DNA of 64,000 bases from a virus, in IMG/VR virus record IMGVR_UViG_3300008516_000204, positions 42,112 to 106,111 of that record. One strand, written 5' to 3'. A model generated the notes under the pieces. The model made no database searches, had not been told where the DNA came from, and saw nothing but the letters and a program-made list of their open reading frames with translations. Below are positions 1-64,000 of the stretch, in pieces. A program made the translations under genes and the position numbers. Every line of letters starts with the position of its first letter. Position 1 is the first letter of the stretch.

Positions 1-920
1 TGAGGGAAGCAGGTGTAGTATTTTTAGGAAGCCTTCCAACATTAGAAGATGTAATCAGGGAAATTGCAAGTTCGGTAGGAATGTTTTATGTCAATGATTT
101 TCCAGAGACATTTGGGGTATCTCCTTATTTGGCAGAAGTATTAGGTTGCCGAACTCATATTTTATGTGTAAAAGGATTTGGTGCTTTGAGAGAAGTGTTG
201 AATAGCGATTTACTGACAGATGATAGGGATAAGTTTATGGCAGATGTTTTGGAGGCACATCAAAATGGTGGGCATATATTTGAGCCAGATGTACTTACAA
301 AAGAGGAACAATATAGAAAATGGAAGGCAATGATAGATAAAAAGGAAATCACCGAAATCCTACAGGAAAGCGATATTCCAAAAGGGATGTATTTGAGGAA
401 TTTTGAGGGTGGTAAAGAGGGATTACAGGAACTGATTAGCAACTTACCGAAGAATTGTGTTATGGCTGAAATTGGAAGTTATATTGGAGAGTCTACTGAA
501 TTATTTGCTAAAAATTGTTTTAGAGTTTATGCTATCGATGCTTGGGAAAATTATTACGATAAAAATGATAAATCATCTTATCAGTATCCTATGAAGTTAG
601 TAGAGCAGGCTTTTGATGTTAAAACAAAAAAATTCTTTCTTAAGATAGTAAAAATAAAAAAATATAGTAAAGAAGCAAGTGAGACTTTTGGAAACAAGAT
701 TTTTGATTTTGTCTACATAGATAGCAATCATCAGTATGAGAATATCCTTGAGGATATTAAGATTTGGTTGCCGAAGATAAAGCCGAATGGGATGATAGGC
801 GGGCACGATTATGGCTATTTACCCAATGTTACAAAAGCGGTTGATAAAGTATTCGGGGAGCAGAAAGTAGAAACTTTTGAGGACACAAGTTGGTTGGTTA
901 GATTGGAAAATGTAAAATGA
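1..920 (+). CDS. Glycosyltransferase (GT-B C-terminal part) fused to SAM methyltransferase, 5' partial
   Basis: The frame is open from base 3 to the TGA at 918-920, so the gene starts left of the window and the ATG at 81 is internal. The first ~70 codons resemble the C-terminal half of a GT4-type glycosyltransferase: FLGSLPTLEDV is followed by PETFGVSPYLAEVLG, which fits the E-x7-E nucleotide-sugar motif. The C-terminal half is a class I SAM methyltransferase of the Methyltransf_24 kind: motif I is AEIGSYIGEST, the acidic strand is VYAIDAW, and DFVYIDSNHQYE with GGHDY follow. A likely role is building and methylating a glycan on the virion, on DNA or on the cell surface, but the acceptor is unknown. 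The TGA overlaps the next ATG. Confidence 0.75.
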   Translation, partial: REAGVVFLGSLPTLEDVIREIASSVGMFYVNDFPETFGVSPYLAEVLGCRTHILCVKGFGALREVLNSDLLTDDRDKFMADVLEAHQNGGHIFEPDVLTKEEQYRKWKAMIDKKEITEILQESDIPKGMYLRNFEGGKEGLQELISNLPKNCVMAEIGSYIGESTELFAKNCFRVYAIDAWENYYDKNDKSSYQYPMKLVEQAFDVKTKKFFLKIVKIKKYSKEASETFGNKIFDFVYIDSNHQYENILEDIKIWLPKIKPNGMIGGHDYGYLPNVTKAVDKVFGEQKVETFEDTSWLVRLENVK

Positions 921-1159
921 AAACTATAAAAGAAGTTTATTATAGCCCCAAATATAATCGATTTGTTCAAATTAGAGGACTCCGAGATGATGGATATATA
1001 ATTGGAGGTTTTACTATTTTTTATAATGATGCTTTTACCACTACCAGAAATAGCAAGATGAGTAGAAATTTCTGTAAAGATTTTATTGAAATTGATAATA
1101 TAGATGAGCTCAAATTTGCTAAATTGGATGAAAATACTAATACTTGGAGAATAAAATGA
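917..1159 (+). CDS. Hypothetical protein, 80 aa
   Basis: A small soluble protein overlapping the upstream stop by ATGA and running into the start of the dehydrogenase-like gene. It has alternating aromatic and charged residues (VYYSPKYNRFVQIRGL) suggesting a small beta-rich fold, and no cysteines arranged as a zinc site. I do not recognise the family. Translational coupling on both sides supports it as a real gene. Confidence 0.6.
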   Translation: MKTIKEVYYSPKYNRFVQIRGLRDDGYIIGGFTIFYNDAFTTTRNSKMSRNFCKDFIEIDNIDELKFAKLDENTNTWRIK

Positions 1160-1959
1160 ACATAGGTATCTGGGGAACTGGCATAGTAGGCTCGGCAACA
1201 GGCAGGGTGCTTGAGCAGGCACACAAGGTCTATTACTATGATAAGTATAAAAAAGACCCCAAACTTACTACTGATAAAGAGTTGGTGGATAATTGCCAGA
1301 TTATATTCATTACTGTTCCTACACCTATGTTGCGAAGCGGTAGGATTGGTATAAGAGATATAAAAGACTCTCTATTTCAAATACAAAGATTGACGAAATT
1401 GAGGAAGATAATTGTTATCAAAAGCACAGTAGTCCCAGGTACTACCAAGCGATTTGTCTACAAGTTTCCACAGTTTGACTTTGCCCATAATCCAGAATTT
1501 TTGCGGGCTAAATATGCTTATGAAGATATGTTAAACTCCAAAAGAGTAGTGCTTGGTGTGGATAAAGATGAAATTTTCCAGATACTTGAGAAAATGTATC
1601 GTGAGATATTTAAGGAAATTCCTATTATAAAGGCGACATTCACCGAAGCCGAGATAGTAAAATATGCCTCCAATATAATGTTAGCTGGGCAGATAGCACT
1701 GGCTAATGAATTGTATCAGGTTTGTAAGCAGTTAAGAATAGACTATAAAATAATTGAACAAGTTTTAAGTTATGATAAAAGAATAGGAACAAATATTAAA
1801 ATGCCAGGTTTGGATGGTAAATTAGGTTTCGGTGGTGGATGTTTTCCTAAAGACCTCAATGCACTGATTTATAGGTCAAGGGAAGCGGGTTATCGCCCAT
1901 ATTTGTTGGAAGAAATTTGGCGATTAAATGTGAGAGTTAGGAAAGGTGCTAAAAAATGA
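1156..1959 (+). CDS. UDP-glucose/GDP-mannose 6-dehydrogenase-like protein lacking the C-terminal domain
   Basis: The start is taken at ATG 1156, overlapping the previous TGA. The Rossmann motif GIWGTGIVGSATG is at the N-terminus, FITVPTP and IKSTVVPGTT follow, then HNPEFLR, the helix with EIVKYASN and ANELY, and the catalytic cysteine C229 in GFGGGCFPKDL. These are the landmarks of the UDP-glucose/UDP-ManNAc dehydrogenase family, which oxidises the sugar C6 alcohol in two NAD-dependent steps. At 267 aa it ends just after the central domain; the usual UDP-binding C-terminal domain (family length about 400-450 aa) is absent. It may use a different sugar carrier or work with a partner. Neighbouring glycosyltransferase and deoxyribosyltransferase genes suggest sugar-nucleotide metabolism. 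Confidence 0.85.
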   Translation: MNIGIWGTGIVGSATGRVLEQAHKVYYYDKYKKDPKLTTDKELVDNCQIIFITVPTPMLRSGRIGIRDIKDSLFQIQRLTKLRKIIVIKSTVVPGTTKRFVYKFPQFDFAHNPEFLRAKYAYEDMLNSKRVVLGVDKDEIFQILEKMYREIFKEIPIIKATFTEAEIVKYASNIMLAGQIALANELYQVCKQLRIDYKIIEQVLSYDKRIGTNIKMPGLDGKLGFGGGCFPKDLNALIYRSREAGYRPYLLEEIWRLNVRVRKGAKK

Positions 1960-2609
1960 CAAACGAGCATATCCTAAAAGTCTATTTGGCAGGTCCGATG
2001 GAAGACATTCCAGATGGTGGTATTCAGTGGCGAAACAGGATTACACCCAAATTAATTGAATATTTTGGCGATAGAATTGTCATTCAAGACCCTTGCCGAA
2101 TGGAAAACGATAAACTAAAGGGCTTCGTAGACCCAAATACTCCATTGGAAAAAGTCAAAGAGGTATTGCAGGGTTGGAGACAGGGTGGGCATTGGGATAA
2201 GTTTGACCCAGCAATGGAAAAGATAATTGATATGGATTTTGATTGTGTCGAGAAAAGTGATTTTATTATTCTCTTCCTAAAATTTAAAGATAGGGATGGT
2301 AAAAAAGTTCAAATGGGTGGAACTATCAGTGAACTCACTTACGCTTACAGACATCGTATTCCAATTTATGCGGTTACATACAATACTATTTCAGAAGAGA
2401 ATAGTTGGATAGTTCGTATGGCACGGGGAAAAACAAAAGCTATTGGAGATAGAAAGATTTATCCCAATTTTGCCCAAGCATTGGAAGCCATCAAAGAGGA
2501 TTATAGGGAATTTAAGGTACCCAAGAAAGAAGCCGAAAAAGCATTAAAGGAATTCAAATCCGAACAAAAACCTGATGAACCCCTTAAGGAAGCTAAAGGT
2601 GAAAAATGA
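1956..2609 (+). CDS. Nucleoside 2-deoxyribosyltransferase-like protein
   Basis: 217 aa. The N-terminal KVYLAGPMED and the central SDFIILFLK plus GGTISELTYAYR segment match the nucleoside 2-deoxyribosyltransferase/TIR-like Rossmann superfamily, in which the GT-x-SE glutamate is the catalytic nucleophile. Family enzymes exchange bases between deoxynucleosides or hydrolyse (d)NMPs. An insert at residues ~55-80 (CRMENDKLKG...GWRQGGHWDKFD) and a charged Lys/Glu tail are extra. It overlaps both neighbours by 4 bases, placing it in one transcript with the dehydrogenase and MgtC-like genes. Nucleotide salvage or modified-nucleotide supply is plausible; the substrate cannot be told from sequence. Confidence 0.75.
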   Translation: MTNEHILKVYLAGPMEDIPDGGIQWRNRITPKLIEYFGDRIVIQDPCRMENDKLKGFVDPNTPLEKVKEVLQGWRQGGHWDKFDPAMEKIIDMDFDCVEKSDFIILFLKFKDRDGKKVQMGGTISELTYAYRHRIPIYAVTYNTISEENSWIVRMARGKTKAIGDRKIYPNFAQALEAIKEDYREFKVPKKEAEKALKEFKSEQKPDEPLKEAKGEK

Positions 2610-3040
2610 TTAATTACTTAATAGGTATAGGACTAAGTTTGGTTCTTAGTGGTTTGATTGGGTGGGAACGAGAATCCCAAAAGAAACCAGCAGGACTGAG
2701 AGATGCTATGCTAATTTGTCTTGGTGCTACTATGTTTACTATTATCTCGCTTATTTTAAGGGATGTTCCTGCTTCTGAAGGAGTTAAGTATGATTTAGGA
2801 AGAATTATTGCTTACACTGTGGCTGGTGTCGGCTTTCTTGGTGGTGGGGTTATGCTAACCAATAAAAAGAAAATTGAGGGAATTACCACAGCAAGTATGC
2901 TTTGGGCGATTGTAGGTATCGGAATTTTATGTGGGTTAGGGGAATATTTATTGGCTAGCATTTGTACGGGAGCAATTTATTTAACCTTAAAATTAAAATA
3001 TGTTCAAATTAAAATAATTAAACAAAAAAATAAGAAATGA
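2606..3040 (+). CDS. MgtC/SapB-family integral membrane protein
   Basis: 144 aa with about four hydrophobic segments. The features of the MgtC/SapB N-terminal domain are clear: GLIGWERE near the N-terminus, PAGLRDAMLICLGATMFTI, the glycine-rich VAGVGFLGGGV, and IEGITTASMLW. MgtC proteins sit in the inner membrane and in pathogens modulate ATP synthase, Mg2+ homeostasis and survival in macrophages. The C-terminal ACT-like domain of some homologues is missing, which is common in short members. It is coupled by ATGA to both neighbours. In a phage it could tune host membrane energetics or ion balance, but this is inference. Confidence 0.85.
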   Translation: MINYLIGIGLSLVLSGLIGWERESQKKPAGLRDAMLICLGATMFTIISLILRDVPASEGVKYDLGRIIAYTVAGVGFLGGGVMLTNKKKIEGITTASMLWAIVGIGILCGLGEYLLASICTGAIYLTLKLKYVQIKIIKQKNKK

Positions 3041-3627
3041 GAAAATTAATATTATTAGCAATATTCATAAGTTTATCTATATATTTGATTAAGACGAATT
3101 TTGTAGAGCTTAAATATCATTTGCCCCTGCCTATAAAAATAGAAACCAGAGCAAATCTGACAGAGACTAAAAAAATGTTGCAGGGCAATCCGATGAAAAT
3201 AGCAAGATGGTTGGATAACAATATAACTGGAAAGTCAGATGGAAGAATTCAGTATGCCCAAACACCAGAAGAGACATTTGAGAGGCGCACTGGTGATTGC
3301 GAAGATTATAGTATTTTGGCAAAATATTTTTTAGATTCTCGATATGATGAAATTTATTTAATAATCTGGCAAGGAAAGTCTAAGTCCTCATCTGAACATT
3401 ATGCAAAGCGTAAACAACAATCAATATGTCACTGTATTTGTGTATTCAAGATAGGCGAAAAAATGTGGGGTATAATGGATAATAGCAATTTTATAATGGC
3501 TTATGGTTCAATAGAAGATATAGTTAAAGCAGATTGTGAATTTAGAGATACTAGGATTGGGCGTGCCTATATTGTGCGATTTACTCACTATATTTATCGA
3601 AGAATTAAGAAACTGGATATAAAATGA
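3037..3627 (+). CDS. Membrane-anchored transglutaminase-like cysteine protein (paralogue 1)
   Basis: 196 aa. An N-terminal hydrophobic segment (LILLAIFISLSIYLI) suggests export or membrane anchoring. The catalytic triad of the transglutaminase-like fold is visible: C88 in TGDCEDYSILAKYFL, H132 in SICHCICVF and D148 in WGIMDNSN. Bacterial members are mostly cysteine peptidases or amidases rather than cross-linkers. A second copy with the same plan lies at 24155-24724; both contain M-x2-NP/DP-x-KIA-x-W near the start of the domain. It is coupled to the MgtC-like and ClpP-like genes. Possible roles are envelope peptide cleavage, lysis or superinfection exclusion. Confidence 0.8.
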   Translation: MRKLILLAIFISLSIYLIKTNFVELKYHLPLPIKIETRANLTETKKMLQGNPMKIARWLDNNITGKSDGRIQYAQTPEETFERRTGDCEDYSILAKYFLDSRYDEIYLIIWQGKSKSSSEHYAKRKQQSICHCICVFKIGEKMWGIMDNSNFIMAYGSIEDIVKADCEFRDTRIGRAYIVRFTHYIYRRIKKLDIK

Positions 3628-4160
3628 CCAAGAGAAAGAAAAATAAGAAATCACGACGAGACAAATCCCGTGTCCTACATCTATTCAAGGAAATCAATAG
3701 CGATAGTGTTGAAAATATTATCACAAAACTCCTCGAATTAGATAGGGACAGGAAGCGGAGGCTCATTACCATTTATATAAATTCTCCTGGTGGGGATTGT
3801 GGTTCAGGATTTGCTCTCATCGATATTATGGAAAAATGTAAGTGCCCTATTAAAACAATCGCTGTGGGCGAGGTGGCGAGTATGGCTGTTCCAATTTTTT
3901 TGGCTGGAACGCAGGGAAGGCGCTATATCTCCAAGCATACATTTCTTATGATACATCCGCTTCATTTGGGAGCGAGGGATTATTTATCTTTCGCTAAATC
4001 GAGAGTGTTAAATGCCGAAGAACTTGAGAAATTGTATGACAACTATGTTATTGATAGAAGCAATTTACCTAAAAAGATTATAGATAAGGCAAAGACTAAA
4101 GAAGTATGGCTTAATGCTAAAGAGTGTTTAAAATATGGGTTGGCTGACAAGGAACTATAA
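3624..4160 (+). CDS. ClpP-like serine protease
   Basis: 178 aa, close to the usual ClpP length of about 195 aa. The oxyanion loop INSPGG is at 52-57, the catalytic serine is S86 in GEVASMAVPIFLAG, and the histidine is H111 in MIHPL. The third residue, usually Asp in a DRD-x-F/Y-M/L block, appears as TKEVWL, so Asp is probably replaced by Glu or supplied elsewhere. The C-terminal AKECLKYGLAD matches the family end. In phages ClpP folds often serve as prohead proteases, but this copy lies tens of kb from the virion genes, near two aminopeptidase genes. A Lys/Arg-rich 16-residue N-terminal tail replaces the usual axial loops. Confidence 0.85.
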   Translation: MTKRKKNKKSRRDKSRVLHLFKEINSDSVENIITKLLELDRDRKRRLITIYINSPGGDCGSGFALIDIMEKCKCPIKTIAVGEVASMAVPIFLAGTQGRRYISKHTFLMIHPLHLGARDYLSFAKSRVLNAEELEKLYDNYVIDRSNLPKKIIDKAKTKEVWLNAKECLKYGLADKEL

Positions 4161-4412
4161 ATGAAAAGGCTTAAGAAAATCAAGCAGATACAGAAATTTC
4201 AGAGGGCTTATACAGCCCTCACGAGTAAGCTATTCGAGGCTGTAAAAAATGATGAGCCAGACGATTTCAAGAAGCTGGTTATGGGTTATCTGATGGAACA
4301 GCAGAGATTGAATACGGAATTCTCTATGGACTTATTAAGGGCGATTCCAAAGGAAGTTGATAAGGACAGATTTGATAATATTATAAAACCATTAGAAAAG
4401 GAGATTGGATAA
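4161..4412 (+). CDS. Hypothetical protein, 83 aa
   Basis: It starts immediately after the ClpP-like gene's TAA and overlaps the next ATG by one base. Predicted mostly helical and charged (KRLKKIKQIQKFQRAY). No recognised motif. Its position directly downstream of the protease suggests co-expression only. Confidence 0.6.
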   Translation: MKRLKKIKQIQKFQRAYTALTSKLFEAVKNDEPDDFKKLVMGYLMEQQRLNTEFSMDLLRAIPKEVDKDRFDNIIKPLEKEIG

Positions 4413-4744
4413 TGCTAAAAAAAGACAGAGATAAGAGCAGAAAGATTCAAGCCAAAGAGAAGGATATCCCAAGAAAACTATCCTATTTCAATGAGTTTAT
4501 AGGACATATGAAAAGCATTATACTCCAAGGGACAGACAAATATACTGGGGCAGAAAAGGACAAAGCCGAAACTATAGATATTATGCCCCAAGTTGTCGGG
4601 GAAGATGGGTATGTGAGTTTCATTATCTGTGATATATTAAAGAGGTTGATTAGGTTCAAGAATGATAGGAGAGAGAGAGATATAATCAAAATAGCTGTCT
4701 GGTGTTATTTACTGTTAAAATTTTATAAGGATAAACACAAATGA
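4412..4744 (+). CDS. Hypothetical protein, 110 aa
   Basis: The N-terminus is lysine-rich, followed by helical segments. A central VVGEDGYVSFIICDILKRLIRF stretch and the C-terminal CYLLLKFYKDK suggest a compact helical domain. It couples to the methylase by ATGA. The distribution of residues resembles small phage proteins that manage nucleotide-modification clusters, but I do not recognise a family. Confidence 0.55.
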   Translation: MLKKDRDKSRKIQAKEKDIPRKLSYFNEFIGHMKSIILQGTDKYTGAEKDKAETIDIMPQVVGEDGYVSFIICDILKRLIRFKNDRRERDIIKIAVWCYLLLKFYKDKHK

Positions 4745-5295
4745 AAAAATATCAAATTATATATGTAGATCCTCCTTGGTCTTACAACGATCAAGGTTGT
4801 CAAGGAACAATGGCAAATCATTATAAAGGTATGAAACTGGAGGATATTAAGAATCTTCCTGTGAACCAAATAGCCGATAAGAATAGTATATTATTTTTAT
4901 GGACAACTTATCCAATGTTGCAAGAGGCATCGGAAGTGATAAAGGCATGAGGCTTTCAATACAAGAGTATTGCCTTTCAATGGGTCAAACTAAATCCCAA
5001 AGCCCTAACCCCTTTCTATGGATTAGGGAGACGGACACGGGGTAATACAGAACCATGTTTATTGGCAACAAAAGGTAAGCCTAAAAGAGTAAGTGCCTCT
5101 GTTTTTCAACTAATATTTGCTCCTCGCAGAAAGCATAGTCAAAAACCAGATATAGCAAGAGATAAAATCATTCAACTAGTAGGAGATTTACCTCGTATAG
5201 AATTGTTTGCTACAGAGAAAATAAAAGGATGGGATTCAATAGGTTATGAGATCGATGGCAAGGATATACGAGATGTTTTACAGGAGATGATATGA
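4741..5295 (+). CDS. MT-A70-type DNA adenine methyltransferase interrupted by one in-frame TGA
   Basis: The frame continues with full homology across a TGA at 4948-4950 (codon 70 of 184). The N-terminal part holds YVDPPWSYNDQG (DPPW catalytic motif), HYKGMKLEDIKNLPV and ILFLWTTYPML. After the stop come GFQYKSIAFQWVKLNP, GLGRRTRGNTEPCLLATKG and the C-terminal RIELFATEKIKGWDSIGYE. Together these form a complete phage MT-A70 (N6-adenine) methylase. In relatives the stop position is usually tryptophan (W-G-F), so one G-to-A change, or UGA read as Trp, explains it. TGA also ends many normal genes here, so general recoding is unlikely. Without readthrough the product is two inactive pieces. Confidence 0.8.
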
Positions 5296-6206
5296 AAACA
5301 AATAAAAATCTTAATTATTATATCAAGGTCTGTAAGAAATTGATAGATAGGCCATACAATAAATTCAATCTGGGCAACTATCGAGGCATTATGGCATCTG
5401 AATATGATACCCCTGTTTACTCCTACCCAACAAAATCAGATAGCCCGATTAAGTTGATGGCAGGACAGCATAGAGAAGCCCAGATTATTTCCACCGATTA
5501 TCAATTTAAGCATAATAAAAGGCGAATTATCTTGGTGGGAAAAGGGATTTTATTTGATTCAGGTGGATATAATCTAAAGCCCAAAATGGTGAATATGAAA
5601 AGTGATATGGCTGGGATGGCTGTCTCATTTGCTGTAGCTTCTTATTTTAAAAAGCAAAATGATGTAATTGCCTTCTGCCCTGTTGCAACGAATTTTCTTG
5701 ATGGAAATCAGATAATCCCTGGCGATGAAATAAAAATAGGTAATAAAATTGTTAAAATAACCAATACAGATGCGGAGGGAAGATTGATTTTAGCCGAGGC
5801 ACTTTCTGAATTAAAAGTCAAACCCACAGATATAGTAATCACAGTTGCGACTTTAACTGGGGTTGTGGGCTATGCGATAGGTGATAAGGCTACTGGCGTT
5901 TTTAGTCCTAATAAAAGATTGGCAAATAAGTATTTGGAAGCATCTAAAAAGGCAAAAGAACTGGCATGGGAATTGCCCTTATGGGATTATTTGCAGAAGC
6001 ATTTTGATAAGAAGAAAATTAAAAATGTCCAGAAGATAAATCCAGGTGCCTCAATGGGAGCAATGTTTCTCAAGCAATTTGTTAGATATCCCCAAAACTG
6101 GTTACATCTCGATATCGCTTATTCTGCTTGGGATAAGAAAAAGGAAAAGGCAACTGGTGAGCCAATTAAATCGTTAGTTCAATTTATAGAAAGGATAGGG
6201 CAGTAG
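5292..6206 (+). CDS. M17 leucyl-aminopeptidase-like metallopeptidase (catalytic domain only)
   Basis: 304 aa. The M17 signatures are intact: GKGILFDSGGYNLKP (metal-binding K84 and D89), KSDMAG (D105) and NTDAEGRL at 158-165 (D160, E162, R164). The C-terminal PGASMGAMFLKQFV, LDIAYSAWD and ATGEPIKSL also match the family. Cytosolic leucyl aminopeptidases (PepA) are di-zinc enzymes removing N-terminal residues, usually as hexamers of ~500-aa chains; here most of the N-terminal macro-like domain is missing. The spacing between D89 and D105 is two residues shorter than in PepA. A methionine aminopeptidase follows 1.3 kb downstream and a ClpP-like protease lies 1.1 kb upstream. Confidence 0.9.
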   Translation: MKTNKNLNYYIKVCKKLIDRPYNKFNLGNYRGIMASEYDTPVYSYPTKSDSPIKLMAGQHREAQIISTDYQFKHNKRRIILVGKGILFDSGGYNLKPKMVNMKSDMAGMAVSFAVASYFKKQNDVIAFCPVATNFLDGNQIIPGDEIKIGNKIVKITNTDAEGRLILAEALSELKVKPTDIVITVATLTGVVGYAIGDKATGVFSPNKRLANKYLEASKKAKELAWELPLWDYLQKHFDKKKIKNVQKINPGASMGAMFLKQFVRYPQNWLHLDIAYSAWDKKKEKATGEPIKSLVQFIERIGQ

Positions 6207-6208
6207 AT

Positions 6209-6409
6209 ATGTCGCTGAAACGGTCTATTGTTATCGATGATAGGCACTGTATATGCAAAAATTGCAAGCGTAGTAATGTCTGCCCAATCTATACTAAATA
6301 CCAGAAAATGCTTGACTTGATGGAGAATATCGAACCCGATAAATATTTGATTAAGATAACAGCACATATTAGGAAATGCAATAACTTTTTATCAGACGAG
6401 GAGGTGTAA
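6209..6409 (+). CDS. Small cysteine-rich protein, 66 aa
   Basis: Two bases after the peptidase stop. Cysteines arranged as C-x-C-x2-C near residues 14-19 (HCICKNCKRSNVCP) and another near the C-terminus (RKCNNF) could bind zinc or an Fe-S cluster. Function unknown. Confidence 0.6.
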   Translation: MSLKRSIVIDDRHCICKNCKRSNVCPIYTKYQKMLDLMENIEPDKYLIKITAHIRKCNNFLSDEEV

Positions 6410-6410
6410 A

Positions 6411-6758
6411 ATGACGAAGATGATTCCATGTTTTGTGTGTTCCAAATTAGTTGAGGCGATTGAGGACAAGGCGATAGCGAAACTGTGTCCCGAACACGAT
6501 ACAGCCCAGAATCGAGAGGAAATGCGTAACACTCCAGTTCATCAGCTCTTGAGAAGGCTCAATGATTCCATTCAGAAGCAGGTTGACCAAGTTACGAATG
6601 ATGTAGGAACGACCAATGCCAAGTATGAGGAAATCAGGCAGGAACTGGTTATTTTGCAGGGCAAGATAGACAGCTTGGAGACGACCCCAGCATCAGCACC
6701 TGTGGTTGAAGAACCGAAAGATACCACAAAATTAAATGAATATGGTGAGTTGATCTAA
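6411..6758 (+). CDS. Small zinc-binding/coiled-coil protein, 115 aa
   Basis: Preceded by a strong GAGGAGGTG ribosome site. The N-terminus has CFVCSKLVE and CPEHD, a likely CxxC...CxxH zinc knuckle. A helical segment with heptad-like spacing (LLRRLNDSIQKQVDQV through LVILQGKIDSLE) follows, then a proline/acidic tail. This plan suggests a small adaptor or oligomer. No family recognised. Confidence 0.6.
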   Translation: MTKMIPCFVCSKLVEAIEDKAIAKLCPEHDTAQNREEMRNTPVHQLLRRLNDSIQKQVDQVTNDVGTTNAKYEEIRQELVILQGKIDSLETTPASAPVVEEPKDTTKLNEYGELI

Positions 6759-6776
6759 TTTTTGAAAGGGAATAAA

Positions 6777-6941
6777 ATGACAGATGTTCAATTTCGAATA
6801 ATGCAAGAAGCTGTAGCTAATCTGCTTAAAGTAAAAGACGAGATGGCTAAAGGTCTATTTGAAATGTATAAGGCATATCAGAAAGCAGGCTTTAAGAAGA
6901 AAGAGGCTATGGAGTTGTTGAAAACTATTCTGAAACCATAG
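6777..6941 (+). CDS. Hypothetical helical protein, 54 aa
   Basis: Reads MTDVQFRIMQEAV to TILKP, with a GAAAGGG ribosome site 7-8 bases upstream of the ATG. Predicted as two amphipathic helices (FEMYKAYQKAGFKKKEAMELL) resembling a small helix-turn-helix. Function unknown. Confidence 0.6.
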   Translation: MTDVQFRIMQEAVANLLKVKDEMAKGLFEMYKAYQKAGFKKKEAMELLKTILKP

Positions 6942-6949
6942 GGGATAGA

Positions 6950-7282
6950 ATGAAGAAAAGTTTGGTAGGGTGGGCTAAAAGTGAACAATGGTTTTTAGGT
7001 CTTATTAAAACAGTAATGGAAGTTAAAAAAGTTCCTTTCTGGTTATTTGAAGATAAAGATTTTATGGCATCTATTACTTTTGGGGCTTCTTGTTTTTATT
7101 GTGAAGAAGATTTTTTATATTGGTTGGATAAATTCTTAAATGGGCTTTCAAGACATTCTCAAGAATTAGTTAATAGAGTATCTTGTATAAGAATAGTAGA
7201 AGAACTAAAAAGAAGATATGATTTGACAGATGAAAAAGGCAAGAAAGAAATTAGAGAGGAATTGTCAAAGATCACATATTAA
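6950..7282 (+). CDS. Hypothetical protein, 110 aa
   Basis: Begins 8 bases after the previous stop behind a GGGGAT site. Rich in aromatics (EQWFLGLIKTVMEVKKVPFWLF, FYCEEDFLYWLDKFL), with a charged helical C-terminus (YDLTDEKGKKEIREELSKI). No recognised motif. Confidence 0.55.
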   Translation: MKKSLVGWAKSEQWFLGLIKTVMEVKKVPFWLFEDKDFMASITFGASCFYCEEDFLYWLDKFLNGLSRHSQELVNRVSCIRIVEELKRRYDLTDEKGKKEIREELSKITY

Positions 7283-7291
7283 GGAGAATAA

Positions 7292-7507
7292 ATGGAGAAA
7301 AATACCATCACAATAGGCAATGTCATCAGGCTTACGCAGGAGAATGGGCGATATACTGTTGAAGAAAAAACCGATGGCAAATGGATAGAGATAGCGAGAT
7401 TTGCTCTGGGAATTGATATGATTACCTATGTCAAGGGCTATCTGGATGAGTATGTTGAGCAGATGAAACGATATGGCAACAATATAGAAGAACAGAAGGA
7501 AAAATGA
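7292..7507 (+). CDS. Hypothetical protein, 71 aa
   Basis: An AAGGAG site precedes the ATG by 6-7 bases. The N-terminal half is beta-like (ITIGNVIRLTQENGRYTVEEK), the C-terminal half helical and acidic. It overlaps the methionine aminopeptidase start by ATGA, so the two are probably co-translated. Confidence 0.6.
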   Translation: MEKNTITIGNVIRLTQENGRYTVEEKTDGKWIEIARFALGIDMITYVKGYLDEYVEQMKRYGNNIEEQKEK

Positions 7508-8217
7508 TTAGACTTAAGACAGATAAAGATATTCAGTTAATTGAGAAGGCAATCGAAATAGGAAAAAATGCTTTATCGGTTGCCAAGCAAATTACTGTTG
7601 TCGGGATTACTACACAGGAGATAGATAGGCAAGTGGAAGCATACATTCTTAAAAAGGGTGCCGCTCCCTCGTTCAAAGGCTACAAGGGCTTTCCTACTGC
7701 TTGTTGTATAAGTTTGAATAATGAGATAGTACATGGATATCCCAGAGATAACAAGATAAAAAGCGGTGATATAGTCAAGATAGATATTGGTATATGCTTT
7801 AAGAGCAGATATTCCGACCAAGCAATTACATTTGTAGTTGGAGAAGGCAAGTCTAAAAAGCATCTTGATTTAGTATATACAACCAAACTGGCATTAGAGA
7901 GAGCAAAAAAGGTTGCTATTCCAAATAATACTTTGAATCAGATTTCGTGGGAAATACAGCGAACAGCACAGGAAAATGGATTGGGTATAGTTACTGCTTA
8001 TACAGGACATGGCGTGGGTTTTGAAATTCACGAAGAACCAATTATCAGAAATATTGTTACTCCAAATGAAAATATGCGATTAGTAAAAGGAATGGTGTTG
8101 GCTATTGAGCCGATGTTTGCATTAGGAAAGGGCGATGTTGAAGATAAAGGATATGCTGTTGTAACTAAAGATAATAGTATGTCCTCCCATTTTGAGGAAA
8201 CAATTATCGTAAGATGA
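7504..8217 (+). CDS. map: Methionine aminopeptidase, type I
   Basis: 237 aa, close to the ~264 aa of bacterial type I enzymes, without extra domains. Metal ligands of the pita-bread fold are all present: D94 in KIDIGI, D105 in YSDQAITF, H169 in YTGHGVG, E202 in AIEPMF and E231 in HFEET. The substrate histidines H78 (EIVHGYP) and H176 are also present. The enzyme removes initiator methionine from nascent proteins in the cytosol. It overlaps genes on both sides by 4 bases. With the M17 and ClpP-like genes it forms a peptidase-rich segment unusual for a phage, perhaps to mature abundant virion proteins or alter host turnover. Confidence 0.93.
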   Translation: MIRLKTDKDIQLIEKAIEIGKNALSVAKQITVVGITTQEIDRQVEAYILKKGAAPSFKGYKGFPTACCISLNNEIVHGYPRDNKIKSGDIVKIDIGICFKSRYSDQAITFVVGEGKSKKHLDLVYTTKLALERAKKVAIPNNTLNQISWEIQRTAQENGLGIVTAYTGHGVGFEIHEEPIIRNIVTPNENMRLVKGMVLAIEPMFALGKGDVEDKGYAVVTKDNSMSSHFEETIIVR

Positions 8218-8819
8218 AAAAGAGTAAGACAAAAAAACTACTGTGTGAATATTGGAATCAGGGCAAAATCTGCGGTCTTGATAGAACTAAGCATTGCCCC
8301 TATACCAAAGCCACCAGTTACAAATGCGAGAGCTGGCTCAAGCGGATAAAACGACGCAAGAAAGGGATACATATTCCTGTGATAATTACCGATACAAGAG
8401 AAAATTGTGGCTACTTATTCAAGGGCAAAGAGGCAGAGGCAAAAATAGTTATGAAGAAACTGGCAACAGGAGATTACAGTTTGGAAGGCTTCGAGAACGA
8501 TATAGTCATAGAAAGAAAGCGGATAAACGAACTCTTTGGGAATTTTGCTGGGGACAGGGAACGATTTATGCGGGAAGTTGAACGAATGGAAAAAATCCCA
8601 TATAAGTTTCTCTTGATAGAGGGTTCATTCAAAGATTTAGCCCAAATGAAAAAAGTCCCAGGCAAAGTCAGTATTAAATTAGTGGTGGCTACCCTCATCA
8701 GTTTGATGATAAAGCACAATGTAAAAGTTGTATTCGCTGGAAATCCGAAACTGGCGGAACAGTTGGCATATAGGATTCTTATCAAGTTTTTTAACTATAA
8801 GATAAAAGGGGATGTATAA
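8214..8819 (+). CDS. ERCC4 (XPF/MUS81-type) nuclease with cysteine-rich N-terminus
   Basis: 201 aa. Residues ~45-195 form an ERCC4 nuclease: VIITDTREN (catalytic Asp), ATGDYSLEGF, then IVIERKRINEL (E-R-K core), a GDRERFMREVERM helix and a YKFLLIEGSF strand. Family members cut branched or flap DNA. The first 40 residues hold CEYWNQGKICG...CPYTKATSYKCESW, a probable zinc knuckle that may bind DNA. No HhH2 domain follows, so it resembles short phage ERCC4 proteins. Probably a structure-specific endonuclease for replication forks or packaging intermediates. It is coupled to the aminopeptidase gene by ATGA. Confidence 0.85.
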   Translation: MKKSKTKKLLCEYWNQGKICGLDRTKHCPYTKATSYKCESWLKRIKRRKKGIHIPVIITDTRENCGYLFKGKEAEAKIVMKKLATGDYSLEGFENDIVIERKRINELFGNFAGDRERFMREVERMEKIPYKFLLIEGSFKDLAQMKKVPGKVSIKLVVATLISLMIKHNVKVVFAGNPKLAEQLAYRILIKFFNYKIKGDV

Positions 8820-9193
8820 TGGGAACTAATTACTATTTAAGAACAGATATTTGTAAAAGTTGTAAGAGATATGAAGAGATTCATTTAGGTAAGCATAGTT
8901 TTGGTTGGGTATTCCATCTACAATTTAACGATGGCAAATTTTATGAGCACTGGAGAGGAATGAGAAAATGGCTGAGAGACAAGACAAAAAGTGGTGCAAA
9001 GATATTCGATGAATATGAAAAAGAAGTTAATTTATGCAGTTTTATAAGATTAGTTCAAAAATTCCAGAGAGATAAGAAGAATAGAAGGCACAATGATTAT
9101 GTGAAAAAGAATTTTCCCTATAACCCTGAGTATTTAAAGGATATGATTGTAGATGCAGATAATTTTGAATTTGCTAATTACGAATTTAGTTAA
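8819..9193 (+). CDS. Conserved phage protein of the MGTNYYL type, 124 aa
   Basis: The N-terminus MGTNYYLRTDICKSCKRYEE with LGKHSFGWVFHLQ is a pattern seen in many unrelated phages, where function is unknown. A CxxC pair and a following His could bind zinc. The C-terminus (FEFANYEFS) is also of the type seen in relatives. It abuts the nuclease stop. Confidence 0.7.
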   Translation: MGTNYYLRTDICKSCKRYEEIHLGKHSFGWVFHLQFNDGKFYEHWRGMRKWLRDKTKSGAKIFDEYEKEVNLCSFIRLVQKFQRDKKNRRHNDYVKKNFPYNPEYLKDMIVDADNFEFANYEFS

Positions 9194-9219
9194 AAAAAGA
9201 GAAATAGAAAGGAAATATA

Positions 9220-9336
9220 ATGGAGTTTATTAGATTCTTACGATTTTGGTGGCGATACAAAGCATTGGGATTTAAAAGATGTTGGAGAGAAAGAGAGAAT
9301 TTTAAAAGATTAGTTCGTTTAATAGACGAGTTTTAG
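9220..9336 (+). CDS. Hypothetical basic peptide, 38 aa
   Basis: A 38-codon ORF (MEFIRFLRFWWRYK...) after an AAAGGAAA site. Very rich in Arg, Lys, Trp and Phe, which suggests a membrane- or nucleic-acid-binding amphipathic peptide. Its ribosome site and the AGGAGG following its stop fit the gene chain. Confidence 0.45.
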   Translation: MEFIRFLRFWWRYKALGFKRCWRERENFKRLVRLIDEF

Positions 9337-9348
9337 GAGGAGAATTAG

Positions 9349-9609
9349 ATGGATTGGTTAGATAAAGAACTTGCTTTTATAACTTGGCTTTATAAATATA
9401 GTAACTTTTTTGGACAGTTAAAGCGGAAAGAGTTTAAGGAATTTCTCACCAGAAAAGAGGCTTGGGAACAATTTTGTAAGGAAATAGGAGAAGATAGGTG
9501 TCCAAACTGTGGTGGTGAATATCAACAGATTGGAAAATATTTCACCGCAGAAGGATATAAGATTTTAATTGATGGCTGTAAAAATTGTGGGCACACGAGG
9601 GAAAGATAA
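9349..9609 (+). CDS. Small zinc-ribbon protein, 86 aa
   Basis: AGGAGGA lies just upstream of the ATG. The C-terminal third has CPNCGGEYQQ and CKNCGHTRER, a classic four-cysteine zinc ribbon. The N-terminal part is helical (EFLTRKEAWEQFCKEIG). A DNA-, RNA- or protein-binding role is possible. Confidence 0.6.
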   Translation: MDWLDKELAFITWLYKYSNFFGQLKRKEFKEFLTRKEAWEQFCKEIGEDRCPNCGGEYQQIGKYFTAEGYKILIDGCKNCGHTRER

Positions 9610-9610
9610 A

Positions 9611-9850
9611 ATGGCAAATGATGTATGGCTTATGACTCCCGAAATCTATATGGAGATATACAGATTGGCTGTGAAGCATGGCAAGAAGGTTGGGGATTCG
9701 ATGGCGGAGGAGTTTAAGGAAATTTTGCAAAAGAGAAAAGGTGAAATCGAGCATCTGGGGACTTCTGATAAGGATGCAGATTTATTGACAGGGAATCTTC
9801 GTGAAGAAGGTTTGAAAATAATAAACCTCAGAGAACTGGAAAAAGAATGA
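9611..9850 (+). CDS. Hypothetical protein, 79 aa
   Basis: ATG 9611 is chosen because it follows the previous stop directly; an upstream ATG at 9569 lies inside the zinc-ribbon gene. The product is helical and charged (TPEIYMEIYRLAVKHGKKVGD). No family recognised. Confidence 0.5.
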   Translation: MANDVWLMTPEIYMEIYRLAVKHGKKVGDSMAEEFKEILQKRKGEIEHLGTSDKDADLLTGNLREEGLKIINLRELEKE

Positions 9851-9869
9851 TACTGCGAAAGGTAAACAA

Positions 9870-10079
9870 ATGAAACATCCTAAATTAAGAGCAAGGAAAA
9901 GACCAAAAAGAACGAATATCCGTAAAACTAAGCAAGATATTACAGAAATTATTGAAAATAGTCAAAGAGATATTCGTTGGTATTTGGCTAAAGATATTAT
10001 GGATTATTTGAAGAAAAGAGGTATGTTAGATGTCAGGAAGAAAGACAAGAAGAAAAATAAAAAGAAGAAAAAGAAATAA
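9870..10079 (+). CDS. Lysine/arginine-rich hypothetical protein, 69 aa
   Basis: Both ends are extremely basic (KLRARKRPKRTNIRKTK and the final KKDKKKNKKKKKK), with a middle helix (DIRWYLAKDIMDYLKKRG). May bind nucleic acid. The last 50 bases overlap the next ORF. Confidence 0.5.
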   Translation: MKHPKLRARKRPKRTNIRKTKQDITEIIENSQRDIRWYLAKDIMDYLKKRGMLDVRKKDKKKNKKKKKK

Positions 10080-10308
10080 ACATAGATTAAGAACAAGAGG
10101 ATTTGTTGAAAATCTTACACATTTCTTTTTAAAAGGAAGAGTTACTGACAAGTATACCAAAATAACTACTTTAATGATTATAGTATTAGAACTATATTGG
10201 ACAACATTAGATTCTGTTTGGTTTGCTGTTGAAATGTGGTCTCCAATTCCAGTATTAGTAAACATATTGGTTATGTTATTCTTACTTCGATTAATAAATG
10301 GGAAGTAG
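10030..10308 (+). CDS. Small membrane protein with basic N-terminus, 92 aa
   Basis: About 25 strongly basic residues (RKTRRKIKRRKRNKHRLRTR) are followed by two hydrophobic segments (TLMIIVLELYWTTLDSVWF and VLVNILVMLFLLRLI). The basic arm would stay in the cytosol. A holin-like or other membrane role is possible but unproven. It overlaps the preceding basic ORF by 50 bases. Confidence 0.5.
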   Translation: MSGRKTRRKIKRRKRNKHRLRTRGFVENLTHFFLKGRVTDKYTKITTLMIIVLELYWTTLDSVWFAVEMWSPIPVLVNILVMLFLLRLINGK

Positions 10309-10311
10309 AAA

Positions 10312-10512
10312 ATGAAAGACCCAAAAAGAATAAATAGAATATCAAAATTGATTGGGAAGATTTGGAGAAAAAATCCTAGTTTGAGATTATGCCAATTAAT
10401 AGGAAATTGCTTTAATTTTAGCACAAACGATACTTCAATAATAAACGATTTATATTATATAGAAGATGACGAATTGGAACGAAGATTAAGAGAGATATAT
10501 AAGGAGGAATAA
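10312..10512 (+). CDS. Hypothetical protein, 66 aa
   Basis: A small charged protein with a central CQLIGNCFNF segment and an acidic/basic C-terminus (YYIEDDELERRLREIYKEE). The last codons include a GGAGGA site for the next gene. Family unknown. Confidence 0.5.
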   Translation: MKDPKRINRISKLIGKIWRKNPSLRLCQLIGNCFNFSTNDTSIINDLYYIEDDELERRLREIYKEE

Positions 10513-10514
10513 AG

Positions 10515-10808
10515 TTGAGTCTGCATAAGACATTGAAGCCGAGAAGAAAAAAGGTTCGTTCCGTTCTAAAGAGACATGAAAGATTGGCAAAGGCTATTAG
10601 GGAACGGAATTGGCTCAAAAAGATGGGTGCATATGGTTTACCCAAGTTTAACCCACTAAAATTTAAAGTGAAAAAGAAAGAGGAAGAAGAGCAAACAACT
10701 ACATTAGGTAAAGTTGATATTGTAGCACAGCATAAATTAGAGAAAGAAAAATTAAGAGAAGAAAAAAAACAGAGAAAGAAAGGGAAAGATACAACTGGAA
10801 TAAGATGA
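10515..10808 (+). CDS. Basic hypothetical protein, 97 aa (TTG start)
   Basis: TTG at 10515 lies behind an AAGGAGGA site overlapping the previous stop region. Strongly basic (HKTLKPRRKKVRSVLKRHERL) with a Glu/Lys-rich C-terminal half. It overlaps the following endonuclease ORF by ATGA. Probably a nucleic-acid-associated protein; not recognised. Confidence 0.5.
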   Translation: MSLHKTLKPRRKKVRSVLKRHERLAKAIRERNWLKKMGAYGLPKFNPLKFKVKKKEEEEQTTTLGKVDIVAQHKLEKEKLREEKKQRKKGKDTTGIR

Positions 10809-11407
10809 TTAAATATTGCCTATGTGGTAATAAAATAGATAAAAGGTCTAAAAATTGTAGAATATGTGCTAACTTGGGAATAAATAATCCAAGATATGAA
10901 TTTAGTAAATATAATATAACTAAAGAATTTTTGATAGAAGAATATCTTAATAATAGAAATTCCATTTCTCAAATTGCAAGAAAGAAAAAATGTTCCGAAT
11001 CTTGTATTTATAGTAAATTGAAGAAATTTCAAATTCGGATTAGGACAAGAAGCGAAGCTAATAAAGGAATAAGTAGAGGTTTGGGTAAGAAACGACTTCC
11101 TTTTACAAAGGTGTGGAAAAGAAGAATTAGTGAAAACCATGCAGATTTTTCTGGTAAAAATAATCCCAGATTTGGTAAAAGATTATCCAAATAAACGAGA
11201 AGAAAAATCAGAACTACAAAAGTCAAACATCATGTTTATTTAAAAGAAAATAAAGACGATACGGTACTTATTAAGCAATCAATTCATCGTAAATTACACG
11301 CATATGCTTATAATTATTTAGTAGAACTTGGTTTAATTAAAAAATATATTAAATGGTTTGAAAAAAAATTGAAAATAAAATTAATGAAAACTATGGGGAG
11401 GAAATAA
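10805..11407 (+). pseudogene. HNH-like homing endonuclease broken by an in-frame TAA
   Basis: The first 129 codons contain a four-Cys ribbon (CLCGNKIDKRSKNCRICANLG) and a helix-turn-helix segment (YNITKEFLIEEYLNN...IRTRSEANKG), then the start of a NUMOD3-like element (GKNNPRFGKRLSK). A TAA at 11192-11194 stops the frame, but it continues open to 11407 with TRRKIRTTKVKHHVYLKENKDD, SIHRKLHAYAYNYLVE and IKKYIKWFEKK. That tail matches the nuclease end of the endonuclease at 25987-26628. In NUMOD3 elements the stop position is usually Glu (LSKETRRKI), so GAA-to-TAA is the simplest event. The nuclease domain is probably not made. Confidence 0.75.
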
Positions 11408-11413
11408 TAAGTA

Positions 11414-11503
11414 ATGAAAATTGTATTGTACATATTATTAGGTTATGCGGTGATGGCAATAATTTGCTTTTGTTTAGTGGTGAGAACATTGAGTAGTATA
11501 TAA
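11414..11503 (+). CDS. Single-pass membrane microprotein, 29 aa
   Basis: MKIVLYILLGYAVMAIICFCLVV is almost entirely hydrophobic and ends in a short polar tail. The start lies 6 bases after the endonuclease stop with a weak site. It is one of three tiny membrane ORFs close to the methylase genes. May be a real membrane peptide, but evidence is only frame, position and composition. Confidence 0.4.
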   Translation: MKIVLYILLGYAVMAIICFCLVVRTLSSI

Positions 11504-11517
11504 ATGAAGGAGGAAAA

Positions 11518-11628
11518 ATGACATTGACTCCATTACAGCAGTTAATAATTATGGGAACTATCTATGTTTCTGTCTATGTTGGGATAGTTCTGTTTCTAAG
11601 ACATTGTTACAGGAAAGATAAAAAATGA
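11518..11628 (+). CDS. Single-pass membrane microprotein, 36 aa
   Basis: AAGGAGG is placed 6-7 bases upstream of the ATG and the TGA overlaps the methylase ATG, both supporting expression. The sequence has one hydrophobic span (IIMGTIYVSVYVGIVLFL) followed by a basic tail (RHCYRKDKK), the shape of a small holin- or spanin-like peptide. Function unknown. Confidence 0.55.
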   Translation: MTLTPLQQLIIMGTIYVSVYVGIVLFLRHCYRKDKK

Positions 11629-13121
11629 AGCTCAAGAACCACCTATATTATTCAGAAAAAGGAATCAGGTTATACAATGCAGATTGTCTGGATGTTATGC
11701 GGAAACTGCCAGATGATTATGTGGATTTGATTGTAACCGATCCTCCTTATGGAATTTCCTTCATGGCAAAGGAGTGGGATACTTTTAATGAGGTTAAGGA
11801 TATTCAAAAAGAATTTAGTAATACTGTTTATGCTAAAAAAGGATTCAAGAAATTACCAAGAAATAAACCCTTTGGAATGATTAAATTTTTCGTGCCTATT
11901 TGGAAAGAAGCATTAAGAGTATTAAAGCCAGGAGCCTTTGCTTTTGTAATGTGTGCTCCTCGTCAGGATGTATTAAGTAAACAGATAGTAGCATTACAAG
12001 AGGCTGGATTTGAAACTGGGTTTAGTAGTGTTTATTGGAGTTATGCAACAGGATTCCCAAAAGCAAGTAATATAGGAAAGAAAATAGATAAGAGATTAGG
12101 CAAAGAAAGAAAAATTATAGGAAAAAAACCAGGAAATTATGCTGATATTCGTAGAGACAAAAAAACAGGGCAGGATAGTCTTCATGGAGGGATTGCGACA
12201 CAAAGAGAAAGAATAGAAAGTTTTATTACCGAACCAGCATCACCACAAGCCAAATCTCTTGATGGTTCTTATGGTGGCTTCCAACCCAAGCCAGCAGTTG
12301 AAATAATAATAGTAGCAATGAAACCTTTATCTGAAAAATCATATATAGACCAAGCATTAAAGAATAAACATGGTATTACATATTTAGATAACTGTAGAAT
12401 TCCTTATGAAAGTGATAATGACAAGAAGAAAGCCAAATTTGGGACTCAAACAGATATCAGGGGGAATGCTTATAATAAGAATAGACCAAGCGAGGGAAAA
12501 ATTTATGCTAAAAATGTTTTATCATCCCAAAAAGGTCGTTTTCCCGCAAATTTGCTCGTGAGTAATGATGTATTAAATGATGGTGGGAATTACAAAACAG
12601 GTAATCTGAATAGACGAGGTAATAGCAAATATTGGGGTTTAAATGGACAGGCTTTAAATCACAAGGGTAGTTCTGGTTCATATTCTCGTTATTTTTCACT
12701 TGATAAATGGTGGATAGAAAGAGTTAAAAAATTACCCCCAGAAGTTCAGAAAGTATTTCCTTATTTAATAGTGCCTAAAGCTAGTAAAAGAGAGAAAAAT
12801 AGAGGATGCGAAAATTTACCTAAAAAACAAAAAGTATTTAATGGTCAAAGTAATCAATCATCTAAAGATATAAAAGATGTAGAAGAAAGATTTACCACAC
12901 AACCTACAAGTAATAATCACCCTACTGTAAAACCTATAAAACTCATGAGTTATCTCATTACTTTGGGAAGTAGGGAAAATGACATCGTATTAGACCCGTT
13001 TGCTGGCTCTGGAACTACCTTGATTGCTTCCAAATTGCTCAATAGAAAAGGAATAGGAATTGAACTAAGCAAAGAATACTGCGAGATAGCGAAGCACAGG
13101 ATAAAAGGTCGGTCAAAATGA
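11625..13121 (+). CDS. DNA methyltransferase (N6-adenine/N4-cytosine, DPPY type)
   Basis: 498 aa beta-group amino-methyltransferase. The catalytic motif IV DPPYGISF occurs near residue 40, directly after DLIVTD, and the AdoMet-binding motif DPFAGSGTTLIASKLL is near the C-terminus, followed by IELSKEYCEIAKHRI. The middle carries a long variable region (residues ~150-420) likely holding target recognition (KPAVEIIIVAMKPLSEKSYID, HPTVKPIKLMSYL). DPPY suggests N6-adenine methylation, N4-cytosine being less likely. No restriction nuclease partner is adjacent, so it is probably an orphan anti-restriction methylase. It overlaps small membrane ORFs at both ends. Confidence 0.88.
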   Translation: MKLKNHLYYSEKGIRLYNADCLDVMRKLPDDYVDLIVTDPPYGISFMAKEWDTFNEVKDIQKEFSNTVYAKKGFKKLPRNKPFGMIKFFVPIWKEALRVLKPGAFAFVMCAPRQDVLSKQIVALQEAGFETGFSSVYWSYATGFPKASNIGKKIDKRLGKERKIIGKKPGNYADIRRDKKTGQDSLHGGIATQRERIESFITEPASPQAKSLDGSYGGFQPKPAVEIIIVAMKPLSEKSYIDQALKNKHGITYLDNCRIPYESDNDKKKAKFGTQTDIRGNAYNKNRPSEGKIYAKNVLSSQKGRFPANLLVSNDVLNDGGNYKTGNLNRRGNSKYWGLNGQALNHKGSSGSYSRYFSLDKWWIERVKKLPPEVQKVFPYLIVPKASKREKNRGCENLPKKQKVFNGQSNQSSKDIKDVEERFTTQPTSNNHPTVKPIKLMSYLITLGSRENDIVLDPFAGSGTTLIASKLLNRKGIGIELSKEYCEIAKHRIKGRSK

Positions 13122-13189
13122 CATTGTTGATTGCAGTGCTTTTAATTTTACTAGTAAGTTATGGAGTAGTTAAATTATTAAACTGGTGA
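13118..13189 (+). CDS. Membrane microprotein, 23 aa
   Basis: MTLLIAVLLILLVSYGVVKLLNW overlaps the methylase stop by ATGA and fills the gap to the next methylase start. A single hydrophobic helix. It may only be a translational-coupling leader; the evidence is position and length only. Confidence 0.35.
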   Translation: MTLLIAVLLILLVSYGVVKLLNW

Positions 13190-13193
13190 TGAT

Positions 13194-14012
13194 ATGAAGC
13201 AATATACTTTAGAACAATTTAAAACCAAATTGAATAAGATCTATTGCTGCGAGTGTTTGAAAGGAATGCAGGCTATACCAGATAAATCTGTAGATTTAGT
13301 AGTTACTTCTCCTCCCTACGATGCTATTAGAGATTATAAAGGATTTGGTTTGGATTTGAATAAAGTTGGAATTGAGTTAGGAAGAATATTAAAAGAAGGA
13401 GGTATTTGTGTAATAGTTATTCAGGATCAAACTAAAAATTTTAGAAAGTCATTAACTTCTTTTAAAACTATAGTCAATTGGTGTGAAAATACAGAGATGG
13501 ATTTATTTGAGTGTGTAATTTATTCTCGTCAAGGGAGACCTGGAGCTTGGTGGAAAACAAGATTTAGAGTAGACCACGAATATATACCGATTTTTTTAAA
13601 AGGGAAAAGACCTCAATATTTTGATAAATCTCATTTAACAGTTAAATTAGACCATAATTGGAGCGCAAAAGGAACAACTAGAATGACAGATGGGAGAACT
13701 TTACATAATACAAGTGGAAATATTGGAAATACTAAAACACAAGGAACTATTTTTCATTATTCCAATTCTGCTTCTGAATCTTGCATTGATAAAAAAATTA
13801 AACTCAAACATCCAGCAACTTTTCCAGATAAATTAGCGGAAGATTTTATTAAATGTTTTTGTCCAGAGAATGGAATTGTTCTTGACCCATTTATGGGAAG
13901 TGGAACTACTTTAAAAATGGCTAAATTAAATGGTAGAAAGTTTATCGGTTTTGAAATATCGCAAGAATATGTAGATATCGCTAATAAACGATTAGCAGAA
14001 ATTAAGGATTAA
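13194..14012 (+). CDS. DNA methyltransferase (SPPY type)
   Basis: 272 aa. Motif IV is TSPPYDAIRDYKG near residue 40, preceded by DKSVDLVV, and motif I is DPFMGSGTTLKMAKL near 230, followed by FIGFEISQEYVDIANKRL. SPPY is the typical core of N4-cytosine methylases, though some adenine enzymes share it. The intermediate region (HEYIPIFLKG, HPATFPDKLAEDFI) matches the family order motif IV-VIII-X-I. It lies between the DPPY methylase and the polymerase fusion and shares no nuclease partner, so a protective role is likely. Confidence 0.87.
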   Translation: MKQYTLEQFKTKLNKIYCCECLKGMQAIPDKSVDLVVTSPPYDAIRDYKGFGLDLNKVGIELGRILKEGGICVIVIQDQTKNFRKSLTSFKTIVNWCENTEMDLFECVIYSRQGRPGAWWKTRFRVDHEYIPIFLKGKRPQYFDKSHLTVKLDHNWSAKGTTRMTDGRTLHNTSGNIGNTKTQGTIFHYSNSASESCIDKKIKLKHPATFPDKLAEDFIKCFCPENGIVLDPFMGSGTTLKMAKLNGRKFIGFEISQEYVDIANKRLAEIKD

Positions 14013-14014
14013 AT

Positions 14015-16555
14015 ATGTCTATATACTGCACAAAATGTCCTTTACACTTAACAAGCTTTACAAACGACAAGAAACATAAGGTAATCTGTCTTTCTGGTTG
14101 TGGCTCTAAATCTGCCAAGATTATGCTCATCGGCGAAGCACCAGGGAATGATGAGCTATTTAAGAAAGAGCCATTTGTGGGCAAGGCAGGCAAAGAACTG
14201 GACAAATGTTTGAAAGAGGCAGGGATAAATCGAGCCGAGATATTTTTGAGCAATAGTTGTCGTTGCCGACCACCAGATAATCGTGACCCAAATGCCAAAG
14301 AACTAAAAGCCTGCCGAGAATTTTTGGTGAATGAGATAAACGCTATCAAACCCAATGTCATCGGGCTTCTCGGTAATATAGCGATGAAGCAGGTTCTGGG
14401 CAAAACTGGTTCACTAAAGTATCAGGGGCAACCATTTTGGAGCGATGAGTTTCAGGTTACTTGTATACCACTTATTCATCCCAGTTATATTATTAGAAAT
14501 CAGGATAATATGGAGATTAGGGAGAAATTTATCAATGCCCTCAAATTTGTTAAGGAAGCCAGCAAAACTAAAAATCCAATTAAGCGGAAAGTTTCACCAG
14601 TTAAATATGTAGTTTGCGATAATATGAAGAAAGTTAAGGCACTATTTTCAAGATTAAGGCAGATTAAAGAGAATTCTATTGACACAGAATCGACTTCCTT
14701 GCGACCTTATAATGGCAAATTGCTTTGTGCGTCTTTTAGCTGGAAGGAAAATACTGGAATAGTCCTGCCTATTTTGGGCAGAAACCTCAAGCGGATTTGG
14801 AACAATCAGCAATATAATTGGATCTTGGGCGAGCTTCGCAAATATTTTAGTAGAAAAAATGTCAAGAAAATATATCAAAATGGTAAGCATGATATTCAAT
14901 GGTTCAAATATCACCTCGGCATAGAAAGCACGATAGAGTTTGATACTCAGTTGGCTCATTATTCTTTGAATATGGAATCGCCTCGACACAGTCACGGACT
15001 AAAGGAAATGGCTTGGACTTTTACAGATATGGGGAACTATGCTGAAAAAGTTGACCCAAAACAATTTGGCGACCCAAAATATATTAAAGAACATTACGAT
15101 GATATAATGCAATATGCCTGTGCGGATGCCGATTGCACTTTCAGGATTTACCGCAAATTATCGCCACAAATTACAAAAGAAAAAATGGACTATGTTCTTT
15201 ATAACATAATGCTTCCAGAATCCATAGTCTTGGCAGATATTGAACTAAATGGTGTCCAAATTGACAGGAAAAAATTGGAACGACTAAAATTTCAGTATGC
15301 TCGCAACTTGAATGCAACCGAAACCAAACTTTATTCTCTGCCAGCGATTAAAACAGTTGGGAACAAGCAATATAAGAAACTTGTTGATAAGCAGAAAGCC
15401 AAGTATAAAAATTCCAAAATAATTAAGAAGCGACACACATTAAAAGAATATCTGGACAAGGTTGAGCGACCCAAGTTCAATTTCAAATCGCACCAGCAAT
15501 TAGCCATATTGTTTTATGATATTTTGAAAATGCCCAAACCAGAGAAAACGAAGAAGGGAACAGCATTATCCACAGATAAAAAGACATTGGAAAAATTGGA
15601 AGGGAAACATCCCGTTATAAAACTGATTCTCAAATATAAGAAGCTGACGAAGATGTATAATACTTATATCTGCCCGACACTTGAATCTTTGGATGAGAAC
15701 GACAGGATACACACGGAATATAATCAGCACATCACTCGGACTGGTAGAATTTCGTCAAGCAGACCGAATCTCCAGAATGTTCCGAAGGAGTATGGCAAGG
15801 ATTTTAGGGACTGTTTTATAGCAAAAAAGGGACATAGACTATTGGAAGCAGATTCGAAACAAATCGAGTTTAGAGTATTGGCACATTTATCCCAAGACCA
15901 GAGAATGATTGCTGATATAAAAAGTGGAAAAGATATTCATACCATTACAGCATCAAGATTGTATAGGACAAAAGAAGAAGATGTTACCAAGGAACAGCGT
16001 GATAAAAGCAAGCCATTCGTTTTCGGCGTACCTTATGGTCGTGGTGCGAAAGCCATCGCTGAACAATATAAGCTGACGCTGAAAGAGGCGGAGGAACAGT
16101 TGAGATACTTCAATCAGATTTATCCGAGGGCTTCCAGATGGAACAAGGCAGCAGTGAGTGGTGCTAAAAGACACGAATATGTTAAGAGTTGGTTCGGGAG
16201 AAAAAGACCACTATTCCATATTAATGATAAGGATAAAATGTTGTCCGAGAAAGACGAGAGAAAAGTCGTGGCATCGGCTGTCCAATCAACCGCTTCAGAC
16301 ATTGTTGCCTTGCAAATGGTTGAGGTATATAAGAGATTAAGGGCGAATACCAAATCCAGAATTGTGCTAACCATTCACGATAGCATTGTAAGCGAAGTTC
16401 CCGACAATGAGATTGAAAAGGTTACAGGAATAGTAAAAGAGGAGATGACCAAAGCTCCTAAAGGATTCAGAGTTCCTCTGGATACCGATGTCAAGGTCGG
16501 GGAACAATGGGGTTCTATGCACGATTCAGATAAGGTTGAAAGCGAGGAAGAATAA
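14015..16555 (+). CDS. Uracil-DNA glycosylase (family 4-like) fused to DNA polymerase I with 3'-5' exonuclease
   Basis: 846 aa. Residues ~1-165 form a family-4 uracil-DNA glycosylase: Fe-S cysteines C5, C8, C84 and C100 (C-x2-C ... C-x15-C), motif GEAPGNDE at 40-47 and HPSYIIR with H155. Residues ~205-400 give a DnaQ-like proofreading exonuclease (SIDTEST with D223/E225, GKHDIQWF, YACADADCTF). The polymerase follows: motif A ADSKQIEFRVLAHL (D613), motif B KSKPFVFGVPYG and motif C TIHDSIVSEVP (H788, D789, S790). The usual motif C glutamate is Ser here. There is no 5' nuclease domain. The glycosylase may remove or sense uracil ahead of synthesis. The gene lies after the methylases and starts 2 bases past the preceding stop. 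Confidence 0.92.
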   Translation: MSIYCTKCPLHLTSFTNDKKHKVICLSGCGSKSAKIMLIGEAPGNDELFKKEPFVGKAGKELDKCLKEAGINRAEIFLSNSCRCRPPDNRDPNAKELKACREFLVNEINAIKPNVIGLLGNIAMKQVLGKTGSLKYQGQPFWSDEFQVTCIPLIHPSYIIRNQDNMEIREKFINALKFVKEASKTKNPIKRKVSPVKYVVCDNMKKVKALFSRLRQIKENSIDTESTSLRPYNGKLLCASFSWKENTGIVLPILGRNLKRIWNNQQYNWILGELRKYFSRKNVKKIYQNGKHDIQWFKYHLGIESTIEFDTQLAHYSLNMESPRHSHGLKEMAWTFTDMGNYAEKVDPKQFGDPKYIKEHYDDIMQYACADADCTFRIYRKLSPQITKEKMDYVLYNIMLPESIVLADIELNGVQIDRKKLERLKFQYARNLNATETKLYSLPAIKTVGNKQYKKLVDKQKAKYKNSKIIKKRHTLKEYLDKVERPKFNFKSHQQLAILFYDILKMPKPEKTKKGTALSTDKKTLEKLEGKHPVIKLILKYKKLTKMYNTYICPTLESLDENDRIHTEYNQHITRTGRISSSRPNLQNVPKEYGKDFRDCFIAKKGHRLLEADSKQIEFRVLAHLSQDQRMIADIKSGKDIHTITASRLYRTKEEDVTKEQRDKSKPFVFGVPYGRGAKAIAEQYKLTLKEAEEQLRYFNQIYPRASRWNKAAVSGAKRHEYVKSWFGRKRPLFHINDKDKMLSEKDERKVVASAVQSTASDIVALQMVEVYKRLRANTKSRIVLTIHDSIVSEVPDNEIEKVTGIVKEEMTKAPKGFRVPLDTDVKVGEQWGSMHDSDKVESEEE

Positions 16556-16894
16556 ATGAAACACAAAAATCATGAATGGCAATTAACCAATTTGGAATTA
16601 TCTAAACGCTTAAAGGAATTAGGAGTAAAGCAAGAGAGTTTGTGGTGGTGGGTTAATTTTGAAGGTATTTCAAAAGATGACCCTGCTTATGGCGGTTATC
16701 CTGATTGGCAATTAGTGCAAGAAGATAATGATTTTAGCGATAGAGATGCTTACTCCGCCTTTACTGTTGCTGAATTGTATCAAATTCATTGGAAAGCATT
16801 TGGCAGATTTCCAAGCGTAATAGGACTTAAGCCTACTCAAATAGCAAATTATTTAGCAGAAGAACTTATAGAGAGAAAAAAGAAATATAAATGA
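16556..16894 (+). CDS. Conserved phage hypothetical protein, 112 aa
   Basis: Directly follows the polymerase TAA. LTNLELSKRLKELGVKQESLWWW and YSAFTVAELYQ, with a C-terminal IANYLAEELIERKKKYK, are a pattern common in small phage and plasmid proteins of unknown function. The polymerase and this gene are likely co-transcribed. Possibly a small regulator. Confidence 0.65.
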   Translation: MKHKNHEWQLTNLELSKRLKELGVKQESLWWWVNFEGISKDDPAYGGYPDWQLVQEDNDFSDRDAYSAFTVAELYQIHWKAFGRFPSVIGLKPTQIANYLAEELIERKKKYK

Positions 16895-17070
16895 AACTAT
16901 TTGACATCAAATTCAACACCATACCTGTCAGAAAATGGCTAAACGAGCATCGATGCCATAGAAAAAGGCAGTTCTCGGCATATGACGAGGAAAATCATGG
17001 GATAGTTTGTGTAAAATGTCTGGATTGCAATCAACTTTTTATATTGGATGAGATAGGAGGTTTGAGATGA
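16891..17070 (+). CDS. Small cysteine/histidine protein, 59 aa
   Basis: Overlaps neighbours by ATGA at both ends (16891-16894 and 17067-17070). HRCHRKR and CVKCLDC provide a possible zinc site. The DIKFNTIPVRKWL start is unremarkable. No family known. Confidence 0.55.
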   Translation: MKLFDIKFNTIPVRKWLNEHRCHRKRQFSAYDEENHGIVCVKCLDCNQLFILDEIGGLR

Positions 17071-17324
17071 AGATAGCAACTAAATTAAATATGCTCCCAA
17101 CTAATATTATAGGGAAACCTGTAAAATATGATAGAATTAAAGTTGGAAAGATAATTGAGGTTAATAGTCCTACCCAAGGTTTTGTAACTATAAAAATAGA
17201 TACTAAATATTGTAAGTTATTAAGAGAGCTTATAAGAAGCAAATTAGTAAAAACACAAATAAAAGCAGATAATTTATTGCTCTATTCAGAAAAAAGATTC
17301 CCTCAAAAGATAAAGGAGGAATAA
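17067..17324 (+). CDS. Hypothetical protein, 85 aa
   Basis: The start overlaps the upstream TGA; GGAGG precedes it. A mixed alpha/beta basic protein (IGKPVKYDRIKVGKIIEV, TKYCKLLRELIRSKL). It ends with an AAGGAGGA site serving the next gene. Not recognised. Confidence 0.55.
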   Translation: MKIATKLNMLPTNIIGKPVKYDRIKVGKIIEVNSPTQGFVTIKIDTKYCKLLRELIRSKLVKTQIKADNLLLYSEKRFPQKIKEE

Positions 17325-17325
17325 A

Positions 17326-17514
17326 ATGAAGATAACCAAAGTTGTTCGTGGGTTCGGGAAAAATATCAATCTGGGCAACTATGAATCGGCTCGGTTCTTC
17401 GCCTCACTGGAAGCCGAAGTCAACGATGGCGATGATGTCAAGAAAGTTTCCAAGCAGCTTCAAAAGGGCGTGGAACATCTCGTTAATCAGGATATTAAGA
17501 AATACAAAGGATAG
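17326..17514 (+). CDS. Hypothetical protein, 62 aa
   Basis: Preceded by AAGGAGGA. The pattern NLGNYESARFFASLEAEV and DDVKKVSKQLQKGVEHLV resembles small phage proteins of unknown role. GC content looks higher than in its neighbours, as in several short conserved genes here. Confidence 0.6.
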   Translation: MKITKVVRGFGKNINLGNYESARFFASLEAEVNDGDDVKKVSKQLQKGVEHLVNQDIKKYKG

Positions 17515-17523
17515 AAGGAATTA

Positions 17524-17763
17524 ATGTTTTATAAAATATATAGATATTTAGCAGAATTTTTCTTGGAAAGATGTGGTTTTCTGCCAACAGAAATAAAAAG
17601 AGTATTTGCTACGCATTTAGTAAAAAATATTCCAACTGGTGAGAAATTTTGCATAGCTCCAGAGAATATAGAGAATAGCCAAGTTTCGCTTCAAGAAATA
17701 AAAGAAATATGCTCTTCAGTTGAATATAGTGCTGAAGAAGATTTGTATAACTGCATAAGATAG
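17524..17763 (+). CDS. Hypothetical protein, 79 aa
   Basis: GAAGGA lies before the ATG. YKIYRYLAEFFLERCGFLP and a charged remainder suggest an amphipathic helix followed by a small domain. Family unknown. Confidence 0.5.
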   Translation: MFYKIYRYLAEFFLERCGFLPTEIKRVFATHLVKNIPTGEKFCIAPENIENSQVSLQEIKEICSSVEYSAEEDLYNCIR

Positions 17764-17774
17764 GAGCTCCAAAT

Positions 17775-17921
17775 ATGGAAAAAAAAGATGATATCATACT
17801 ATCTCGAAGTGAGCAAGGCTTATGTCCTTTTTGCAAAGAACTTATCGGAACAGATTTTAAAGTAGTAGAATACAGAGGTAAAAAAATTTGGGTTTGTAAA
17901 AAACACCCAATAAGCGAATAG
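17775..17921 (+). CDS. Small zinc-finger-like protein, 48 aa
   Basis: An AGGAGCTCC site precedes the ATG. CPFCKEL and the C-terminal VCKKHP give a CxxC...CxxH pattern, one of several tiny zinc-binding proteins in this window. Confidence 0.5.
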   Translation: MEKKDDIILSRSEQGLCPFCKELIGTDFKVVEYRGKKIWVCKKHPISE

Positions 17922-17930
17922 GAGGCTAAT

Positions 17931-18371
17931 ATGAAAACCTTGGACAGAATCATCAGGGAACTCAAGCTGACCGACGACATCAAGCGGATTTCGAAGGTCG
18001 AGCAGCGAATCCCCAGAAATGGCATTATCCCAGAAAACGATGCCATGATATTGCATGTGCTATTCCTGCAAGCAAAAATGAAGCTGACAGACTTGGTAAC
18101 GAAAGCCAAGAGGTATGAGCAGCACATAAAGATAACGAGGAATAATAAGTTAAATCTGCTTACATCCAAATCTGGCGAAAAAAGCGAGGCTGCGAAGTTG
18201 AGGATAGCACATGGTAATAAGGAGTGGCAGGTTTTGCAAGAGGAGAGGGTAAATGCAGAAATTCTGGTGGACTGGCTTATAAACAAGCGTCGGGATTTTG
18301 GGGATGCTTCTATTATGTGCCGAGAAACATTGAAGTTTGTGCGTGAGGATAAAAATCAAGAACAAAAATAA
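17931..18371 (+). CDS. Hypothetical helical protein upstream of the SSB-like gene, 146 aa
   Basis: Preceded by AGGAGGC. Long charged helices (QAKMKLTDLVTKAKRYEQHIKITR and ERVNAEILVDWLINKRRDF) suggest a coiled-coil protein. It sits just upstream of the SSB-like gene and two genes before the RuvC-like resolvase, so a replication or recombination accessory role is possible. The family was not recognised. Confidence 0.55.
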   Translation: MKTLDRIIRELKLTDDIKRISKVEQRIPRNGIIPENDAMILHVLFLQAKMKLTDLVTKAKRYEQHIKITRNNKLNLLTSKSGEKSEAAKLRIAHGNKEWQVLQEERVNAEILVDWLINKRRDFGDASIMCRETLKFVREDKNQEQK

Positions 18372-18390
18372 ATGATAAGGAGGTGTGAAA

Positions 18391-18939
18391 ATGGCTGACA
18401 GAAAAGACAATAACGACCTTGCCAACTTCGAGGTTAAAGTCAGTGATGGTCAGGGTGGCGATTATTATCTTCTGCCCGAACGGACTTGGTTAGCAGCAAA
18501 ATTAATCGCTGTAAAATCCAAGAATACCCAAAAGGGGCAGAGAGCCAACTTTGTCTATGAAACAGTCAAGGAATATGATGGCGAAACTCGTAGAGCATAT
18601 CGTTCAGTTCCGCTTCATAAGACTGTTACAGAGAAGGCTGATTTATATGTAACCATAGCTGAACATCTTGGCAGACCTTTGGAAGTTGATGAGAGCGTTA
18701 AACTTGGTGATTTGACTGGGAAAGTTTATCTCATTTCTTTGGATAATAAAGAAGTCGGGGAAAATACTTACCAGAATGTTACCAAGGTCAAGCCTTACAA
18801 GGGAAAGGGCAAAACTACCACTCGTCGCAGACCTGTGGAGATAGCAGAAGAAGAACCCTTACTTGTAGATGATGATTTGAAGGAAACACAGGCAGAACCA
18901 CAAGAGGAAGAAATTAGCGAGGAAGAGCTTCCTTTCTAA
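18391..18939 (+). CDS. ssb: Probable single-stranded DNA-binding protein (SSB-like, acidic C-terminal tail)
   Basis: 182 aa with AAGGAGGT ending 6 bases before ATG 18391; GTG 18385 is less well spaced. The N-terminal ~120 residues look like an OB-type beta domain (YYLLPERTWLAAKLIAV, KVYLISLDNKEVG). A Lys/Arg-rich linker (GKGKTTTRRRP) and a strongly acidic tail ending SEEELPF follow. An acidic tip ending in PF, as in SSB DDDIPF, recruits replication and repair proteins. It resembles phage single-strand binding proteins of the DUF2815/DUF669 kind. Position next to recombination genes supports the call. Confidence 0.65.
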   Translation: MADRKDNNDLANFEVKVSDGQGGDYYLLPERTWLAAKLIAVKSKNTQKGQRANFVYETVKEYDGETRRAYRSVPLHKTVTEKADLYVTIAEHLGRPLEVDESVKLGDLTGKVYLISLDNKEVGENTYQNVTKVKPYKGKGKTTTRRRPVEIAEEEPLLVDDDLKETQAEPQEEEISEEELPF

Positions 18940-18954
18940 TTAAAATGCTTAATC

Positions 18955-18981
18955 GGTGGGGTGTCCAAGCGATACCCCACC
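18955..18981 (+). terminator. GC-rich hairpin after the SSB-like gene
   Basis: A perfect 8-bp stem (GGTGGGGT at 18955-18962 pairing with ACCCCACC at 18974-18981) closes an 11-nt loop 16 bases after the SSB-like TAA. No U-run follows (TAAAGCAAATTTAAAA), so it may act as a weak terminator, an mRNA-stabilising 3' end or a site for a protein. It is one of the few clearly structured intergenic segments in the window. Confidence 0.5.
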
Positions 18982-19007
18982 TAAAGCAAATTTAAAAAGG
19001 TATAATA

Positions 19008-19634
19008 ATGAAAGTAATTGATTTATTTTGCGGTGCTGGTGGAGCCAGTATAGGTTTGAAGCAAGCAGGCTTTAATTATATTCTTGGTATTGATATAAAT
19101 AATCAACCAGAATATCCTTTTGAGTTTATTAAATCTAATGTATTTGATATGGATGCTAATTTTTTAAGGCGATTTGATTTTATTTGGGCTTCACCGCCTT
19201 GTCAAAAATATACTTGGGCTTCAAAGAAGTGGCAAAATAGGGGCAAAAAATATCCTGATTATATTAAAAGAACTAGAGAAATGCTTTTAAAAGTTAGCAA
19301 ACCCTTTGTTTTAGAGAATGTTATTAATGCACCATTAAGAAAAGACTTAATTCTTTGTGGTGAGATGTTTAACCTAAAAGTTATAAGGCATAGGATTTTT
19401 GAAATCGAAGGTTTTCAAGCAGAACAACCAAAACATAAGAAGCACAAAGGAACAGTAAGACAAGGATATTATGTTACTGTTGCGGGTCATGGTGGAGATG
19501 GTAAAGCAAGTTTAAAAAGTTGGCAAGAAGCGATGAAAATTAATTGGATAGCAGATAAAAAAATGTTAGCAGAGGCAGTTCCTCCAGCTTATGCAAAATA
19601 TATCGGAGAACAATTTATAAAATGCAAATCCTAG
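19008..19634 (+). CDS. DNA (cytosine-5) methyltransferase, short phage type
   Basis: 208 aa. The C5-methylase landmarks are present: motif I DLFCGAGGASIGL at residue 5, motif IV ASPPCQKYTWA with the catalytic Cys, motif VI VLENV and motif VIII VIRHRIFEIEG. Motif X corresponds to AVPPAYAKYIGEQ at the end. The target-recognition region is very short. No endonuclease partner is adjacent. It is one of two C5 methylases here (the other at 34932-36071). A role in protecting phage DNA from restriction is likely. Confidence 0.9.
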   Translation: MKVIDLFCGAGGASIGLKQAGFNYILGIDINNQPEYPFEFIKSNVFDMDANFLRRFDFIWASPPCQKYTWASKKWQNRGKKYPDYIKRTREMLLKVSKPFVLENVINAPLRKDLILCGEMFNLKVIRHRIFEIEGFQAEQPKHKKHKGTVRQGYYVTVAGHGGDGKASLKSWQEAMKINWIADKKMLAEAVPPAYAKYIGEQFIKCKS

Positions 19635-20218
19635 GAATTGATTTAGACACGAATTACTGTGGTGTCGCAATATTAGACCATAACCTACGCTTAATTAAGC
19701 GAAAGCTCCTTACTCTATCTGGCAAGACGGAAATTCAGAAAATGATTGAATTGGCTTTTTACATCTATTCTATTAAGCACAGTATTGATGAGATAGTTAT
19801 TGAGGATACTTTTATGGCGAAAAATGCCAAAACATTTAAACATTTATCAAGATTGGCGGGAGCAATTGAGTATCTCTGTTATCGCAAGTTTAATAAAGAG
19901 GCACATTTTATTATGGCACGACAAGCACGAGGGTATTCACAGCTTAAGGGCAACTGCAAAAAAATAGAAACCCAGTTAAAAATTGCCAAGGAATATGGAT
20001 TGGTGGATGACAAGATTTTTTATAAGTATCATGGCAAAATCGGAAACCTGTATCAGCAATACAAGGACAAGAAAATAACCAAGGGGCAGTTCGACTACCG
20101 AGCCGACAAAAAGTTTAGCGAGGAGTTTTTCGAGGAAACCAAATTATCAAATCACGAGGCTGATGCTGTGATTATCGGCAAGGCACTAATTCTGCGATTA
20201 AAGGAGAAAAAGATATGA
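19622..20218 (+). CDS. RuvC-like Holliday junction resolvase
   Basis: 198 aa. It starts with ILGIDLDTNYCGVAIL (catalytic Asp, RNase H fold), then IDEIVIEDTFMAKN (Glu), and ends with NHEADAVIIGKAL (Asp pair). These are the RuvC/poxvirus A22-like acidic residues. In relatives such enzymes resolve branched DNA during recombination or before packaging. It overlaps the upstream methylase by 13 bases and the next ORF by ATGA. RecA lies 0.5 kb downstream. Confidence 0.8.
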   Translation: MQILGIDLDTNYCGVAILDHNLRLIKRKLLTLSGKTEIQKMIELAFYIYSIKHSIDEIVIEDTFMAKNAKTFKHLSRLAGAIEYLCYRKFNKEAHFIMARQARGYSQLKGNCKKIETQLKIAKEYGLVDDKIFYKYHGKIGNLYQQYKDKKITKGQFDYRADKKFSEEFFEETKLSNHEADAVIIGKALILRLKEKKI

Positions 20219-20553
20219 GTTTTTATTGCAAATCCTGCGGACTTGCTCCAAAAGGAGTGAAGCAACAGAAGGTAGTAACCAAGGCGAGAAATGTAAAATA
20301 CCTTTTTCGCAATATCTATCTCAGTAGGCAGATCGATAACATTACTGGTATCCCCAAACTTATCCCCTCAGCTCCTAAAGTCGTGAAAGAAACCTCTGGA
20401 TTTGAGATAATTGAACAGACTATCTACTGTCCTAAATGTGCACCAGAGGATGACAAACCCGAAGTTGTGGGAACAGTTAATAGGTATATCGACAGAACCG
20501 TTTATGTGAGGGACAGGGAAAAGAGAGGGATGTTTAGCAGGAGGAGAAGGTAA
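20215..20553 (+). CDS. Zinc-ribbon-like hypothetical protein, 112 aa
   Basis: The N-terminal CKSCGL and the central CPKCAPEDD form a likely split zinc ribbon. A basic C-terminal tail (DREKRGMFSRRRR) may bind nucleic acid. It lies between the resolvase and RecA, coupled by ATGA upstream. The family was not recognised. Confidence 0.6.
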   Translation: MSFYCKSCGLAPKGVKQQKVVTKARNVKYLFRNIYLSRQIDNITGIPKLIPSAPKVVKETSGFEIIEQTIYCPKCAPEDDKPEVVGTVNRYIDRTVYVRDREKRGMFSRRRR

Positions 20554-20554
20554 G

Positions 20555-20698
20555 ATGTATGGACATATCCAATGCAATAAGCATACAAGGCAGTTTCCCG
20601 AACTGGGAATTCGAATTGAATATTTTCGTCGAACTAAAGGTAGAAAGATTCATATGACTGTATCTCTATGGACTATCAGAATATATCTTTTTATATAA
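20555..20698 (+). CDS. Hypothetical protein, 47 aa
   Basis: A 47-codon ORF directly before RecA's ribosome site (AAGGAGA); it has its own GGAGAAGG site. CNKHTRQF and RIEYFRRTKGRKIH precede a hydrophobic end (TVSLWTIRIYLFI). It is loosely like the 43-aa ORF at 27004. Function unknown. Confidence 0.45.
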   Translation: MYGHIQCNKHTRQFPELGIRIEYFRRTKGRKIHMTVSLWTIRIYLFI

Positions 20699-20708
20699 GG
20701 AGAAATAA

Positions 20709-21728
20709 ATGGGAGAACTTGAAAAAATTATCAATGAAATAAATAAACAGTATCCAGGCTCGGTTATGCGACTCGGAAAATGTGCCTATACCAAGAAGAA
20801 ACGGGTTTCCACTGGCTCTTTTGCGCTTGATATGGCGACTGGTGGAGGCATACCAGAAGGGAGCATAATCGAGATGTTTGGCCCATTATCTTCGGGAAAA
20901 ACATTTTCGGCACTCAAACTGGTCGCCGAAGTCCAGAAAATCGGAAGAAAGGCAGCATATATCGATTTGGAAAACGCCATCGATTTGGAGTGGTGCGAAA
21001 AATTGGGGGTAAACAACAAAGAGCTGATTATATCCCAACCTTCTTCGGCAGAACAGGCGATAGATACCGTTGACAAGTTGGTTAGAAGCAGAGAATTGGG
21101 GATTATTGTGATTGACAGCTTGGCGAGTATGACCCCGCTAGTAGAGATAGAAAGCTCGGCTGAAGACCAGCAAATGGGAGTCGCTGCCCGTCTCGCCAAC
21201 AAAATGGTTCGGAAGGTTCAATCGGCACTGCAACCAGTTGATTTGGGAAAGGGAGAATCTTATAATAGGTGTATCGTTGTCTTCATTAACCAGATTAGGA
21301 TGAAAATCGGAGTGCTATATGGTAATCCTGAAACCACGCCTTGTGGAAAAGGTGTTGGATTTTGTGCTGCTATTCGGATTAGATTAAGCAGAAAAGAATG
21401 GCTTCAGGAAGGAACTGGCGTGAATAAAAAGACTGTTGGGCAGGTTGTCGCCTTCAAGACGGTTAAGAACAAGACCTATGAGCCATTCAGAGTGGGAACT
21501 TTCAACATTTATTTCAAGGATGGTTCAATAGACAATTATGCAAGCATCATTCAGTATGGAATATTCTATGAGTATATTAAGAGGGCAGGGGCGATTTATA
21601 CTTTTGAGAAGAAAAAATTTAAAGGCAAGGTTGCCTTAATCAATCATTTAAAGGCTCATCCTAAATTGGTTGGAAAACTCAAGACCGATATAAAGAAAGC
21701 ACTGTTTAGAGGAAATGAAGAAGAATAA
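20709..21728 (+). CDS. recA: RecA-type recombinase
   Basis: 339 aa. The N-terminal segment YPGSVMRLG precedes Walker A GPLSSGKT at 58-65 (bacterial RecA usually has GPESSGKT). Walker B-like IIVIDSLASM follows and the L2 region is FINQIRMKIGVLYGNPETTPCGKG. It lacks the usual long C-terminal acidic end but finishes with GNEEE. RecA catalyses strand exchange and homologous pairing. Near SSB-like, RuvC-like and SbcCD genes it would drive recombination-dependent replication or repair. A downstream small Zn-finger ORF overlaps its end. Confidence 0.93.
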   Translation: MGELEKIINEINKQYPGSVMRLGKCAYTKKKRVSTGSFALDMATGGGIPEGSIIEMFGPLSSGKTFSALKLVAEVQKIGRKAAYIDLENAIDLEWCEKLGVNNKELIISQPSSAEQAIDTVDKLVRSRELGIIVIDSLASMTPLVEIESSAEDQQMGVAARLANKMVRKVQSALQPVDLGKGESYNRCIVVFINQIRMKIGVLYGNPETTPCGKGVGFCAAIRIRLSRKEWLQEGTGVNKKTVGQVVAFKTVKNKTYEPFRVGTFNIYFKDGSIDNYASIIQYGIFYEYIKRAGAIYTFEKKKFKGKVALINHLKAHPKLVGKLKTDIKKALFRGNEEE

Positions 21729-21876
21729 ATTAGTTATATACGGCTGTCCCCATTGCAGAGAATATTTGTGCAAATGTGATTATTATAGATACTGTATGTA
21801 TTGTGGCAAATCCTATGATAAGAATAAATTGATAATTTTGAAGACTATAACTTGGGAGGATTTTGGTTGTGAATAA
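21715..21876 (+). CDS. Small cysteine-rich protein, 53 aa
   Basis: Overlaps the RecA end by 14 bases. CPHCREYLCKC and CMYCGKSYDK provide two CxxC-type pairs consistent with a zinc ribbon. It ends 8 bases inside the next gene's start region. Probably genuine, given the conserved cysteine pattern. Confidence 0.5.
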   Translation: MKKNKLVIYGCPHCREYLCKCDYYRYCMYCGKSYDKNKLIILKTITWEDFGCE

Positions 21877-22330
21877 ATCCTGTTCTAACTGTGGATTTGA
21901 AATTAATGGCTATTGTCCAGAACATAGAATAAAAACAAAAGTAGTTCCAAAGGCTTGTCCTTCTTGGAAACGAAAGTCTACTACCAAGCAATTTTACGAT
22001 AAGAAAAGAAGACAAAAAATCAGAAAGAAATCTATCAAGCAGGAAAACCAAGTCGCACGGGAAGTCGGAGGCAGAAGGCAACCGATGAGTGGTGCAGGCT
22101 ATCACAAGGGCGATGTCAAATCCAAACTGCGGTTAATCGAGATAAAGTTTACTGATAAGAATAGTTATGCTCTTAAGCGAGAGGTATTGGAAAAGATTTT
22201 TTACGAGGCGGTATATGAGGATAGGGAATTGCCATATCTTCAAATTAGAATGGGAATGAAAAATTATTGTGTAGTATTAAAAGACGATTTGGAAGCGATA
22301 ATTCGAGAACTTAAGGAAAGCAGAAAATGA
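21869..22330 (+). CDS. PD-(D/E)XK nuclease-like protein with N-terminal zinc ribbon
   Basis: GTG 21869 is preferred because GGGAGGA lies 8 bases upstream; TTG 21863 is too close. The N-terminus has CSNCGFEIN...CPEH...ACPSW (Cys-rich). Then EVGGRRQPMSGAGYHKGDVKSKLRLIEIKFTDK gives the D-x(n)-E-x-K core of PD-(D/E)XK enzymes such as archaeal-type junction resolvases and VRR-NUC-like nucleases. 153 aa. Located between RecA and a homing endonuclease, it probably acts on recombination intermediates; which substrate is uncertain. Confidence 0.65.
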   Translation: MNKSCSNCGFEINGYCPEHRIKTKVVPKACPSWKRKSTTKQFYDKKRRQKIRKKSIKQENQVAREVGGRRQPMSGAGYHKGDVKSKLRLIEIKFTDKNSYALKREVLEKIFYEAVYEDRELPYLQIRMGMKNYCVVLKDDLEAIIRELKESRK

Positions 22331-22383
22331 AAAAATGTCCAGAATGTGGTATTTTCGATTCTGAAATTGGCAAATTTCTATGA
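22327..22383 (+). CDS. Possible truncated zinc-ribbon ORF, 18 aa
   Basis: Overlaps the upstream TGA by ATGA and encodes MKKCPECGIFDSEIGKFL, the start of a typical phage zinc-ribbon protein, before stopping at the ATG of the endonuclease. It may be a gene cut by the endonuclease insertion. Too short to be certain. Confidence 0.3.
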   Translation: MKKCPECGIFDSEIGKFL

Positions 22384-23147
22384 AAAGGTATAAAAGAAAC
22401 AGAGAAGTTAAACATTATAATGTGAAAAAGAATAATCCTATGTTTGGATATGATAAATATAATATAACCAAAGAATTTTTTGTTCAAGAATATAGCAAAA
22501 ATAAGAAATTGCAAAATGAGATAGCAAGAAAAATAGGATGTAGTTCTACTTATATAAGAGATAAATTGATTAAATATAATATCCCCATTAGAACTAAAAG
22601 TGAGACAATGAAAGGAAAAAATAAAGGTAAAGAGGCTAATAGGTATAACCCAGAAAGACATAAGACACATTATTGTAAAGAATTAAACTGTAATAACGAA
22701 ATAACTTATAGTGGTTGGAAATATTATGGTGGTAGATGCAAATCTTGTGCAAGTAAAAGAGAGACAAAAAAACTCTGGCAAAATGAAAAATTTAGAGAAA
22801 AAGTTACCAGAGCTATTTTTAAGGCTTCTAAAATAAAACCAAATAAACCAGAGAAAAAATTAAATAGATTGCTTCAAAAATTATTACCAGAAAAGTATAG
22901 ATATGTTGGTGCTGGTCAAATAATTTTAGGGGGTTTTAATCCAGATTTCATTAACTGCAATGGACAAAAGAAAATTATAGAACTTTATGGTAATTATTGG
23001 CATAATCTTCCAGCATATAAGAAAAGAGATAAAAGAAGATTGGTTACCTATAAAAAATATGGCTATAAAACTTTAGTCATATGGCAATATGAACTAAAAG
23101 ACATGAATAGATTAATAGAAAAAATACTACAATTTAATGGAGAATAA
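22380..23147 (+). CDS. Homing endonuclease, Vsr-like (EDxHD-type) nuclease domain
   Basis: 255 aa. N-terminal residues ~25-80 form a helix-turn-helix module (YNITKEFFVQEYSKNKK ... IPIRTKSETMKG) and residues ~95-125 a zinc ribbon (CKELNCNNEI ... CKSCASKR). The nuclease end carries NPDFINCNGQKKIIELYG, YWHN and KKRDKRRLVTYKKYGY, matching Vsr/very-short-patch-repair-like homing endonucleases such as I-Bth0305I (acidic residues, WH and RD). A paralogue is at 58034-58780. It overlaps the upstream 18-codon ORF and seems to have been inserted in this operon; it is probably selfish DNA. Confidence 0.8.
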   Translation: MKRYKRNREVKHYNVKKNNPMFGYDKYNITKEFFVQEYSKNKKLQNEIARKIGCSSTYIRDKLIKYNIPIRTKSETMKGKNKGKEANRYNPERHKTHYCKELNCNNEITYSGWKYYGGRCKSCASKRETKKLWQNEKFREKVTRAIFKASKIKPNKPEKKLNRLLQKLLPEKYRYVGAGQIILGGFNPDFINCNGQKKIIELYGNYWHNLPAYKKRDKRRLVTYKKYGYKTLVIWQYELKDMNRLIEKILQFNGE

Positions 23148-23148
23148 A

Positions 23149-23397
23149 ATGAAATATAAAATATGTCCAAAATGTAAAACAGAGTTGAGTCTATTGGGAA
23201 TATTATATAAAAGGAAATACCCTCATTATCTATGCCCCAAGTGCCATATAGATTATTTAGAAGTCCCTACATTTGGAGGAAAGACATTAATCGTTAGTCG
23301 AGAATTTCACGAAGCAGTTAAATACATAATTGAACAAAATAGAGAGCTATTACAAATGTTATCAGATCACGATGGACATCCAAGGGAGGAAAAATAG
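23149..23397 (+). CDS. Small zinc-ribbon protein, 82 aa
   Basis: ATG 23149 follows GGAGAAT; an upstream ATG at 23137 lies inside the endonuclease end. CPKCKTELSLLG and CPKCHIDYLEV are a classic zinc ribbon. The helical C-terminus (REFHEAVKYIIEQNRELL) may mediate interaction. Function unknown. Confidence 0.6.
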   Translation: MKYKICPKCKTELSLLGILYKRKYPHYLCPKCHIDYLEVPTFGGKTLIVSREFHEAVKYIIEQNRELLQMLSDHDGHPREEK

Positions 23398-23398
23398 T

Positions 23399-23581
23399 AT
23401 GGCAAGATTAGGAGGGCATTCAAAGCAACCAGCAGCTCAAAGGTATAAGGCTGGAAATCGAAGATATAATAATAAGATAAGAAAGGCAAAAAGGAGATAT
23501 AAGAACTGCCCTAAATTGCTTCAGTATATCCTTGAAAATATCAAGGAGCTACCTCGTCGGTTCAAAGGAGGAAATCAATGA
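23399..23581 (+). CDS. Basic hypothetical protein, 60 aa
   Basis: Starts one base after the previous stop, with AGGGAGGA upstream. Very basic (RRYNNKIRKAKRRYKNC, PRRFKGGNQ), suggesting nucleic-acid binding. It overlaps the next ATG by 4 bases. Confidence 0.5.
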   Translation: MARLGGHSKQPAAQRYKAGNRRYNNKIRKAKRRYKNCPKLLQYILENIKELPRRFKGGNQ

Positions 23582-23922
23582 GTTTAAGAAAACCAATACT
23601 TAAAGTAACAAAAGAATGTCCTAAATGTAAAGGATCTGGTCAAAAAACGATTAAAACAAAAAGAACTGATTCATATTTTGAAGCAGATGGAATATTAGGA
23701 AAATATGTGTATATTATTATTGATTGTCCAAGATGTAAAGGAATTGGTAGAGTAGACATTAAACAAACTAATCCAAGATTTAAAAAGTATTATAAAAAGG
23801 ATTTAGAAGAACGAATAGACGATTTGACAACAGAATATAGAAATGCTAAAGAAGAAGCATATAAAATAGGAGAAGAACTTGCTAAACATTGTAAAGAATT
23901 AGATAAGGTGGTGAATAAGTAA
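23578..23922 (+). CDS. DnaJ-type zinc-finger protein, 114 aa
   Basis: Two CxxCxGxG motifs, CPKCKGSG and CPRCKGIG, as in the DnaJ cysteine-rich domain, separated by ~35 residues. A C-terminal charged helix (ERIDDLTTEYRNAKEEAYKIGEEL) may form a coiled coil. No J-domain, so it is not a co-chaperone by itself. Perhaps a small protein-binding adaptor. Confidence 0.65.
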   Translation: MSLRKPILKVTKECPKCKGSGQKTIKTKRTDSYFEADGILGKYVYIIIDCPRCKGIGRVDIKQTNPRFKKYYKKDLEERIDDLTTEYRNAKEEAYKIGEELAKHCKELDKVVNK

Positions 23923-24110
23923 TGGCCTACGGGATTTTCACGAAGATAAACATATTTGTTCGCAATATATTGCTCGGCCTGATCGCTTTTCTTCTGGGGA
24001 GATTGGTTTATGTCCTCTTTTTATTAGGGATTCAGTTAGCAGACACCCAAAAAATAATTAATGGAATGTTTGAGATTATGGAGGCTATAGCTAAAAGGCT
24101 TCGTGTGTAG
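23922..24110 (+). CDS. Small membrane protein, 62 aa
   Basis: Overlaps the previous stop by one base. A central hydrophobic stretch (ILLGLIAFLLGRLVYVLFLLGI) spans a membrane, followed by an amphipathic helix. Could be a holin-like protein, but only topology supports this. Confidence 0.5.
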   Translation: MAYGIFTKINIFVRNILLGLIAFLLGRLVYVLFLLGIQLADTQKIINGMFEIMEAIAKRLRV

Positions 24111-24154
24111 ATATAGAAAAAGAGAAAGAATTTTTAATTAGGAAGGAAATATTG

Positions 24155-24724
24155 GTGAAAAAGTTTACAAAAAAACTTTCGTTGATTACAAGTATCGCAG
24201 TAGGATTATTACTATCTTTATTTGTGCTAATTAATTTATCTGCTTCTGAACCGACTATAGATGAAGTTAAAAAGGAATTGAATGGAGATCCTTATAAAAT
24301 TGCACAATGGATGGGTAGGAATATTAGAACATCAAAGGATAGTATAGGTTATTCTCAACCAGCTAAATACACTTACAAATATAAAAAAGGTGATTGTGAG
24401 GATTTTGCCATTCTTGCTCGTCATTTTATTGGGGATAAATACGAAACCCATTTAGTAGTATGGACTGGAAAATTTAGAGAAGATTCTAAATTCTATAAAA
24501 AATACAAGGCTAAAAAGATATGCCACGCAGTAGTAGCCATTAAGTTACATGTAAACAATTGGGGAATTATAGACCAAGATAAATATATTCCCAATGGCAG
24601 AACTCTAGCAGCTATAATTAAGATTAATTGCGATTTAAGAAGAATTAAAGTGACAGGAGCTTATATAGCAGATTTATATAGATTTAGGAATAAAATAATT
24701 AAAGAGATAGATTTAGATGAATAA
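24155..24724 (+). CDS. Exported transglutaminase-like cysteine protein (paralogue 2)
   Basis: 189 aa from GTG 24155 (GGAAGGA seven bases upstream). The N-terminal KKLSLITSIAVGLLLSLFVLI with following ASA-type residues looks like a signal anchor. The triad is C81 in KGDCEDFAILARHFI, H124 in KICHAVVAI and D140 in WGIIDQDKY. It is a paralogue of the gene at 3037-3627 (both share the M-x-G-N/D-P-x-KIA-W pattern). It ends overlapping a small membrane ORF. Probably acts outside the cytosol on peptide or amide bonds; substrate unknown. Confidence 0.8.
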   Translation: MKKFTKKLSLITSIAVGLLLSLFVLINLSASEPTIDEVKKELNGDPYKIAQWMGRNIRTSKDSIGYSQPAKYTYKYKKGDCEDFAILARHFIGDKYETHLVVWTGKFREDSKFYKKYKAKKICHAVVAIKLHVNNWGIIDQDKYIPNGRTLAAIIKINCDLRRIKVTGAYIADLYRFRNKIIKEIDLDE

Positions 24725-24887
24725 ATTACATGTATTGGAAACTATATTAGTAATAAGCACTTTTGCCTTATCACTGATAGTGCTATTTAATTACTTAGCT
24801 CCCCCTAAAATACAGACTGATCCAACTTCCGAAGAGATGAGAGATGAAATTATTAGGCAATTGAAAGAGAAAGGAGAAATAGTATGA
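24717..24887 (+). CDS. Small membrane protein, 56 aa
   Basis: Overlaps the transglutaminase-like gene by 8 bases and the next gene by ATGA. One hydrophobic span (ETILVISTFALSLIVLFNYL) and a charged C-terminal helix (SEEMRDEIIRQLKEKGE). Topology like a small spanin or anchor, but not identified. Confidence 0.5.
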   Translation: MNKLHVLETILVISTFALSLIVLFNYLAPPKIQTDPTSEEMRDEIIRQLKEKGEIV

Positions 24888-25159
24888 TAAATATATTTAA
24901 GTGTGCTTGTGGAACTCATTTGGTAGAAATAAGTTATGAAAATGTAACTGAATGGACTCATATGAAAACTAAGAAGAAATCTAAAAAGAATATTCCCGAT
25001 TTATGGATTGGAATTTATGATATCTATAATCCTAAGACTGGAAGAAAATATAGAAAGCCCAAATTAATCGCTGACACTATATTTTACGGCAAAACTTTAG
25101 GTTTTGTTATGAAATTCTTAGAAGATATAGTCATGCAATATATAATAAGGAAGAAATAA
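24884..25159 (+). CDS. Hypothetical protein, 91 aa
   Basis: Coupled on both sides. Near the N-terminus FKCACGTHLVEI, then DLWIGIYDIYNPKTGRKYRKPK, a small beta-rich fold. Resembles an immunity-like or phage protein family of unknown function. Its end abuts the SemiSWEET-like gene by one base. Confidence 0.5.
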   Translation: MINIFKCACGTHLVEISYENVTEWTHMKTKKKSKKNIPDLWIGIYDIYNPKTGRKYRKPKLIADTIFYGKTLGFVMKFLEDIVMQYIIRKK

Positions 25160-25425
25160 TGAAAACATTAGCGGACATTCTCATATATGTTGCAGGGCTC
25201 CTGTGGGCTATTGAATGTCTGCCTCAGATTTTCAAACTGTTGCGAACCAGAGAAACTCGTGGCTTGAGCTTGGTGTTCTTTATAATATGTTTGACCGCCT
25301 ATATTTTGTTCATTGCAGGAAATATGATGCTTAAAAATTACTCCATAGTGATAGCCAATTCGCTCCCCTTCACATTGATGGGGGTTATAGTATTTTTGAT
25401 AATGAAATATCGGAGAAAGAAATGA
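25159..25425 (+). CDS. SemiSWEET/PQ-loop sugar-transporter-like protein
   Basis: 88 aa with three hydrophobic helices, the size of bacterial SemiSWEETs. The PQ motif lies in LPQIFKLLRTRETRGLSLVFF, typical of the first triple-helix bundle, and a conserved asparagine is in FIAGNMMLKN. SemiSWEETs dimerise to move sugars through the inner membrane. Between a small protein and a phosphoesterase, it suggests the phage alters sugar flux or exports a product. Phage copies appear rare to me. Distant PQ-loop relatives such as lysosomal transporters are an alternative family membership. Confidence 0.75.
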   Translation: MKTLADILIYVAGLLWAIECLPQIFKLLRTRETRGLSLVFFIICLTAYILFIAGNMMLKNYSIVIANSLPFTLMGVIVFLIMKYRRKK

Positions 25426-25994
25426 ACATATGGTTCGTAAGCGATACGCACTTTTCGCATGCCAACATTATAAAATACTGCAATCGCCCATTTAAGTCTT
25501 TGGAGCAGATGGACAAAATCATAATCCGAAACTGGAACGAGCGAGTAAAGCCCGATGATTTGGTTTTCGAACTCGGCGATTTCAACTTCAAAAATTCTGC
25601 TGGAGGGAAAAAGGGCGAGGGAACGACTATGAAAGCCAGCGATTATGAAAAGCGGTTGAATGGCAAGATTGTCCATATTCGAGGCAACCACAGTTGCAAC
25701 AATGGATGCAAGACGCCGATAGAGAAAATAGCCATTAAGTTCGGAGGGCATAGAATTAACTTGGTACACAATCCCGAACATGCAGATTTGAGCTTCCCCA
25801 TAAACTTCGTCGGCCATGTCCATAATACTTGGAAGTTCAAAAGAATACATAAGGGATTGGGACACACCGATTTAGTCAATACAGGTGTAGATTGTTGGTC
25901 ATTTCGCCCTGTATCATTTGAAGAAATTATGAAAGAATATAATTTATGGCTAAAAAAGAAAATCAATGATAAAGGAAAAAAATATAATGTTTAA
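25422..25994 (+). CDS. Calcineurin-like metallophosphoesterase
   Basis: 190 aa. Metal motifs in order: VSDTHFSHANI (D and H), DLVFELGDFNF, RGNHSCNNGCK (GNH with a substitution following), NLVHNPEHADL and VGHVHNTWKF. These define the metallophosphatase fold with the GDxx, GNHx and GHxH blocks. Phage members hydrolyse 2',3'-cyclic phosphates, nucleotides or tRNA ends. The end overlaps the start of the following endonuclease by 8 bases. Confidence 0.85.
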   Translation: MNIWFVSDTHFSHANIIKYCNRPFKSLEQMDKIIIRNWNERVKPDDLVFELGDFNFKNSAGGKKGEGTTMKASDYEKRLNGKIVHIRGNHSCNNGCKTPIEKIAIKFGGHRINLVHNPEHADLSFPINFVGHVHNTWKFKRIHKGLGHTDLVNTGVDCWSFRPVSFEEIMKEYNLWLKKKINDKGKKYNV

Positions 25995-26628
25995 AAAAGG
26001 ATATGTTCCTTGGAATAAAGGAAAGAAAAGATCTAAAAAAACTAAGGAAAAAATAAGTGATTCTCACAAAGGTAAGCATCATACAATAAAAACTCGCAGA
26101 AAAATGAGCAAAACTCATAAAGGAAAACAACAGAGCAAAGAAACTAAAAAGAAAATTAAAAAAGCAAATATTAAATTTTTTAAAAATCATCCAGAAAGTA
26201 GGAGAAAAGAAAACAACGGTTTTTATAATAAACAGCACACAGAAAAGTCCAAACAAAAAATGAGAAGAAATCTTCCTAATAGATCAGGCAAAAACAACGC
26301 TAACTTTGGTAATCATAAATTAAAAGGACATAAACTAACTCCTGAACAATGTGAAAAAATTAGAAGAAATAAATTAGGGAATAAATATAATTTAGGCCAT
26401 AAACACTCAAACAAATCTAAACAAAAAATGAGAAAAACTTTACGAAAACATCATATATATCTAATAGAAAATTCTGATAAAGTTATGTTGTTACCCGTTG
26501 GAAAACATATACAATTACATAATAGAGCTTATCATTATCTCTATTATAAATACGGTAAAAAGGGGATTAATAATTATATTAAATGGTTTGATAAAAAGTA
26601 TGGGTTAAAAGAGAGGAGCCAAGAATGA
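25987..26628 (+). CDS. Homing endonuclease with NUMOD3 repeats and HNH-like C-terminus
   Basis: 213 aa from ATG 25987. The N-terminus (GYVPWNKGKKRSKKTKEK) and many NUMOD3-type repeats (SKETKKKIKKA, SKQKMRR, SKQKMRKTLR) are DNA-binding elements. The C-terminus HHIYLIENSD...HIQLHNRAYHYLYYKYG is the nuclease end shared with the broken copy at 10805. Very basic and rich in AT codons. It follows the phosphoesterase by an 8-base overlap, an insertion pattern typical of free-standing homing genes. Confidence 0.75.
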   Translation: MFKKGYVPWNKGKKRSKKTKEKISDSHKGKHHTIKTRRKMSKTHKGKQQSKETKKKIKKANIKFFKNHPESRRKENNGFYNKQHTEKSKQKMRRNLPNRSGKNNANFGNHKLKGHKLTPEQCEKIRRNKLGNKYNLGHKHSNKSKQKMRKTLRKHHIYLIENSDKVMLLPVGKHIQLHNRAYHYLYYKYGKKGINNYIKWFDKKYGLKERSQE

Positions 26629-26867
26629 AAATAACATTCGAGTTTGACGAGAATAATCGGGTAGTAAAAGAAACAACTGCCGAAACCATTGATGAAGTCA
26701 TAGACGAGATTGTTGATTTATTGGTGGCTTTCGGTTTTACCAGCGAAACCGTCAAGAATGGAGTATTGGCAAAAGCAGAAGAGATTCAAGAGGGGAATGA
26801 AAAATGCCGACTAAATTCTTCAAAATCAAATGGGATTCTGGAGTCAATCTTACAGAATATAATGTAA
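26625..26867 (+). CDS. Hypothetical protein, 80 aa
   Basis: Overlaps the endonuclease stop by ATGA. The first ~55 residues are acidic (EFDENNRVVKETTAETIDEVIDEIVDLL). The last 21 codons overlap the next ORF in another frame, so the C-terminus may be shorter in function. No family. Confidence 0.5.
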   Translation: MKITFEFDENNRVVKETTAETIDEVIDEIVDLLVAFGFTSETVKNGVLAKAEEIQEGNEKCRLNSSKSNGILESILQNIM

Positions 26868-27001
26868 AGCGGGCTTTGAAACAGTATTTTTACTACGAGT
26901 TTAAGGTAAGAGAACTTTTAAAATTCCCGAAAGCTGTCTTGAATTTGGTCAAGGATAAGATAAAAGATGCGAAGTATAATATCAAGAGGAAAAGGAGATG
27001 A
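26804..27001 (+). CDS. Hypothetical protein, tandem paralogue A, 65 aa
   Basis: Starts with MPTKFFKIKWDSG and continues NLTEYNVKRALKQYF, which closely matches the gene at 27340 (MPSKTFKVTWNSG, LTKDNVRRALKHHF). A small domain plus a basic tail. The duplication suggests recent expansion. Function unknown. Confidence 0.6.
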   Translation: MPTKFFKIKWDSGVNLTEYNVKRALKQYFYYEFKVRELLKFPKAVLNLVKDKIKDAKYNIKRKRR

Positions 27002-27003
27002 AA

Positions 27004-27135
27004 ATGAATTTAAACTGGCAGATATGTAAGACCAACGTACCAGAATTTGGTATCTCTTTTTATACGCTTGTTGATAGGATATTTGTGATGCAGATAGGAT
27101 TGTACAATAGATTTTTAGAAATTAGGCTTGGATAA
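27004..27135 (+). CDS. Hypothetical protein, 43 aa
   Basis: MNLNWQICKTNVPEFGISFYTLVDRIFVMQI begins two bases after the previous stop, with AAAAGGAGA upstream. Slightly similar in plan to the ORF at 20555 (EFGI/ELGI and a hydrophobic end). Uncertain. Confidence 0.4.
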   Translation: MNLNWQICKTNVPEFGISFYTLVDRIFVMQIGLYNRFLEIRLG

Positions 27136-27157
27136 AAACCATTAAGAAGGAGAAATA

Positions 27158-27337
27158 ATGCCTAAAATATATTATAGATGTTCAGCATGCCATAGAAAAT
27201 ATACTGAAAAAGAATTATTTCCTGATACTATATGTGGTAATTGTTGTGGTAGACTTTATAAGTGTCAACATAATTATTGGTGGGAATTACTTTATTTAAC
27301 AATAAGAGATTTAGTTAGAAACTTGAAAAGGAGGTAG
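27158..27337 (+). CDS. Small zinc-ribbon protein, 59 aa
   Basis: GAAGGAGAA precedes the ATG. YYRCSACHRKYTEKELFP and CGNCCGRLYKCQH give a zinc-ribbon with several cysteines. The hydrophobic/aromatic middle (NYWWELLYLTI) precedes a basic end. It ends with the AGGAGG that serves the next gene. Confidence 0.55.
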   Translation: MPKIYYRCSACHRKYTEKELFPDTICGNCCGRLYKCQHNYWWELLYLTIRDLVRNLKRR

Positions 27338-27339
27338 AA

Positions 27340-27537
27340 ATGCCCAGTAAAACTTTTAAGGTTACATGGAATTCTGGCTCGGCTCTAACAAAAGACAATG
27401 TTAGACGAGCCTTGAAGCATCATTTTGCAACTGAGTTTGAGATAGAGGAAGTAAAGGAAGCACCAACAGTAAGCTTGGACTTATTAAAAACTGATAAGCC
27501 AAAAAAGAAAAGACGTAAGAAATATACTGTATTATAA
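27340..27537 (+). CDS. Hypothetical protein, tandem paralogue B, 65 aa
   Basis: Same length and N-terminal pattern as the gene at 26804 (MPSKTFKVTWNSG; DNVRRALKHHFATEF). Ends in a basic tail (KPKKKRRKKYTVL). A strong AAAAGGAGGT site is upstream. Function unknown. Confidence 0.6.
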   Translation: MPSKTFKVTWNSGSALTKDNVRRALKHHFATEFEIEEVKEAPTVSLDLLKTDKPKKKRRKKYTVL

Positions 27538-27549
27538 CAGGAGGTGGAA

Positions 27550-27780
27550 ATGAATATTCTTGAAATAAAAAACCATCCGAAGTATAATAGCAAATCTTTG
27601 AGAATTCACTTGAGTCAAGAAGAAATAAAGAGTTTGTCTTTAAAAATAATTTCTGAAAATGAATTAAGGAATTTAGAATGTGAAGCCGACTTTAATCCCA
27701 CTTACTTTTATAAAGAACGAATGGAAATAAATATTGGAGAAGTTGGTCATGATTTAGAATATAGATATATCATTAAGTAA
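27550..27780 (+). CDS. Hypothetical protein, 76 aa
   Basis: ATG 27550 lies 3-4 bases after an AGGAGGTGG site; GTG 27544 overlaps that site so is unlikely. Acidic with a beta-rich end (YFYKERMEINIGEVG). Unknown. Confidence 0.5.
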   Translation: MNILEIKNHPKYNSKSLRIHLSQEEIKSLSLKIISENELRNLECEADFNPTYFYKERMEINIGEVGHDLEYRYIIK

Positions 27781-27796
27781 AGTAAAGGATAAAACT

Positions 27797-28807
27797 GTGG
27801 CACGAATTGTCGCTATAGCAGATTTGCACATAGATTACTCCAGACGCTTCAAGGACACTTTAAATGTTATGAAGCAGATATTGGATTTTGCCATTCTCAA
27901 AAAGGCGAATTATCTTATGATAGCGGGCGACATCTACCAATATAAGCGACCCAGAAATGTTGAAAGGCACGCTTTTGAAACTTGGGTTCTTCGGTTCGTG
28001 GAGAACAAGATAAAGGTTGTGATGATACCTGGACTCAAGGGAAAGCACGATTTTGACAAGAACATATCGGTTGTTGACGAATTTAACAACTTAAATATAC
28101 GGGGTGTACAGGTACTCAATAATGGCGATGTCTTTATAACTCGTGATAATATTCGTGTTAAATTATGGCATATTTTGGTCAGAGAGGCAAAATTAGGGGC
28201 TTTGGGGTACAGCCTCGCTTCTGCCCAAAATCTTTCAATACAGGCAATCCTCACCACAAATCGGGGTATTTCAGGGGATGATGCTGACATTTTCCTGCTT
28301 GGGCACATACACAAAGCCCAAATACTAAATAGAGACCCATTTATGTGTTATCTTGGGAGCATAGACCACATTGATTTTGCCGAAAGAAACGAGCATAAGT
28401 ATCTGCTATATATGGACATAACCAAGGACAAGGACAATATAGTCCACAATAATTACAAGTTTTATCACCTGAAAACCCGCCCAATGATACAGTTTGATAT
28501 TCACACTATCGAGGAATTGGAAAATGTGGATATAGATAAGGTCAACGAGGCGATTGTCAAGGTTGTTTTCCATTGCAAGAGAGAGGACAAGGACAAATTT
28601 GACTGGGAGCTGATACAGCAGAAATTTAACGGGGCTTACACTTATACTGTGCATTATGATTATATTAAACTTAAGAGAACAAGGAATAGGAACATAAATG
28701 AGAGGATTAGCCCAGCACAGGCTTTTTTGCAATATGGCAGAGAGAAAAAATTGGAACGAGACGTAATCAAAAGGGGATTAGAGATAATAGAGGGCAAAAA
28801 TGCTTAG
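27797..28807 (+). CDS. sbcD: SbcD/Mre11-like nuclease subunit (T4 gp47 type)
   Basis: 336 aa from GTG 27797 with AAAGGA upstream. Metallophosphoesterase motifs: AIADLHIDYS, MIAGDIYQYKRP, the KGKHDF version of GNHD, and LLGHIHKAQI. The C-terminal part is a longer capping/partner domain. With the SbcC/Rad50-like protein 0.5 kb downstream it forms an Mre11-Rad50 nuclease that processes DNA ends; in T4 it acts in recombination-dependent replication and host DNA breakdown. Two short ORFs separate the pair. Confidence 0.88.
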   Translation: MARIVAIADLHIDYSRRFKDTLNVMKQILDFAILKKANYLMIAGDIYQYKRPRNVERHAFETWVLRFVENKIKVVMIPGLKGKHDFDKNISVVDEFNNLNIRGVQVLNNGDVFITRDNIRVKLWHILVREAKLGALGYSLASAQNLSIQAILTTNRGISGDDADIFLLGHIHKAQILNRDPFMCYLGSIDHIDFAERNEHKYLLYMDITKDKDNIVHNNYKFYHLKTRPMIQFDIHTIEELENVDIDKVNEAIVKVVFHCKREDKDKFDWELIQQKFNGAYTYTVHYDYIKLKRTRNRNINERISPAQAFLQYGREKKLERDVIKRGLEIIEGKNA

Positions 28808-28976
28808 TTACACATATCATTTCTATAATCAGACAGATGTATATTTCTTTTCAAAGGGACTTAGCATACCTTCAATCTGGATTGCTTGGCTACCATCGTT
28901 TTATAGATTATCATTAGTAAATATTGGAAGTTGGAGTTTGGCAGCAAAATTAAATTTAGTAGAGGCGATAAAATGA
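28800..28976 (+). CDS. Hypothetical protein, 58 aa
   Basis: Overlaps the SbcD-like end by 8 bases. MLSYTYHFYNQTDVYFFSKGL with Trp-rich middle (SIWIAWLPSFYRL). Ends overlapping the next gene by ATGA. Its aromatic character is like other small ORFs here. Unknown. Confidence 0.45.
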   Translation: MLSYTYHFYNQTDVYFFSKGLSIPSIWIAWLPSFYRLSLVNIGSWSLAAKLNLVEAIK

Positions 28977-29293
28977 AAAAGAAAATAGGCTCGTTTACTA
29001 TAAAAATAACAGCAAAATACCTTATCCTTCGAACAGACAATCATATTGTGTTCGGTATGCGATGGATAAACTCTTGGCGTTTGATTGCTTTGGCTATTTG
29101 CAAAGGTGGAGGTTATGCAATGGGTCCCGCTTTATTAAATTTCGGATTATCATTTGGTCCATTATTTTGGATGGATGCTGTTGGTGTAGATTTAAGGTTA
29201 GAAATATTGGGTAAGGGATTTACTTACAGAAAATTCAGATATTGTGAAAGACCAGAGATGATTCCACAAGAACAGTTTGAGATAATAAAATGA
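28973..29293 (+). CDS. Hypothetical protein, 106 aa
   Basis: ATG 28973 overlaps the upstream TGA; an earlier in-frame ATG at 28931 lies inside the preceding ORF. Contains a moderately hydrophobic glycine-rich middle (GGGYAMGPALLNFGLSFGPLFW) and C-terminal charged strands. Coupled to the SbcC-like gene by ATGA. Perhaps membrane associated. Confidence 0.5.
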   Translation: MKKKIGSFTIKITAKYLILRTDNHIVFGMRWINSWRLIALAICKGGGYAMGPALLNFGLSFGPLFWMDAVGVDLRLEILGKGFTYRKFRYCERPEMIPQEQFEIIK

Positions 29294-30945
29294 ACATAAC
29301 CAAAATAAAACTACATAACTTCCTCTCGCATAAGAATACCGAACTAAATCTCGACAGGGATGGTTTATATCTTATTCTTGGCAAGAACAAATTAACTGGG
29401 TTATCAAACGGAAGCGGAAAAACCAGTTTGATAGTAGACTCAATAGAATACTGCTTGTTTGGCAGTTCAAACCGATGTATCACCGCTGGCGATAATCTCA
29501 TTACCGATAATTTTGATAAGATGTCAGTTGAAATTACCTTTATAAAAAACAATAAGCGTAGTATTGTATTGCGAAAAAGAACACGAGGCAAATCTACTAA
29601 GCTCACCATAAACGGAAAATCTGGCAATAGTATAAAGGAAACGCAACGAGCTTTAGAAAAGATTATAGGAATGAATTATGAGACCTTTCGACATTCGGTA
29701 GGATTTGAGCAAGGTAAAATGAATTCTTTTTCTGAACTTGATCCAGCAGATGCTAAAAAAGTCTTAATGCACATATTGCAGTTGGACAAATATGATGGCT
29801 ACTATAAGAAGGCGAAAGAGCTTGGCGATGCTTTAAAATCCAAGCACAGCGAAATAGAAATGGAACTTTCCCTATTAGAAGATACCACTGCTTCGCCAAA
29901 TACTGAAAGTCGCAAAGATACTGAAGATCGCATTAAAGTAGTTCAGAAACAACTCTCCAAGATAGAGAGGGGCTATAAAAGATATTTAGAAATAGAAAGC
30001 CAGCGAGAAAAAATCAAGAAACAAGTAAACGAATTAGAAAGTAAACAATATCACGCTACTCAAGAGATTTCCCGATTAAAAAGAAAAGCAGGCGACTTCA
30101 AACAATTAGGAAAATGTCCAACCTGCCTTCAAGAAGTTGGAACAGATTATAAGAAGGATATTTTAAAGGGTATTCGTGCCGAAGAACTAAAGCAACAGCA
30201 AATTGCAGATAAATTGGATATTCAGACGAGGAAAAAACGAGCTACATTGCCTAAATCCATATCCGATGAGGTAGAACAGTTAAGAGGAGAAGACAACGAA
30301 CTACGAGAGGAATTGGGCAACCTAAAGACCAAGATGGTATCCATTGAGGAAACTGCCAAAGAACTTGTCAGAGTCAAAAAGAAGAAAGCAACCCTTACTC
30401 AAAACAAAAAACTCATTTTCAATAAAATGAACGATTATTCGCTTTTAATGGACGCTTTCGGCAAGAATGGGATACAGGTATATATCATAGACAACATAAT
30501 CCCCGAAATCCAGAACATCGCTAATGACATAATTGGCAGGATTACCGATTTGCAGCTCAATATGCAAACGCAGAAGGTGCTGAAAAATAAGAAGGAAGCC
30601 GAAACCCTTGATATAATCATATCGGATTCAAGCGGGGACAAGTCTTATTATAATTACTCTGGTGGCGAGAAAACTTTGATTGATTTTGCATTGAGGATTG
30701 CCCTATCGGTCATCTTGTCGAGACGAAGCGGGACACAGATTGAAACACTGATATTGGACGAGCCATTCGGTAGTTTGGACGCACAGAACAAGGCGAAGGT
30801 GATGTCGGCGATAAGCTATGTTAAAAATAAGTTTCAGTTTAAGAAAATATTTCTGATTACCCACGATTATGAGTTGCAAGAGAACTGCGAAAATGTGATT
30901 GAGGTTGTTAAGGATAGAACAGGTAGTTTTATCAGGGAGGATTAA
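29290..30945 (+). CDS. sbcC: SbcC/Rad50-like ATPase (T4 gp46 type)
   Basis: 551 aa. N-terminal NFLSHKNTELNL and Walker A SNGSGKTSLIVD, a coiled-coil region, a zinc hook CPTC at residues 276-279, then the ABC signature YSGGEKTLIDFA and Walker B TLILDEPFGSLDAQ. The coiled coil is short compared with SbcC (~1000 aa) but like phage gp46 (~560 aa). It tethers DNA ends and drives the Mre11-like nuclease. It follows the 106-aa ORF by ATGA. Confidence 0.93.
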   Translation: MNITKIKLHNFLSHKNTELNLDRDGLYLILGKNKLTGLSNGSGKTSLIVDSIEYCLFGSSNRCITAGDNLITDNFDKMSVEITFIKNNKRSIVLRKRTRGKSTKLTINGKSGNSIKETQRALEKIIGMNYETFRHSVGFEQGKMNSFSELDPADAKKVLMHILQLDKYDGYYKKAKELGDALKSKHSEIEMELSLLEDTTASPNTESRKDTEDRIKVVQKQLSKIERGYKRYLEIESQREKIKKQVNELESKQYHATQEISRLKRKAGDFKQLGKCPTCLQEVGTDYKKDILKGIRAEELKQQQIADKLDIQTRKKRATLPKSISDEVEQLRGEDNELREELGNLKTKMVSIEETAKELVRVKKKKATLTQNKKLIFNKMNDYSLLMDAFGKNGIQVYIIDNIIPEIQNIANDIIGRITDLQLNMQTQKVLKNKKEAETLDIIISDSSGDKSYYNYSGGEKTLIDFALRIALSVILSRRSGTQIETLILDEPFGSLDAQNKAKVMSAISYVKNKFQFKKIFLITHDYELQENCENVIEVVKDRTGSFIRED

Positions 30946-31086
30946 ATGAAAATCTATTTCCACAAATATGTCGTAGAATGGCTACTAAGATACCTACCAG
31001 ATATGTTTAGGAGGTATTATCTTGATTATATTAATGCAACAACTTACGAAATGAGGAGGAAAGATGATAATGAAAAGAAACGATAA
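30946..31086 (+). CDS. Hypothetical protein, 46 aa
   Basis: Begins immediately after the SbcC-like stop, with GGGAGGA upstream. KIYFHKYVVEWLLRYLPDMFRRYYLDY is aromatic and basic; the last 20 bases overlap the next ORF. Probably real, unknown. Confidence 0.45.
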   Translation: MKIYFHKYVVEWLLRYLPDMFRRYYLDYINATTYEMRRKDDNEKKR

Positions 31087-31330
31087 AAAGGCTTTGGACT
31101 TTTGGAAAAATATTATTTATAAGAATGGAAAATTGGATGAGGAACAAGTATTGAAAGAATTATCTGACTACTATTTTGTTATACAACAAGTTCCGAAAGT
31201 GTATTGCCATATTACAAATGGATTATTATCTAAACTAATGTATAAGGCAGAAACAATTATCTCAATAGCGGATGATTGTATTAGTAAAGACTATGTTCAT
31301 AAAGACGATTTAAGGGAATTAATGAAATGA
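31064..31330 (+). CDS. Hypothetical protein, 88 aa
   Basis: GAGGAGGAAAG is placed before ATG 31064 (ATG 31070 is an alternative). Helical, with KALDFWKNIIYKNG and SDYYFVIQQVPKVYCH segments. No recognised family. Coupled to the next short ORF. Confidence 0.5.
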   Translation: MIMKRNDKKALDFWKNIIYKNGKLDEEQVLKELSDYYFVIQQVPKVYCHITNGLLSKLMYKAETIISIADDCISKDYVHKDDLRELMK

Positions 31331-31437
31331 GGCAGAAAGCACTCAATTTATCGTGGAACGAGATTAGGGAATATGCGAAAAATCTGTATTTACAGGCAAA
31401 AAGGATTATCAAAATGATTTTGGAAAGGATAAGATAG
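31327..31437 (+). CDS. Hypothetical helical peptide, 36 aa
   Basis: Overlaps both neighbours (ATGA upstream, TAG/GTG downstream). A basic helix (EIREYAKNLYLQAKRIIKMILERIR). Weak evidence beyond tight overlap. Confidence 0.35.
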   Translation: MRQKALNLSWNEIREYAKNLYLQAKRIIKMILERIR

Positions 31438-31604
31438 TGAGAAACCGCAAGCACATTGAAGGCGAAAGAATCCCAGTTTCAGATGTCTGCCTCAAGGGAG
31501 TGGACAGATACGAGTTGGATATAAAAGGCATAAAAAAACTGTTACAACTGAACTTGGAAGTTTTATTGGATCTTAGGGATTTATTGGAACGGAGAAAAAA
31601 ATGA
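31437..31604 (+). CDS. Hypothetical protein, 55 aa (GTG start)
   Basis: The GTG shares the G of the preceding TAG and the TGA overlaps the next ATG. Charged with a leucine-rich helix (IKKLLQLNLEVLLDLRDLLE), maybe a dimerising coiled coil. Confidence 0.4.
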   Translation: MRNRKHIEGERIPVSDVCLKGVDRYELDIKGIKKLLQLNLEVLLDLRDLLERRKK

Positions 31605-31792
31605 TAGACGAGAATAAGATAGGCATACTATTTACTACAAATGGAAAAGATGTATGGAGATTGATAAGTTATTGTGAATATCCCACTGCTACTTTCGAAA
31701 ATATTGAAACAAAAGAGCAAACTGGTGGAGCTGTAGGAAACCCTATAGTAAATCAATTTAAGGAATTAGAAATAAAGAAGGAGATAAGGTAA
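31601..31792 (+). CDS. Hypothetical protein, 63 aa
   Basis: Small mixed protein (IGILFTTNGKDVWRLISY). Overlaps the previous gene by ATGA and the next start by one base, and ends in an AAGGAGA site. Not recognised. Confidence 0.5.
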   Translation: MIDENKIGILFTTNGKDVWRLISYCEYPTATFENIETKEQTGGAVGNPIVNQFKELEIKKEIR

Positions 31793-31881
31793 TGAAGAAA
31801 GAAACTTATGTCTATTATTACCTAAATGGTAAATATGTTTGCAAAGCTGAACTAAAAGATGTGGATATGAGAAAGGAATAA
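31792..31881 (+). CDS. Hypothetical peptide, 29 aa
   Basis: MKKETYVYYYLNGKYVCKAEL lies one base into the prior stop, with AAGGAGATAAGG upstream. A small beta hairpin-like peptide; supported only by the ribosome site and the contiguous arrangement. Confidence 0.35.
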   Translation: MKKETYVYYYLNGKYVCKAELKDVDMRKE

Positions 31882-31882
31882 A

Positions 31883-32041
31883 ATGAGAGAAATATTGTTT
31901 AAATTAGTAGCTAAAAAGATGGATAAGAAAAGGCTTGGTAGTTATGAGCCAGTTAGGTTTAACATAACTTTAGAAGTTCCTCTTTGGTTTGGGGAATCAA
32001 TTATTCAGTTAATTAAAGAAAAAGCAAAGGAGGTGAAATAA
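31883..32041 (+). CDS. Hypothetical protein, 52 aa
   Basis: Has GAAAGGA upstream. Contains LFKLVAKKMDKKRLGSYEPV then FNITLEVPLWFGESIIQ; its end carries AAGGAGGTG for the next gene. Unknown. Confidence 0.45.
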   Translation: MREILFKLVAKKMDKKRLGSYEPVRFNITLEVPLWFGESIIQLIKEKAKEVK

Positions 32042-32042
32042 A

Positions 32043-32375
32043 ATGTTAGGATTTCCAAGAAAAACGAAGCAACCCCAGAAGCCCAGAGAAGCGAAGGACA
32101 TTGTGAAAGCGTGCGACAAAGCCCTAATGATAACCGAGAAAGCTGGCGATGTTCAGATTCATGTGCTGAAGAATATCAAATACCGCAACGAGGTCAAGGG
32201 CATATTACAGGAGGCGTTGGATTCTTACTTAACGAATCCCGTGCTTAATACGCTTCTTAATGTGTTCAAGGGCTTAAGGGGCGAAGTAATAGAGTTGAAA
32301 AAACTAATTGAAAAGCTAACTGGAGACAAAAATGAAGGAAAAGAAAAAGAGAACAAAAAAGAAACTCCCAAATAA
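32043..32375 (+). CDS. Hypothetical protein, 110 aa
   Basis: AAAGGAGGTG ends 6-8 bases upstream of the ATG. Helical, with a long charged C-terminal coil (LRGEVIELKKLIEKLTGDKNEG). Position before the packaging genes suggests a late or structural accessory role but this is only context. Confidence 0.5.
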   Translation: MLGFPRKTKQPQKPREAKDIVKACDKALMITEKAGDVQIHVLKNIKYRNEVKGILQEALDSYLTNPVLNTLLNVFKGLRGEVIELKKLIEKLTGDKNEGKEKENKKETPK

Positions 32376-32682
32376 GAGGAAAAGAAAACGGTCTAAGAAA
32401 GTCGTTAAGCGAATCGGCGTTTTTATTCCTATTCAAGCTGACATCATAACCCAACAAGTCAAATTAGATAAATACATCATTGAACAGGGATGTCAAAGAC
32501 TCGGCATCTTCCACAAAAACATTGACAAGGAAAAAGGGGTTATAGAACTCTACGCCAGAACCCGTCACATAGGCAAATCCAGAGCCAGAAAAGTGAAACC
32601 GATAACAGGAGATTCTTTACAGGCAGAATTAGCTCAAATGGCTGAACGAACCAAAACCAAGCTGATTTTTCCTCTAGCTTAA
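32332..32682 (+). CDS. Basic hypothetical protein, 116 aa
   Basis: The N-terminal 25 residues are almost all Lys/Arg (KEKKKRTKKKLPNKRKRKR). The rest has IGVFIPIQADIITQQVKLDKY and a basic middle. It overlaps the preceding gene by 44 bases. Likely binds nucleic acid. Confidence 0.5.
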   Translation: MKEKKKRTKKKLPNKRKRKRSKKVVKRIGVFIPIQADIITQQVKLDKYIIEQGCQRLGIFHKNIDKEKGVIELYARTRHIGKSRARKVKPITGDSLQAELAQMAERTKTKLIFPLA

Positions 32683-32711
32683 ATAAAAGAACTTTAAGAA
32701 AGGAATGGACT

Positions 32712-32981
32712 ATGGGAATATTAGATGAACTTAGGAATAAGAATCCTAAGAAATTTGCTATCAAGCCTCAATTTTCCTTGGGTGCAACATTTTTGGCTGT
32801 TGTAATCGGAAAGGTGGTACAGTACACCTTACTGGCAACTATCGGCTACCTTTGTTGGAATTATGTCGTTCCAGCTTTGGGCGGGGTTAGTTTAACTTTT
32901 TGGCAGATTCTCGCCCTCTTAATACTTGCCGAGATATTTATCTATCGAATCTCTGGGACTGGCAGCAATGCGGGATATTGA
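32712..32981 (+). CDS. Small membrane protein with two hydrophobic segments, 89 aa
   Basis: GAAAGGA precedes ATG 32712. After a short polar start there are two spans (LGATFLAVVIGKVVQYTLLAT and FWQILALLILAEIFIY). A plausible holin- or channel-like architecture, but not confirmed. The end overlaps the sigma-factor start by 14 bases. Confidence 0.5.
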   Translation: MGILDELRNKNPKKFAIKPQFSLGATFLAVVIGKVVQYTLLATIGYLCWNYVVPALGGVSLTFWQILALLILAEIFIYRISGTGSNAGY

Positions 32982-33450
32982 TAAAAAAATTAAGAAATTT
33001 GAACCACTGATGTTTAAGCTTTTACGAAAGTTTAGAATACCAAAACGAGATTACGACGACTACTTACAGGAATTGAGAATAGCAGCTTGGAAAGTTATCG
33101 AAAAATATGATAAAAAAAGAGGGTTATTAAGTACGATTATGCAAATAAGCCTGGAAAATCGTATCAAAGACCTGCTAAGAAAATCGGATAATGAAACCAT
33201 CTTTCTGGAGGATTTATCACATCATCAAAAAACCAAAGCTTTAAAAGTTAAAACCAATTTTATGGCAAATATTGATATGGACTTTATCAAAAATAAATTA
33301 ACCAAATTGGAGAAGAAAATTATCAATCTGCGATTAAAAGGCTTAACGCAATCCAAAATCGGTAAATTACTTAATATATCACAATCGGCTATACAGCAGA
33401 AATGGCAATTAATACTAAAAAAGTTGAAGAAACTAATAAAAAGGAGGTAA
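32968..33450 (+). CDS. Sigma-70-family RNA polymerase sigma factor
   Basis: 160 aa, from ATG 32968 (MRDIDKKIKKFEPLM). Region 2 is visible in DYDDYLQELRIAAWKVIEKYD and LENRIKDLLRKSDN; region 4 is a helix-turn-helix in KLEKKIINLRLKGLTQSKIGKLLNISQSAIQQ. The linker is basic and short, as in ECF-like sigma factors. Phages such as SPO1 use sigma factors for middle/late transcription, so this protein may direct expression of the packaging and virion genes. It overlaps the upstream membrane protein and is followed by AAAAGGAGG for the next gene. Confidence 0.75.
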   Translation: MRDIDKKIKKFEPLMFKLLRKFRIPKRDYDDYLQELRIAAWKVIEKYDKKRGLLSTIMQISLENRIKDLLRKSDNETIFLEDLSHHQKTKALKVKTNFMANIDMDFIKNKLTKLEKKIINLRLKGLTQSKIGKLLNISQSAIQQKWQLILKKLKKLIKRR

Positions 33451-33453
33451 CAA

Positions 33454-33882
33454 ATGAGAACATTATCTAATTTAATTGATAAAAAACTAGAGAAAGATAA
33501 ACTTGCTAAAGAAACAGCAGAAGCCAAGTTTCAAGTAAAAATGCAAGAGATAGAAAAAAGAATAACTAATCAATTTGAAAAAGCAAAATATGTTACTGGA
33601 AAAAGATTGACAATGAGGAAACAACATGAAAGTATGTATTATTTCTCCTTTGATATAGGTAATAAAGAGTGTAGAACACTATATATTTGTAGTAATGATA
33701 ACTGGGATACATTAAACATAGATAGTGAATTTAATATTAATTTGTTCAATGCAGCATATGGATATACAGCAGAAGAAATTAAAGTATTAGGAACGACATT
33801 TCAGCTTAAGGACCTAAATAGAATGCTAATTGATTGGTGTAGAATATTAACAGACAAAATAATAAAAAGAAAAAGGAGGTAA
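33454..33882 (+). CDS. Hypothetical protein, 142 aa
   Basis: Preceded by AAAGGAGG. N-terminal half is a charged coiled coil (KLEKDKLAKETAEAKFQVKMQ), then strands such as SMYYFSFDIGNKECRTLYIC, ending in a basic helical tail. It lies between the sigma factor and a probable small terminase, which suggests a packaging or transcription role. Family unknown. Confidence 0.5.
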   Translation: MRTLSNLIDKKLEKDKLAKETAEAKFQVKMQEIEKRITNQFEKAKYVTGKRLTMRKQHESMYYFSFDIGNKECRTLYICSNDNWDTLNIDSEFNINLFNAAYGYTAEEIKVLGTTFQLKDLNRMLIDWCRILTDKIIKRKRR

Positions 33883-33885
33883 ACA

Positions 33886-34440
33886 ATGGGGCGTGGAGGA
33901 TTTAGACCTGGGGCAGGCAGAAAAAAGGGGAAAAAGGATTCGGTTCTCAGAGAAAAAGTAACCAAATTTCCCAAACCAACTGGCAAGGACATAGAAAAAT
34001 ATGCGAACTTTGACAAGCCTATGTATTTGAAAATCTCCAAATATCTCAATAAAGACCAGAAGACTCTGTATAAAAATCTGCTGGTCAAATATGAAAGCCC
34101 TTTGAAGGCTCTCAAATCGCTTAGAGACGATATGGCGGTTAGGTATAAGGAAGCAAGGATAGCAGAAATTAGTGTTGGGGCAGGGAAGCTTTCAAGGGCA
34201 GTTACAGAATTGGGGGCAGAACTTAGGTCTTTGAACGAGCTTATCGACAGGATTGAATCTGGTCGGCAGGATTTACGGATTAATATTCTCAATCTGCTTA
34301 CTTCTACCGATAAAAAAGATATAGGTAAACTTAAGCGACTGAGGGATAGAGTGTTCTCTCTTCCTGAAGAAAAATCAGCAGTAGAGGAAGCAGAAATTGT
34401 GGATGAGGAACAAGATGGAACTGGGGAAAATAATGGATAA
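33886..34440 (+). CDS. Probable terminase small subunit
   Basis: 184 aa. The N-terminus GRGGFRPGAGRKKGKKDS closely resembles the GGxRPGAGRPKG motif that starts many phage small terminases. A helical middle (DKPMYLKISKYLNKDQKTLYKNLL, ELGAELRSLNELI) and acidic C-terminus follow. Two genes plus a zinc protein, the second methylase and the GT2-methyltransferase separate it from the large subunit. The TAA overlaps the next gene by 8 bases. The identification rests on the N-terminal motif and locus, so a helix-turn-helix search would help. Confidence 0.55.
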   Translation: MGRGGFRPGAGRKKGKKDSVLREKVTKFPKPTGKDIEKYANFDKPMYLKISKYLNKDQKTLYKNLLVKYESPLKALKSLRDDMAVRYKEARIAEISVGAGKLSRAVTELGAELRSLNELIDRIESGRQDLRINILNLLTSTDKKDIGKLKRLRDRVFSLPEEKSAVEEAEIVDEEQDGTGENNG

Positions 34441-34648
34441 ATTCATACCGATTTGGGAGAATAAGAGATACTCGAAAAAATATTTTATCGCTGGTCTTAG
34501 AGATATAAGAATGTATTGGCAATTTTCTCTATACCCTGGATTTTTCTGGGCAGGAATTCATGGGGTTTGGACTACTTTGAGAGTAATGATCGAAGGTAAA
34601 CCACTAAGATATAAACTGGAGGAATACGATGAAAATCCTACAATCTAA
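34433..34648 (+). CDS. Hypothetical protein, 71 aa
   Basis: ATG 34433 has GGGGAAA upstream; two earlier ATGs lie inside the small terminase ORF. Aromatic rich (IPIWENKRYSKKYFIAGL, YPGFFWAGIHGVW). Could be membrane associated. Overlaps the next gene. Confidence 0.45.
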   Translation: MDKFIPIWENKRYSKKYFIAGLRDIRMYWQFSLYPGFFWAGIHGVWTTLRVMIEGKPLRYKLEEYDENPTI

Positions 34649-34838
34649 GAAACGAAATAGGATAACCTTACTCAAGGAAGAAATCAAGATACTCCAAAAT
34701 AAGATAAAAAATTACGAGTTCATTATTCAGGAACACGAAAATGAAGCTAATAGATATCGTAAAGCTATTGTTAGTATGCGAAAGAGACTTCGAAAATTGA
34801 AAGGGCAATTAAAGTCTTTAATAAAAAGGAGTAAATAG
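34629..34838 (+). CDS. Coiled-coil hypothetical protein, 69 aa
   Basis: A long basic helix with heptad-like spacing (KEEIKILQNKIKNYEFIIQE then RYRKAIVSMRKRLRKLKGQL). Overlaps the previous gene by 20 bases. Likely an oligomeric helical protein of unknown role. Confidence 0.5.
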   Translation: MKILQSKKRNRITLLKEEIKILQNKIKNYEFIIQEHENEANRYRKAIVSMRKRLRKLKGQLKSLIKRSK

Positions 34839-34839
34839 T

Positions 34840-34935
34840 ATGGTAAAATATTGCCCTAATTGTGGCTTTGTAGTCGTGGAATCGGCTGAGGCATTATGCC
34901 CAAATTGTGGCAAACAATTAGAAGGAATAAAATGA
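34840..34935 (+). CDS. Tiny double zinc-ribbon protein, 31 aa
   Basis: YCPNCGFVVVESAEALCPNCGKQ contains two CPNCG pairs, a minimal zinc ribbon. It overlaps the methylase start by ATGA and follows an AAAGGAG site. The cysteine pattern makes it a credible gene despite the size. Confidence 0.5.
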   Translation: MVKYCPNCGFVVVESAEALCPNCGKQLEGIK

Positions 34936-36071
34936 TTACAGTTTTGAGTTTATTTGATGGTTTGGGTGGGGCAAGAATAGCTTTGGATAGATTAGGTATC
35001 CCTTGTAAATACTATGCTTCTGAAATAGATAAATATGCTATCAAAATAGCTCTGAAGAATTATCCCGATATTATTCAACTGGGAGATATAGCGAATATTA
35101 AGACGAAGGATTTGCCACAAATTGATTTATTAATTGGGGGTTCTCCTTGCCAAGATTTGAGTGTAGCTAAAAAGGATAGAAAAGGGTTACAAGGTAAAAG
35201 AAGCGGTTTATTTTGGGAATATGTCAGACTATTAAAAAAATTGAAACCCAAATATTTTGTTTTAGAAAATGTAAATTCAATGAAAAAGACAGATAAACAA
35301 ATTATTACAAATACTCTGTGTATTGAACCTATTATGATAAATTCAGCCCTATTAACCGCACAAAATAGAAAGAGATTATATTGGACTAACATCAAAAATA
35401 TTCAGCAACCAGAAGATAGGCATATTTATTTAAAGGATATTATAGAAGAAAATGTTGATAGAAAATACTATATTGAAAATATTTCTATTATACCATCAAT
35501 AAAATCAAAGAAAACAAATCTTTTAAACTTTTTAGGAGGCATACGAAATAAAGACTGGGCAAAAGACGGGAAAAAATTTAGTAGAAATTTTGGGCAGGGG
35601 GATAGGGTTTATTCAATAGAGGGAAAATCTGCGACTCTATCTGCTAATGGTGATGGAAGAGGAGCTAAAACAGGTTTATATGTAATTCCTCATGGATTTG
35701 TAAAAAGGCGGTATAAAAAAGTTAATAAATACCCCACTTTATGTGGACAATCCCCTTCATCAAAACATTTAATAGCATGTGTTGCACAGAGAGGTCGATA
35801 CAATAAAGATGGTTCTACTTCCCAAAAACTTGAACCAAGATTTGATGGTAAAACAAATACTCTAACCTCTATTCAAAAAGATAATGCAGTATTAAAAATA
35901 GATACAAATAAAAGTTATATTAGAAAATTGACACCCATAGAATGTGAAAGATTACAGGGACTACCAGATAATTATACTGAAGGTGTTTCTAATACTCAAC
36001 GATATAAGATGGTAGATAATGGCTTTACAATCGATGTCGTAGCACATATCCTAAAGGAAATGAAAGAATGA
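34932..36071 (+). CDS. DNA (cytosine-5) methyltransferase
   Basis: 379 aa from ATG 34932, overlapping the zinc-ribbon TGA; an upstream ATG in that ORF is not favoured since motif I lies right after 34932. Motifs: I LSLFDGLGGARIAL, IV GGSPCQDLSVA with catalytic Cys, VI VLENV, VIII QNRKRLYWTNI, and IX/X PIECERLQGLPDNYT with MVDNGFTIDVVA. The target-recognition domain lies between ~180 and 300. This differs from the shorter enzyme at 19008 and probably modifies a different sequence. No restriction gene adjoins. It overlaps the GT2 gene start by ATGA. Confidence 0.92.
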   Translation: MITVLSLFDGLGGARIALDRLGIPCKYYASEIDKYAIKIALKNYPDIIQLGDIANIKTKDLPQIDLLIGGSPCQDLSVAKKDRKGLQGKRSGLFWEYVRLLKKLKPKYFVLENVNSMKKTDKQIITNTLCIEPIMINSALLTAQNRKRLYWTNIKNIQQPEDRHIYLKDIIEENVDRKYYIENISIIPSIKSKKTNLLNFLGGIRNKDWAKDGKKFSRNFGQGDRVYSIEGKSATLSANGDGRGAKTGLYVIPHGFVKRRYKKVNKYPTLCGQSPSSKHLIACVAQRGRYNKDGSTSQKLEPRFDGKTNTLTSIQKDNAVLKIDTNKSYIRKLTPIECERLQGLPDNYTEGVSNTQRYKMVDNGFTIDVVAHILKEMKE

Positions 36072-38374
36072 AACTCACAATAGTTACACCAACCCACAAT
36101 ACCAAATATATCAAAGAGGCATATGATAGTCTACTTGCTCAAACTGACAAAGATTGGCAATGGCTTATTGTGCTAAATGGCGATGCCAAATTTTTTGATA
36201 TCAAGGATAAAAGGGTAAAACAAATTCCCTATCCAAATGCTCCAGTTAGCGTCGGAGCTGTAAAGAATTTCGCCTTCAGCCAAGTAAAGGAGGGTATTTG
36301 CGTTGAACTCGACCACGATGATTTACTCACACCGATCGCAGTCTAGCACATCAAAGAAGCATTTAGAAACACAGAGATAGGATTTGCTTACAGCGACTTT
36401 GCGGAATTTTTAGATGTGTCTTGGAAGCCTTATACATATGGTTCTCAATATGGGTGGAAAGCCGAGGAAAGACACTGGTATGGGCATAAATTTATATCTA
36501 TGAGAGCATTTGAGCCATCTCCCCATTCTATTGGCAATATACATTTCGGACCAAATCACGTGAGGGCTTGGACAGTCGAGGCATACAAAAAAGCAGGGAA
36601 ACACAATCCTGATTATCGAGTCTTGGATGACCAAGATTTAGTTTCAAGGACTTATCTAACGACAAAAATGAAACACATACCAGAGTGCCTATATTTATAT
36701 CGCAATTATCCAGAACAATCATTTAGGAGATTTAATCAAGAAATTCAAAGTGGAACTCTTAAATTATATGACAAATACATATTCGACATGGCAAAGAGAT
36801 GGTGTCAATTAAATAATTATCCAATGGTTGATTTAGGTGCAAAGCATGGCAAGCCATTGGGATTTTTCGGGGTTGACTTATATGGAACTGATATTACTGT
36901 GGATTTGAACCAGGAATGGCCATTCAAGGACAGTTCGGTGGGGTTAATACGAGCCAACGACATAATTGAACACCTAAAAGACCCAGTGAACACTATGAAT
37001 GAGGCATACAGGATTTTGGTGGATGGTGGGTGGTTTTTAATCGAAGTTCCCTCGACAGATGGGCGTGGAACATACCAAGACCCTTCCCATCGTTGTTATT
37101 CTCAAGATACTGAAATACTAACTACAAGTGGATTCAAACTCCTTTCGGAAGTTAAAAAGGGTGAAACTGTTTATACATTTAATAAAACAAATAATAAAGC
37201 TGAAATTCAACCTGTTATTAAAACTCATAAATATAAATATAACAGTCCGATGATTCATTTTAAACAACGAAGCATAGACTGTTTAGTAACACCTAATCAC
37301 AATATGTTTATAGGATCGTCAGATGATATTACTCCTTTCAGATTTAAAAAAGCCGAAAAACTGCTAACTATGAAATCATGTAAAAGAATTCCAAGTAATG
37401 TTATTTTTGATGGGGATTATCCTGAGTATTTCGAAATTCCAAATTCCCAAAATAAAATATCAACTTATCCAGAAAAAATGAGATTTATTAATGATAGTGT
37501 AAGATTACCTATTAAACCATTTATGGATTTTATGGGATGGTATGTATCAGAGGGCTGGACACATATTGTTACTACTACAGATTCAAGATATAATTGTTAC
37601 AATATCGGAATTAGCCAAAGTCAAAATGCTAATCCCATAAAATATCAGCAAATAGGACAATGTATTAAAGATTTAGGATATAAGCCACATAAAACCAGTA
37701 ATGGCTGGGGATTTTGTAGCAAATCTCTTGCTTTATGGTTATCTAAACTTGGAAAATCTCACGATAAATATATTCCTATTGCACTTAAACAAATGCACCC
37801 AGAACTGCTTCAAATATTATTAGAATCCGCTTTATTAGGAGATGGCCATAAAAATGGTAAAACAGGTTACACTTATGGCACCATTTCAGAGCAACTATCC
37901 AAAGATATTCAAGAAATTGCTATAAAATGTGGTTATAAAACAACAGTTAGCAAAGATGCGACTAGAGTAGGAAAACCAGTTTCTATAAATCCAGATTATA
38001 GAGCAAAGTATCCTATATATCTTGTATATCTTTCTTCACCAAAACAGCGATATTTAACACCAGATAATATTAAGCAAATTGATTATAGAGGTATGGTATA
38101 TTGCGTAACTGTCCCAAAAAATAATGTTATATTAACTCGTAGAAATGGTAGAGTAATTTGGGCTGGAAACAGTTTCTGGAATAGCAATTCATTCTGGTAT
38201 TATACAGACAGAAAATATGCTAAGTATGTTCCAGCAATTAAATGCAGATTTCAAGTGCAAAGAATATTAAATTACAATCCAACCGAGTTTCACAAGCAGA
38301 ATTACATCTGCTATACGAGAGCACATTTAACTGCGATAAAGAATAAGCGATACCCAGGGACGATAAAAATATAA
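36068..38374 (+). CDS. GT2 glycosyltransferase-SAM methyltransferase fusion with intein and one in-frame TAG
   Basis: The N-terminal segment TIVTPTHNTKYIKEAYDSL with the DxD-like DHDDLLTP is a GT2 glycosyltransferase. A TAG at 36344-36346 (codon 93) interrupts it, but homology continues at HIKEAFRNTEIGFAYSDF and on to NHVRAWTVEAYKKAG and LDDQDLVSRTY; the longest frame restarting at GTG 36416 lacks the first 116 codons. The methyltransferase domain (DITVDLNQEWPFKDSS, RANDIIEHLKDP, WFLIEVPSTD) is split by an intein after DPSHR, and the extein resumes at SFWNSNSFWYY. The TAG may be a nonsense mutation, sequencing error or suppressed amber. Glycan modification is the likely purpose. Confidence 0.8.
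37094..38170 (+). mobile_element. Intein in the methyltransferase domain, LAGLIDADG type, 359 aa
   Basis: Block A begins at C (CYSQDTEILTTSGFKLL, matching the Hint N-terminus with the CxxxxTEILT pattern), and block B is IDCLVTPNHNMF. The C-terminal end is VIWAGN with asparagine, followed by extein Ser. Two endonuclease motifs appear: FMDFMGWYVSEG and LLESALLGDG. The insertion is in frame and both junctions (R/C and N/S) fit standard splicing. The intein interrupts a conserved DPSHR...SFWN motif of the host protein, so splicing is needed for activity. Confidence 0.88.
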
Positions 38375-38607
38375 TGAAGAAAGCCGATATAGACAAAATA
38401 TGTAATACCAGAGGTTTTAAAGACTGTCTTAAATGTTCTGAATACGATACTTGTGATAATTGTGGCCGTAGAGTTTGTAAATATGTATCAATAATTATAG
38501 CTGATAATTATAATGAGAGAAATGATGAAGAATTATGGTGTAGCTACTGTTGTAAAGAATATGGTTTTTCAAAGCGAGAAATAGAAACTGGAAGAGTATA
38601 TTTATAA
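38374..38607 (+). CDS. Small cysteine-rich protein, 77 aa
   Basis: Overlaps the preceding TAA by one base. CLKCSEYDTCDNCGRRVC and CSYCCKEYG are rich in CxxC pairs, consistent with two zinc sites. Lies between the fusion gene and another zinc protein. Role unknown. Confidence 0.55.
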   Translation: MKKADIDKICNTRGFKDCLKCSEYDTCDNCGRRVCKYVSIIIADNYNERNDEELWCSYCCKEYGFSKREIETGRVYL

Positions 38608-38638
38608 ATAGACTATTAGAAAAATTTAGGGTAGAAAA

Positions 38639-38839
38639 ATGAATGAATATTGGATAGTACATACAAATTGTGATTGTTGTAGTTCTAGAACACTTAAAGC
38701 AGCAACGAAATGGAAATTTGGTCCAAGGTGTCCTAGTTGTAAAAAAATATTAGGCATAATGCAATATTCAATTCAAAAAATTATAAAAGCACAAAACTTA
38801 GATCATGCTTTTGAAATATGGAGAAATAGTGAAAAATGA
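38639..38839 (+). CDS. Small zinc-ribbon protein, 66 aa
   Basis: NCDCCSSRTLKA and PRCPSCKKILGIM resemble a zinc ribbon. Overlaps the terminase ATG by 4 bases, so it is co-translated with packaging. Confidence 0.55.
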   Translation: MNEYWIVHTNCDCCSSRTLKAATKWKFGPRCPSCKKILGIMQYSIQKIIKAQNLDHAFEIWRNSEK

Positions 38840-41313
38840 AATTAACTAATAAAGAACGAAAACTGTGGTTCCAGAAAATTTTGAGTCGGCGAGATAACTG
38901 CAAAAATCTGAGGGCTTTTGTCTATAATATCTTTGGGGTAAAATTATATTCTAACCAAGTAAAATCGTTGAGAGATTTTTTAGACCCATCTATTAAGAAA
39001 GTTTTATTTTCATGTGCTCGCCAGGGTGGAAAAACAATGGATATTGCGATTGCTTGTGCAATCATTCCAATATTTTATGATAACATTCATATGTATATTT
39101 TTGCCCCAAAACAGGAGCAGGCACAAATCAGCTTTGAACGGTTTTCCAGCCTTGTCCATACCAATCCCTATAATATCTATGCTGGCTCATTAGCTGTAGA
39201 TAAGTCAGATAGAATTAAATTCTCAAATGGGACAGAGATTAGGGCTGTAACCGCCTCACGAAATGCGGAAATCGAGGGATTAACTTGCCATATCATAGTG
39301 CTTGATGAAGCCCAAGCAATATCACCATTTAAGGTGCGAGAATGTGTTTCTGGTAATATGAGGATTCCTTTACCAACTGGTGATTATGCAACTATGCCTG
39401 AAATTATTAAGAAACAACTTAAAGTTATTACTCCTGATGGTCCAGAAAGGCCAATTAGATATTTCAATGCTGGTATAGATATTCTACATGCTATTTATTT
39501 AGATAATGGGAAAATTTTAAAAGTAAATAAAAATCATAAGCATCTTGTTTACAGCAAAAATTGGAGAGATATAAAATCAGGGGCGGTAAAGAAATTGAGA
39601 ACAGATGAGTTAAAAGTTGGTCATCGTTTAGCTGTAGCAGATAAATTACCTTATTTTGGTAACGAGGGTACCTATGACGATGGTCTTATAGTAGGTAGTT
39701 TTTTAGGCGATGGATCTATTTGTAATGATAAACCAGAATTTTGTGGGTGTCCTAAATTTGTATCTATAATATCATCTGTTATATGGAAAAAGTATAATTT
39801 GAAATTTAAACTTAAGCCAATAAAATCTAAAATTTTGGAAGGCGTATTTACAAATAATAAAGGGGGGAAATGGAATAGTAATCCTTTAACAAAATATTTT
39901 CGTGATATGGGAATGTGGGGAATGAAAGGCGAATTTAAACAGATTCCTAATAAGCAATGGTCTAAGAAATTTCTTCGGGGTCTAATAGTTGGTCTTATTG
40001 AGACTGATGGTTGTATTAGTCATGTTAAAGAAAAAAAGGGAATTATATCATTTGGTAATATATCCAAAGAATTAGTAATCCAATTGCAAGATTATTTAGT
40101 TAAATTTGGAATACACGGCACCATTTTTCACAAAAAGAATAATAAAGGATTTGGTAAAAATCCTAAACCTTTTTATATTCTATCCATTAAGGGTATTGAA
40201 GATATTCGCAGATTCCATAAAAACTTCCAATTGATTACCAAGCAAAAAGTTTTAAACGAAATTGTTGATAATATGAAAAATAAGTCTCCAAGAATTTCCA
40301 GTAGGCACTATCCTAAAGGAATACGATTTATGCAGATTAAAAAAATTGAACAATCGGAGACAGAAAATGTTTATTGTGTTGAGGTCAAAAAGCATTTATG
40401 GATAGTTGATGGAATTATTACAGGAAATAGCATTTACCCAATGGGTGGAGCGGTTCCTGGCGGGGCTAAAATTATTCAGTGCGGTGTCCCAGGTGTTCGG
40501 GGGACACATTTTCACAAGGCGTTCAAAAATAAGTACGACCAAAAGATTAATCCTTTAGGTTATGTACAACATATCTATCCTTGGGATAAATGCCCTATTT
40601 TAGACAGAGACTATGTATTGGCAAGAAAGGCAGAAGACCCAATCAGTTTCGCAACCCAGTATGAACTAAGCTGGGAAAAGTCCAATATCGGAATGTTCTT
40701 ATCCGAGGAAGATTGGGCACGCTGTATCGTTCATTATGAGCTCAGGGATAAGAAAGGCAAGCCCCTGCGTGGCGAGTTTATGGGCATAGACTTTGCAAAA
40801 TTAAGGGATTCCACTGTCATTACAGAACTGAGGCAAGATCCAGACCATCTTGAGCAGTTTTATGTAGTAGGCTGGTGGGAACTCTCTGGGGTGGACTACG
40901 CCTCACAGATAGGTTTTATTAAGAACTTATGGCACAATGAGTTAAAGCAGATATATGCTGATAAATCATCTGTAGGAGAAGGGCCTTTGGATGTATTAAG
41001 GCAGACAGGCATGCCCATTGAGGGCTTTAATTTCGATATTCAGCATAAGGATAAATTATACAAGAACTTGGCAAACTTCATCCAAAAAGGGCAGATACAC
41101 TGGCCAGCCTCGACTCCAAGAGGCTTTGAAAAGGAATATGCACATTTTAAGCAACAGATGATGGAATTGGAAAAGGAGTTCAAGCTATCGGGACTTATCT
41201 CTGTCCACCACAATTTGGATGATTCTCTGGGGAGAGATGATTTTCCCGATTCGATAGCTCTGGCTGTATGGGCAGCTACTCACTTTATTGAGCCTTCGGC
41301 ATATACTGCATGA
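38836..41313 (+). CDS. terL: Terminase large subunit, interrupted by an intein
   Basis: 825 aa with a 362-aa intein, leaving a 463-aa spliced terminase. ATPase: Walker A CARQGGKT at 60-67 and Walker B HIIVLDEAQ with D157/E158. Intein insertion is after E169, ten residues past Walker B. The nuclease domain begins at GIDFAKLRDSTVI with further acidic residues in IYADKSSVGEGP and DDFPDSIALAVW. It is the motor that cuts and translocates phage DNA into the prohead. It is far from the virion module on the opposite strand. Confidence 0.92.
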   Translation: MKLTNKERKLWFQKILSRRDNCKNLRAFVYNIFGVKLYSNQVKSLRDFLDPSIKKVLFSCARQGGKTMDIAIACAIIPIFYDNIHMYIFAPKQEQAQISFERFSSLVHTNPYNIYAGSLAVDKSDRIKFSNGTEIRAVTASRNAEIEGLTCHIIVLDEAQAISPFKVRECVSGNMRIPLPTGDYATMPEIIKKQLKVITPDGPERPIRYFNAGIDILHAIYLDNGKILKVNKNHKHLVYSKNWRDIKSGAVKKLRTDELKVGHRLAVADKLPYFGNEGTYDDGLIVGSFLGDGSICNDKPEFCGCPKFVSIISSVIWKKYNLKFKLKPIKSKILEGVFTNNKGGKWNSNPLTKYFRDMGMWGMKGEFKQIPNKQWSKKFLRGLIVGLIETDGCISHVKEKKGIISFGNISKELVIQLQDYLVKFGIHGTIFHKKNNKGFGKNPKPFYILSIKGIEDIRRFHKNFQLITKQKVLNEIVDNMKNKSPRISSRHYPKGIRFMQIKKIEQSETENVYCVEVKKHLWIVDGIITGNSIYPMGGAVPGGAKIIQCGVPGVRGTHFHKAFKNKYDQKINPLGYVQHIYPWDKCPILDRDYVLARKAEDPISFATQYELSWEKSNIGMFLSEEDWARCIVHYELRDKKGKPLRGEFMGIDFAKLRDSTVITELRQDPDHLEQFYVVGWWELSGVDYASQIGFIKNLWHNELKQIYADKSSVGEGPLDVLRQTGMPIEGFNFDIQHKDKLYKNLANFIQKGQIHWPASTPRGFEKEYAHFKQQMMELEKEFKLSGLISVHHNLDDSLGRDDFPDSIALAVWAATHFIEPSAYTA
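39343..40428 (+). mobile_element. Intein in terminase large subunit, LAGLIDADG type, 362 aa
   Basis: Begins with Cys170 (CVSGNMRIPLPTGDYATM) and ends with VDGIITGN531, followed by extein Ser532 (SIYPMGGAV). Block B-like segment is KVNKNHKHLVY. Two LAGLIDADG motifs are present, GLIVGSFLGDGSI and GLIVGLIETDGCI, so the homing nuclease is probably intact. The C-terminal block reads VYCVEVKKHLWIV. The insertion is in frame, at the conserved ATPase core where loss would be lethal without splicing. Confidence 0.9.
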
Positions 41314-41324
41314 AAGGAGTTTCA

Positions 41325-41492
41325 ATGAAACTTAAGAAAATTACACTTATCTCCAAAGAATCCGATATACTCTACAAAGTTGCCTGCTATTCTTATAATT
41401 TACTTAATATAAGAGTTAAGCGAATCGATATTATAAACAGCAATAAAGCAATAATCCATTATAAAAAATTGAGAACCCATATGAAGAGGTAG
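41325..41492 (+). CDS. Hypothetical protein, 55 aa
   Basis: AAAGGAG lies 6 bases before ATG 41325, preferred to ATG 41310, which overlaps the terminase stop. KLKKITLISKESDILYKVACY is a small beta/alpha segment. Unknown. Confidence 0.5.
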   Translation: MKLKKITLISKESDILYKVACYSYNLLNIRVKRIDIINSNKAIIHYKKLRTHMKR

Positions 41493-41502
41493 GAGGCAAA
41501 CT

Positions 41503-41727
41503 ATGAGCATAAAATTTAACCAGCTTCAAATTGCTATGGATACATCTAAAATAGAAAAAGCCCACAAACTAATCGACAGCCTCTATGCCAAAATAAAAAA
41601 ATACAATGAGGAAGTAAAGAGGGCAAATAGACTGTTACGAGAGTTTGACGAACTCAAAAAGAAAACCAATATCAGATTCGATAAGGGAGAAGTCAAGGGC
41701 TTGCCTAAAAAGGAAAACTTAAAATGA
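41503..41727 (+). CDS. Coiled-coil hypothetical protein, 74 aa
   Basis: GTAGGAGG precedes the ATG. Mostly helical with charged heptads (KAHKLIDSLYAKIKKYNEEV, RLLREFDELKKKT). Coupled to the next ORF by ATGA. Confidence 0.5.
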   Translation: MSIKFNQLQIAMDTSKIEKAHKLIDSLYAKIKKYNEEVKRANRLLREFDELKKKTNIRFDKGEVKGLPKKENLK

Positions 41728-41906
41728 TACACTTTTGCCCAACCCACCAAAAATATGTTGAAACCTACGAAATGTGGGATACTTATGCCAAAACCGATGG
41801 CATGACTATGTTAATAGTTGAACACCATTGTCCTTATTGCTTTAACCTAATTTGCACAGAGGAGAGACCATATCAAAATGGCACAGATAACCCCAGAAGA
41901 AGCTAA
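41724..41906 (+). CDS. Small cysteine/histidine protein, 60 aa
   Basis: Has HFCPTHQKY and EHHCPYCFNLIC, which look like zinc-binding groups. Overlaps the next ORF by 29 bases. Short, but the pattern suggests a real gene. Confidence 0.5.
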   Translation: MIHFCPTHQKYVETYEMWDTYAKTDGMTMLIVEHHCPYCFNLICTEERPYQNGTDNPRRS

Positions 41907-42237
41907 AATATTGGCAAAATTTCTTAAGGAACTCAAAGATTATAAAGAGGCTAAAACCAAAAAGAAATTTATCCCTAGACAAATTTCAGTTATCTATCAA
42001 CATCCCGACAAGCCCAAAGAGTTTCGCTGGTTTTCCTGCCATAGATGGTTTGACAAGGTTTTCAAAAACGAGGGAGCATCTAAAAATATCCTATTAATTG
42101 CCTTACAAATATCAGCAAACATAATTGTGGGCTTGGAAATTCTGCTTAAAAAGAAACATCTATTGGGCAGAGTCAATGAAAGAAGGCTTGAGAAAGCAAT
42201 CGAATTACTCAAAAAGATTAAATTTGAGTTCAAATAG
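41878..42237 (+). CDS. Hypothetical protein, 119 aa
   Basis: A GAGGAG-type site lies inside the preceding gene. Starts MAQITPEEAKILAKFLKEL; two basic segments and a helix (ILLIALQISANIIVGLEILL) follow, possibly an amphipathic core. Lies upstream of the Cas4-like gene. Unknown. Confidence 0.5.
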   Translation: MAQITPEEAKILAKFLKELKDYKEAKTKKKFIPRQISVIYQHPDKPKEFRWFSCHRWFDKVFKNEGASKNILLIALQISANIIVGLEILLKKKHLLGRVNERRLEKAIELLKKIKFEFK

Positions 42238-42250
42238 AAAGGATAGAACA

Positions 42251-43042
42251 ATGAAACAAAGTCACATAATCGGACTTCTAAAATCCGATGATATCGATAC
42301 ACCACCTCACAGAAAGAAGTGGCTATTTTATCCATCCGAAGCGTCCTGCCTCATCGATGGCGAGATAGTGGGAAACTGTCTCAGGAGGTCTTACTATGCC
42401 TGGAAAAAGGTATCGATTACCAACCAGCCCAGCGTGTTTGCTCGTGTCTCAAGAAAGATGGGCAAATTCATCGAATCCGACACGAAAGATTGCCTACTAC
42501 ATAATAAGGAACTTGTGGATAAGTCAAAGAAGGATAGGCACTTTAGGACAGAAATTATCGAGGGAATTACAGTATCAGGCGAGATTGATGCTATTACTAA
42601 AAGAGGAAGCAAGGAAATAGGATTGGAAATCAAGTCATTTTCGAGCAATCCAAAGTATGTTGCAGATAGACCCAAAGAAACCCACATAATGCAGGCTTTG
42701 CTTTACATCGTTTGCTATAAGCCAAGATTGCCTTATTGGATTATCTTTTACAGGAAATCCCCAGTAACCTATAGATCCAAAATGGATGATTGGCTAAATT
42801 TCGAGGGATTTGAACACAGGATTGACTGGATTAAAATGGACAATAATATATTTCCAATTATCAATGGCAAGCTAGAAAAAAGTATTAGCATAAGGGGAAT
42901 TTTAGAGAGGTGGAAAGTTCTAAAATACTACATAATAAAAAACGAACTCCCCCCATGCGACTATAAATTAAGTAGCAAAGAGTGTGGTTATTGTCCCTAC
43001 AAAAAACATTGCAAAGAAAACAGGTTTGGTAAAGGGAGGTAA
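42251..43042 (+). CDS. Cas4/RecB-like PD-(D/E)XK nuclease with probable Fe-S cluster
   Basis: 263 aa from ATG 42251, with AAAGGAT upstream; longer frames start inside another gene. A first Cys is in GNCLRRSYYAW, and the C-terminus holds CGYCPYKKHC (C-x2-C-x5-C), the four-cysteine arrangement of Cas4 and AddB-type iron-sulphur nucleases. Catalytic residues are in TVSGEIDAITK (Asp) and IGLEIKSFSS (Glu-x-Lys). Such phage nucleases resect or process DNA ends during replication or recombination. No CRISPR array or cas1/cas2 is present nearby, so an adaptation role is not supported. Terminase is upstream. Confidence 0.8.
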   Translation: MKQSHIIGLLKSDDIDTPPHRKKWLFYPSEASCLIDGEIVGNCLRRSYYAWKKVSITNQPSVFARVSRKMGKFIESDTKDCLLHNKELVDKSKKDRHFRTEIIEGITVSGEIDAITKRGSKEIGLEIKSFSSNPKYVADRPKETHIMQALLYIVCYKPRLPYWIIFYRKSPVTYRSKMDDWLNFEGFEHRIDWIKMDNNIFPIINGKLEKSISIRGILERWKVLKYYIIKNELPPCDYKLSSKECGYCPYKKHCKENRFGKGR

Positions 43043-43044
43043 TG

Positions 43045-43338
43045 ATGATTCCTCAAATTTTAATGGAAACAATTACTGGGACGGCTACCAAAATGGCAGA
43101 TTTAAGCGAAAGTGTGTTTAAAACAGGTAATCCAGAAATCTTTCGTTCCCTAATACTTGGCATTAGGGATAAGCAACCCTATCTGGTCGAGTGGTTTGCA
43201 CTTTATTGCCAGTCGTGCTTGGCTCAGGGGATGGGAAAGGTAGAAATAGCTGCTATGACTATGGCTTTCGTGGTAACAATGAAAGCACTATATGACCAAG
43301 ATGAGATTAGTAACTTGGAGGATTTATTTAAAAAGTGA
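43045..43338 (+). CDS. Hypothetical helical protein, 97 aa
   Basis: GGGAGG is spaced 5 bases from ATG 43045; ATG 43042 is too close. Helical, with a hydrophobic stretch (VEIAAMTMAFVVTMKALYDQD). The family is unknown. Overlaps the next ORF by 4 bases (GTGA). Confidence 0.5.
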   Translation: MIPQILMETITGTATKMADLSESVFKTGNPEIFRSLILGIRDKQPYLVEWFALYCQSCLAQGMGKVEIAAMTMAFVVTMKALYDQDEISNLEDLFKK

Positions 43339-43649
43339 AGGACATCCCTAAAAAACTTTCTCGGTATCCGTGTCCTATTTGTGGTAAACTGCTAACTGTG
43401 ACTTATTGGGGAATTGTCAACTTAGCGAATCCAAAATCTGACAATCTATGGAGATTCTGTTGCAAGAGCATTTTGATAACCTCGTTCGGCGAATATCATT
43501 GCTATTTTAATTCTCCGATTGTTCAACTGCCTCGAAATTATAGGGACAAGATAGACTGGGGCAAAATAAAAAGCCTCACAGATAGCATTCATCCTGTTAT
43601 TAAAAATGCTATAGATGAGGCAATTAAGCACAATAAATTTGCTAATTAA
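43335..43649 (+). CDS. Zinc-finger-like hypothetical protein, 104 aa (GTG start)
   Basis: GTG shares bases with the previous TGA. CPICGKLL and later FCCKSILI...YHCYF suggest a zinc ribbon. It is the last + strand gene; its TAA overlaps the 3' end of the convergent - strand gene by 4 bases. Confidence 0.5.
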   Translation: MKDIPKKLSRYPCPICGKLLTVTYWGIVNLANPKSDNLWRFCCKSILITSFGEYHCYFNSPIVQLPRNYRDKIDWGKIKSLTDSIHPVIKNAIDEAIKHNKFAN

Positions 43650-43807
43650 AGCCTGTCTTTGATATACCTGCCTACAAAATATAATCCCGCCGATAAGCAA
43701 AGTCCAGTTACCACCACTGGATTCTGCTTTACAATAGCAATTATAGAAATCAGACCTATAATACAACTTGTTGCCTGACAAATTAAGCCTATCATTCTAT
43801 TGTCCAT
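43646..43807 (-). CDS. Small membrane protein, 53 aa
   Basis: ATG 43807 has a GGAGGG site upstream. Two hydrophobic spans (IGLICQATSCIIGLISIIAIV and VVVTGLCLSAGLYFV) and a basic end (GRYIKDRL), compatible with a small holin-like or anchor protein at the end of the virion operon. It converges with the + strand operon. Confidence 0.55.
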   Translation of the reverse strand: MDNRMIGLICQATSCIIGLISIIAIVKQNPVVVTGLCLSAGLYFVGRYIKDRL

Positions 43808-43820
43808 AACTATCCCTCCT

Positions 43821-44531
43821 TTACAATATTCCTAATTTAACTAAATCTGGCTTCATTAATACTCTTATTTTGACTCTAGGATATTTTATCTTAAATAATT
43901 CAAATTTTTTCTTAGCGTCATCCCGCCAATAACCTTTTATTTCGATATAAGTATTTGTTTTTGGTAAATAAAAATCTGGTATATAACTTGTTTTACCTAA
44001 ATCAAAAGTTTTGGGTTCATAGAACCATCTAATTCTATCACTATCTAAATATTTTGCATAACCTATTTCCCATCCAGAACGCATATTAATTTTTTTATAA
44101 ATTCCCCATTTACCATGAACTACTTTACCATACATTGGGTTGTTTTTACCCTCATAAGAACGCCTAGTTTTTACATTTAATTTAGTGGCACAAAATCGAC
44201 ACCTCCCTTTTCCATACTTCCAAGTTTGGTAGGTTATTTCTTTGTTACATTCTAGTTCTTTGCAATAATACTTTTTTATCCATCTGCCATCAATATAACT
44301 GGCATTATTTTTTCCTTTAGTTGCACAAGATTGACATGTTTTATTTCCATAATAAAAAGTTGTATAAGAAATTTCATTTATTTTACAACTAATACAGTAA
44401 TACTTTCTTCTAGTTATTCCATTTTTCCAATTAGGATTATGCTCTCCCAAATTAGAACAAACTCTACAAAAATTAGCTCTTTTATCTTTTAATTTGCCAC
44501 AGACACATAAATCTTTAGAATGTCTTGGCAT
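43821..44531 (-). CDS. Homing endonuclease, PD-(D/E)XK type with zinc ribbons
   Basis: 236 aa from ATG 44531, overlapping the upstream TAA (TAATG). Zinc ribbons occur at the N-terminus (CVCGKLKDKRANFCRVCSNLG), then CISCKINEI..CQSCATKG and CKELECNKEI..CRFCATK. The nuclease end has NMRSGWEIGYAKYLD, FDLGKTSYIPDFYLP and TYIEIKGYWRDD, the E...PDF...EIKG core shared with the copy at 59860. Selfish gene inserted between structural-end genes. Confidence 0.75.
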   Translation of the reverse strand: MPRHSKDLCVCGKLKDKRANFCRVCSNLGEHNPNWKNGITRRKYYCISCKINEISYTTFYYGNKTCQSCATKGKNNASYIDGRWIKKYYCKELECNKEITYQTWKYGKGRCRFCATKLNVKTRRSYEGKNNPMYGKVVHGKWGIYKKINMRSGWEIGYAKYLDSDRIRWFYEPKTFDLGKTSYIPDFYLPKTNTYIEIKGYWRDDAKKKFELFKIKYPRVKIRVLMKPDLVKLGIL

Positions 44532-45169
44532 TAGAATTTCCATCTATAATATAATATCATCCTGTTATCGCCCTTATATCCTTTTCCTACACCCAAACCT
44601 ATATTTGAATTATCTGTAATTTTATATGACGAACCTAAATAGATACCTCGATTAGTCAAGAATGTTTCTAATTCCAGTTTCCAGTATCTAAGGAATGAGA
44701 TGCCAACTCCTCCTTCAAAAACACCGCCTTCCAATCCAAAGCCCGCTCCCATAACACCAATCGGCTTCAACTGAAATCCCACTGGGGCAAGTTTCTTCTT
44801 AAGTCCTGGAATATCTGCCACAGATAACTGTTTTAAAATATTCTCATCTTTATCTCTAAAATAAACAAATCCTTTCTTATCAATATAAACATGGTCTCCT
44901 TGTTCATTAACTTCTAAAATAGCCTCTCGCCCATATCCAATATCTATCTTTACTGGTTTGCTCCCTCTTCCCTGTACATAAAAGTAACTCGCTACAAAAC
45001 CAAATATAAAAGCATAAATAATTAATTTTCGCACATTAAAAAGCGAAAAAATATCCTTCAGCCACAGAACTGGGTTAAACAAATTTAACATACTATTAGT
45101 AAATTTCTTGCCAGAAACTTTCTCTCTATATTTCCATTTTTTGCCTACGCTACAATTATTTCTGTTCAT
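44531..45169 (-). CDS. Membrane-anchored hypothetical protein, 212 aa
   Basis: A single hydrophobic span (KLIIYAFIFGFVASYFYV) follows a basic N-terminus, giving an N-in/C-out anchor. The distal region is glycine- and aromatic-rich with alternating strands (GAGFGLEGGVFEGGVGISF, NIGLGVGKGYKGDNRMILYY), reminiscent of beta-barrel or outer-membrane-like folds. Located at the end of the virion operon, before an endonuclease; possibly related to lysis or host interaction. Not identified. Confidence 0.5.
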   Translation of the reverse strand: MNRNNCSVGKKWKYREKVSGKKFTNSMLNLFNPVLWLKDIFSLFNVRKLIIYAFIFGFVASYFYVQGRGSKPVKIDIGYGREAILEVNEQGDHVYIDKKGFVYFRDKDENILKQLSVADIPGLKKKLAPVGFQLKPIGVMGAGFGLEGGVFEGGVGISFLRYWKLELETFLTNRGIYLGSSYKITDNSNIGLGVGKGYKGDNRMILYYRWKF

Positions 45170-45234
45170 ACTATCATCTCCTTGTTTAGCTCCTCTTTCT
45201 ATAGATTAAAAATATCACAATAAGGGAAATAAAT

Positions 45235-46353
45235 TTATATTACTTTAATACTTCCGAAGCTAGCTTCATTGGTTTCCCAATTTATATCAAAAGCACCTGT
45301 CAAATTAAATGAAATCTCATTTATAATACATCCTTTATTATCAACTACTCCATTGTAATAATTTTCAAATTCAGATCCGTATTTTTCAACCATATTATTA
45401 TAAATATCTAAAACTTGTATAGGTTCTGTTAAAGCTATAGTATAGTGGTAGTATTTTAAATCATAATGAACAGTTCTCAGAACTACATTTATAATAAATT
45501 TATTAAAAGTTGGGGGTGGTATATAATATTCTAAAGGTGGGATTTTTATATTTAATGAATCTATATAAAGCCTCCCATTTTTAGGTAATCTATAATTCTT
45601 AGTTTGGTATCCACCCAAAGACGAATATCTATAAAAAGACAATATGGTAGCAAGGGCTATATTAGGTATTCGTAATGTTTTCATAATTATTTTACCACTT
45701 TGGATTTCAATAGACTGAGATGGACTTAGATTGGATACAGCCCATTTTTTAAAATATCTACCATAAAATAAAATATTAGCACTATCTGTATAAATTTCTA
45801 AAGGGGAATGTTTCCAATCTTCTAAAAAATATGGTTCAGGAATAGGATGTCGTAAATCTTCTATGTGAATTGCTTTAATTTTAATTAAATTTTGCTTATC
45901 CTCTGTCTTTTTAGGCATTTTTGGTCTATTAAGACAATCTATATCTACCCATTCTCTTTTATCTTCTACTTTGTTTCCATATTTATAAGTTCCTATATAA
46001 TTTGCTTTACTATCATAATTAAAATATTGGTATAATAAAGGTGTGGCTGATACATTATGCGGATCTGATAAAAGTTTTTCTGTAGATGTTCTCAATTCAT
46101 TTATATGTTTTTTATTTACAGGAGTTTTTGGGGGTATCGTGCTAAAATCTGTTTTTTCCATTTCTGGAGCAAATTTTGTAGCTTCAATTTCTTGCTGCTT
46201 TCTTGTATCCTGTAATTCTTTGATATGCTTAACTTTTATTGGTACCACCCCTTTGTAATCATCGCCACTCAACCCTCTGGGTGTCAAAATAGGATCATCT
46301 GTCCATTTGCCTATTTCGGTATGGCAAGTTGGGCATAGTTTTTTATCGGGCAT
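45235..46353 (-). CDS. Hypothetical structural protein with HIxELR-type repeats, 372 aa
   Basis: N-terminal CPTCHTEIG suggests a zinc knuckle. Three variants of one motif follow: KVKHIKELQDTRKQQ, VNKKHINELRTSTEK and IKAIHIEDLRHPI. Such (I/V)x(A/K)xHIxELR motifs occur in several bacterial and phage surface proteins. The C-terminal part is beta-rich (LPKNGRLYIDSLNIKIPP, TGAFDINWETNEASFGSI). Next to the tail-tip gene and transcribed with it, it is probably a virion or receptor-binding component. Confidence 0.55.
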   Translation of the reverse strand: MPDKKLCPTCHTEIGKWTDDPILTPRGLSGDDYKGVVPIKVKHIKELQDTRKQQEIEATKFAPEMEKTDFSTIPPKTPVNKKHINELRTSTEKLLSDPHNVSATPLLYQYFNYDSKANYIGTYKYGNKVEDKREWVDIDCLNRPKMPKKTEDKQNLIKIKAIHIEDLRHPIPEPYFLEDWKHSPLEIYTDSANILFYGRYFKKWAVSNLSPSQSIEIQSGKIIMKTLRIPNIALATILSFYRYSSLGGYQTKNYRLPKNGRLYIDSLNIKIPPLEYYIPPPTFNKFIINVVLRTVHYDLKYYHYTIALTEPIQVLDIYNNMVEKYGSEFENYYNGVVDNKGCIINEISFNLTGAFDINWETNEASFGSIKVI

Positions 46354-46655
46354 TATTCTTCCTCCTCATCAACATAATAAGCCCCTAGTTTGGCAAAACA
46401 AGGACCACCCTGACCAGCACTTCTGTGATCATGATAATCTTCCTTGCTCGCCTCATTTATTTCATATTTCGTTTTGCTATTTAATAGGTGCTTAAACTCA
46501 TCGGAATTTACAATATCCTCAATGTTTTCAAGTCTGTCTTTCAAATTTTTGAGAATATTAATATCCTTATTGGCTGTATCAAGTTTGTTTTTCAACTCTT
46601 TTATTTCTTTTATTAGAGTAGATATTACTTCAAATTCTTTAGCCGATAGAGGCAT
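46353..46655 (-). CDS. Coiled-coil protein, 100 aa
   Basis: Helical N-terminus with heptads (FEVISTLIKEIKELKNKL and NILKNLKDRLENIE) and an acidic C-terminal end (YYVDEEEE). Overlaps the next gene by one base. Possibly a tail-fibre chaperone or linker; only inferred from location. Confidence 0.5.
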   Translation of the reverse strand: MPLSAKEFEVISTLIKEIKELKNKLDTANKDINILKNLKDRLENIEDIVNSDEFKHLLNSKTKYEINEASKEDYHDHRSAGQGGPCFAKLGAYYVDEEEE

Positions 46656-46668
46656 TTTTATCTCCTTA

Positions 46669-49600
46669 TTATGCTGAGTATTGTGTAGTTAGTTGTAATG
46701 TTGTTGTATTATCTATAAAATTATATGCTATAGATGTTACTCTCGCATCAAGTGACTCCCAATCTCCCTGTTCAGTATTCTGCAAATTAACAGTTTTTTT
46801 GAGATTCCAAGTATTATCAATTGTATCTAAAGTAACTGACCCAGATATCACTATATCTTTCTTAGATTCCAGCTCTTTATTAGCCCGATTCAGAATTTTA
46901 TCTGTATCATCAATAAATAGCGAAGGTAGATCATCGGGATAATTTCTCCAATCGTACTCTACATCAACTTTTTCTCCACTGATGTAAGCATAAAAACGAC
47001 TCTTATCATATCGATAGCTTGAATCGTAAATTCTGAGAATTTTTGGGCTCACAGCGGTACCAGAAAGAGAGGCACTTACTATCAGTGGTTCGGTTTCAAC
47101 AGCCACCAGAGCAATCACGGTTCCTGGTGTCGGTGTGCTAGCTGGTGTCGGCTTATTGTATATCCATTTATTAAACTTGACCAAAAAACCATCTATTTCT
47201 GTCGCTGAATCTGCTTTATATTTTGGTTCAAGTGATCCTTTTTCAAAATCAGTAACTGTACTATATTTAGCTTCCTGCTTCCATTCTTCAGTTTCTATCG
47301 GTGGGATATCATCAGTTGCACTTTTTATTCTTTTAGTCTTCATCCACTGTCTCTGGGTTATTTTCTGATACTTACTATTATTACAGAATTCGGACACAGC
47401 GAGATAAGTCATATCATGATAACCTTCCCAAACCCAATCTGTATTCTGTTCTTCTGGAGTAGCTTCTGGATTCAAGACTACCTTATTAAACTGCCCAAGG
47501 AAGGATTTTTTCCTGTATGCTCCTTCTCTCATTGCCTTAATGAAAGACACTTTTGTATTAAGAAGCTTTACTACTTTCCAATGGTCTGGAAGACACCACT
47601 TGGTATAATCATAGCCCCAATCTTTAGTTTCGTCTTCTAATGGATAACACTCAACTTCTCTTATTTCTATTTTTCTTGAACCCTGAACTATACATTGGTT
47701 ATATCTATTCGTATTATCAAAAATTAAATTTGAATCAATAACATTAAATTGTGGACTGGATGTCGATATTTTCTGTCCATATATTCCAAAATAAACATCT
47801 TTACCACTTGCGACAGTCAAATCTATAAAATTTAATGTTCCATCTGGATCGATGTAATATTTATAATTTTTGGCCTCTTTAAGAATCTCTGTAATAGCTT
47901 GAGCGGTAGGTATTGTAGTGAGTTCCAGTTCTTTTATATTATCAGCGGAGACAGTTCCCGAAACCCCACTGACTATTTCAGTCACTGGAGCTAAAATCTG
48001 ATTAAGTGCATTTGTCGGAGAGACATCTCTGAAAGTTAAAATATGGGTTTCCCCATAGGTAGCTGTAGCGTAGCTATATACCTGTTCTAACTCAGCCCTT
48101 GGACCAGCTGCTTGATAATGTATCGTCTCATTATTTATAGACATTGACCGTCTAATAACTCGAATCCTGCCTGTAAATAAAGTGTTCTCATTATGGATTA
48201 CAGAGACTATCTGATCATAGTTAAACGAACCAGCACTATCAAAATCTACAGGCTCTTCAAATTCGCAAACTCTCGCACTATCCAATGAAAACCTTATGCT
48301 ATTAACGACAACTTCCTTTAAACTTTGACTTAATATTGTCCCATTGCTAATAACAATAGTATCACCAGTATAAGTGGCAGCTGAATATACAAATGTAAAT
48401 TGTCTAGTTCTACCCAAAGTTCCATACTGATCTTTAGCCCTTACTTTAAATATATGAGAACCAGTTCCCATTGTTTTTACAACATGAGTATCTGTAGTAT
48501 TATCACTAGTAGAAGTAGGTTCAGAACCATCAATAGTATAATAATAAGTCATATCCCCTGGGGCATCTGGTGCAACCCATTCAAAATAGCCACTATCAGA
48601 TAAATCCTGAAGCTGTCCATTAATTATCTCGGTTCCACCTTCACTGACATAGCATTTTAAATTAGTCAGGTCTGGGGACAGTGACGAGATCCACAAATTA
48701 AATGTCGCAAGATTACTCCATAACCCATTTAGTGCTTGTGCCTTTATTTTTAATGTGTGTTGCCCTGCTTCCAAGAATACGTCAGCATAATCCAGAGCTA
48801 CCTTTATGATACGGGAATCTGTAATATCCGAGCTTAATATCTCGGTAGTTGCTGCCCTAACTCTTATCTCAGCCAATTTATTTGAATTGGTAGGAGTGCT
48901 TGCTGGATCTGGATCAACTCCTTTTATTCCCTTGCTAACTCTGATAACATTATCATTCAGAGTAATATAGATAACATCAATTCTATCTAAATCTTCTGAA
49001 TCCTCTATAGTAAAGTTCTGTGAAGTATAAATTATTCTCTCCAAATTATTATAAAAAATTCCATCATTAACCTTGACTATCATATTAGAAACTTCTTCAA
49101 CATCCATACCAGATATAACAATACTTGGCTGCGGAATATTAATTATATCATCGGGAGTTCCATCAACAGCATAACTGTAACCTTTAATCGGAACTATATG
49201 TAATGGTGTATCCCAGTCAAAATAAACAGTATTATCTGGCTGATATGTGCTATCAGATATTTCTGCTCCATTTTTTTCCTCATAAGCTTTTAAATTTAAA
49301 ATTGAGAAGGCATCAGTATTCAAATAGCATTCTAAATAGAAGTCAACTTCCGATAAGATTAAGCCACCAGCGGTTTTGAACTCATAGTATATCCTCTTAA
49401 CCCCATTTCCTGCTATAACATCCCACTCTCTTTCACCATCATCAATTTTTTCCCAAGAAGACCAAGTTCCACCTACTTCATTTTTAAATCTCCACTGATA
49501 ATAGGACAATGTAGTAATAATATGAATTGTTTGAGTAGGGATGTAATATCCTTCTTGAATATAGATATCACTTTTTACAAATTTACTTATGTCAGTTGAG

Positions 49601-50994
49601 TACCTAATGTCTGTGTTTATATTTTTATATTCGGGCACTAAAAATCTAATATCTGCATTGATATGTGTAAAGGCATCGCCCCTAACATAAGCATCGGACA
49701 AAATAGTTTTATCTCTTTTTGCAGCAATGTGAGCATCTGAAATTATTGGTATAGCTAAGATGTCCGCTATTACAGCATCCGATTTTATAGACTTTACACC
49801 AGTCCCTGGTAAAATAATTTTAGCGTCTGACAAAATCGTTGCCTGCGTACCTACTGCCTTAATGTTAGCATCAGAAAATATATTTTTATCCTCTATAGAC
49901 AAAATACTTGCATCTGATGAAACAGTTATATCATATTGATCCGATACTATGGCATCCGATGAAATAGTCTTTTGTTCTGTTCCAGTTATACTTGCATCTG
50001 CCAAAATTGTTTTCTGGTCTGTTATCGCCTGTTGCATATAGGTTTTAAAGTACATATCATAGGGATTGATATGCCAAGATGTCTCCCCATCAGTACTATA
50101 AACATAATTCCCATCGGCATAGACATCGGTATCCTGGTAAAAAATAGCACAGCCACCATCAACAGAAGTTCTTCTGACCACTAGGCTGTAATAATTATTG
50201 GCAACAATATTTTCCGCTGGCGTAGATAAGGCAATAACAAATTCTGTTCCAGCAATATCAACAGTTAAATCTGAATTACTAAAAGTCCCAGAACCCAATA
50301 CTATAGAATCTGGCTTAGTATGAGATTCGATAGTATTTCTTATTTCAACGATAAAATCCCCAGAGGAATAACCAGCCTTGTATCCCCATAAATTGACTTT
50401 TTTTAGAGTGCCACTGATTCCAGCTTGGAAGGTTTGAGCTACTCTGAAGTTGGCTGTATTAATTATTTGAAAGGAATTTTGCTGTGCTTGTTCTTGGTCC
50501 AATGAAGGAATGAGTTCGACATATGTTTTAAAATAAAGGTCATAAGTAGAATTAATAGTCCAACTAGAACCGCTATTTACAGAATAACAATAATCACCAT
50601 TTGTATAAGGGTCTGTACCTGCTCCATAAAAGCCATAATAATGAACATTATAAGTTCCTCCATCGGCTTTCTGATGAACAACTATTGAATAACTTGTTCC
50701 AGAAACTATAGATGTCGGGGTGGAGAAATTTATTGTAAATTCTGCTCCAACTCCTCCAATACTTCCAGCAGAGATTTCTTCAGAAGCAAGGATATTTCCA
50801 TCTGGTTTACCTCCACTTACCCCTTGAATTTCTACTATCAAATTGGATGGTGAGCCTATTTTAACAGGATATAATTTAACTGTAGGTAATTCCCCAGACA
50901 ACCCTGCTTGGAAAGTCTGAGCACTATAATTTGATCCATAAACTTGATGTTGAATCCCACTAGCTAATGTTTGTTGCTGATCTAATACTGCCAT
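46669..50994 (-). CDS. Large tail-tip/host-specificity protein, 1441 aa
   Basis: Two N-terminal domains start QQTLASGIQHQVYGSN and QAQQNSFQIINTANF, each with QTFQAG and ending DLYFKTYVE or DMYFKTYMQ, resembling choice-of-anchor R carbohydrate-binding folds. A region of short repeats around SDAxI (ILADASI, ISSDAIV, ILSDAKI) follows at residues ~320-440. Then there are Ig-like/chitobiase-like segments (YYYTIDGSEPTS). The C-terminal ~550 residues (YTGDTIVISNGTI, FDSAGSFNYDQIV, TGRIRVIRRSMSIN) look like a tail hub/Tal-type baseplate protein. Follows the distal-tail module, so it likely forms the tip that contacts the host. Confidence 0.7.
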   Translation of the reverse strand: MAVLDQQQTLASGIQHQVYGSNYSAQTFQAGLSGELPTVKLYPVKIGSPSNLIVEIQGVSGGKPDGNILASEEISAGSIGGVGAEFTINFSTPTSIVSGTSYSIVVHQKADGGTYNVHYYGFYGAGTDPYTNGDYCYSVNSGSSWTINSTYDLYFKTYVELIPSLDQEQAQQNSFQIINTANFRVAQTFQAGISGTLKKVNLWGYKAGYSSGDFIVEIRNTIESHTKPDSIVLGSGTFSNSDLTVDIAGTEFVIALSTPAENIVANNYYSLVVRRTSVDGGCAIFYQDTDVYADGNYVYSTDGETSWHINPYDMYFKTYMQQAITDQKTILADASITGTEQKTISSDAIVSDQYDITVSSDASILSIEDKNIFSDANIKAVGTQATILSDAKIILPGTGVKSIKSDAVIADILAIPIISDAHIAAKRDKTILSDAYVRGDAFTHINADIRFLVPEYKNINTDIRYSTDISKFVKSDIYIQEGYYIPTQTIHIITTLSYYQWRFKNEVGGTWSSWEKIDDGEREWDVIAGNGVKRIYYEFKTAGGLILSEVDFYLECYLNTDAFSILNLKAYEEKNGAEISDSTYQPDNTVYFDWDTPLHIVPIKGYSYAVDGTPDDIINIPQPSIVISGMDVEEVSNMIVKVNDGIFYNNLERIIYTSQNFTIEDSEDLDRIDVIYITLNDNVIRVSKGIKGVDPDPASTPTNSNKLAEIRVRAATTEILSSDITDSRIIKVALDYADVFLEAGQHTLKIKAQALNGLWSNLATFNLWISSLSPDLTNLKCYVSEGGTEIINGQLQDLSDSGYFEWVAPDAPGDMTYYYTIDGSEPTSTSDNTTDTHVVKTMGTGSHIFKVRAKDQYGTLGRTRQFTFVYSAATYTGDTIVISNGTILSQSLKEVVVNSIRFSLDSARVCEFEEPVDFDSAGSFNYDQIVSVIHNENTLFTGRIRVIRRSMSINNETIHYQAAGPRAELEQVYSYATATYGETHILTFRDVSPTNALNQILAPVTEIVSGVSGTVSADNIKELELTTIPTAQAITEILKEAKNYKYYIDPDGTLNFIDLTVASGKDVYFGIYGQKISTSSPQFNVIDSNLIFDNTNRYNQCIVQGSRKIEIREVECYPLEDETKDWGYDYTKWCLPDHWKVVKLLNTKVSFIKAMREGAYRKKSFLGQFNKVVLNPEATPEEQNTDWVWEGYHDMTYLAVSEFCNNSKYQKITQRQWMKTKRIKSATDDIPPIETEEWKQEAKYSTVTDFEKGSLEPKYKADSATEIDGFLVKFNKWIYNKPTPASTPTPGTVIALVAVETEPLIVSASLSGTAVSPKILRIYDSSYRYDKSRFYAYISGEKVDVEYDWRNYPDDLPSLFIDDTDKILNRANKELESKKDIVISGSVTLDTIDNTWNLKKTVNLQNTEQGDWESLDARVTSIAYNFIDNTTTLQLTTQYSA
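49680..50034 (-). repeat. Degenerate SDA-type protein repeats in the tail-tip gene
   Basis: About eight short units of 13-16 residues carry the core (I/L)xSDAxI (for example TISSDAIV, TVSSDASI, NIFSDANI, TILSDAKI, SIKSDAVI, IIISDAHI-like, TILSDAYV). They join the carbohydrate-binding-like domains to the rest of the tail-tip protein. Boundaries are approximate. Confidence 0.6.
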
Positions 50995-51004
50995 TATATT
51001 TCCT

Positions 51005-51424
51005 TTAGATAATTATATTCCCCAGTTCATCTATCTGTATAATCTTCTTATAGTTTTTGCCACTTCTATCATTATACTGGTAGCCTAGGAAGTAAATTAC
51101 ATCTTGTCTTATTTCCTTTCCAGATTGGCTAATTTCCATTTTCCTACGCCTATAATAAATGAGCCTCTTCCTATTCTTATCATCAACATTAGACAATAGT
51201 TCAGGTTGAGGCATTTGAATGCTATTTATATAAATTACGCCTAATTTCAAATCTAAAATAAGGCGTAAAGATTTCTCGGTATGAAAAAGTATAAATTTAA
51301 CTAAGTCGTTCTGCCTATCTAAAACCCCACGAAATAGATTCTCCTTACCATTTGTTTCAAATTGTTTCAACTGACTGCCATCGGAGAATTGAGCCAGCCA
51401 GTGAATTTTTAAATTTTGAGACAT
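51005..51424 (-). CDS. Hypothetical tail-region protein, 139 aa
   Basis: Lies between tail genes. Beta-rich (KIHWLAQFSDGSQLKQFETN, LILDLKLGVIYI). Similar in content to the protein at 51937-52323. Family not recognised; structural role inferred. Confidence 0.5.
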   Translation of the reverse strand: MSQNLKIHWLAQFSDGSQLKQFETNGKENLFRGVLDRQNDLVKFILFHTEKSLRLILDLKLGVIYINSIQMPQPELLSNVDDKNRKRLIYYRRRKMEISQSGKEIRQDVIYFLGYQYNDRSGKNYKKIIQIDELGNIII

Positions 51425-51444
51425 TGTATTATCTCCTTATTAAA

Positions 51445-51933
51445 TTAAACTTCATCCCATTGGAATAATAAAGTCTTTTGATTTACTGCTCCTGCTGGCG
51501 TAGCTGCTGTAGTCTGCAATTGCTGAACTACATACTCAGTATAATTATCCCCAGGTCCAGTGATAGTCAAGGCTACACCATCACTTGCATGAATAACTGT
51601 AGAACCTGGCTCATCTGTTCCTATCAAAGCACCACCAGTATCTGTAGCAACTGGAACAACCCAAGTATTAGTTACTCTAATCTTTATGGTTTCACCAGTC
51701 TTGTAATTGCCAGCGGACTTCCAATATTTCATATTGCTAATGGTTGTATATGTCCCACTAAATTTTACTCGCAGATATTTCTCATATGAGTTCTCATTAG
51801 CAGTAATCGGGTAACTCGAAACAGGTGATAACTCATGATCATCCACATTACCAAAATTCAGATTAGCAATATCATCAGTAACAGATTCACCAGCAACATC
51901 ATTGGATTCCGAAAAAACAACTGTAGCTCCCAT
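51445..51933 (-). CDS. Probable tail protein, 162 aa
   Basis: Starts MGATVVFSESNDVAG. A beta-rich pattern (NSYEKYLRVKFSGTYTTIS, IKIRVTNTWVVPVATDTGG, GVALTITGPGDNYTEY) resembles phage tail or baseplate proteins with Ig-like folds. Located in the tail module. No clear family. Confidence 0.5.
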   Translation of the reverse strand: MGATVVFSESNDVAGESVTDDIANLNFGNVDDHELSPVSSYPITANENSYEKYLRVKFSGTYTTISNMKYWKSAGNYKTGETIKIRVTNTWVVPVATDTGGALIGTDEPGSTVIHASDGVALTITGPGDNYTEYVVQQLQTTAATPAGAVNQKTLLFQWDEV

Positions 51934-51936
51934 CTT

Positions 51937-52323
51937 TTACTCGCCTCCTCTCCATCCATTCAAAATAGGTCTTCCATAGAATTCCTTCCCTCTTGGACAC
52001 TTGTATTTTTTTACATCTCCATACTTATATTTTCCATTAACTATCTCAATGCTTATTTCATAGGCTGTTACTATATTTCCTTTGGAGCCTACTACAAAGA
52101 CTTTCTCTATCTTATTTGTTACTTTAAAATTGCCATAAATATCTATTGAATATTCAGTAATAATAATGTACTCAGAAAAATCTTCTAAAATAATGGTTTT
52201 ATTTGGTAGCAGATACTCTACTTTTGTAATTGCTTTCTTAGGTACAAATCGCCAATCCAAATTCTCGATGGGATTGTTATTCTCATAAACTGAATTATCT
52301 GAAAAATATACCTTATAAGTCAT
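51937..52323 (-). CDS. Hypothetical tail-region protein, 128 aa
   Basis: Coupled to the upstream gene by one-base overlap. Strands such as KAITKVEYLLPNKTIILEDF and EYIIITEYSIDIYGN, with a basic C-terminal CPRGKEFYGRP. Similar in style to the protein at 51005. Function unknown. Confidence 0.45.
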   Translation of the reverse strand: MTYKVYFSDNSVYENNNPIENLDWRFVPKKAITKVEYLLPNKTIILEDFSEYIIITEYSIDIYGNFKVTNKIEKVFVVGSKGNIVTAYEISIEIVNGKYKYGDVKKYKCPRGKEFYGRPILNGWRGGE

Positions 52324-52952
52324 TAGATCACCGCAAACCTTATTGTAATTACTGGTGTTTCAACAAAAGGAGTCGGATATGCTGCTGAAATATTCCAGTG
52401 TAAATTAAAATAAAGATTACCTCCACCACCTGGTACAGCTCCTCCATTATTTAGACCTATAACATTTAGACCAGCAATTGGACTCCCAACCCAATTAGAT
52501 CCTGGAGAACTAAAAGTGGTAGCTATCCCATTCAACATACTATTATCTGGATTACCACTTCCTAAACAATTAAGATCTGCTAGTACATGGCTATTAGTAT
52601 TCCAAGCTTCGAGAGTCGGTTCGGTAGCTGTCTCACCATCAAAATAAGCGTTAAAAACATATCTATAATTGCCACTATTAGCCATAAAGATTTCTTTCAG
52701 TTCTGCCCCTACTTCAGAAACATCTAATAAGAAAGTATGGGGAATTTCTTGCTCGCTTGAAGAAAACTGCATAGAAGCATTAGTTAGTTCCAAATCAGTT
52801 GGGGTACCTTCTCCATCCGCTACCTCGCTACTTCCCTTAGAGAAAATGAGCTTATCGGCAGCTAAATTCACCAAAACATAATCAGATTCGTTCCCAGGAT
52901 ATTCATTATCATTATTTGTAACATTAACTCTGATAATACAAGTAGTTGCCAT
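52323..52952 (-). CDS. Probable tail/baseplate protein, 209 aa
   Basis: Begins MATTCIIRVNVTNNDNEYPGN and continues in beta strands typical of tail components (IPHTFLLDVSEVGAELKEIF, YRYVFNAYFDGE). It overlaps the next gene by one base. Located between the distal tail protein and the tip proteins, so probably a virion component. Confidence 0.5.
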   Translation of the reverse strand: MATTCIIRVNVTNNDNEYPGNESDYVLVNLAADKLIFSKGSSEVADGEGTPTDLELTNASMQFSSSEQEIPHTFLLDVSEVGAELKEIFMANSGNYRYVFNAYFDGETATEPTLEAWNTNSHVLADLNCLGSGNPDNSMLNGIATTFSSPGSNWVGSPIAGLNVIGLNNGGAVPGGGGNLYFNLHWNISAAYPTPFVETPVITIRFAVI

Positions 52953-53305
52953 TACTCTCCACTCCTTCTAAATATCGCTGTAAAAGATGTAAAATTTTTA
53001 TAGTCTCCACCAGATGAAATACTAACAAAAAGGGTGTTAGGATAATCAAGTCCATTAACTGTCAAAGTAGCTAAACCAGAGCCAAAAGACAGAGGCAGCG
53101 TCTTGAAGTACTGTTCAAAGTTTGCCCTCGTAGTTTTTGTAACATAAGCATGAACAGTAAGAATTTGCTCTCCTCCACCTCTTCTGCGAATTATACATCC
53201 ATCTGCTCTAGGTATTTTCTTTACTTCCAGCTCATTTGAAAAACTATTTTCTAACCAAGCAAAGTCTCCAATATTGATACTGTTAAAAGTAGCATTAGGA
53301 GTCAT
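52952..53305 (-). CDS. Distal tail-type protein, 117 aa
   Basis: Lies directly after the tape measure and is coupled to it by one base, where siphoviruses carry distal tail or tail-completion proteins. NSINIGDFAWLENSF, GCIIRRRGGGEQILTVHAYV and SSGGDYKNFTSFTAIFRRSGE suggest a small beta-barrel. The exact family is uncertain. Confidence 0.55.
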   Translation of the reverse strand: MTPNATFNSINIGDFAWLENSFSNELEVKKIPRADGCIIRRRGGGEQILTVHAYVTKTTRANFEQYFKTLPLSFGSGLATLTVNGLDYPNTLFVSISSGGDYKNFTSFTAIFRRSGE

Positions 53306-55650
53306 TATTCAACCTCTCCAGGTAGTTGATTTCCAATAAAATGTCCTGTTTCCCTTTCCTCACCTATTATTTTCTTCCTAGCCCTTTCAAGCTCTTCTTT
53401 CAAAATTCTATTTCTCTCGTTACTTCGATTAGTTGCCACTACAACCCCATCTATAAATTTAATGAAAGTTTCATTAAGTAATCTATCTAAAACAGCTTCT
53501 TCTTTTATAACCTCGGTTGCTTCCTCTACGCTTTTTTTGACATCTTCACGAACTTCTTCAGGTGGGGTAGGCTCAATAGGAGCACCAGCCACTGGAGGCA
53601 ATCCTGCCTGTCTTACTTCTCTTTGCCTCTCAAGTTCTCGACCAGTTTCATACCAAGCAGCCCTTGCAGATTCAAGTTCCATAGCTGCATTTCTAATAAC
53701 TTCTGTAAGTCCTTCAAATGGCTTAATCTCTGGGGCTAATCCCAAAGTCATTATCTTCTGAAGAGTATTAAGGGGTCCTATTAAATACTCATCAAAAATT
53801 TGCCTTATTTTCAAAGCACCTAACTTAAAGTTTGCTATAAATACCCGCCAACCAGTTATCATATTTGTAAACCAGTCGGTAACTATATCATTTACTGTAG
53901 TAACTTTATCGCCAAATAATTTTAGATTCCCGATCCATTCGCCTATTTTCCAACCAGCTATCGCTGCACCAACTATCCCTAATGCCCATCCTACTCCTAT
54001 TGCTGCTCCCTTTAATACCGTAAGAGCTTTAGCATAGACTAAACTTTTTGTAATCGCTGCTGCTATATGAACATGAACTAATGCACTAATAATTGAACTC
54101 AAAGTAATAAATAATAAAATTAAAGGTGTCAATCCACCAGTCAACCATAATATTGCTGCTATCATACCCACAGTCTTGGCTATAAAGTCTTTTTGTTTTC
54201 CAGATAACTCATCCCACCAACGACCAAGAGTATTGATTACTTTAACAACCCTTTTAATAGCATCTGGTATTTCCTCACCAATCCCCTTTATGGCAATAGC
54301 TACAAATTCACCAATTGTTTCCCTAAATCTATCTATTCTCTCTTTTAATATATTGAAAAATTCCTCTATTTTTTCTGGGGTTAGTGATTCTATAAAACTG
54401 ATAACTTTATTTTTTACATCTTCAAAACTAACGCCATACTGTTCCAAAAGTCCTAATATTCCCTTTACAATATTTTCAAAAGTCTTGTTCTCATCCACTG
54501 CTTCAGTTACTGCTACAACCAAATTTCTCAGAGAAAAAGTAGCATCTGTCAGAGGTTGCCTATATGAATCATAAATAGTTGTTCCTAATAATTTTATAGA
54601 AGCTACCAAATCTTTCACTCGACCAATAAAGGTCTTTCTCATTTCCTCGGCCATTCTCTCTGTGGCACCCTCTGATTTGACCAAATCGTCAGTAAATTTC
54701 TTAAATGTCTCTGGTCCCATTCGTCTCAAGACACTTATCGCAGTCGCTGCTCTTCTTCCAAATAATTTGAAAATATCTGCTGTCTTGACAGAGCTTCTAC
54801 CTAGTTCCTTTAAAATCTTATCAAAATCCCTTAGTTCTCCTCCCGAAGTGAGGAATGATATTCCGAGCTTGTCTAACAATTTCTGCTCTGCCTTGGTGGG
54901 ACTCAGCATCTTTGCTATCGCTGCCCGAAGCCCTGTGGCTGCTTTGCTACCTCTTACACCAGCATTTGCCAACATCATAATGAGTGAGCCAGTTTCCTCT
55001 AAGCTTAGTCCGACTGATGTGGCGATTGGTGCGATATAGGATAGCGTATTGGAGAGATCTTCCATAGTTTCATTACTACCAGTTACAATGGTTGCCATAA
55101 CATCTGCCATATGCCCTGCTTCATTAGCAGCCTTTCCAAAGCCATATAAGGAAGCCACAACCATGTCTGAGGCTATAGCCATCTCCATATTGGTTGCAAT
55201 AGCCAATTCCAAGATAGGCTGTATTGCATCGAAAGTTTGACCTACATCGAAGCCAGCTCTACCGAGAATAACCATACCCTCGGCTGCTTCAGTTGCACTG
55301 AATAAAGTTTCTCTCCCTAACTCTTTAGCTCTGTCTGTCAACATTATTATATCTTCGGCTGCTACTTCAGCTCCCTTGCCAATCATAATAAAGACTCTCT
55401 TCATAGCATCTTCAAAATGAGCACCTTCTATGGTAGCTCCGACTAATACTCCTGTTATTCCAACAAGCCCAATTTGAAATGCCCTGATTCCTATTGTAGA
55501 TATCTTTGTAAAGGCACTACTTATTCCAGAAGTCAAACCAATCGATAACAGAGAAAAGTCACGAATTAGGGAAGAGGCACTCGCCAATCCTGCCCTTATA
55601 TGACTCACATCCGCAGTTATATCAACTTCTATAAAACCAATTTTTGCCAT
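53305..55650 (-). CDS. Tail tape measure protein, TP901 type
   Basis: 781 aa. The TP901-like core is visible: AAEGMVILGRAGFDVGQTF, NEAGHMADVMATIVTGSN, MEDLSNTLSYIAPIATSVGLS and NAGVRGSKAATGLRAAI. Hydrophobic segments (AKTVGMIAAILWLTGGLTPLILLFITLSSI) occur in the middle. It sits downstream of the two chaperone-like genes, as expected. By the usual ~1.5 angstrom per residue rule a tail of about 115-120 nm is suggested. Confidence 0.9.
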   Translation of the reverse strand: MAKIGFIEVDITADVSHIRAGLASASSLIRDFSLLSIGLTSGISSAFTKISTIGIRAFQIGLVGITGVLVGATIEGAHFEDAMKRVFIMIGKGAEVAAEDIIMLTDRAKELGRETLFSATEAAEGMVILGRAGFDVGQTFDAIQPILELAIATNMEMAIASDMVVASLYGFGKAANEAGHMADVMATIVTGSNETMEDLSNTLSYIAPIATSVGLSLEETGSLIMMLANAGVRGSKAATGLRAAIAKMLSPTKAEQKLLDKLGISFLTSGGELRDFDKILKELGRSSVKTADIFKLFGRRAATAISVLRRMGPETFKKFTDDLVKSEGATERMAEEMRKTFIGRVKDLVASIKLLGTTIYDSYRQPLTDATFSLRNLVVAVTEAVDENKTFENIVKGILGLLEQYGVSFEDVKNKVISFIESLTPEKIEEFFNILKERIDRFRETIGEFVAIAIKGIGEEIPDAIKRVVKVINTLGRWWDELSGKQKDFIAKTVGMIAAILWLTGGLTPLILLFITLSSIISALVHVHIAAAITKSLVYAKALTVLKGAAIGVGWALGIVGAAIAGWKIGEWIGNLKLFGDKVTTVNDIVTDWFTNMITGWRVFIANFKLGALKIRQIFDEYLIGPLNTLQKIMTLGLAPEIKPFEGLTEVIRNAAMELESARAAWYETGRELERQREVRQAGLPPVAGAPIEPTPPEEVREDVKKSVEEATEVIKEEAVLDRLLNETFIKFIDGVVVATNRSNERNRILKEELERARKKIIGEERETGHFIGNQLPGEVE

Positions 55651-55659
55651 ACTAATTCC

Positions 55660-55959
55660 TTAAATTGTAACCTTTTTTACTTTTCCGTCTTTATCTCTTT
55701 CTATTTTGCCACCCATTTGGGTAGCCATCTGAACAATATCCGATGTAGGCAGTTTCTTTTTAATGCCCTTAATGGGTCTTTGTGGGTGAAACCCACCTGT
55801 TCCCTCGATTGCCTCGTTCTCCTTTTTGTGCCGTTCCCCGATTGCTTTTAATAATAACGAGATTTGATTGAGGTTAAGCCGTTTAATATCTTCCAGCGTC
55901 CACCCATATTCAAAAGCTATAATATCACAGATGACCGCCCAATCTGTCTTATTGGGCAT
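55660..55959 (-). CDS. Tail assembly chaperone-like protein 2, 99 aa
   Basis: Immediately upstream of the tape measure. Helical with WAVICDIIAFEYGWTLEDIK and LNQISLLLKAIGERHKKENE, as in T-type tail chaperones. Its ATG is in the same frame as the preceding gene, after a TAA and with its own site (GAGGAAAAGG), so no programmed frameshift is needed for it. Identification rests on order and size. Confidence 0.6.
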   Translation of the reverse strand: MPNKTDWAVICDIIAFEYGWTLEDIKRLNLNQISLLLKAIGERHKKENEAIEGTGGFHPQRPIKGIKKKLPTSDIVQMATQMGGKIERDKDGKVKKVTI

Positions 55960-55977
55960 AGTATATTCCTTTTCCTC

Positions 55978-56298
55978 TTATTTGCCTATTAACTTGCTTA
56001 TATTTTTCTGACCAACCATAGCACCGATTATTTTCTGAAGGTCAACTAAATCTACCATATCGCCAACTTGCTTTTTAGTCAGCTTATCTGCACCACTGGT
56101 TTTTAATCCGACATAAGCAAGCTCAACCATATCCTTAAGATTTTCTATGGTAACAGTTTTTTCCTTCAAACCCTCTAATCGTTCTATAAAAGGCCATACC
56201 TCTATTAGCTGATTAATAGGTAGAGGTCTGATTTTATACTCTGCTCCACCTAATTTTACCACAACTTCTTTTTCCGATAGAATATTTTCGTTTGCCAT
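55978..56298 (-). CDS. Tail assembly chaperone-like protein 1, 106 aa
   Basis: Lies between the tail tube and the second chaperone-like gene. EKEVVVKLGGAEYKIRPLPINQLIEVWPF and KKQVGDMVDLVDLQKIIGAMVG follow the plan of gpG-type tail chaperones. Ends in KLIGK, TAA. Assigned mainly from order and composition. Confidence 0.6.
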   Translation of the reverse strand: MANENILSEKEVVVKLGGAEYKIRPLPINQLIEVWPFIERLEGLKEKTVTIENLKDMVELAYVGLKTSGADKLTKKQVGDMVDLVDLQKIIGAMVGQKNISKLIGK

Positions 56299-56323
56299 AT
56301 TCCTATCCTCCTTTTTATTTTAA

Positions 56324-56686
56324 TTATGCAGCTTCAGATTTGTGCCATTCCAATGAAGTAGCCACAAAACCATCCTGCGTGGCTGCGATTTCTGCCGAAA
56401 CCAATACCATATTGGTAAGAGTTACAACGATACCTCCCCCATGTTCGCCTGCTTCCAATTCCAGAGTTTCTCTAACTCCAAAAGTGGGTTCGGCTGCATC
56501 ATAATCTGCACTTTCAGCTGTTACTGTTAGAGACTGATCCCCATTATGAATCTCGATAGGATATCTAAAATCTCCTCCACGATATTCTACAGGAGCTCCA
56601 TCATAACTAACAGTAATACTCCTGCAAACTCCTACATAAGTTGTGTCACCTCTTTTGATACGTCCCACACTAAACTTTAATGCCAT
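56324..56686 (-). CDS. Probable major tail tube protein, 120 aa
   Basis: Beta-rich (KFSVGRIKRGDTTYVGVCRSI, YPIEIHNGDQSLTVTAESAD, GIVVTLTNMVLVSAEIA). Located upstream of the chaperones. Tail tube monomers are usually ~150-200 aa, so this is short, but the fold order suits. A decoration or tube-initiator role is an alternative. Confidence 0.55.
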   Translation of the reverse strand: MALKFSVGRIKRGDTTYVGVCRSITVSYDGAPVEYRGGDFRYPIEIHNGDQSLTVTAESADYDAAEPTFGVRETLELEAGEHGGGIVVTLTNMVLVSAEIAATQDGFVATSLEWHKSEAA

Positions 56687-56715
56687 TTGAAAACACCTCC
56701 TCTTTGCTTAATTTT

Positions 56716-57141
56716 TTAACCTTGCGGTTCTGTTACATCATCCATCACTATATCAAATGTAATCGTTCGATGCCATAGCATACTCTCATCCTCATATATA
56801 ATTGTACTAGCATTCTTCTGTATCCTATACACTTCCAATTCACCACTTGTTAAATGCTGTCCATTTAATAATTTTACAACCAGCTCACCTATTTGACTTG
56901 CACTAGTATAACCACAATATCTACTAACCCAAATATCAATATAAAAAGTTGGATAGCACACACCAAATTGAGCATCCGATGAGCCATCGTCCATTCTCAT
57001 TGTAATCTGTGGAAGCCAAGGAATACTGACATCTCTCGGCTTTATCGGCTTAGATGCTAAATATATTCTGTCTCCGACATAGGAAGCCAAAGTTGCATCG
57101 GCTACTAATAAAATCCTCACTTCCTTAATAAAGTCTAACAT
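56716..57141 (-). CDS. Tail terminator-like protein, 141 aa
   Basis: Starts MLDFIKEVRILLVADATLASYVGDRIYLAS, typical of DUF3168-type tail terminator/completion proteins. ITMRMDDGSSDAQFGVCYP and FDIVMDDV follow. It sits between the HK97 gp10-like gene and the tail tube, as expected for neck genes. Confidence 0.7.
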   Translation of the reverse strand: MLDFIKEVRILLVADATLASYVGDRIYLASKPIKPRDVSIPWLPQITMRMDDGSSDAQFGVCYPTFYIDIWVSRYCGYTSASQIGELVVKLLNGQHLTSGELEVYRIQKNASTIIYEDESMLWHRTITFDIVMDDVTEPQG

Positions 57142-57145
57142 TTTT

Positions 57146-57541
57146 CTATATCAGCCTTTTCCTTAACATTCTGTGCTCATAGTCATTTTTCTCGATTGCA
57201 CTATCTATGTGCCTTCCGAGCTTAGCCAAAATAAATTCCCTATTCTGCGTAACCGCTGGCCACAGATACGGTCTGGCACTCATAAACCTTGTACCCATTT
57301 CGACATAGTAGGCGTATCTCGTATATGCTCCAACTGTTCCAGTAAACCAAACTCTCTTTCTTGTAAGCCGTCTTCTCATACTTTCTTTTAACTTGCCTGT
57401 ATCTACTGGAACTATGCGTTTACCATCAGCTAAAACTTTGCTGGTTACGACATCCATACCATCGATAACTTCTTTTTGGACATCATTGGCAAAATCTTTC
57501 ATATGTCTAATTGTTTCTTCTACACCTTTAAGCTGTACCAT
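57146..57541 (-). CDS. HK97 gp10-like head-tail connector protein, 131 aa
   Basis: MVQLKGVEETIRHMKDFANDVQ and DGKRIVPVDTGKLKESMRRRL, then YAYYVEMGTRFMSARPYLWPAV, are the hallmarks of HK97 gp10-family proteins (VPVDTGxLR and GTxxxxxxPFL). This family sits at the head-tail interface. The gene precedes the terminator-like gene by a few bases. Confidence 0.82.
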   Translation of the reverse strand: MVQLKGVEETIRHMKDFANDVQKEVIDGMDVVTSKVLADGKRIVPVDTGKLKESMRRRLTRKRVWFTGTVGAYTRYAYYVEMGTRFMSARPYLWPAVTQNREFILAKLGRHIDSAIEKNDYEHRMLRKRLI

Positions 57542-57542
57542 C

Positions 57543-57686
57543 TTATTCTACTTCCCAGTTTAATAATCTAAGTTCATCATTGACTTCAAGTAAAGCATAA
57601 CAAATATAACTTGAACCTAATCTATAATTATCCACGAACCAATGATCTAATATTTTAACTTTTATTTTAAAATTTACATAAGCCAT
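57543..57686 (-). CDS. Hypothetical neck-region protein, 47 aa
   Basis: A 47-codon ORF filling the gap between two connector genes. MAYVNFKIKVKILDHWFVDNY and LLNWEVE. It abuts the upstream gene and stops one base before the gp10-like ATG. Possibly a small neck accessory. Confidence 0.45.
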   Translation of the reverse strand: MAYVNFKIKVKILDHWFVDNYRLGSSYICYALLEVNDELRLLNWEVE

Positions 57687-58033
57687 TACAATAAATCCGT
57701 TCTTCTCGCCATTATTTGAAAATGATGTAGCGAAGTCTTCCCATATAATTTCTCGATAAGTAAAATTTCGTATTGTTCGGAAGTCCCATCTATCTTGATA
57801 ATATCGCCCTCTACGATATCGATGTTACTCAAAGCAAAAATCTCATTAGTAATATCCACTGTTTGTCCTTGATAAGCAGTTGTTAAGCCTTTGCCTTTCA
57901 TTGGATCTATTCTAACTTTTGTAACTGCCTGCTGAGTTGGGTCAGTGGGGCAAACTTCACCATAATCATTGATGCTGTAACCTATTGCCCTATATATCCT
58001 TGCATCTAGATTGAGATAATCCTGAAATGCCAT
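57686..58033 (-). CDS. Head closure-like protein, 115 aa
   Basis: MAFQDYLNLDARIYRAIGYSIND begins a small beta-rich protein with TKVRIDPMKGKGLTTAYQGQT and EILLIEKLYGKTSLHHFQIM. The order (connector, this, gp10-like, terminator, tube) matches head-closure proteins of siphoviruses. Identity is inferred from synteny. Confidence 0.55.
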   Translation of the reverse strand: MAFQDYLNLDARIYRAIGYSINDYGEVCPTDPTQQAVTKVRIDPMKGKGLTTAYQGQTVDITNEIFALSNIDIVEGDIIKIDGTSEQYEILLIEKLYGKTSLHHFQIMARRTDLL

Positions 58034-58780
58034 TTACTTTGCTCCTATATTGTTAAATACTAAAATTCTATTTTTTACTCTGCCTAAATCTTTCAGTTCG
58101 TGCTCCCAAATAATAAGAGTTTTGTAACCATATTTCTTATAAGTTATTAATCTTTGTTTATCTCGTTTCTTATAATCTGCTAAATTGTGCCAATAATCTC
58201 CATAGAGTTCTATTATCTTTTTCTGACCATTCACATTTATAAAATCTGGATTATATCTATTAATAATAAATTCCCAATTACCAACATACTTATATTCCTT
58301 GGGTAATAGTTTCTTGAGAAGTTTATTCAACATTTTTTCTGGTTTATTGGGTTTAGTATTTAATGCTTTTAATCTTGCTTTCATTACTTTTGTTACATAT
58401 TTTTTATCTTGCCAATGTTTCGTTGTTGCTATTCTACTTGCGCAAGATAAACACCTTCTGCTACCTCCATAAAACCAATTAGCATAACTTATTTCATTAT
58501 TACAACCTTTTTCTATACAAAAGTGTTTCTTATGCCTTTCTGGATTACGAATCTTTCCTAAATTTTTTTCTCTCAATTTTTCTTTAGTTTCTTCAGTACG
58601 ATGCCTACCAATTAATGCCTCGCTAACTGTTCTGATAGGAATATTATATTTAATCAAATTTCGTCTTACTGTCTCTGATTTACACCCTATCATATTAGCA
58701 ACTTGTTGCATAGATTTTTCATTTTTACTATACTCTTCTACCAAATATTCTTTAGTTATATAGTATTTTATTTTTGTCAT
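58034..58780 (-). CDS. Homing endonuclease, Vsr-like nuclease with HTH and zinc ribbon
   Basis: 248 aa from ATG 58780; a second in-frame ATG lies at 58798. The helix-turn-helix is KYYITKEYLVEEYSKNEKS ... IPIRTVSEALIG, the zinc ribbon CIEKGCNNEI...CLSCASR, and the nuclease end PDFINVNGQKKIIELYG, DYWHNL, KKRDKQRLITYKKYGY. It is a close paralogue of the gene at 22380-23147. It lies between two connector genes. Confidence 0.8.
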   Translation of the reverse strand: MTKIKYYITKEYLVEEYSKNEKSMQQVANMIGCKSETVRRNLIKYNIPIRTVSEALIGRHRTEETKEKLREKNLGKIRNPERHKKHFCIEKGCNNEISYANWFYGGSRRCLSCASRIATTKHWQDKKYVTKVMKARLKALNTKPNKPEKMLNKLLKKLLPKEYKYVGNWEFIINRYNPDFINVNGQKKIIELYGDYWHNLADYKKRDKQRLITYKKYGYKTLIIWEHELKDLGRVKNRILVFNNIGAK

Positions 58781-58886
58781 CTTTATTCCAATACTCAATT
58801 CCTAATAAAAAATTCTGAGTCTACTAAATATAATTTGCCAGCAAACTCTTTACGCTGATACAATTAGGTATTTATAATTGTTATTA

Positions 58887-59513
58887 TTAAACAGTCCTAG
58901 CGTATGGACCGCGCCTTTTGTAATTGTCTAAAATACTAATTTTAGCTTCTTTTACTTGTGCATCAATCTTTTTTTCTATCGTGTAGTAATCTTTCTGGTA
59001 TGAAACAGAATATTCCCCGATTTTTTCGCTTTCTACTTCCTGTTCTCTTATAGTGTCCTTTAATTTAGCGAGAGCCAACTGTGCTACCAATAAACTACAG
59101 ACATACTGAATATCTTCTGGCACATCGGTATATCCCCATTTATATGAAACCGAAACTTTCTGCCTGCCCTTTGTAAAATAGGGTGTGTCATACAAGGCTC
59201 CGAATGTCGTATCGGTCTTGAGGGCTACTACCGCTTCCTCAACATAAAGGAGATAGTCATCTTCGTCAACAACTTCGCCATCATCTTTCAACTCGGTTAT
59301 CTCGATTACAGGGCCATTATCCAGCAAAATGTTATCCTGATTGGTCGTTTCTATATCGTGCTTTTCGCCTGTAACTTCGATTTCTTGCCCGAAAACAGTG
59401 CAGGTATAATTGTCTATCTGCCCACTAGCCCACTCTATCCAGCTATCGTTTATCTGGCACTCCTCAATATTCGGAAGAATACTTATCACCTGACTTTTAG
59501 TACAGTAACCCAT
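58887..59513 (-). CDS. Head-tail connector (gp6-like) protein, 208 aa
   Basis: MGYCTKSQVISILPNIEECQINDSWIEWASGQIDNYT is the start of phage head-tail connector (gp6/DUF3199) type proteins, with YVEEAVVALKTDTTFGALYD, SVSYKWGYTDVPEDIQ and CSLLVAQLALAKL. This domain is typical of the neck adaptor that docks on the portal. Portal itself is not in the window. Confidence 0.7.
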   Translation of the reverse strand: MGYCTKSQVISILPNIEECQINDSWIEWASGQIDNYTCTVFGQEIEVTGEKHDIETTNQDNILLDNGPVIEITELKDDGEVVDEDDYLLYVEEAVVALKTDTTFGALYDTPYFTKGRQKVSVSYKWGYTDVPEDIQYVCSLLVAQLALAKLKDTIREQEVESEKIGEYSVSYQKDYYTIEKKIDAQVKEAKISILDNYKRRGPYARTV

Positions 59514-59528
59514 TTTTTATCCTTTTAT

Positions 59529-59795
59529 TTAAACGCCCACAACCAAAATTATCACGTGGTCTTCGCTCGCAACAGCATCAATAGTTACCTTGTTACTTTC
59601 ACTCACTGTGCAGGCATAAAGAGCTCCATCTGCCAAATCAATTGCTGTCGCCTGATCAACAGTAGTTAATTGGACGACCTGTATGTAATCGTCGGTATGC
59701 GAAATCGATTCCACTTCGATGGCTAGGTATTTCTTCAAGTTCGTTATCGTGCGTGCTCTGCCCTGTTCCTTAATGTTATAATATTTCTGTGCCAT
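59529..59795 (-). CDS. Small structural protein, 88 aa
   Basis: AAAGGTGG site upstream. NIKEQGRARTITNLKKYLAIE and ALYACTVSESNKVTIDAVASED suggest a small beta-rich virion protein, maybe head decoration, just upstream of the connector. Assigned from order only. Confidence 0.5.
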   Translation of the reverse strand: MAQKYYNIKEQGRARTITNLKKYLAIEVESISHTDDYIQVVQLTTVDQATAIDLADGALYACTVSESNKVTIDAVASEDHVIILVVGV

Positions 59796-59859
59796 TTCAC
59801 ACCACCTTTCTCACTCGTTTTATATTGCTTTCCTATACTGGAATTTAATTTTTCTTTCA

Positions 59860-60522
59860 TCATAGCACCTTCAGATTTTTCAAATCTTTTTGCATTAATA
59901 TTTGTAATTTAATATCTGGATACTGTTTTAAGAATTTCTTGATTTTAAAATAAGCTATTTCACTCATATAACCTTTTATTTCTACATAAACACTATCAGA
60001 TAATTTAAAATCAGGTGTGTAAGTTGTACTGCCTAAATCGAAGGTTTTAGGTTCATATTGCCATTTAATTCCTAATTTATCCAAATATTTCGCAAATTTT
60101 ATTTCCCAAGAACTTCTCATATTTATTCCTTTATATTTTCCCCATTTTGGTAGTTTTGTTTGTCTTCCATAAAAAGGAGAATTTTTTCCTGCCATTCTCT
60201 TACTATGTTTTGGTCTTTTCTTTCCTGTCCAATATCCTACTTTTCCAAACATGGGATTATTTGAACCTTGATGATTATGTTTACCTATATTACCTAATCT
60301 AATTTTATTTTTATGCTCTTCTGTTTTGAAAATTCCTTTAAGTGCTTCGCTTAAAGTTCTAATAGGAATATTGCATTCTATTAATCTTCGTCTTATAGTT
60401 AATCGTTCACAATTTATTATATTAGCCACTTTTTGCATAGATTTTTTATTTTTGATATACTCCTTTATTAAAAATCCTTTAGTTATATCATGCCTATAAT
60501 TTGAATTATTTTTATCTAACAT
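59860..60522 (-). CDS. Homing endonuclease, HTH plus PD-(D/E)XK nuclease
   Basis: 220 aa from ATG 60522, overlapping or abutting the preceding gene's end; an alternative start is at 60540. The HTH is YRHDITKGFLIKEYIKNKKS ... IPIRTLSEALKG; NUMOD-like GSNNPMFGKVGYWTGKK follows. The nuclease end is NMRSSWEIKFAKYLD, FDLGSTTYTPDFKL, YVEIKGYM, close to the copy at 43821-44531. A free-standing selfish gene in the virion module. Confidence 0.78.
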   Translation of the reverse strand: MLDKNNSNYRHDITKGFLIKEYIKNKKSMQKVANIINCERLTIRRRLIECNIPIRTLSEALKGIFKTEEHKNKIRLGNIGKHNHQGSNNPMFGKVGYWTGKKRPKHSKRMAGKNSPFYGRQTKLPKWGKYKGINMRSSWEIKFAKYLDKLGIKWQYEPKTFDLGSTTYTPDFKLSDSVYVEIKGYMSEIAYFKIKKFLKQYPDIKLQILMQKDLKNLKVL

Positions 60523-60523
60523 C

Positions 60524-61957
60524 TTAAAAATTACTCCCAAAGAATATAGAGTTGTCTACTGCTACATCCCTCGCAAAAAAATTGTCTACATAAAAAGTGT
60601 TATCGGCATCTGCGTTTATTATTTTTATTATTATCTGGTCTATATCATCTTTATCACCATCAGCAATTCCAGATATATCCCAAGTTTTAGTTTCCCAAAC
60701 TCCCGCTGAAGAAATTGCAATATCCTTAGTATGTGTTGTATAATCTGCTTCCATCATCTCTATTTCCTTGACTGCCCAGACAATTTGACTCTCAGATGGG
60801 TTAGCGTTTGCCAACAATCGCCAATATCTATGAGAAGAAGTTGTCTCAGTTACATCCTTGGTTTGAAAACTACCATCCTTCACAAGAGAAAACGTTTGAA
60901 GCGATGTCCAGGCAGAACCATTATCGCTATATTGCAATATGACAGAATCTATATTATTATCACCAATATATTGCTGAATGGTAAATCTTGCTACTGCTAT
61001 ATCATTCCCAGCTCCTCTATCATAGCCGATGTATGCAACACCACTTACGCCTCCATTTCTTTGTGCTGAAGCCCAAAAAGTTCCAGTATCATCATCAAAT
61101 GCTCGCTCTTTTACACGTTCCGCGTCGTCGCCTCCACTAATAGCTGAACCACCAATGCATAAATCAGCAGTATAACCAAGTTGTTTCAATTGTAATTGAA
61201 TATTAGTCCCTGTTCTGGAAGCATAAACATCTACTTTAATTTCATCTTTGTCTGTTAAGTCTATAGATAATCCAGATTTAGTTAATGTATCGTTTAAAGA
61301 ATCTGTTTGAAACGCTATTGCTTTAAGAGAATATGCACCTTGTGTTTTAATAGTATCTTCGGAATAGCATTGAAGATTAGGGTTTCCATAAAGGTAGAAG
61401 CAAGTATCAACAGTTGACCAAGAATACCAGCTCCCCTGAAACTTGTAATTTCCATTCCCTTCATGTGTTGGAGTTGAAGAATCACGACCAACATAAATAG
61501 GCTGATTTAAAACATTATCACCATTAATGACTATACAATAATCTCCAGCCGAAGCAAGATATGGTGTTGAGAAAGTAAAAGTTACTAAAGCATAGACTAC
61601 TCCAATACCAGAGCTATCCACCGCATCTGAAGTAGCAAGTGCAGAACCAGTAGGTATTGCATTTGTTCCAACAGTTCCTGTAGCTGCATATATCATTGCA
61701 TATAAGTTTCCAGTTGGTGCAGTTACCCTTTTTAAATAGAATTTTACACTAGTTATAATAGTTTGAGTAGTTAAAGTTATTGCTTGTCCAGTTTCGGTGA
61801 ATCGGTTTTCATCGTCTCCTTGAATCCTTGAATCACTATCTTGATTTGCTTCTGAGTAGAAGTCAATAGTAGATATTGTAGTATCACTACTCACATAATT
61901 GGCTTGAACACTTGCATCGCTAGCGTATTCCATATAATCAAGTTCCAATTTTGCCAT
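60524..61957 (-). CDS. Virion protein with anchor-R-like and discoidin (F5/8 type C) domains, 477 aa
   Basis: N-terminal half: QAITLTTQTIITSVKFYLK, IPTGSALATSDAV, YCIVINGDNVLNQ, similar to the choice-of-anchor R domains of the tail-tip gene. C-terminal half: AERVKERAFDDDTGTFWAS, YDRGAGNDIAVARFTIQQY, ILQYSDNGSAWTSLQ and YWRLLAN, the pattern of a discoidin/F5-8C carbohydrate-binding domain. Likely a fibre or decoration protein that binds glycans. Immediately downstream is a homing endonuclease. Confidence 0.7.
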   Translation of the reverse strand: MAKLELDYMEYASDASVQANYVSSDTTISTIDFYSEANQDSDSRIQGDDENRFTETGQAITLTTQTIITSVKFYLKRVTAPTGNLYAMIYAATGTVGTNAIPTGSALATSDAVDSSGIGVVYALVTFTFSTPYLASAGDYCIVINGDNVLNQPIYVGRDSSTPTHEGNGNYKFQGSWYSWSTVDTCFYLYGNPNLQCYSEDTIKTQGAYSLKAIAFQTDSLNDTLTKSGLSIDLTDKDEIKVDVYASRTGTNIQLQLKQLGYTADLCIGGSAISGGDDAERVKERAFDDDTGTFWASAQRNGGVSGVAYIGYDRGAGNDIAVARFTIQQYIGDNNIDSVILQYSDNGSAWTSLQTFSLVKDGSFQTKDVTETTSSHRYWRLLANANPSESQIVWAVKEIEMMEADYTTHTKDIAISSAGVWETKTWDISGIADGDKDDIDQIIIKIINADADNTFYVDNFFARDVAVDNSIFFGSNF

Positions 61958-61992
61958 AGTAATTTCCTTTATTTATGCTTTATTTTTCATAA

Positions 61993-62988
61993 TTAACTAA
62001 AATCCAGACTTATCATCCCATAATAATTCGTTCCATCGAAATAGAAACTTACAATATCCACATCATTTTCACCTGTTGAAAGGGTTGGCACTGTACCGCC
62101 TACCCATTTAATATCTGTATCCCAATTTGTGATTACCCTACTACCTGTTCCATCCTGTATTATTTTCAATACCAAATTACATGGATTTGATGGATTTGTA
62201 AATGCTAATGTTGTAATATTTCCCGCCCCAAAAGTTAATGATGCCTTATTGCTTAATTTCCAATCAATAGTAGTGGTTCCTGAATCATATGAAACTGTTT
62301 GCTGTGTAAATCCTATACTATGTGCTCCAGCATCTAACTCTCCTCCTAATTCAGGAGTAGTGTCTTCCACTATATTTGCCAATGGGCCAGTCGGACCTGT
62401 TTTACCTTGTGTTCCCTGTGGGCCAGTCGGTCCTGTAGTTCCTACTCCAGTAACTCCTTGGGTACCTTGTGGACCAGTTGGTCCTTGCAGTCCAGTAGGA
62501 CCTTGAACACCCTGTAGACCAGTCGAACCAGTCTTACCCTGCAAACCTGTTGGACCCTGTAACCCAGTAGGACCTGTTTTACCTTGCAATCCTGTCGGAC
62601 CAGTTATCCCTTGTACTCCCTGTGGTCCAGTAGAGCCAGTTGCTCCTTGTGAACCTATTTCGCCTTGAGGTCCCTGTAATCCAGTGGGACCAGTAGGTCC
62701 TATATACTCCGACCAAGAGGTAATATACTTATAATATTTATTTTCGTCTTCTATCCATGCTATCCAACCCTCTGCTGGGGTTATATTTTGCCAAACAGCA
62801 CTTCCCGCATCACCCGCTACCGTACAGTAAACTATATCATTGATACTAAATGCTGACCACTGTCCACCCACACCAGCTATTATGTATCTGTCTCCTTTAC
62901 TTGCAGCTGGGGAGGTTGTGAGGTCTTTATCAATTACTGGCTGCTGCCATGCGTTTTTATTTCGTGCTTCTACTAGGTAATTTGCCAT
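61993..62988 (-). CDS. Collagen-like repeat protein, 331 aa
   Basis: An N-terminal domain ([49 protein letters not shown]) is followed by about 100 residues of uninterrupted Gly-x-y triplets ([14 protein letters not shown] and so on) and a C-terminal beta-rich region ([31 protein letters not shown]). The N-terminal domain resembles DUF2793-like tail proteins. Collagen-like stalks give long flexible fibres in many phages. It sits between the LRR and discoidin genes. Confidence 0.85.
62385..62705 (-). repeat. Collagen-type Gly-x-y repeat region
   Basis: The - strand encodes ~105 residues of Gly-x-y with predominance of [18 protein letters not shown] and PQGVQG units; no other interruption is seen apart from GVGTTG. 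Codon-level repetition (GGTCCNACNGG) makes the segment prone to expansion or contraction by recombination. Confidence 0.85.
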
Positions 62989-62999
62989 TATTTATTTCC

Positions 63000-64000
63000 T
63001 TACTTCCATGCCTCTGGTATGTCACCATAATCTGTCAGTGATGTAGCTCCTAAAAAACAATCATCAGTATAAGTAGGAGGAGTTTCCTGTGCTTCTGCAT
63101 TTGCGATAATAGTCTGCCAACCCAATCCAGTTAATTTACTACAATCTTGAAACGCATAACGAAAATCATCTACCTTATCATTATATAAAAATATATTTCC
63201 ATCGAGGGCTTGATTTATACTGGGACAATCCCGAAATACACTATAAAAATTATTTACCTCTATATTATTATCAAATAGGCCAGATGGAATAGAAAGTAAT
63301 GAAGTACAGCCCATAAATGTTCCATTAAAAGTAGTTACCGCTGTGTTGTTATCAAATAGACCAGTTGGTATAGCTGTTAGTGAAGAGCAATCCCGAAATA
63401 CACCATAAAGACGAGTTACCGCTGTGTTGTTATCAAATAGACCAGTTGGTATAGCTATTAAACTGGTACATTCAAGAAATACATTTTCAAAAGTAGTAAC
63501 TAATGTATTGTTAGCAAACAAATCAGTTGGTATAGAGGTTAACCCTATACATCCATAGAAAGTCGCATCAAATGAAGTTACTACTGTATTATATCTAAAT
63601 AAATCTATTGGTATAGAAGTTAATTCTCCACAGGCAACAAATGCAGATTTAAAAGTAGTTACCGCTATGTTGTTATCAAATAGACCAGTTGGTATAGCTA
63701 TTAAACTCCCACAATTTCGAAATGACTCCTCAAAACTAGTAATATTAGTAGCTCCATCAAATATTCCCGCTGGAATCGATACTAAGGAAGTACAAAACCT
63801 AAACATGCTCAAAGCAGTTGTCAAAGAACGGAGAACTCTCATACTTGAATGAACCCTTGTAAGATTAGAACAACCACGAAAATTCAGTATAGTAAATCCC
63901 ATATCTATAAATCCCAGCAATTTCTTTAACTTTAACTTATCACCTGCATTATTAAAGGCAAAATGAGTACATATCCCTCTCATAGAAATAATATAAGTCC
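63000..64000 (-). CDS. BspA-type leucine-rich repeat protein, 5' partial
   Basis: The frame is open beyond the right edge; ATG 63983 may be internal. Repeats of ~33 residues with the core CxSLxxIPxGLFDNNxxVTxFxxxFxxC recur about eight times (CTSLIAIPTGLFDNN, CSSLTAIPTGLFDNN, CIGLTSIPTDLFANN). These match BspA/DUF285-type LRRs in surface and phage tail proteins. A short unique C-terminus (TYTDDCFLGATSLTDYG) closes. It is the first gene of the - strand module in this window and likely a receptor-binding or adhesion component. Confidence 0.8.
   Translation of the reverse strand, partial: TYIISMRGICTHFAFNNAGDKLKLKKLLGFIDMGFTILNFRGCSNLTRVHSSMRVLRSLTTALSMFRFCTSLVSIPAGIFDGATNITSFEESFRNCGSLIAIPTGLFDNNIAVTTFKSAFVACGELTSIPIDLFRYNTVVTSFDATFYGCIGLTSIPTDLFANNTLVTTFENVFLECTSLIAIPTGLFDNNTAVTRLYGVFRDCSSLTAIPTGLFDNNTAVTTFNGTFMGCTSLLSIPSGLFDNNIEVNNFYSVFRDCPSINQALDGNIFLYNDKVDDFRYAFQDCSKLTGLGWQTIIANAEAQETPPTYTDDCFLGATSLTDYGDIPEAWK

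Follow-up and report, generated by a model that had tools for sequence, protein, structure and literature searches.

Do a ClpP-like protease, an M17 aminopeptidase and a methionine aminopeptidase (MetAP), encoded within 4.6 kb of a viral genome, belong to the virus, and do they act as a single pathway? We addressed this question in a window of 64,000 nucleotides, bases 42112–106111 of the virus record IMGVR_UViG_3300008516_000204 (106,111 bases in total), for which an earlier note had proposed one route of peptide degradation and N-terminus trimming that supplies amino acids or shapes N-end-rule turnover. To our knowledge, phages are not generally thought to possess N-terminal maturation and peptide-trimming enzymes together. 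The enzymes are real and belong to the phage, and most of them are predicted to be active. With moderate confidence, we read them as a tailed phage's accessory gene set for protein processing, distributed along a single dense rightward gene block; the most distinctive result is a minimal, catalytic-domain-only M17 family in tailed phages, which is small and unusual among viruses.

The record begins and ends with identical bases (a 99-base direct terminal repeat), which indicates a complete circular assembly, and a separate module outside the window contains the genes for a Phage_capsid protein, a portal and a Peptidase_S78 prohead protease; the repeat and this module together identify a complete phage genome. 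A second contig, IMGVR_UViG_3300028837_001914, also has this gene cluster, and its proteins are nearly identical to those of the window.

The ClpP-like S14 serine peptidase (178 aa, positions 3624–4160), the minimal M17 aminopeptidase (304 aa, 5292–6206) and the type I MetAP (237 aa, 7504–8217) are encoded on the plus strand by intact reading frames co-oriented with their neighbours. Their Pfam matches, CLP_protease (PF00574, 116.9 bits), Peptidase_M17 (PF00883, 220.9 bits) and Peptidase_M24 (PF00557, 144.6 bits), lie far above the cut-offs, and the three peptidases named in the earlier note are thereby confirmed. Neighbouring genes of the block overlap by at most 4 bases or are separated by at most 18 bases. 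Eight other genes, all on the same strand, are interspersed among the three: an 83-aa frame from the list of open reading frames (4161–4412), a weakly DUF3310-like gene (4412–4744; PF11753, 20.5 bits, under the cut-off of 24), an MT-A70 adenine methyltransferase gene (4741–5295; PF05063) and five small frames between the M17 and MetAP genes (6209–7507), recognized from the same list and their spacing. Because of these eight genes there is no dedicated three-gene operon, and the word "operon", as applied earlier, is apt for the co-orientation and dense packing of the long gene block as a whole and too loose for the peptidases themselves. The small overlaps and gaps make co-transcription of the three peptidase genes likely, no more specifically with one another than with the adjacent genes; in a scan of the region, promoter-like and terminator-like sites did not exceed their frequency in shuffled sequence.

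A transglutaminase/DUF553-like gene with a hydrophobic N terminus (3037–3627, plus strand; PF04473, 29.1 bits) overlaps the start of the ClpP-like gene and has a paralogue (32%) at 24152–24724. The MT-A70 gene, which is unrelated to the peptidases, is interrupted by an in-frame TGA (4948–4950) that is also present in a second contig, and both of its halves match PF05063 and phrog_359. A stop-recoded genome was rejected as the cause, since TGA ends 24 of the 100 reading frames of at least 100 aa.

The best-supported function is N-terminal methionine excision, because both MetAP and a peptide deformylase (PDF) score above their equivalog cut-offs. The PDF gene lies outside the window (record bases 36674–37213), on the same strand as the ClpP-like gene and about 8.5 kb upstream of it; its product reaches 109.9 bits against the TIGR00079 cut-off of 103.95 and contains the motifs GIGLSANQ, EGCLS and HEIDH. 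The MetAP reaches 227.9 bits against 171.35 for the NCBIfam equivalog TIGR00500, can be aligned over its full length with MetAPs of known structure (closest PDB match 1o0x, E = 7e-49) and retains all five expected metal ligands and both catalytic histidines (H77, D94, D105, H169, H176, E202 and E231). Judging from these sequences, the two enzymes probably carry out methionine excision: PDF would strip the formyl group, MetAP would then remove the methionine where the second residue is small, and the pair would thus serve the proteins made in infection.

The PDF of contig L094, whose other genes match those of the window's phage at up to 83%, is 70% identical to the PDF described here and shares with it a C-terminal Cys/His extension that is absent from the PDFs of contigs L006, L081 and L084. 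This tail gives only a sub-threshold zf-C2H2_3 match, and a SEC-C-like reading of it, made by eye, is unsupported. Phages commonly encode PDF and ClpP-like proteins, and at least 600 stretches matched PDF in our scan; a ClpP gene lay within 10 kb of the PDF gene at 8 of 80 PDF loci, one of the eight being the near-identical contig. It has been suggested that phage PDFs maintain translation products in infection (huge phages, PMC7162821).

MetAP is annotated in the isolate Vibrio phage V6Aob, and relatives with 30–39% identity occur at 29 other IMG/VR loci, many of them on contigs longer than 180 kb, so that phage MetAP is uncommon, yet not unique. All nine MetAP-bearing records longer than 250 kb, probably one related group, also contain PDF and two ClpP genes. 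Many "phage" matches for M17 or MetAP in INPHARED came from unannotated contigs or from records with a bacterial name or annotation; these were not treated as evidence for phages.

The M17 protein keeps all seven active-site residues (K84, D89, K96, D105, D160, E162 and R164), which are invariant in an alignment of 30 M17 sequences. Modelled as a monomer with AlphaFold (pLDDT 85.0, pTM 0.90), it resembles the M17 structures in the PDB with TM(query) of 0.80–0.88 and TM(target) of about 0.5–0.6, the latter values being low because the N-terminal domain is missing from the phage protein. It scores under every NCBIfam cut-off for full-length leucyl aminopeptidases, and the matches start at about residues 166–255 of those models. 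On the evidence of the residues and the predicted structure, the protein is likely to be an active aminopeptidase, a minimal leucyl-type enzyme that would trim short peptides.

No match to this protein was found in PHROGs, and the only close hit among the viral structures of BFVD was a giant-virus M17, which bears out the earlier view that it is unusual for a tailed phage to have M17 or MetAP. Short M17 orthologues (302–307 aa, 57–63% identical) come from five viral contigs besides the window's record (L006, L037, L038, L040 and L092) and from one contig of a bacterial MAG, and distinct M17 genes, for proteins of 488 and 459 aa, are present in two further phage contigs, L041 and L042.

A contig scan with phage-family-specific patterns, which miss distant M17s, returned one cellular relative, a short M17 of 58% identity among cellular genes on a 5.2-kb contig (L039) of an Omnitrophota MAG. 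In the M17 tree, the six sampled short forms make up one fully supported group, which sits on a long branch apart from the full-length Omnitrophota M17, with the MAG copy as the sister of the window protein (97/90). Among 237 Omnitrophota genomes, 85 gave an M17 match, and only this MAG gave a close match to the window protein; apart from it, the Omnitrophota frames among the matches listed were mostly full-length and on the separate branch, and the short form was absent from all four of the other genomes in the MAG's family. Acquisition of the gene from a typical Omnitrophota host is therefore unsupported. The distribution over phages and the MAG indicates that the short M17 gene has moved between phages and bacteria, and an Omnitrophota-like host for the window's phage is offered as a lead only.

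The ClpP-like protein has the S14 fold, its AlphaFold model (pLDDT 85.8, with a low-confidence N-terminal tail) finding its best PDB structure match in Thermus thermophilus ClpP (TM 0.85). Ser86 and His111 are present, and a Glu (in TKEVWL, residues 158–163) stands where the compared cellular ClpPs have the Asp of the triad. The description of the catalytic residues of the three peptidases as "intact or nearly intact" is thus accurate once it is divided, "intact" applying to M17 and MetAP and "nearly" to ClpP alone. A Glu at the same position occurs in the ClpPs of two other short-M17 phages (L081, record G004; L086, record G035), but not in that of L006. A basic N-terminal tail replaces the canonical N-terminal segment, which phage ClpPs such as those of L008 and L010 have, and the score of 87.2 is below the cut-off of 308.6 of the ClpP equivalog TIGR00493. 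No unfoldase of the AAA_2 (ClpX/ClpA) type was found encoded by the window's phage. The protein may well be an active peptidase; it would most likely work as a cytosolic S14 enzyme, using a host unfoldase or acting on small or unfolded substrates.

Four other explanations can be weighed against these data. The best PHROG of the ClpP-like protein, phrog_94, is labelled head maturation protease, which would leave M17 and MetAP as unrelated accessory genes; we rejected this as highly improbable, since the phage has its own S78 prohead protease, encoded alongside the capsid and portal on the strand opposite to the ClpP-like gene and far from it, so that the ClpP-like protein is not needed for head maturation, and its score on the ClpP-related head maturation protease model NF045542 (64.8) fails the cut-off of 120. 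Host or chimeric contamination, a doubt already raised in the earlier note, could be suspected from the short M17 among cellular genes in the Omnitrophota MAG, but its probability is negligible given the terminal repeat, the capsid, portal and prohead protease genes, the near-identical second contig and the five additional phage contigs with a short M17. M17 might also have been retained for DNA metabolism, in the manner of Escherichia coli PepA in Xer recombination. Neighbours named by eye point this way, namely SbcC/SbcD-like genes (L037 and L038), RecA (L006) and a primase-helicase and a RuvC-like gene (L040) adjoining M17, as does the MT-A70 gene in the window, although such replication and recombination neighbours may merely reflect an early region, and in L092 M17 lies, again by eye, some kilobases from large late-type genes and not among replication genes. 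The DNA role of PepA depends on its N-terminal domain, and this domain is absent from all short M17s, whereas the catalytic residues are all kept; we consider this explanation quite improbable.

The fourth explanation is the coupled pathway proposed initially, in which ClpP makes peptides that M17 and MetAP trim, for amino-acid supply or N-end-rule tuning. It draws on the tight co-oriented packing within 4.6 kb, on the presence of ClpP in six of eight distinct M17-bearing phage records from two separate M17 lineages (the exceptions are contigs of 49 and 54 kb) and on the ClpP–MetAP spacing in phages L008 and L010, about 1.1–1.5 kb. However, the peptidase genes are interleaved with eight others and are not syntenic in relatives, and the frequency of ClpP alongside M17 (6/8) does not differ significantly from that in MetAP-bearing records without M17 (12/29; Fisher p = 0.12), which, with phages that are partly related, makes the ClpP–M17 association suggestive only. 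MetAP was found in none of the other short- or long-M17 phage records tested, so that it accompanies M17 only in the window's phage, and its substrates are nascent chains, not ClpP products. The substituted triad residue, the missing N-terminal segment and the lack of a phage AAA_2 unfoldase among the genes found also count against a single route that starts with ClpP. A pathway coupling all three enzymes, though plausible, is therefore unlikely, and neither the single peptide-degrading route nor the N-end-rule role stands as stated, whereas the N-terminus trimming suggested with them is strengthened by the PDF gene beyond the window.

Of the five short-M17 lineages whose records were searched for PDF completely or for the most part, three encode it; no paper on M17 with ClpP and PDF in one phage was found in the openly licensed literature. 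A peptide-recycling route made up of ClpP and M17 remains doubtful, if somewhat less so than the three-enzyme pathway. The broadest version, in which a minimal M17 family mainly of tailed phages, acting downstream of a divergent Ser-His-Glu ClpP, would let some phages recycle protein to peptides and amino acids, here with methionine excision by PDF and MetAP in addition, is less probable again than that pathway.

Taken together, our results favour the accessory protein-processing gene set. If its enzymes are active, a mid-sized phage would control the N termini of the proteins made in infection, and possibly amino-acid recycling, without leaning on the host. No established scheme is upset, as large phages are already known to have PDF and ClpP-like proteases and, more rarely, MetAP; the short M17 family offers a natural test of the purpose of the M17 N-terminal domain.

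In comparison with known systems, the MetAP is a type I methionine aminopeptidase (TIGR00500; PDB 1o0x) in its full length, complete metal ligands and score above the equivalog cut-off, and differs in being encoded by a phage, for which there are few confirmed cases in isolates. The PDF resembles known phage deformylases (the cyanophage PDF; that of phage Vp16, PMC5591237; those of huge phages, PMC7162821) in its conserved motifs and its score above TIGR00079, and is distinguished from them by the C-terminal Cys/His extension. With ClpP (TIGR00493) and the ClpP-related head maturation proteases (NF045542 and phrog_94), the ClpP-like protein shares the S14 fold and the Ser and His of the triad, but it has Glu for Asp, has no canonical N-terminal segment and falls below both cut-offs, and its gene stands alone, apart from the head module. 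The M17 protein has the catalytic domain, the fold and the seven active-site residues of the M17 leucyl aminopeptidases, PepA and PepB, but not their N-terminal domain, with 304 aa compared with about 500 aa (about 430 aa in PepB). Its only close viral structural match, the M17 of Mimiviridae ChoanoV1 (A0A5B8IGY4), is by contrast a protein of 523 aa with 29% identity, from a giant virus of eukaryotes.

The peptide deformylase (PDF) encoded upstream of the window, at G000:36674-37213 in the coordinates of the virus record itself (L003:16674-17213 in the stretch covering it), carries a conserved C-terminal Cys/His extension, and the pattern RKIGRNERC..C..KYK.H....HGF is shared with the PDF of a relative of this phage (L094:10001-10540). 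The extension is missing from the PDFs of L006, L081 and L084, which are loci in other phage contigs. In L094, the counterpart (L094:6221-9781) of a 764-aa protein (G000:33750-36044) is interrupted by approximately 1.3 kb; the interruption contains a stretch resembling the product of window positions 38836-41313 and is possibly an inserted element.

Within the window, an MT-A70 adenine methyltransferase gene (4741-5295) is broken by an in-frame TGA (4948-4950) at the position of an expected Trp. L005, the second, near-identical contig, has the same TGA, and many genes of this phage genome end normally in TGA. Two transglutaminase/DUF553-like proteins (3037-3627 and 24152-24724), 32% identical, both have hydrophobic N termini and are possibly exported.

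Two other phages with the short, catalytic-domain-only M17 aminopeptidase encode an M50-type membrane metalloprotease (L006:2066-2749 and L086:9463-10134), which is a further peptidase within this lineage. A phage-type short M17 is also surrounded by cellular genes in an Omnitrophota MAG contig (L039:1276-2196), where it is the sole M17 match in that genome; gene exchange between phage and bacterium is possible, as is a lead to the host.

A paralogous zinc-finger/HTH family of six members is dispersed on both strands of the G000 genome (window 10805-11194, 22380-23147, 43821-44543, 58034-58798 and 59860-60540; G000:286-1134); judged by eye, these proteins look like homing endonucleases.

Phage contigs exceeding 250 kb (IMG/VR records G009, G021, G024-G027, G029, G030 and G032) carry two ClpP genes next to each other, as well as PDF and MetAP, similarly arranged.
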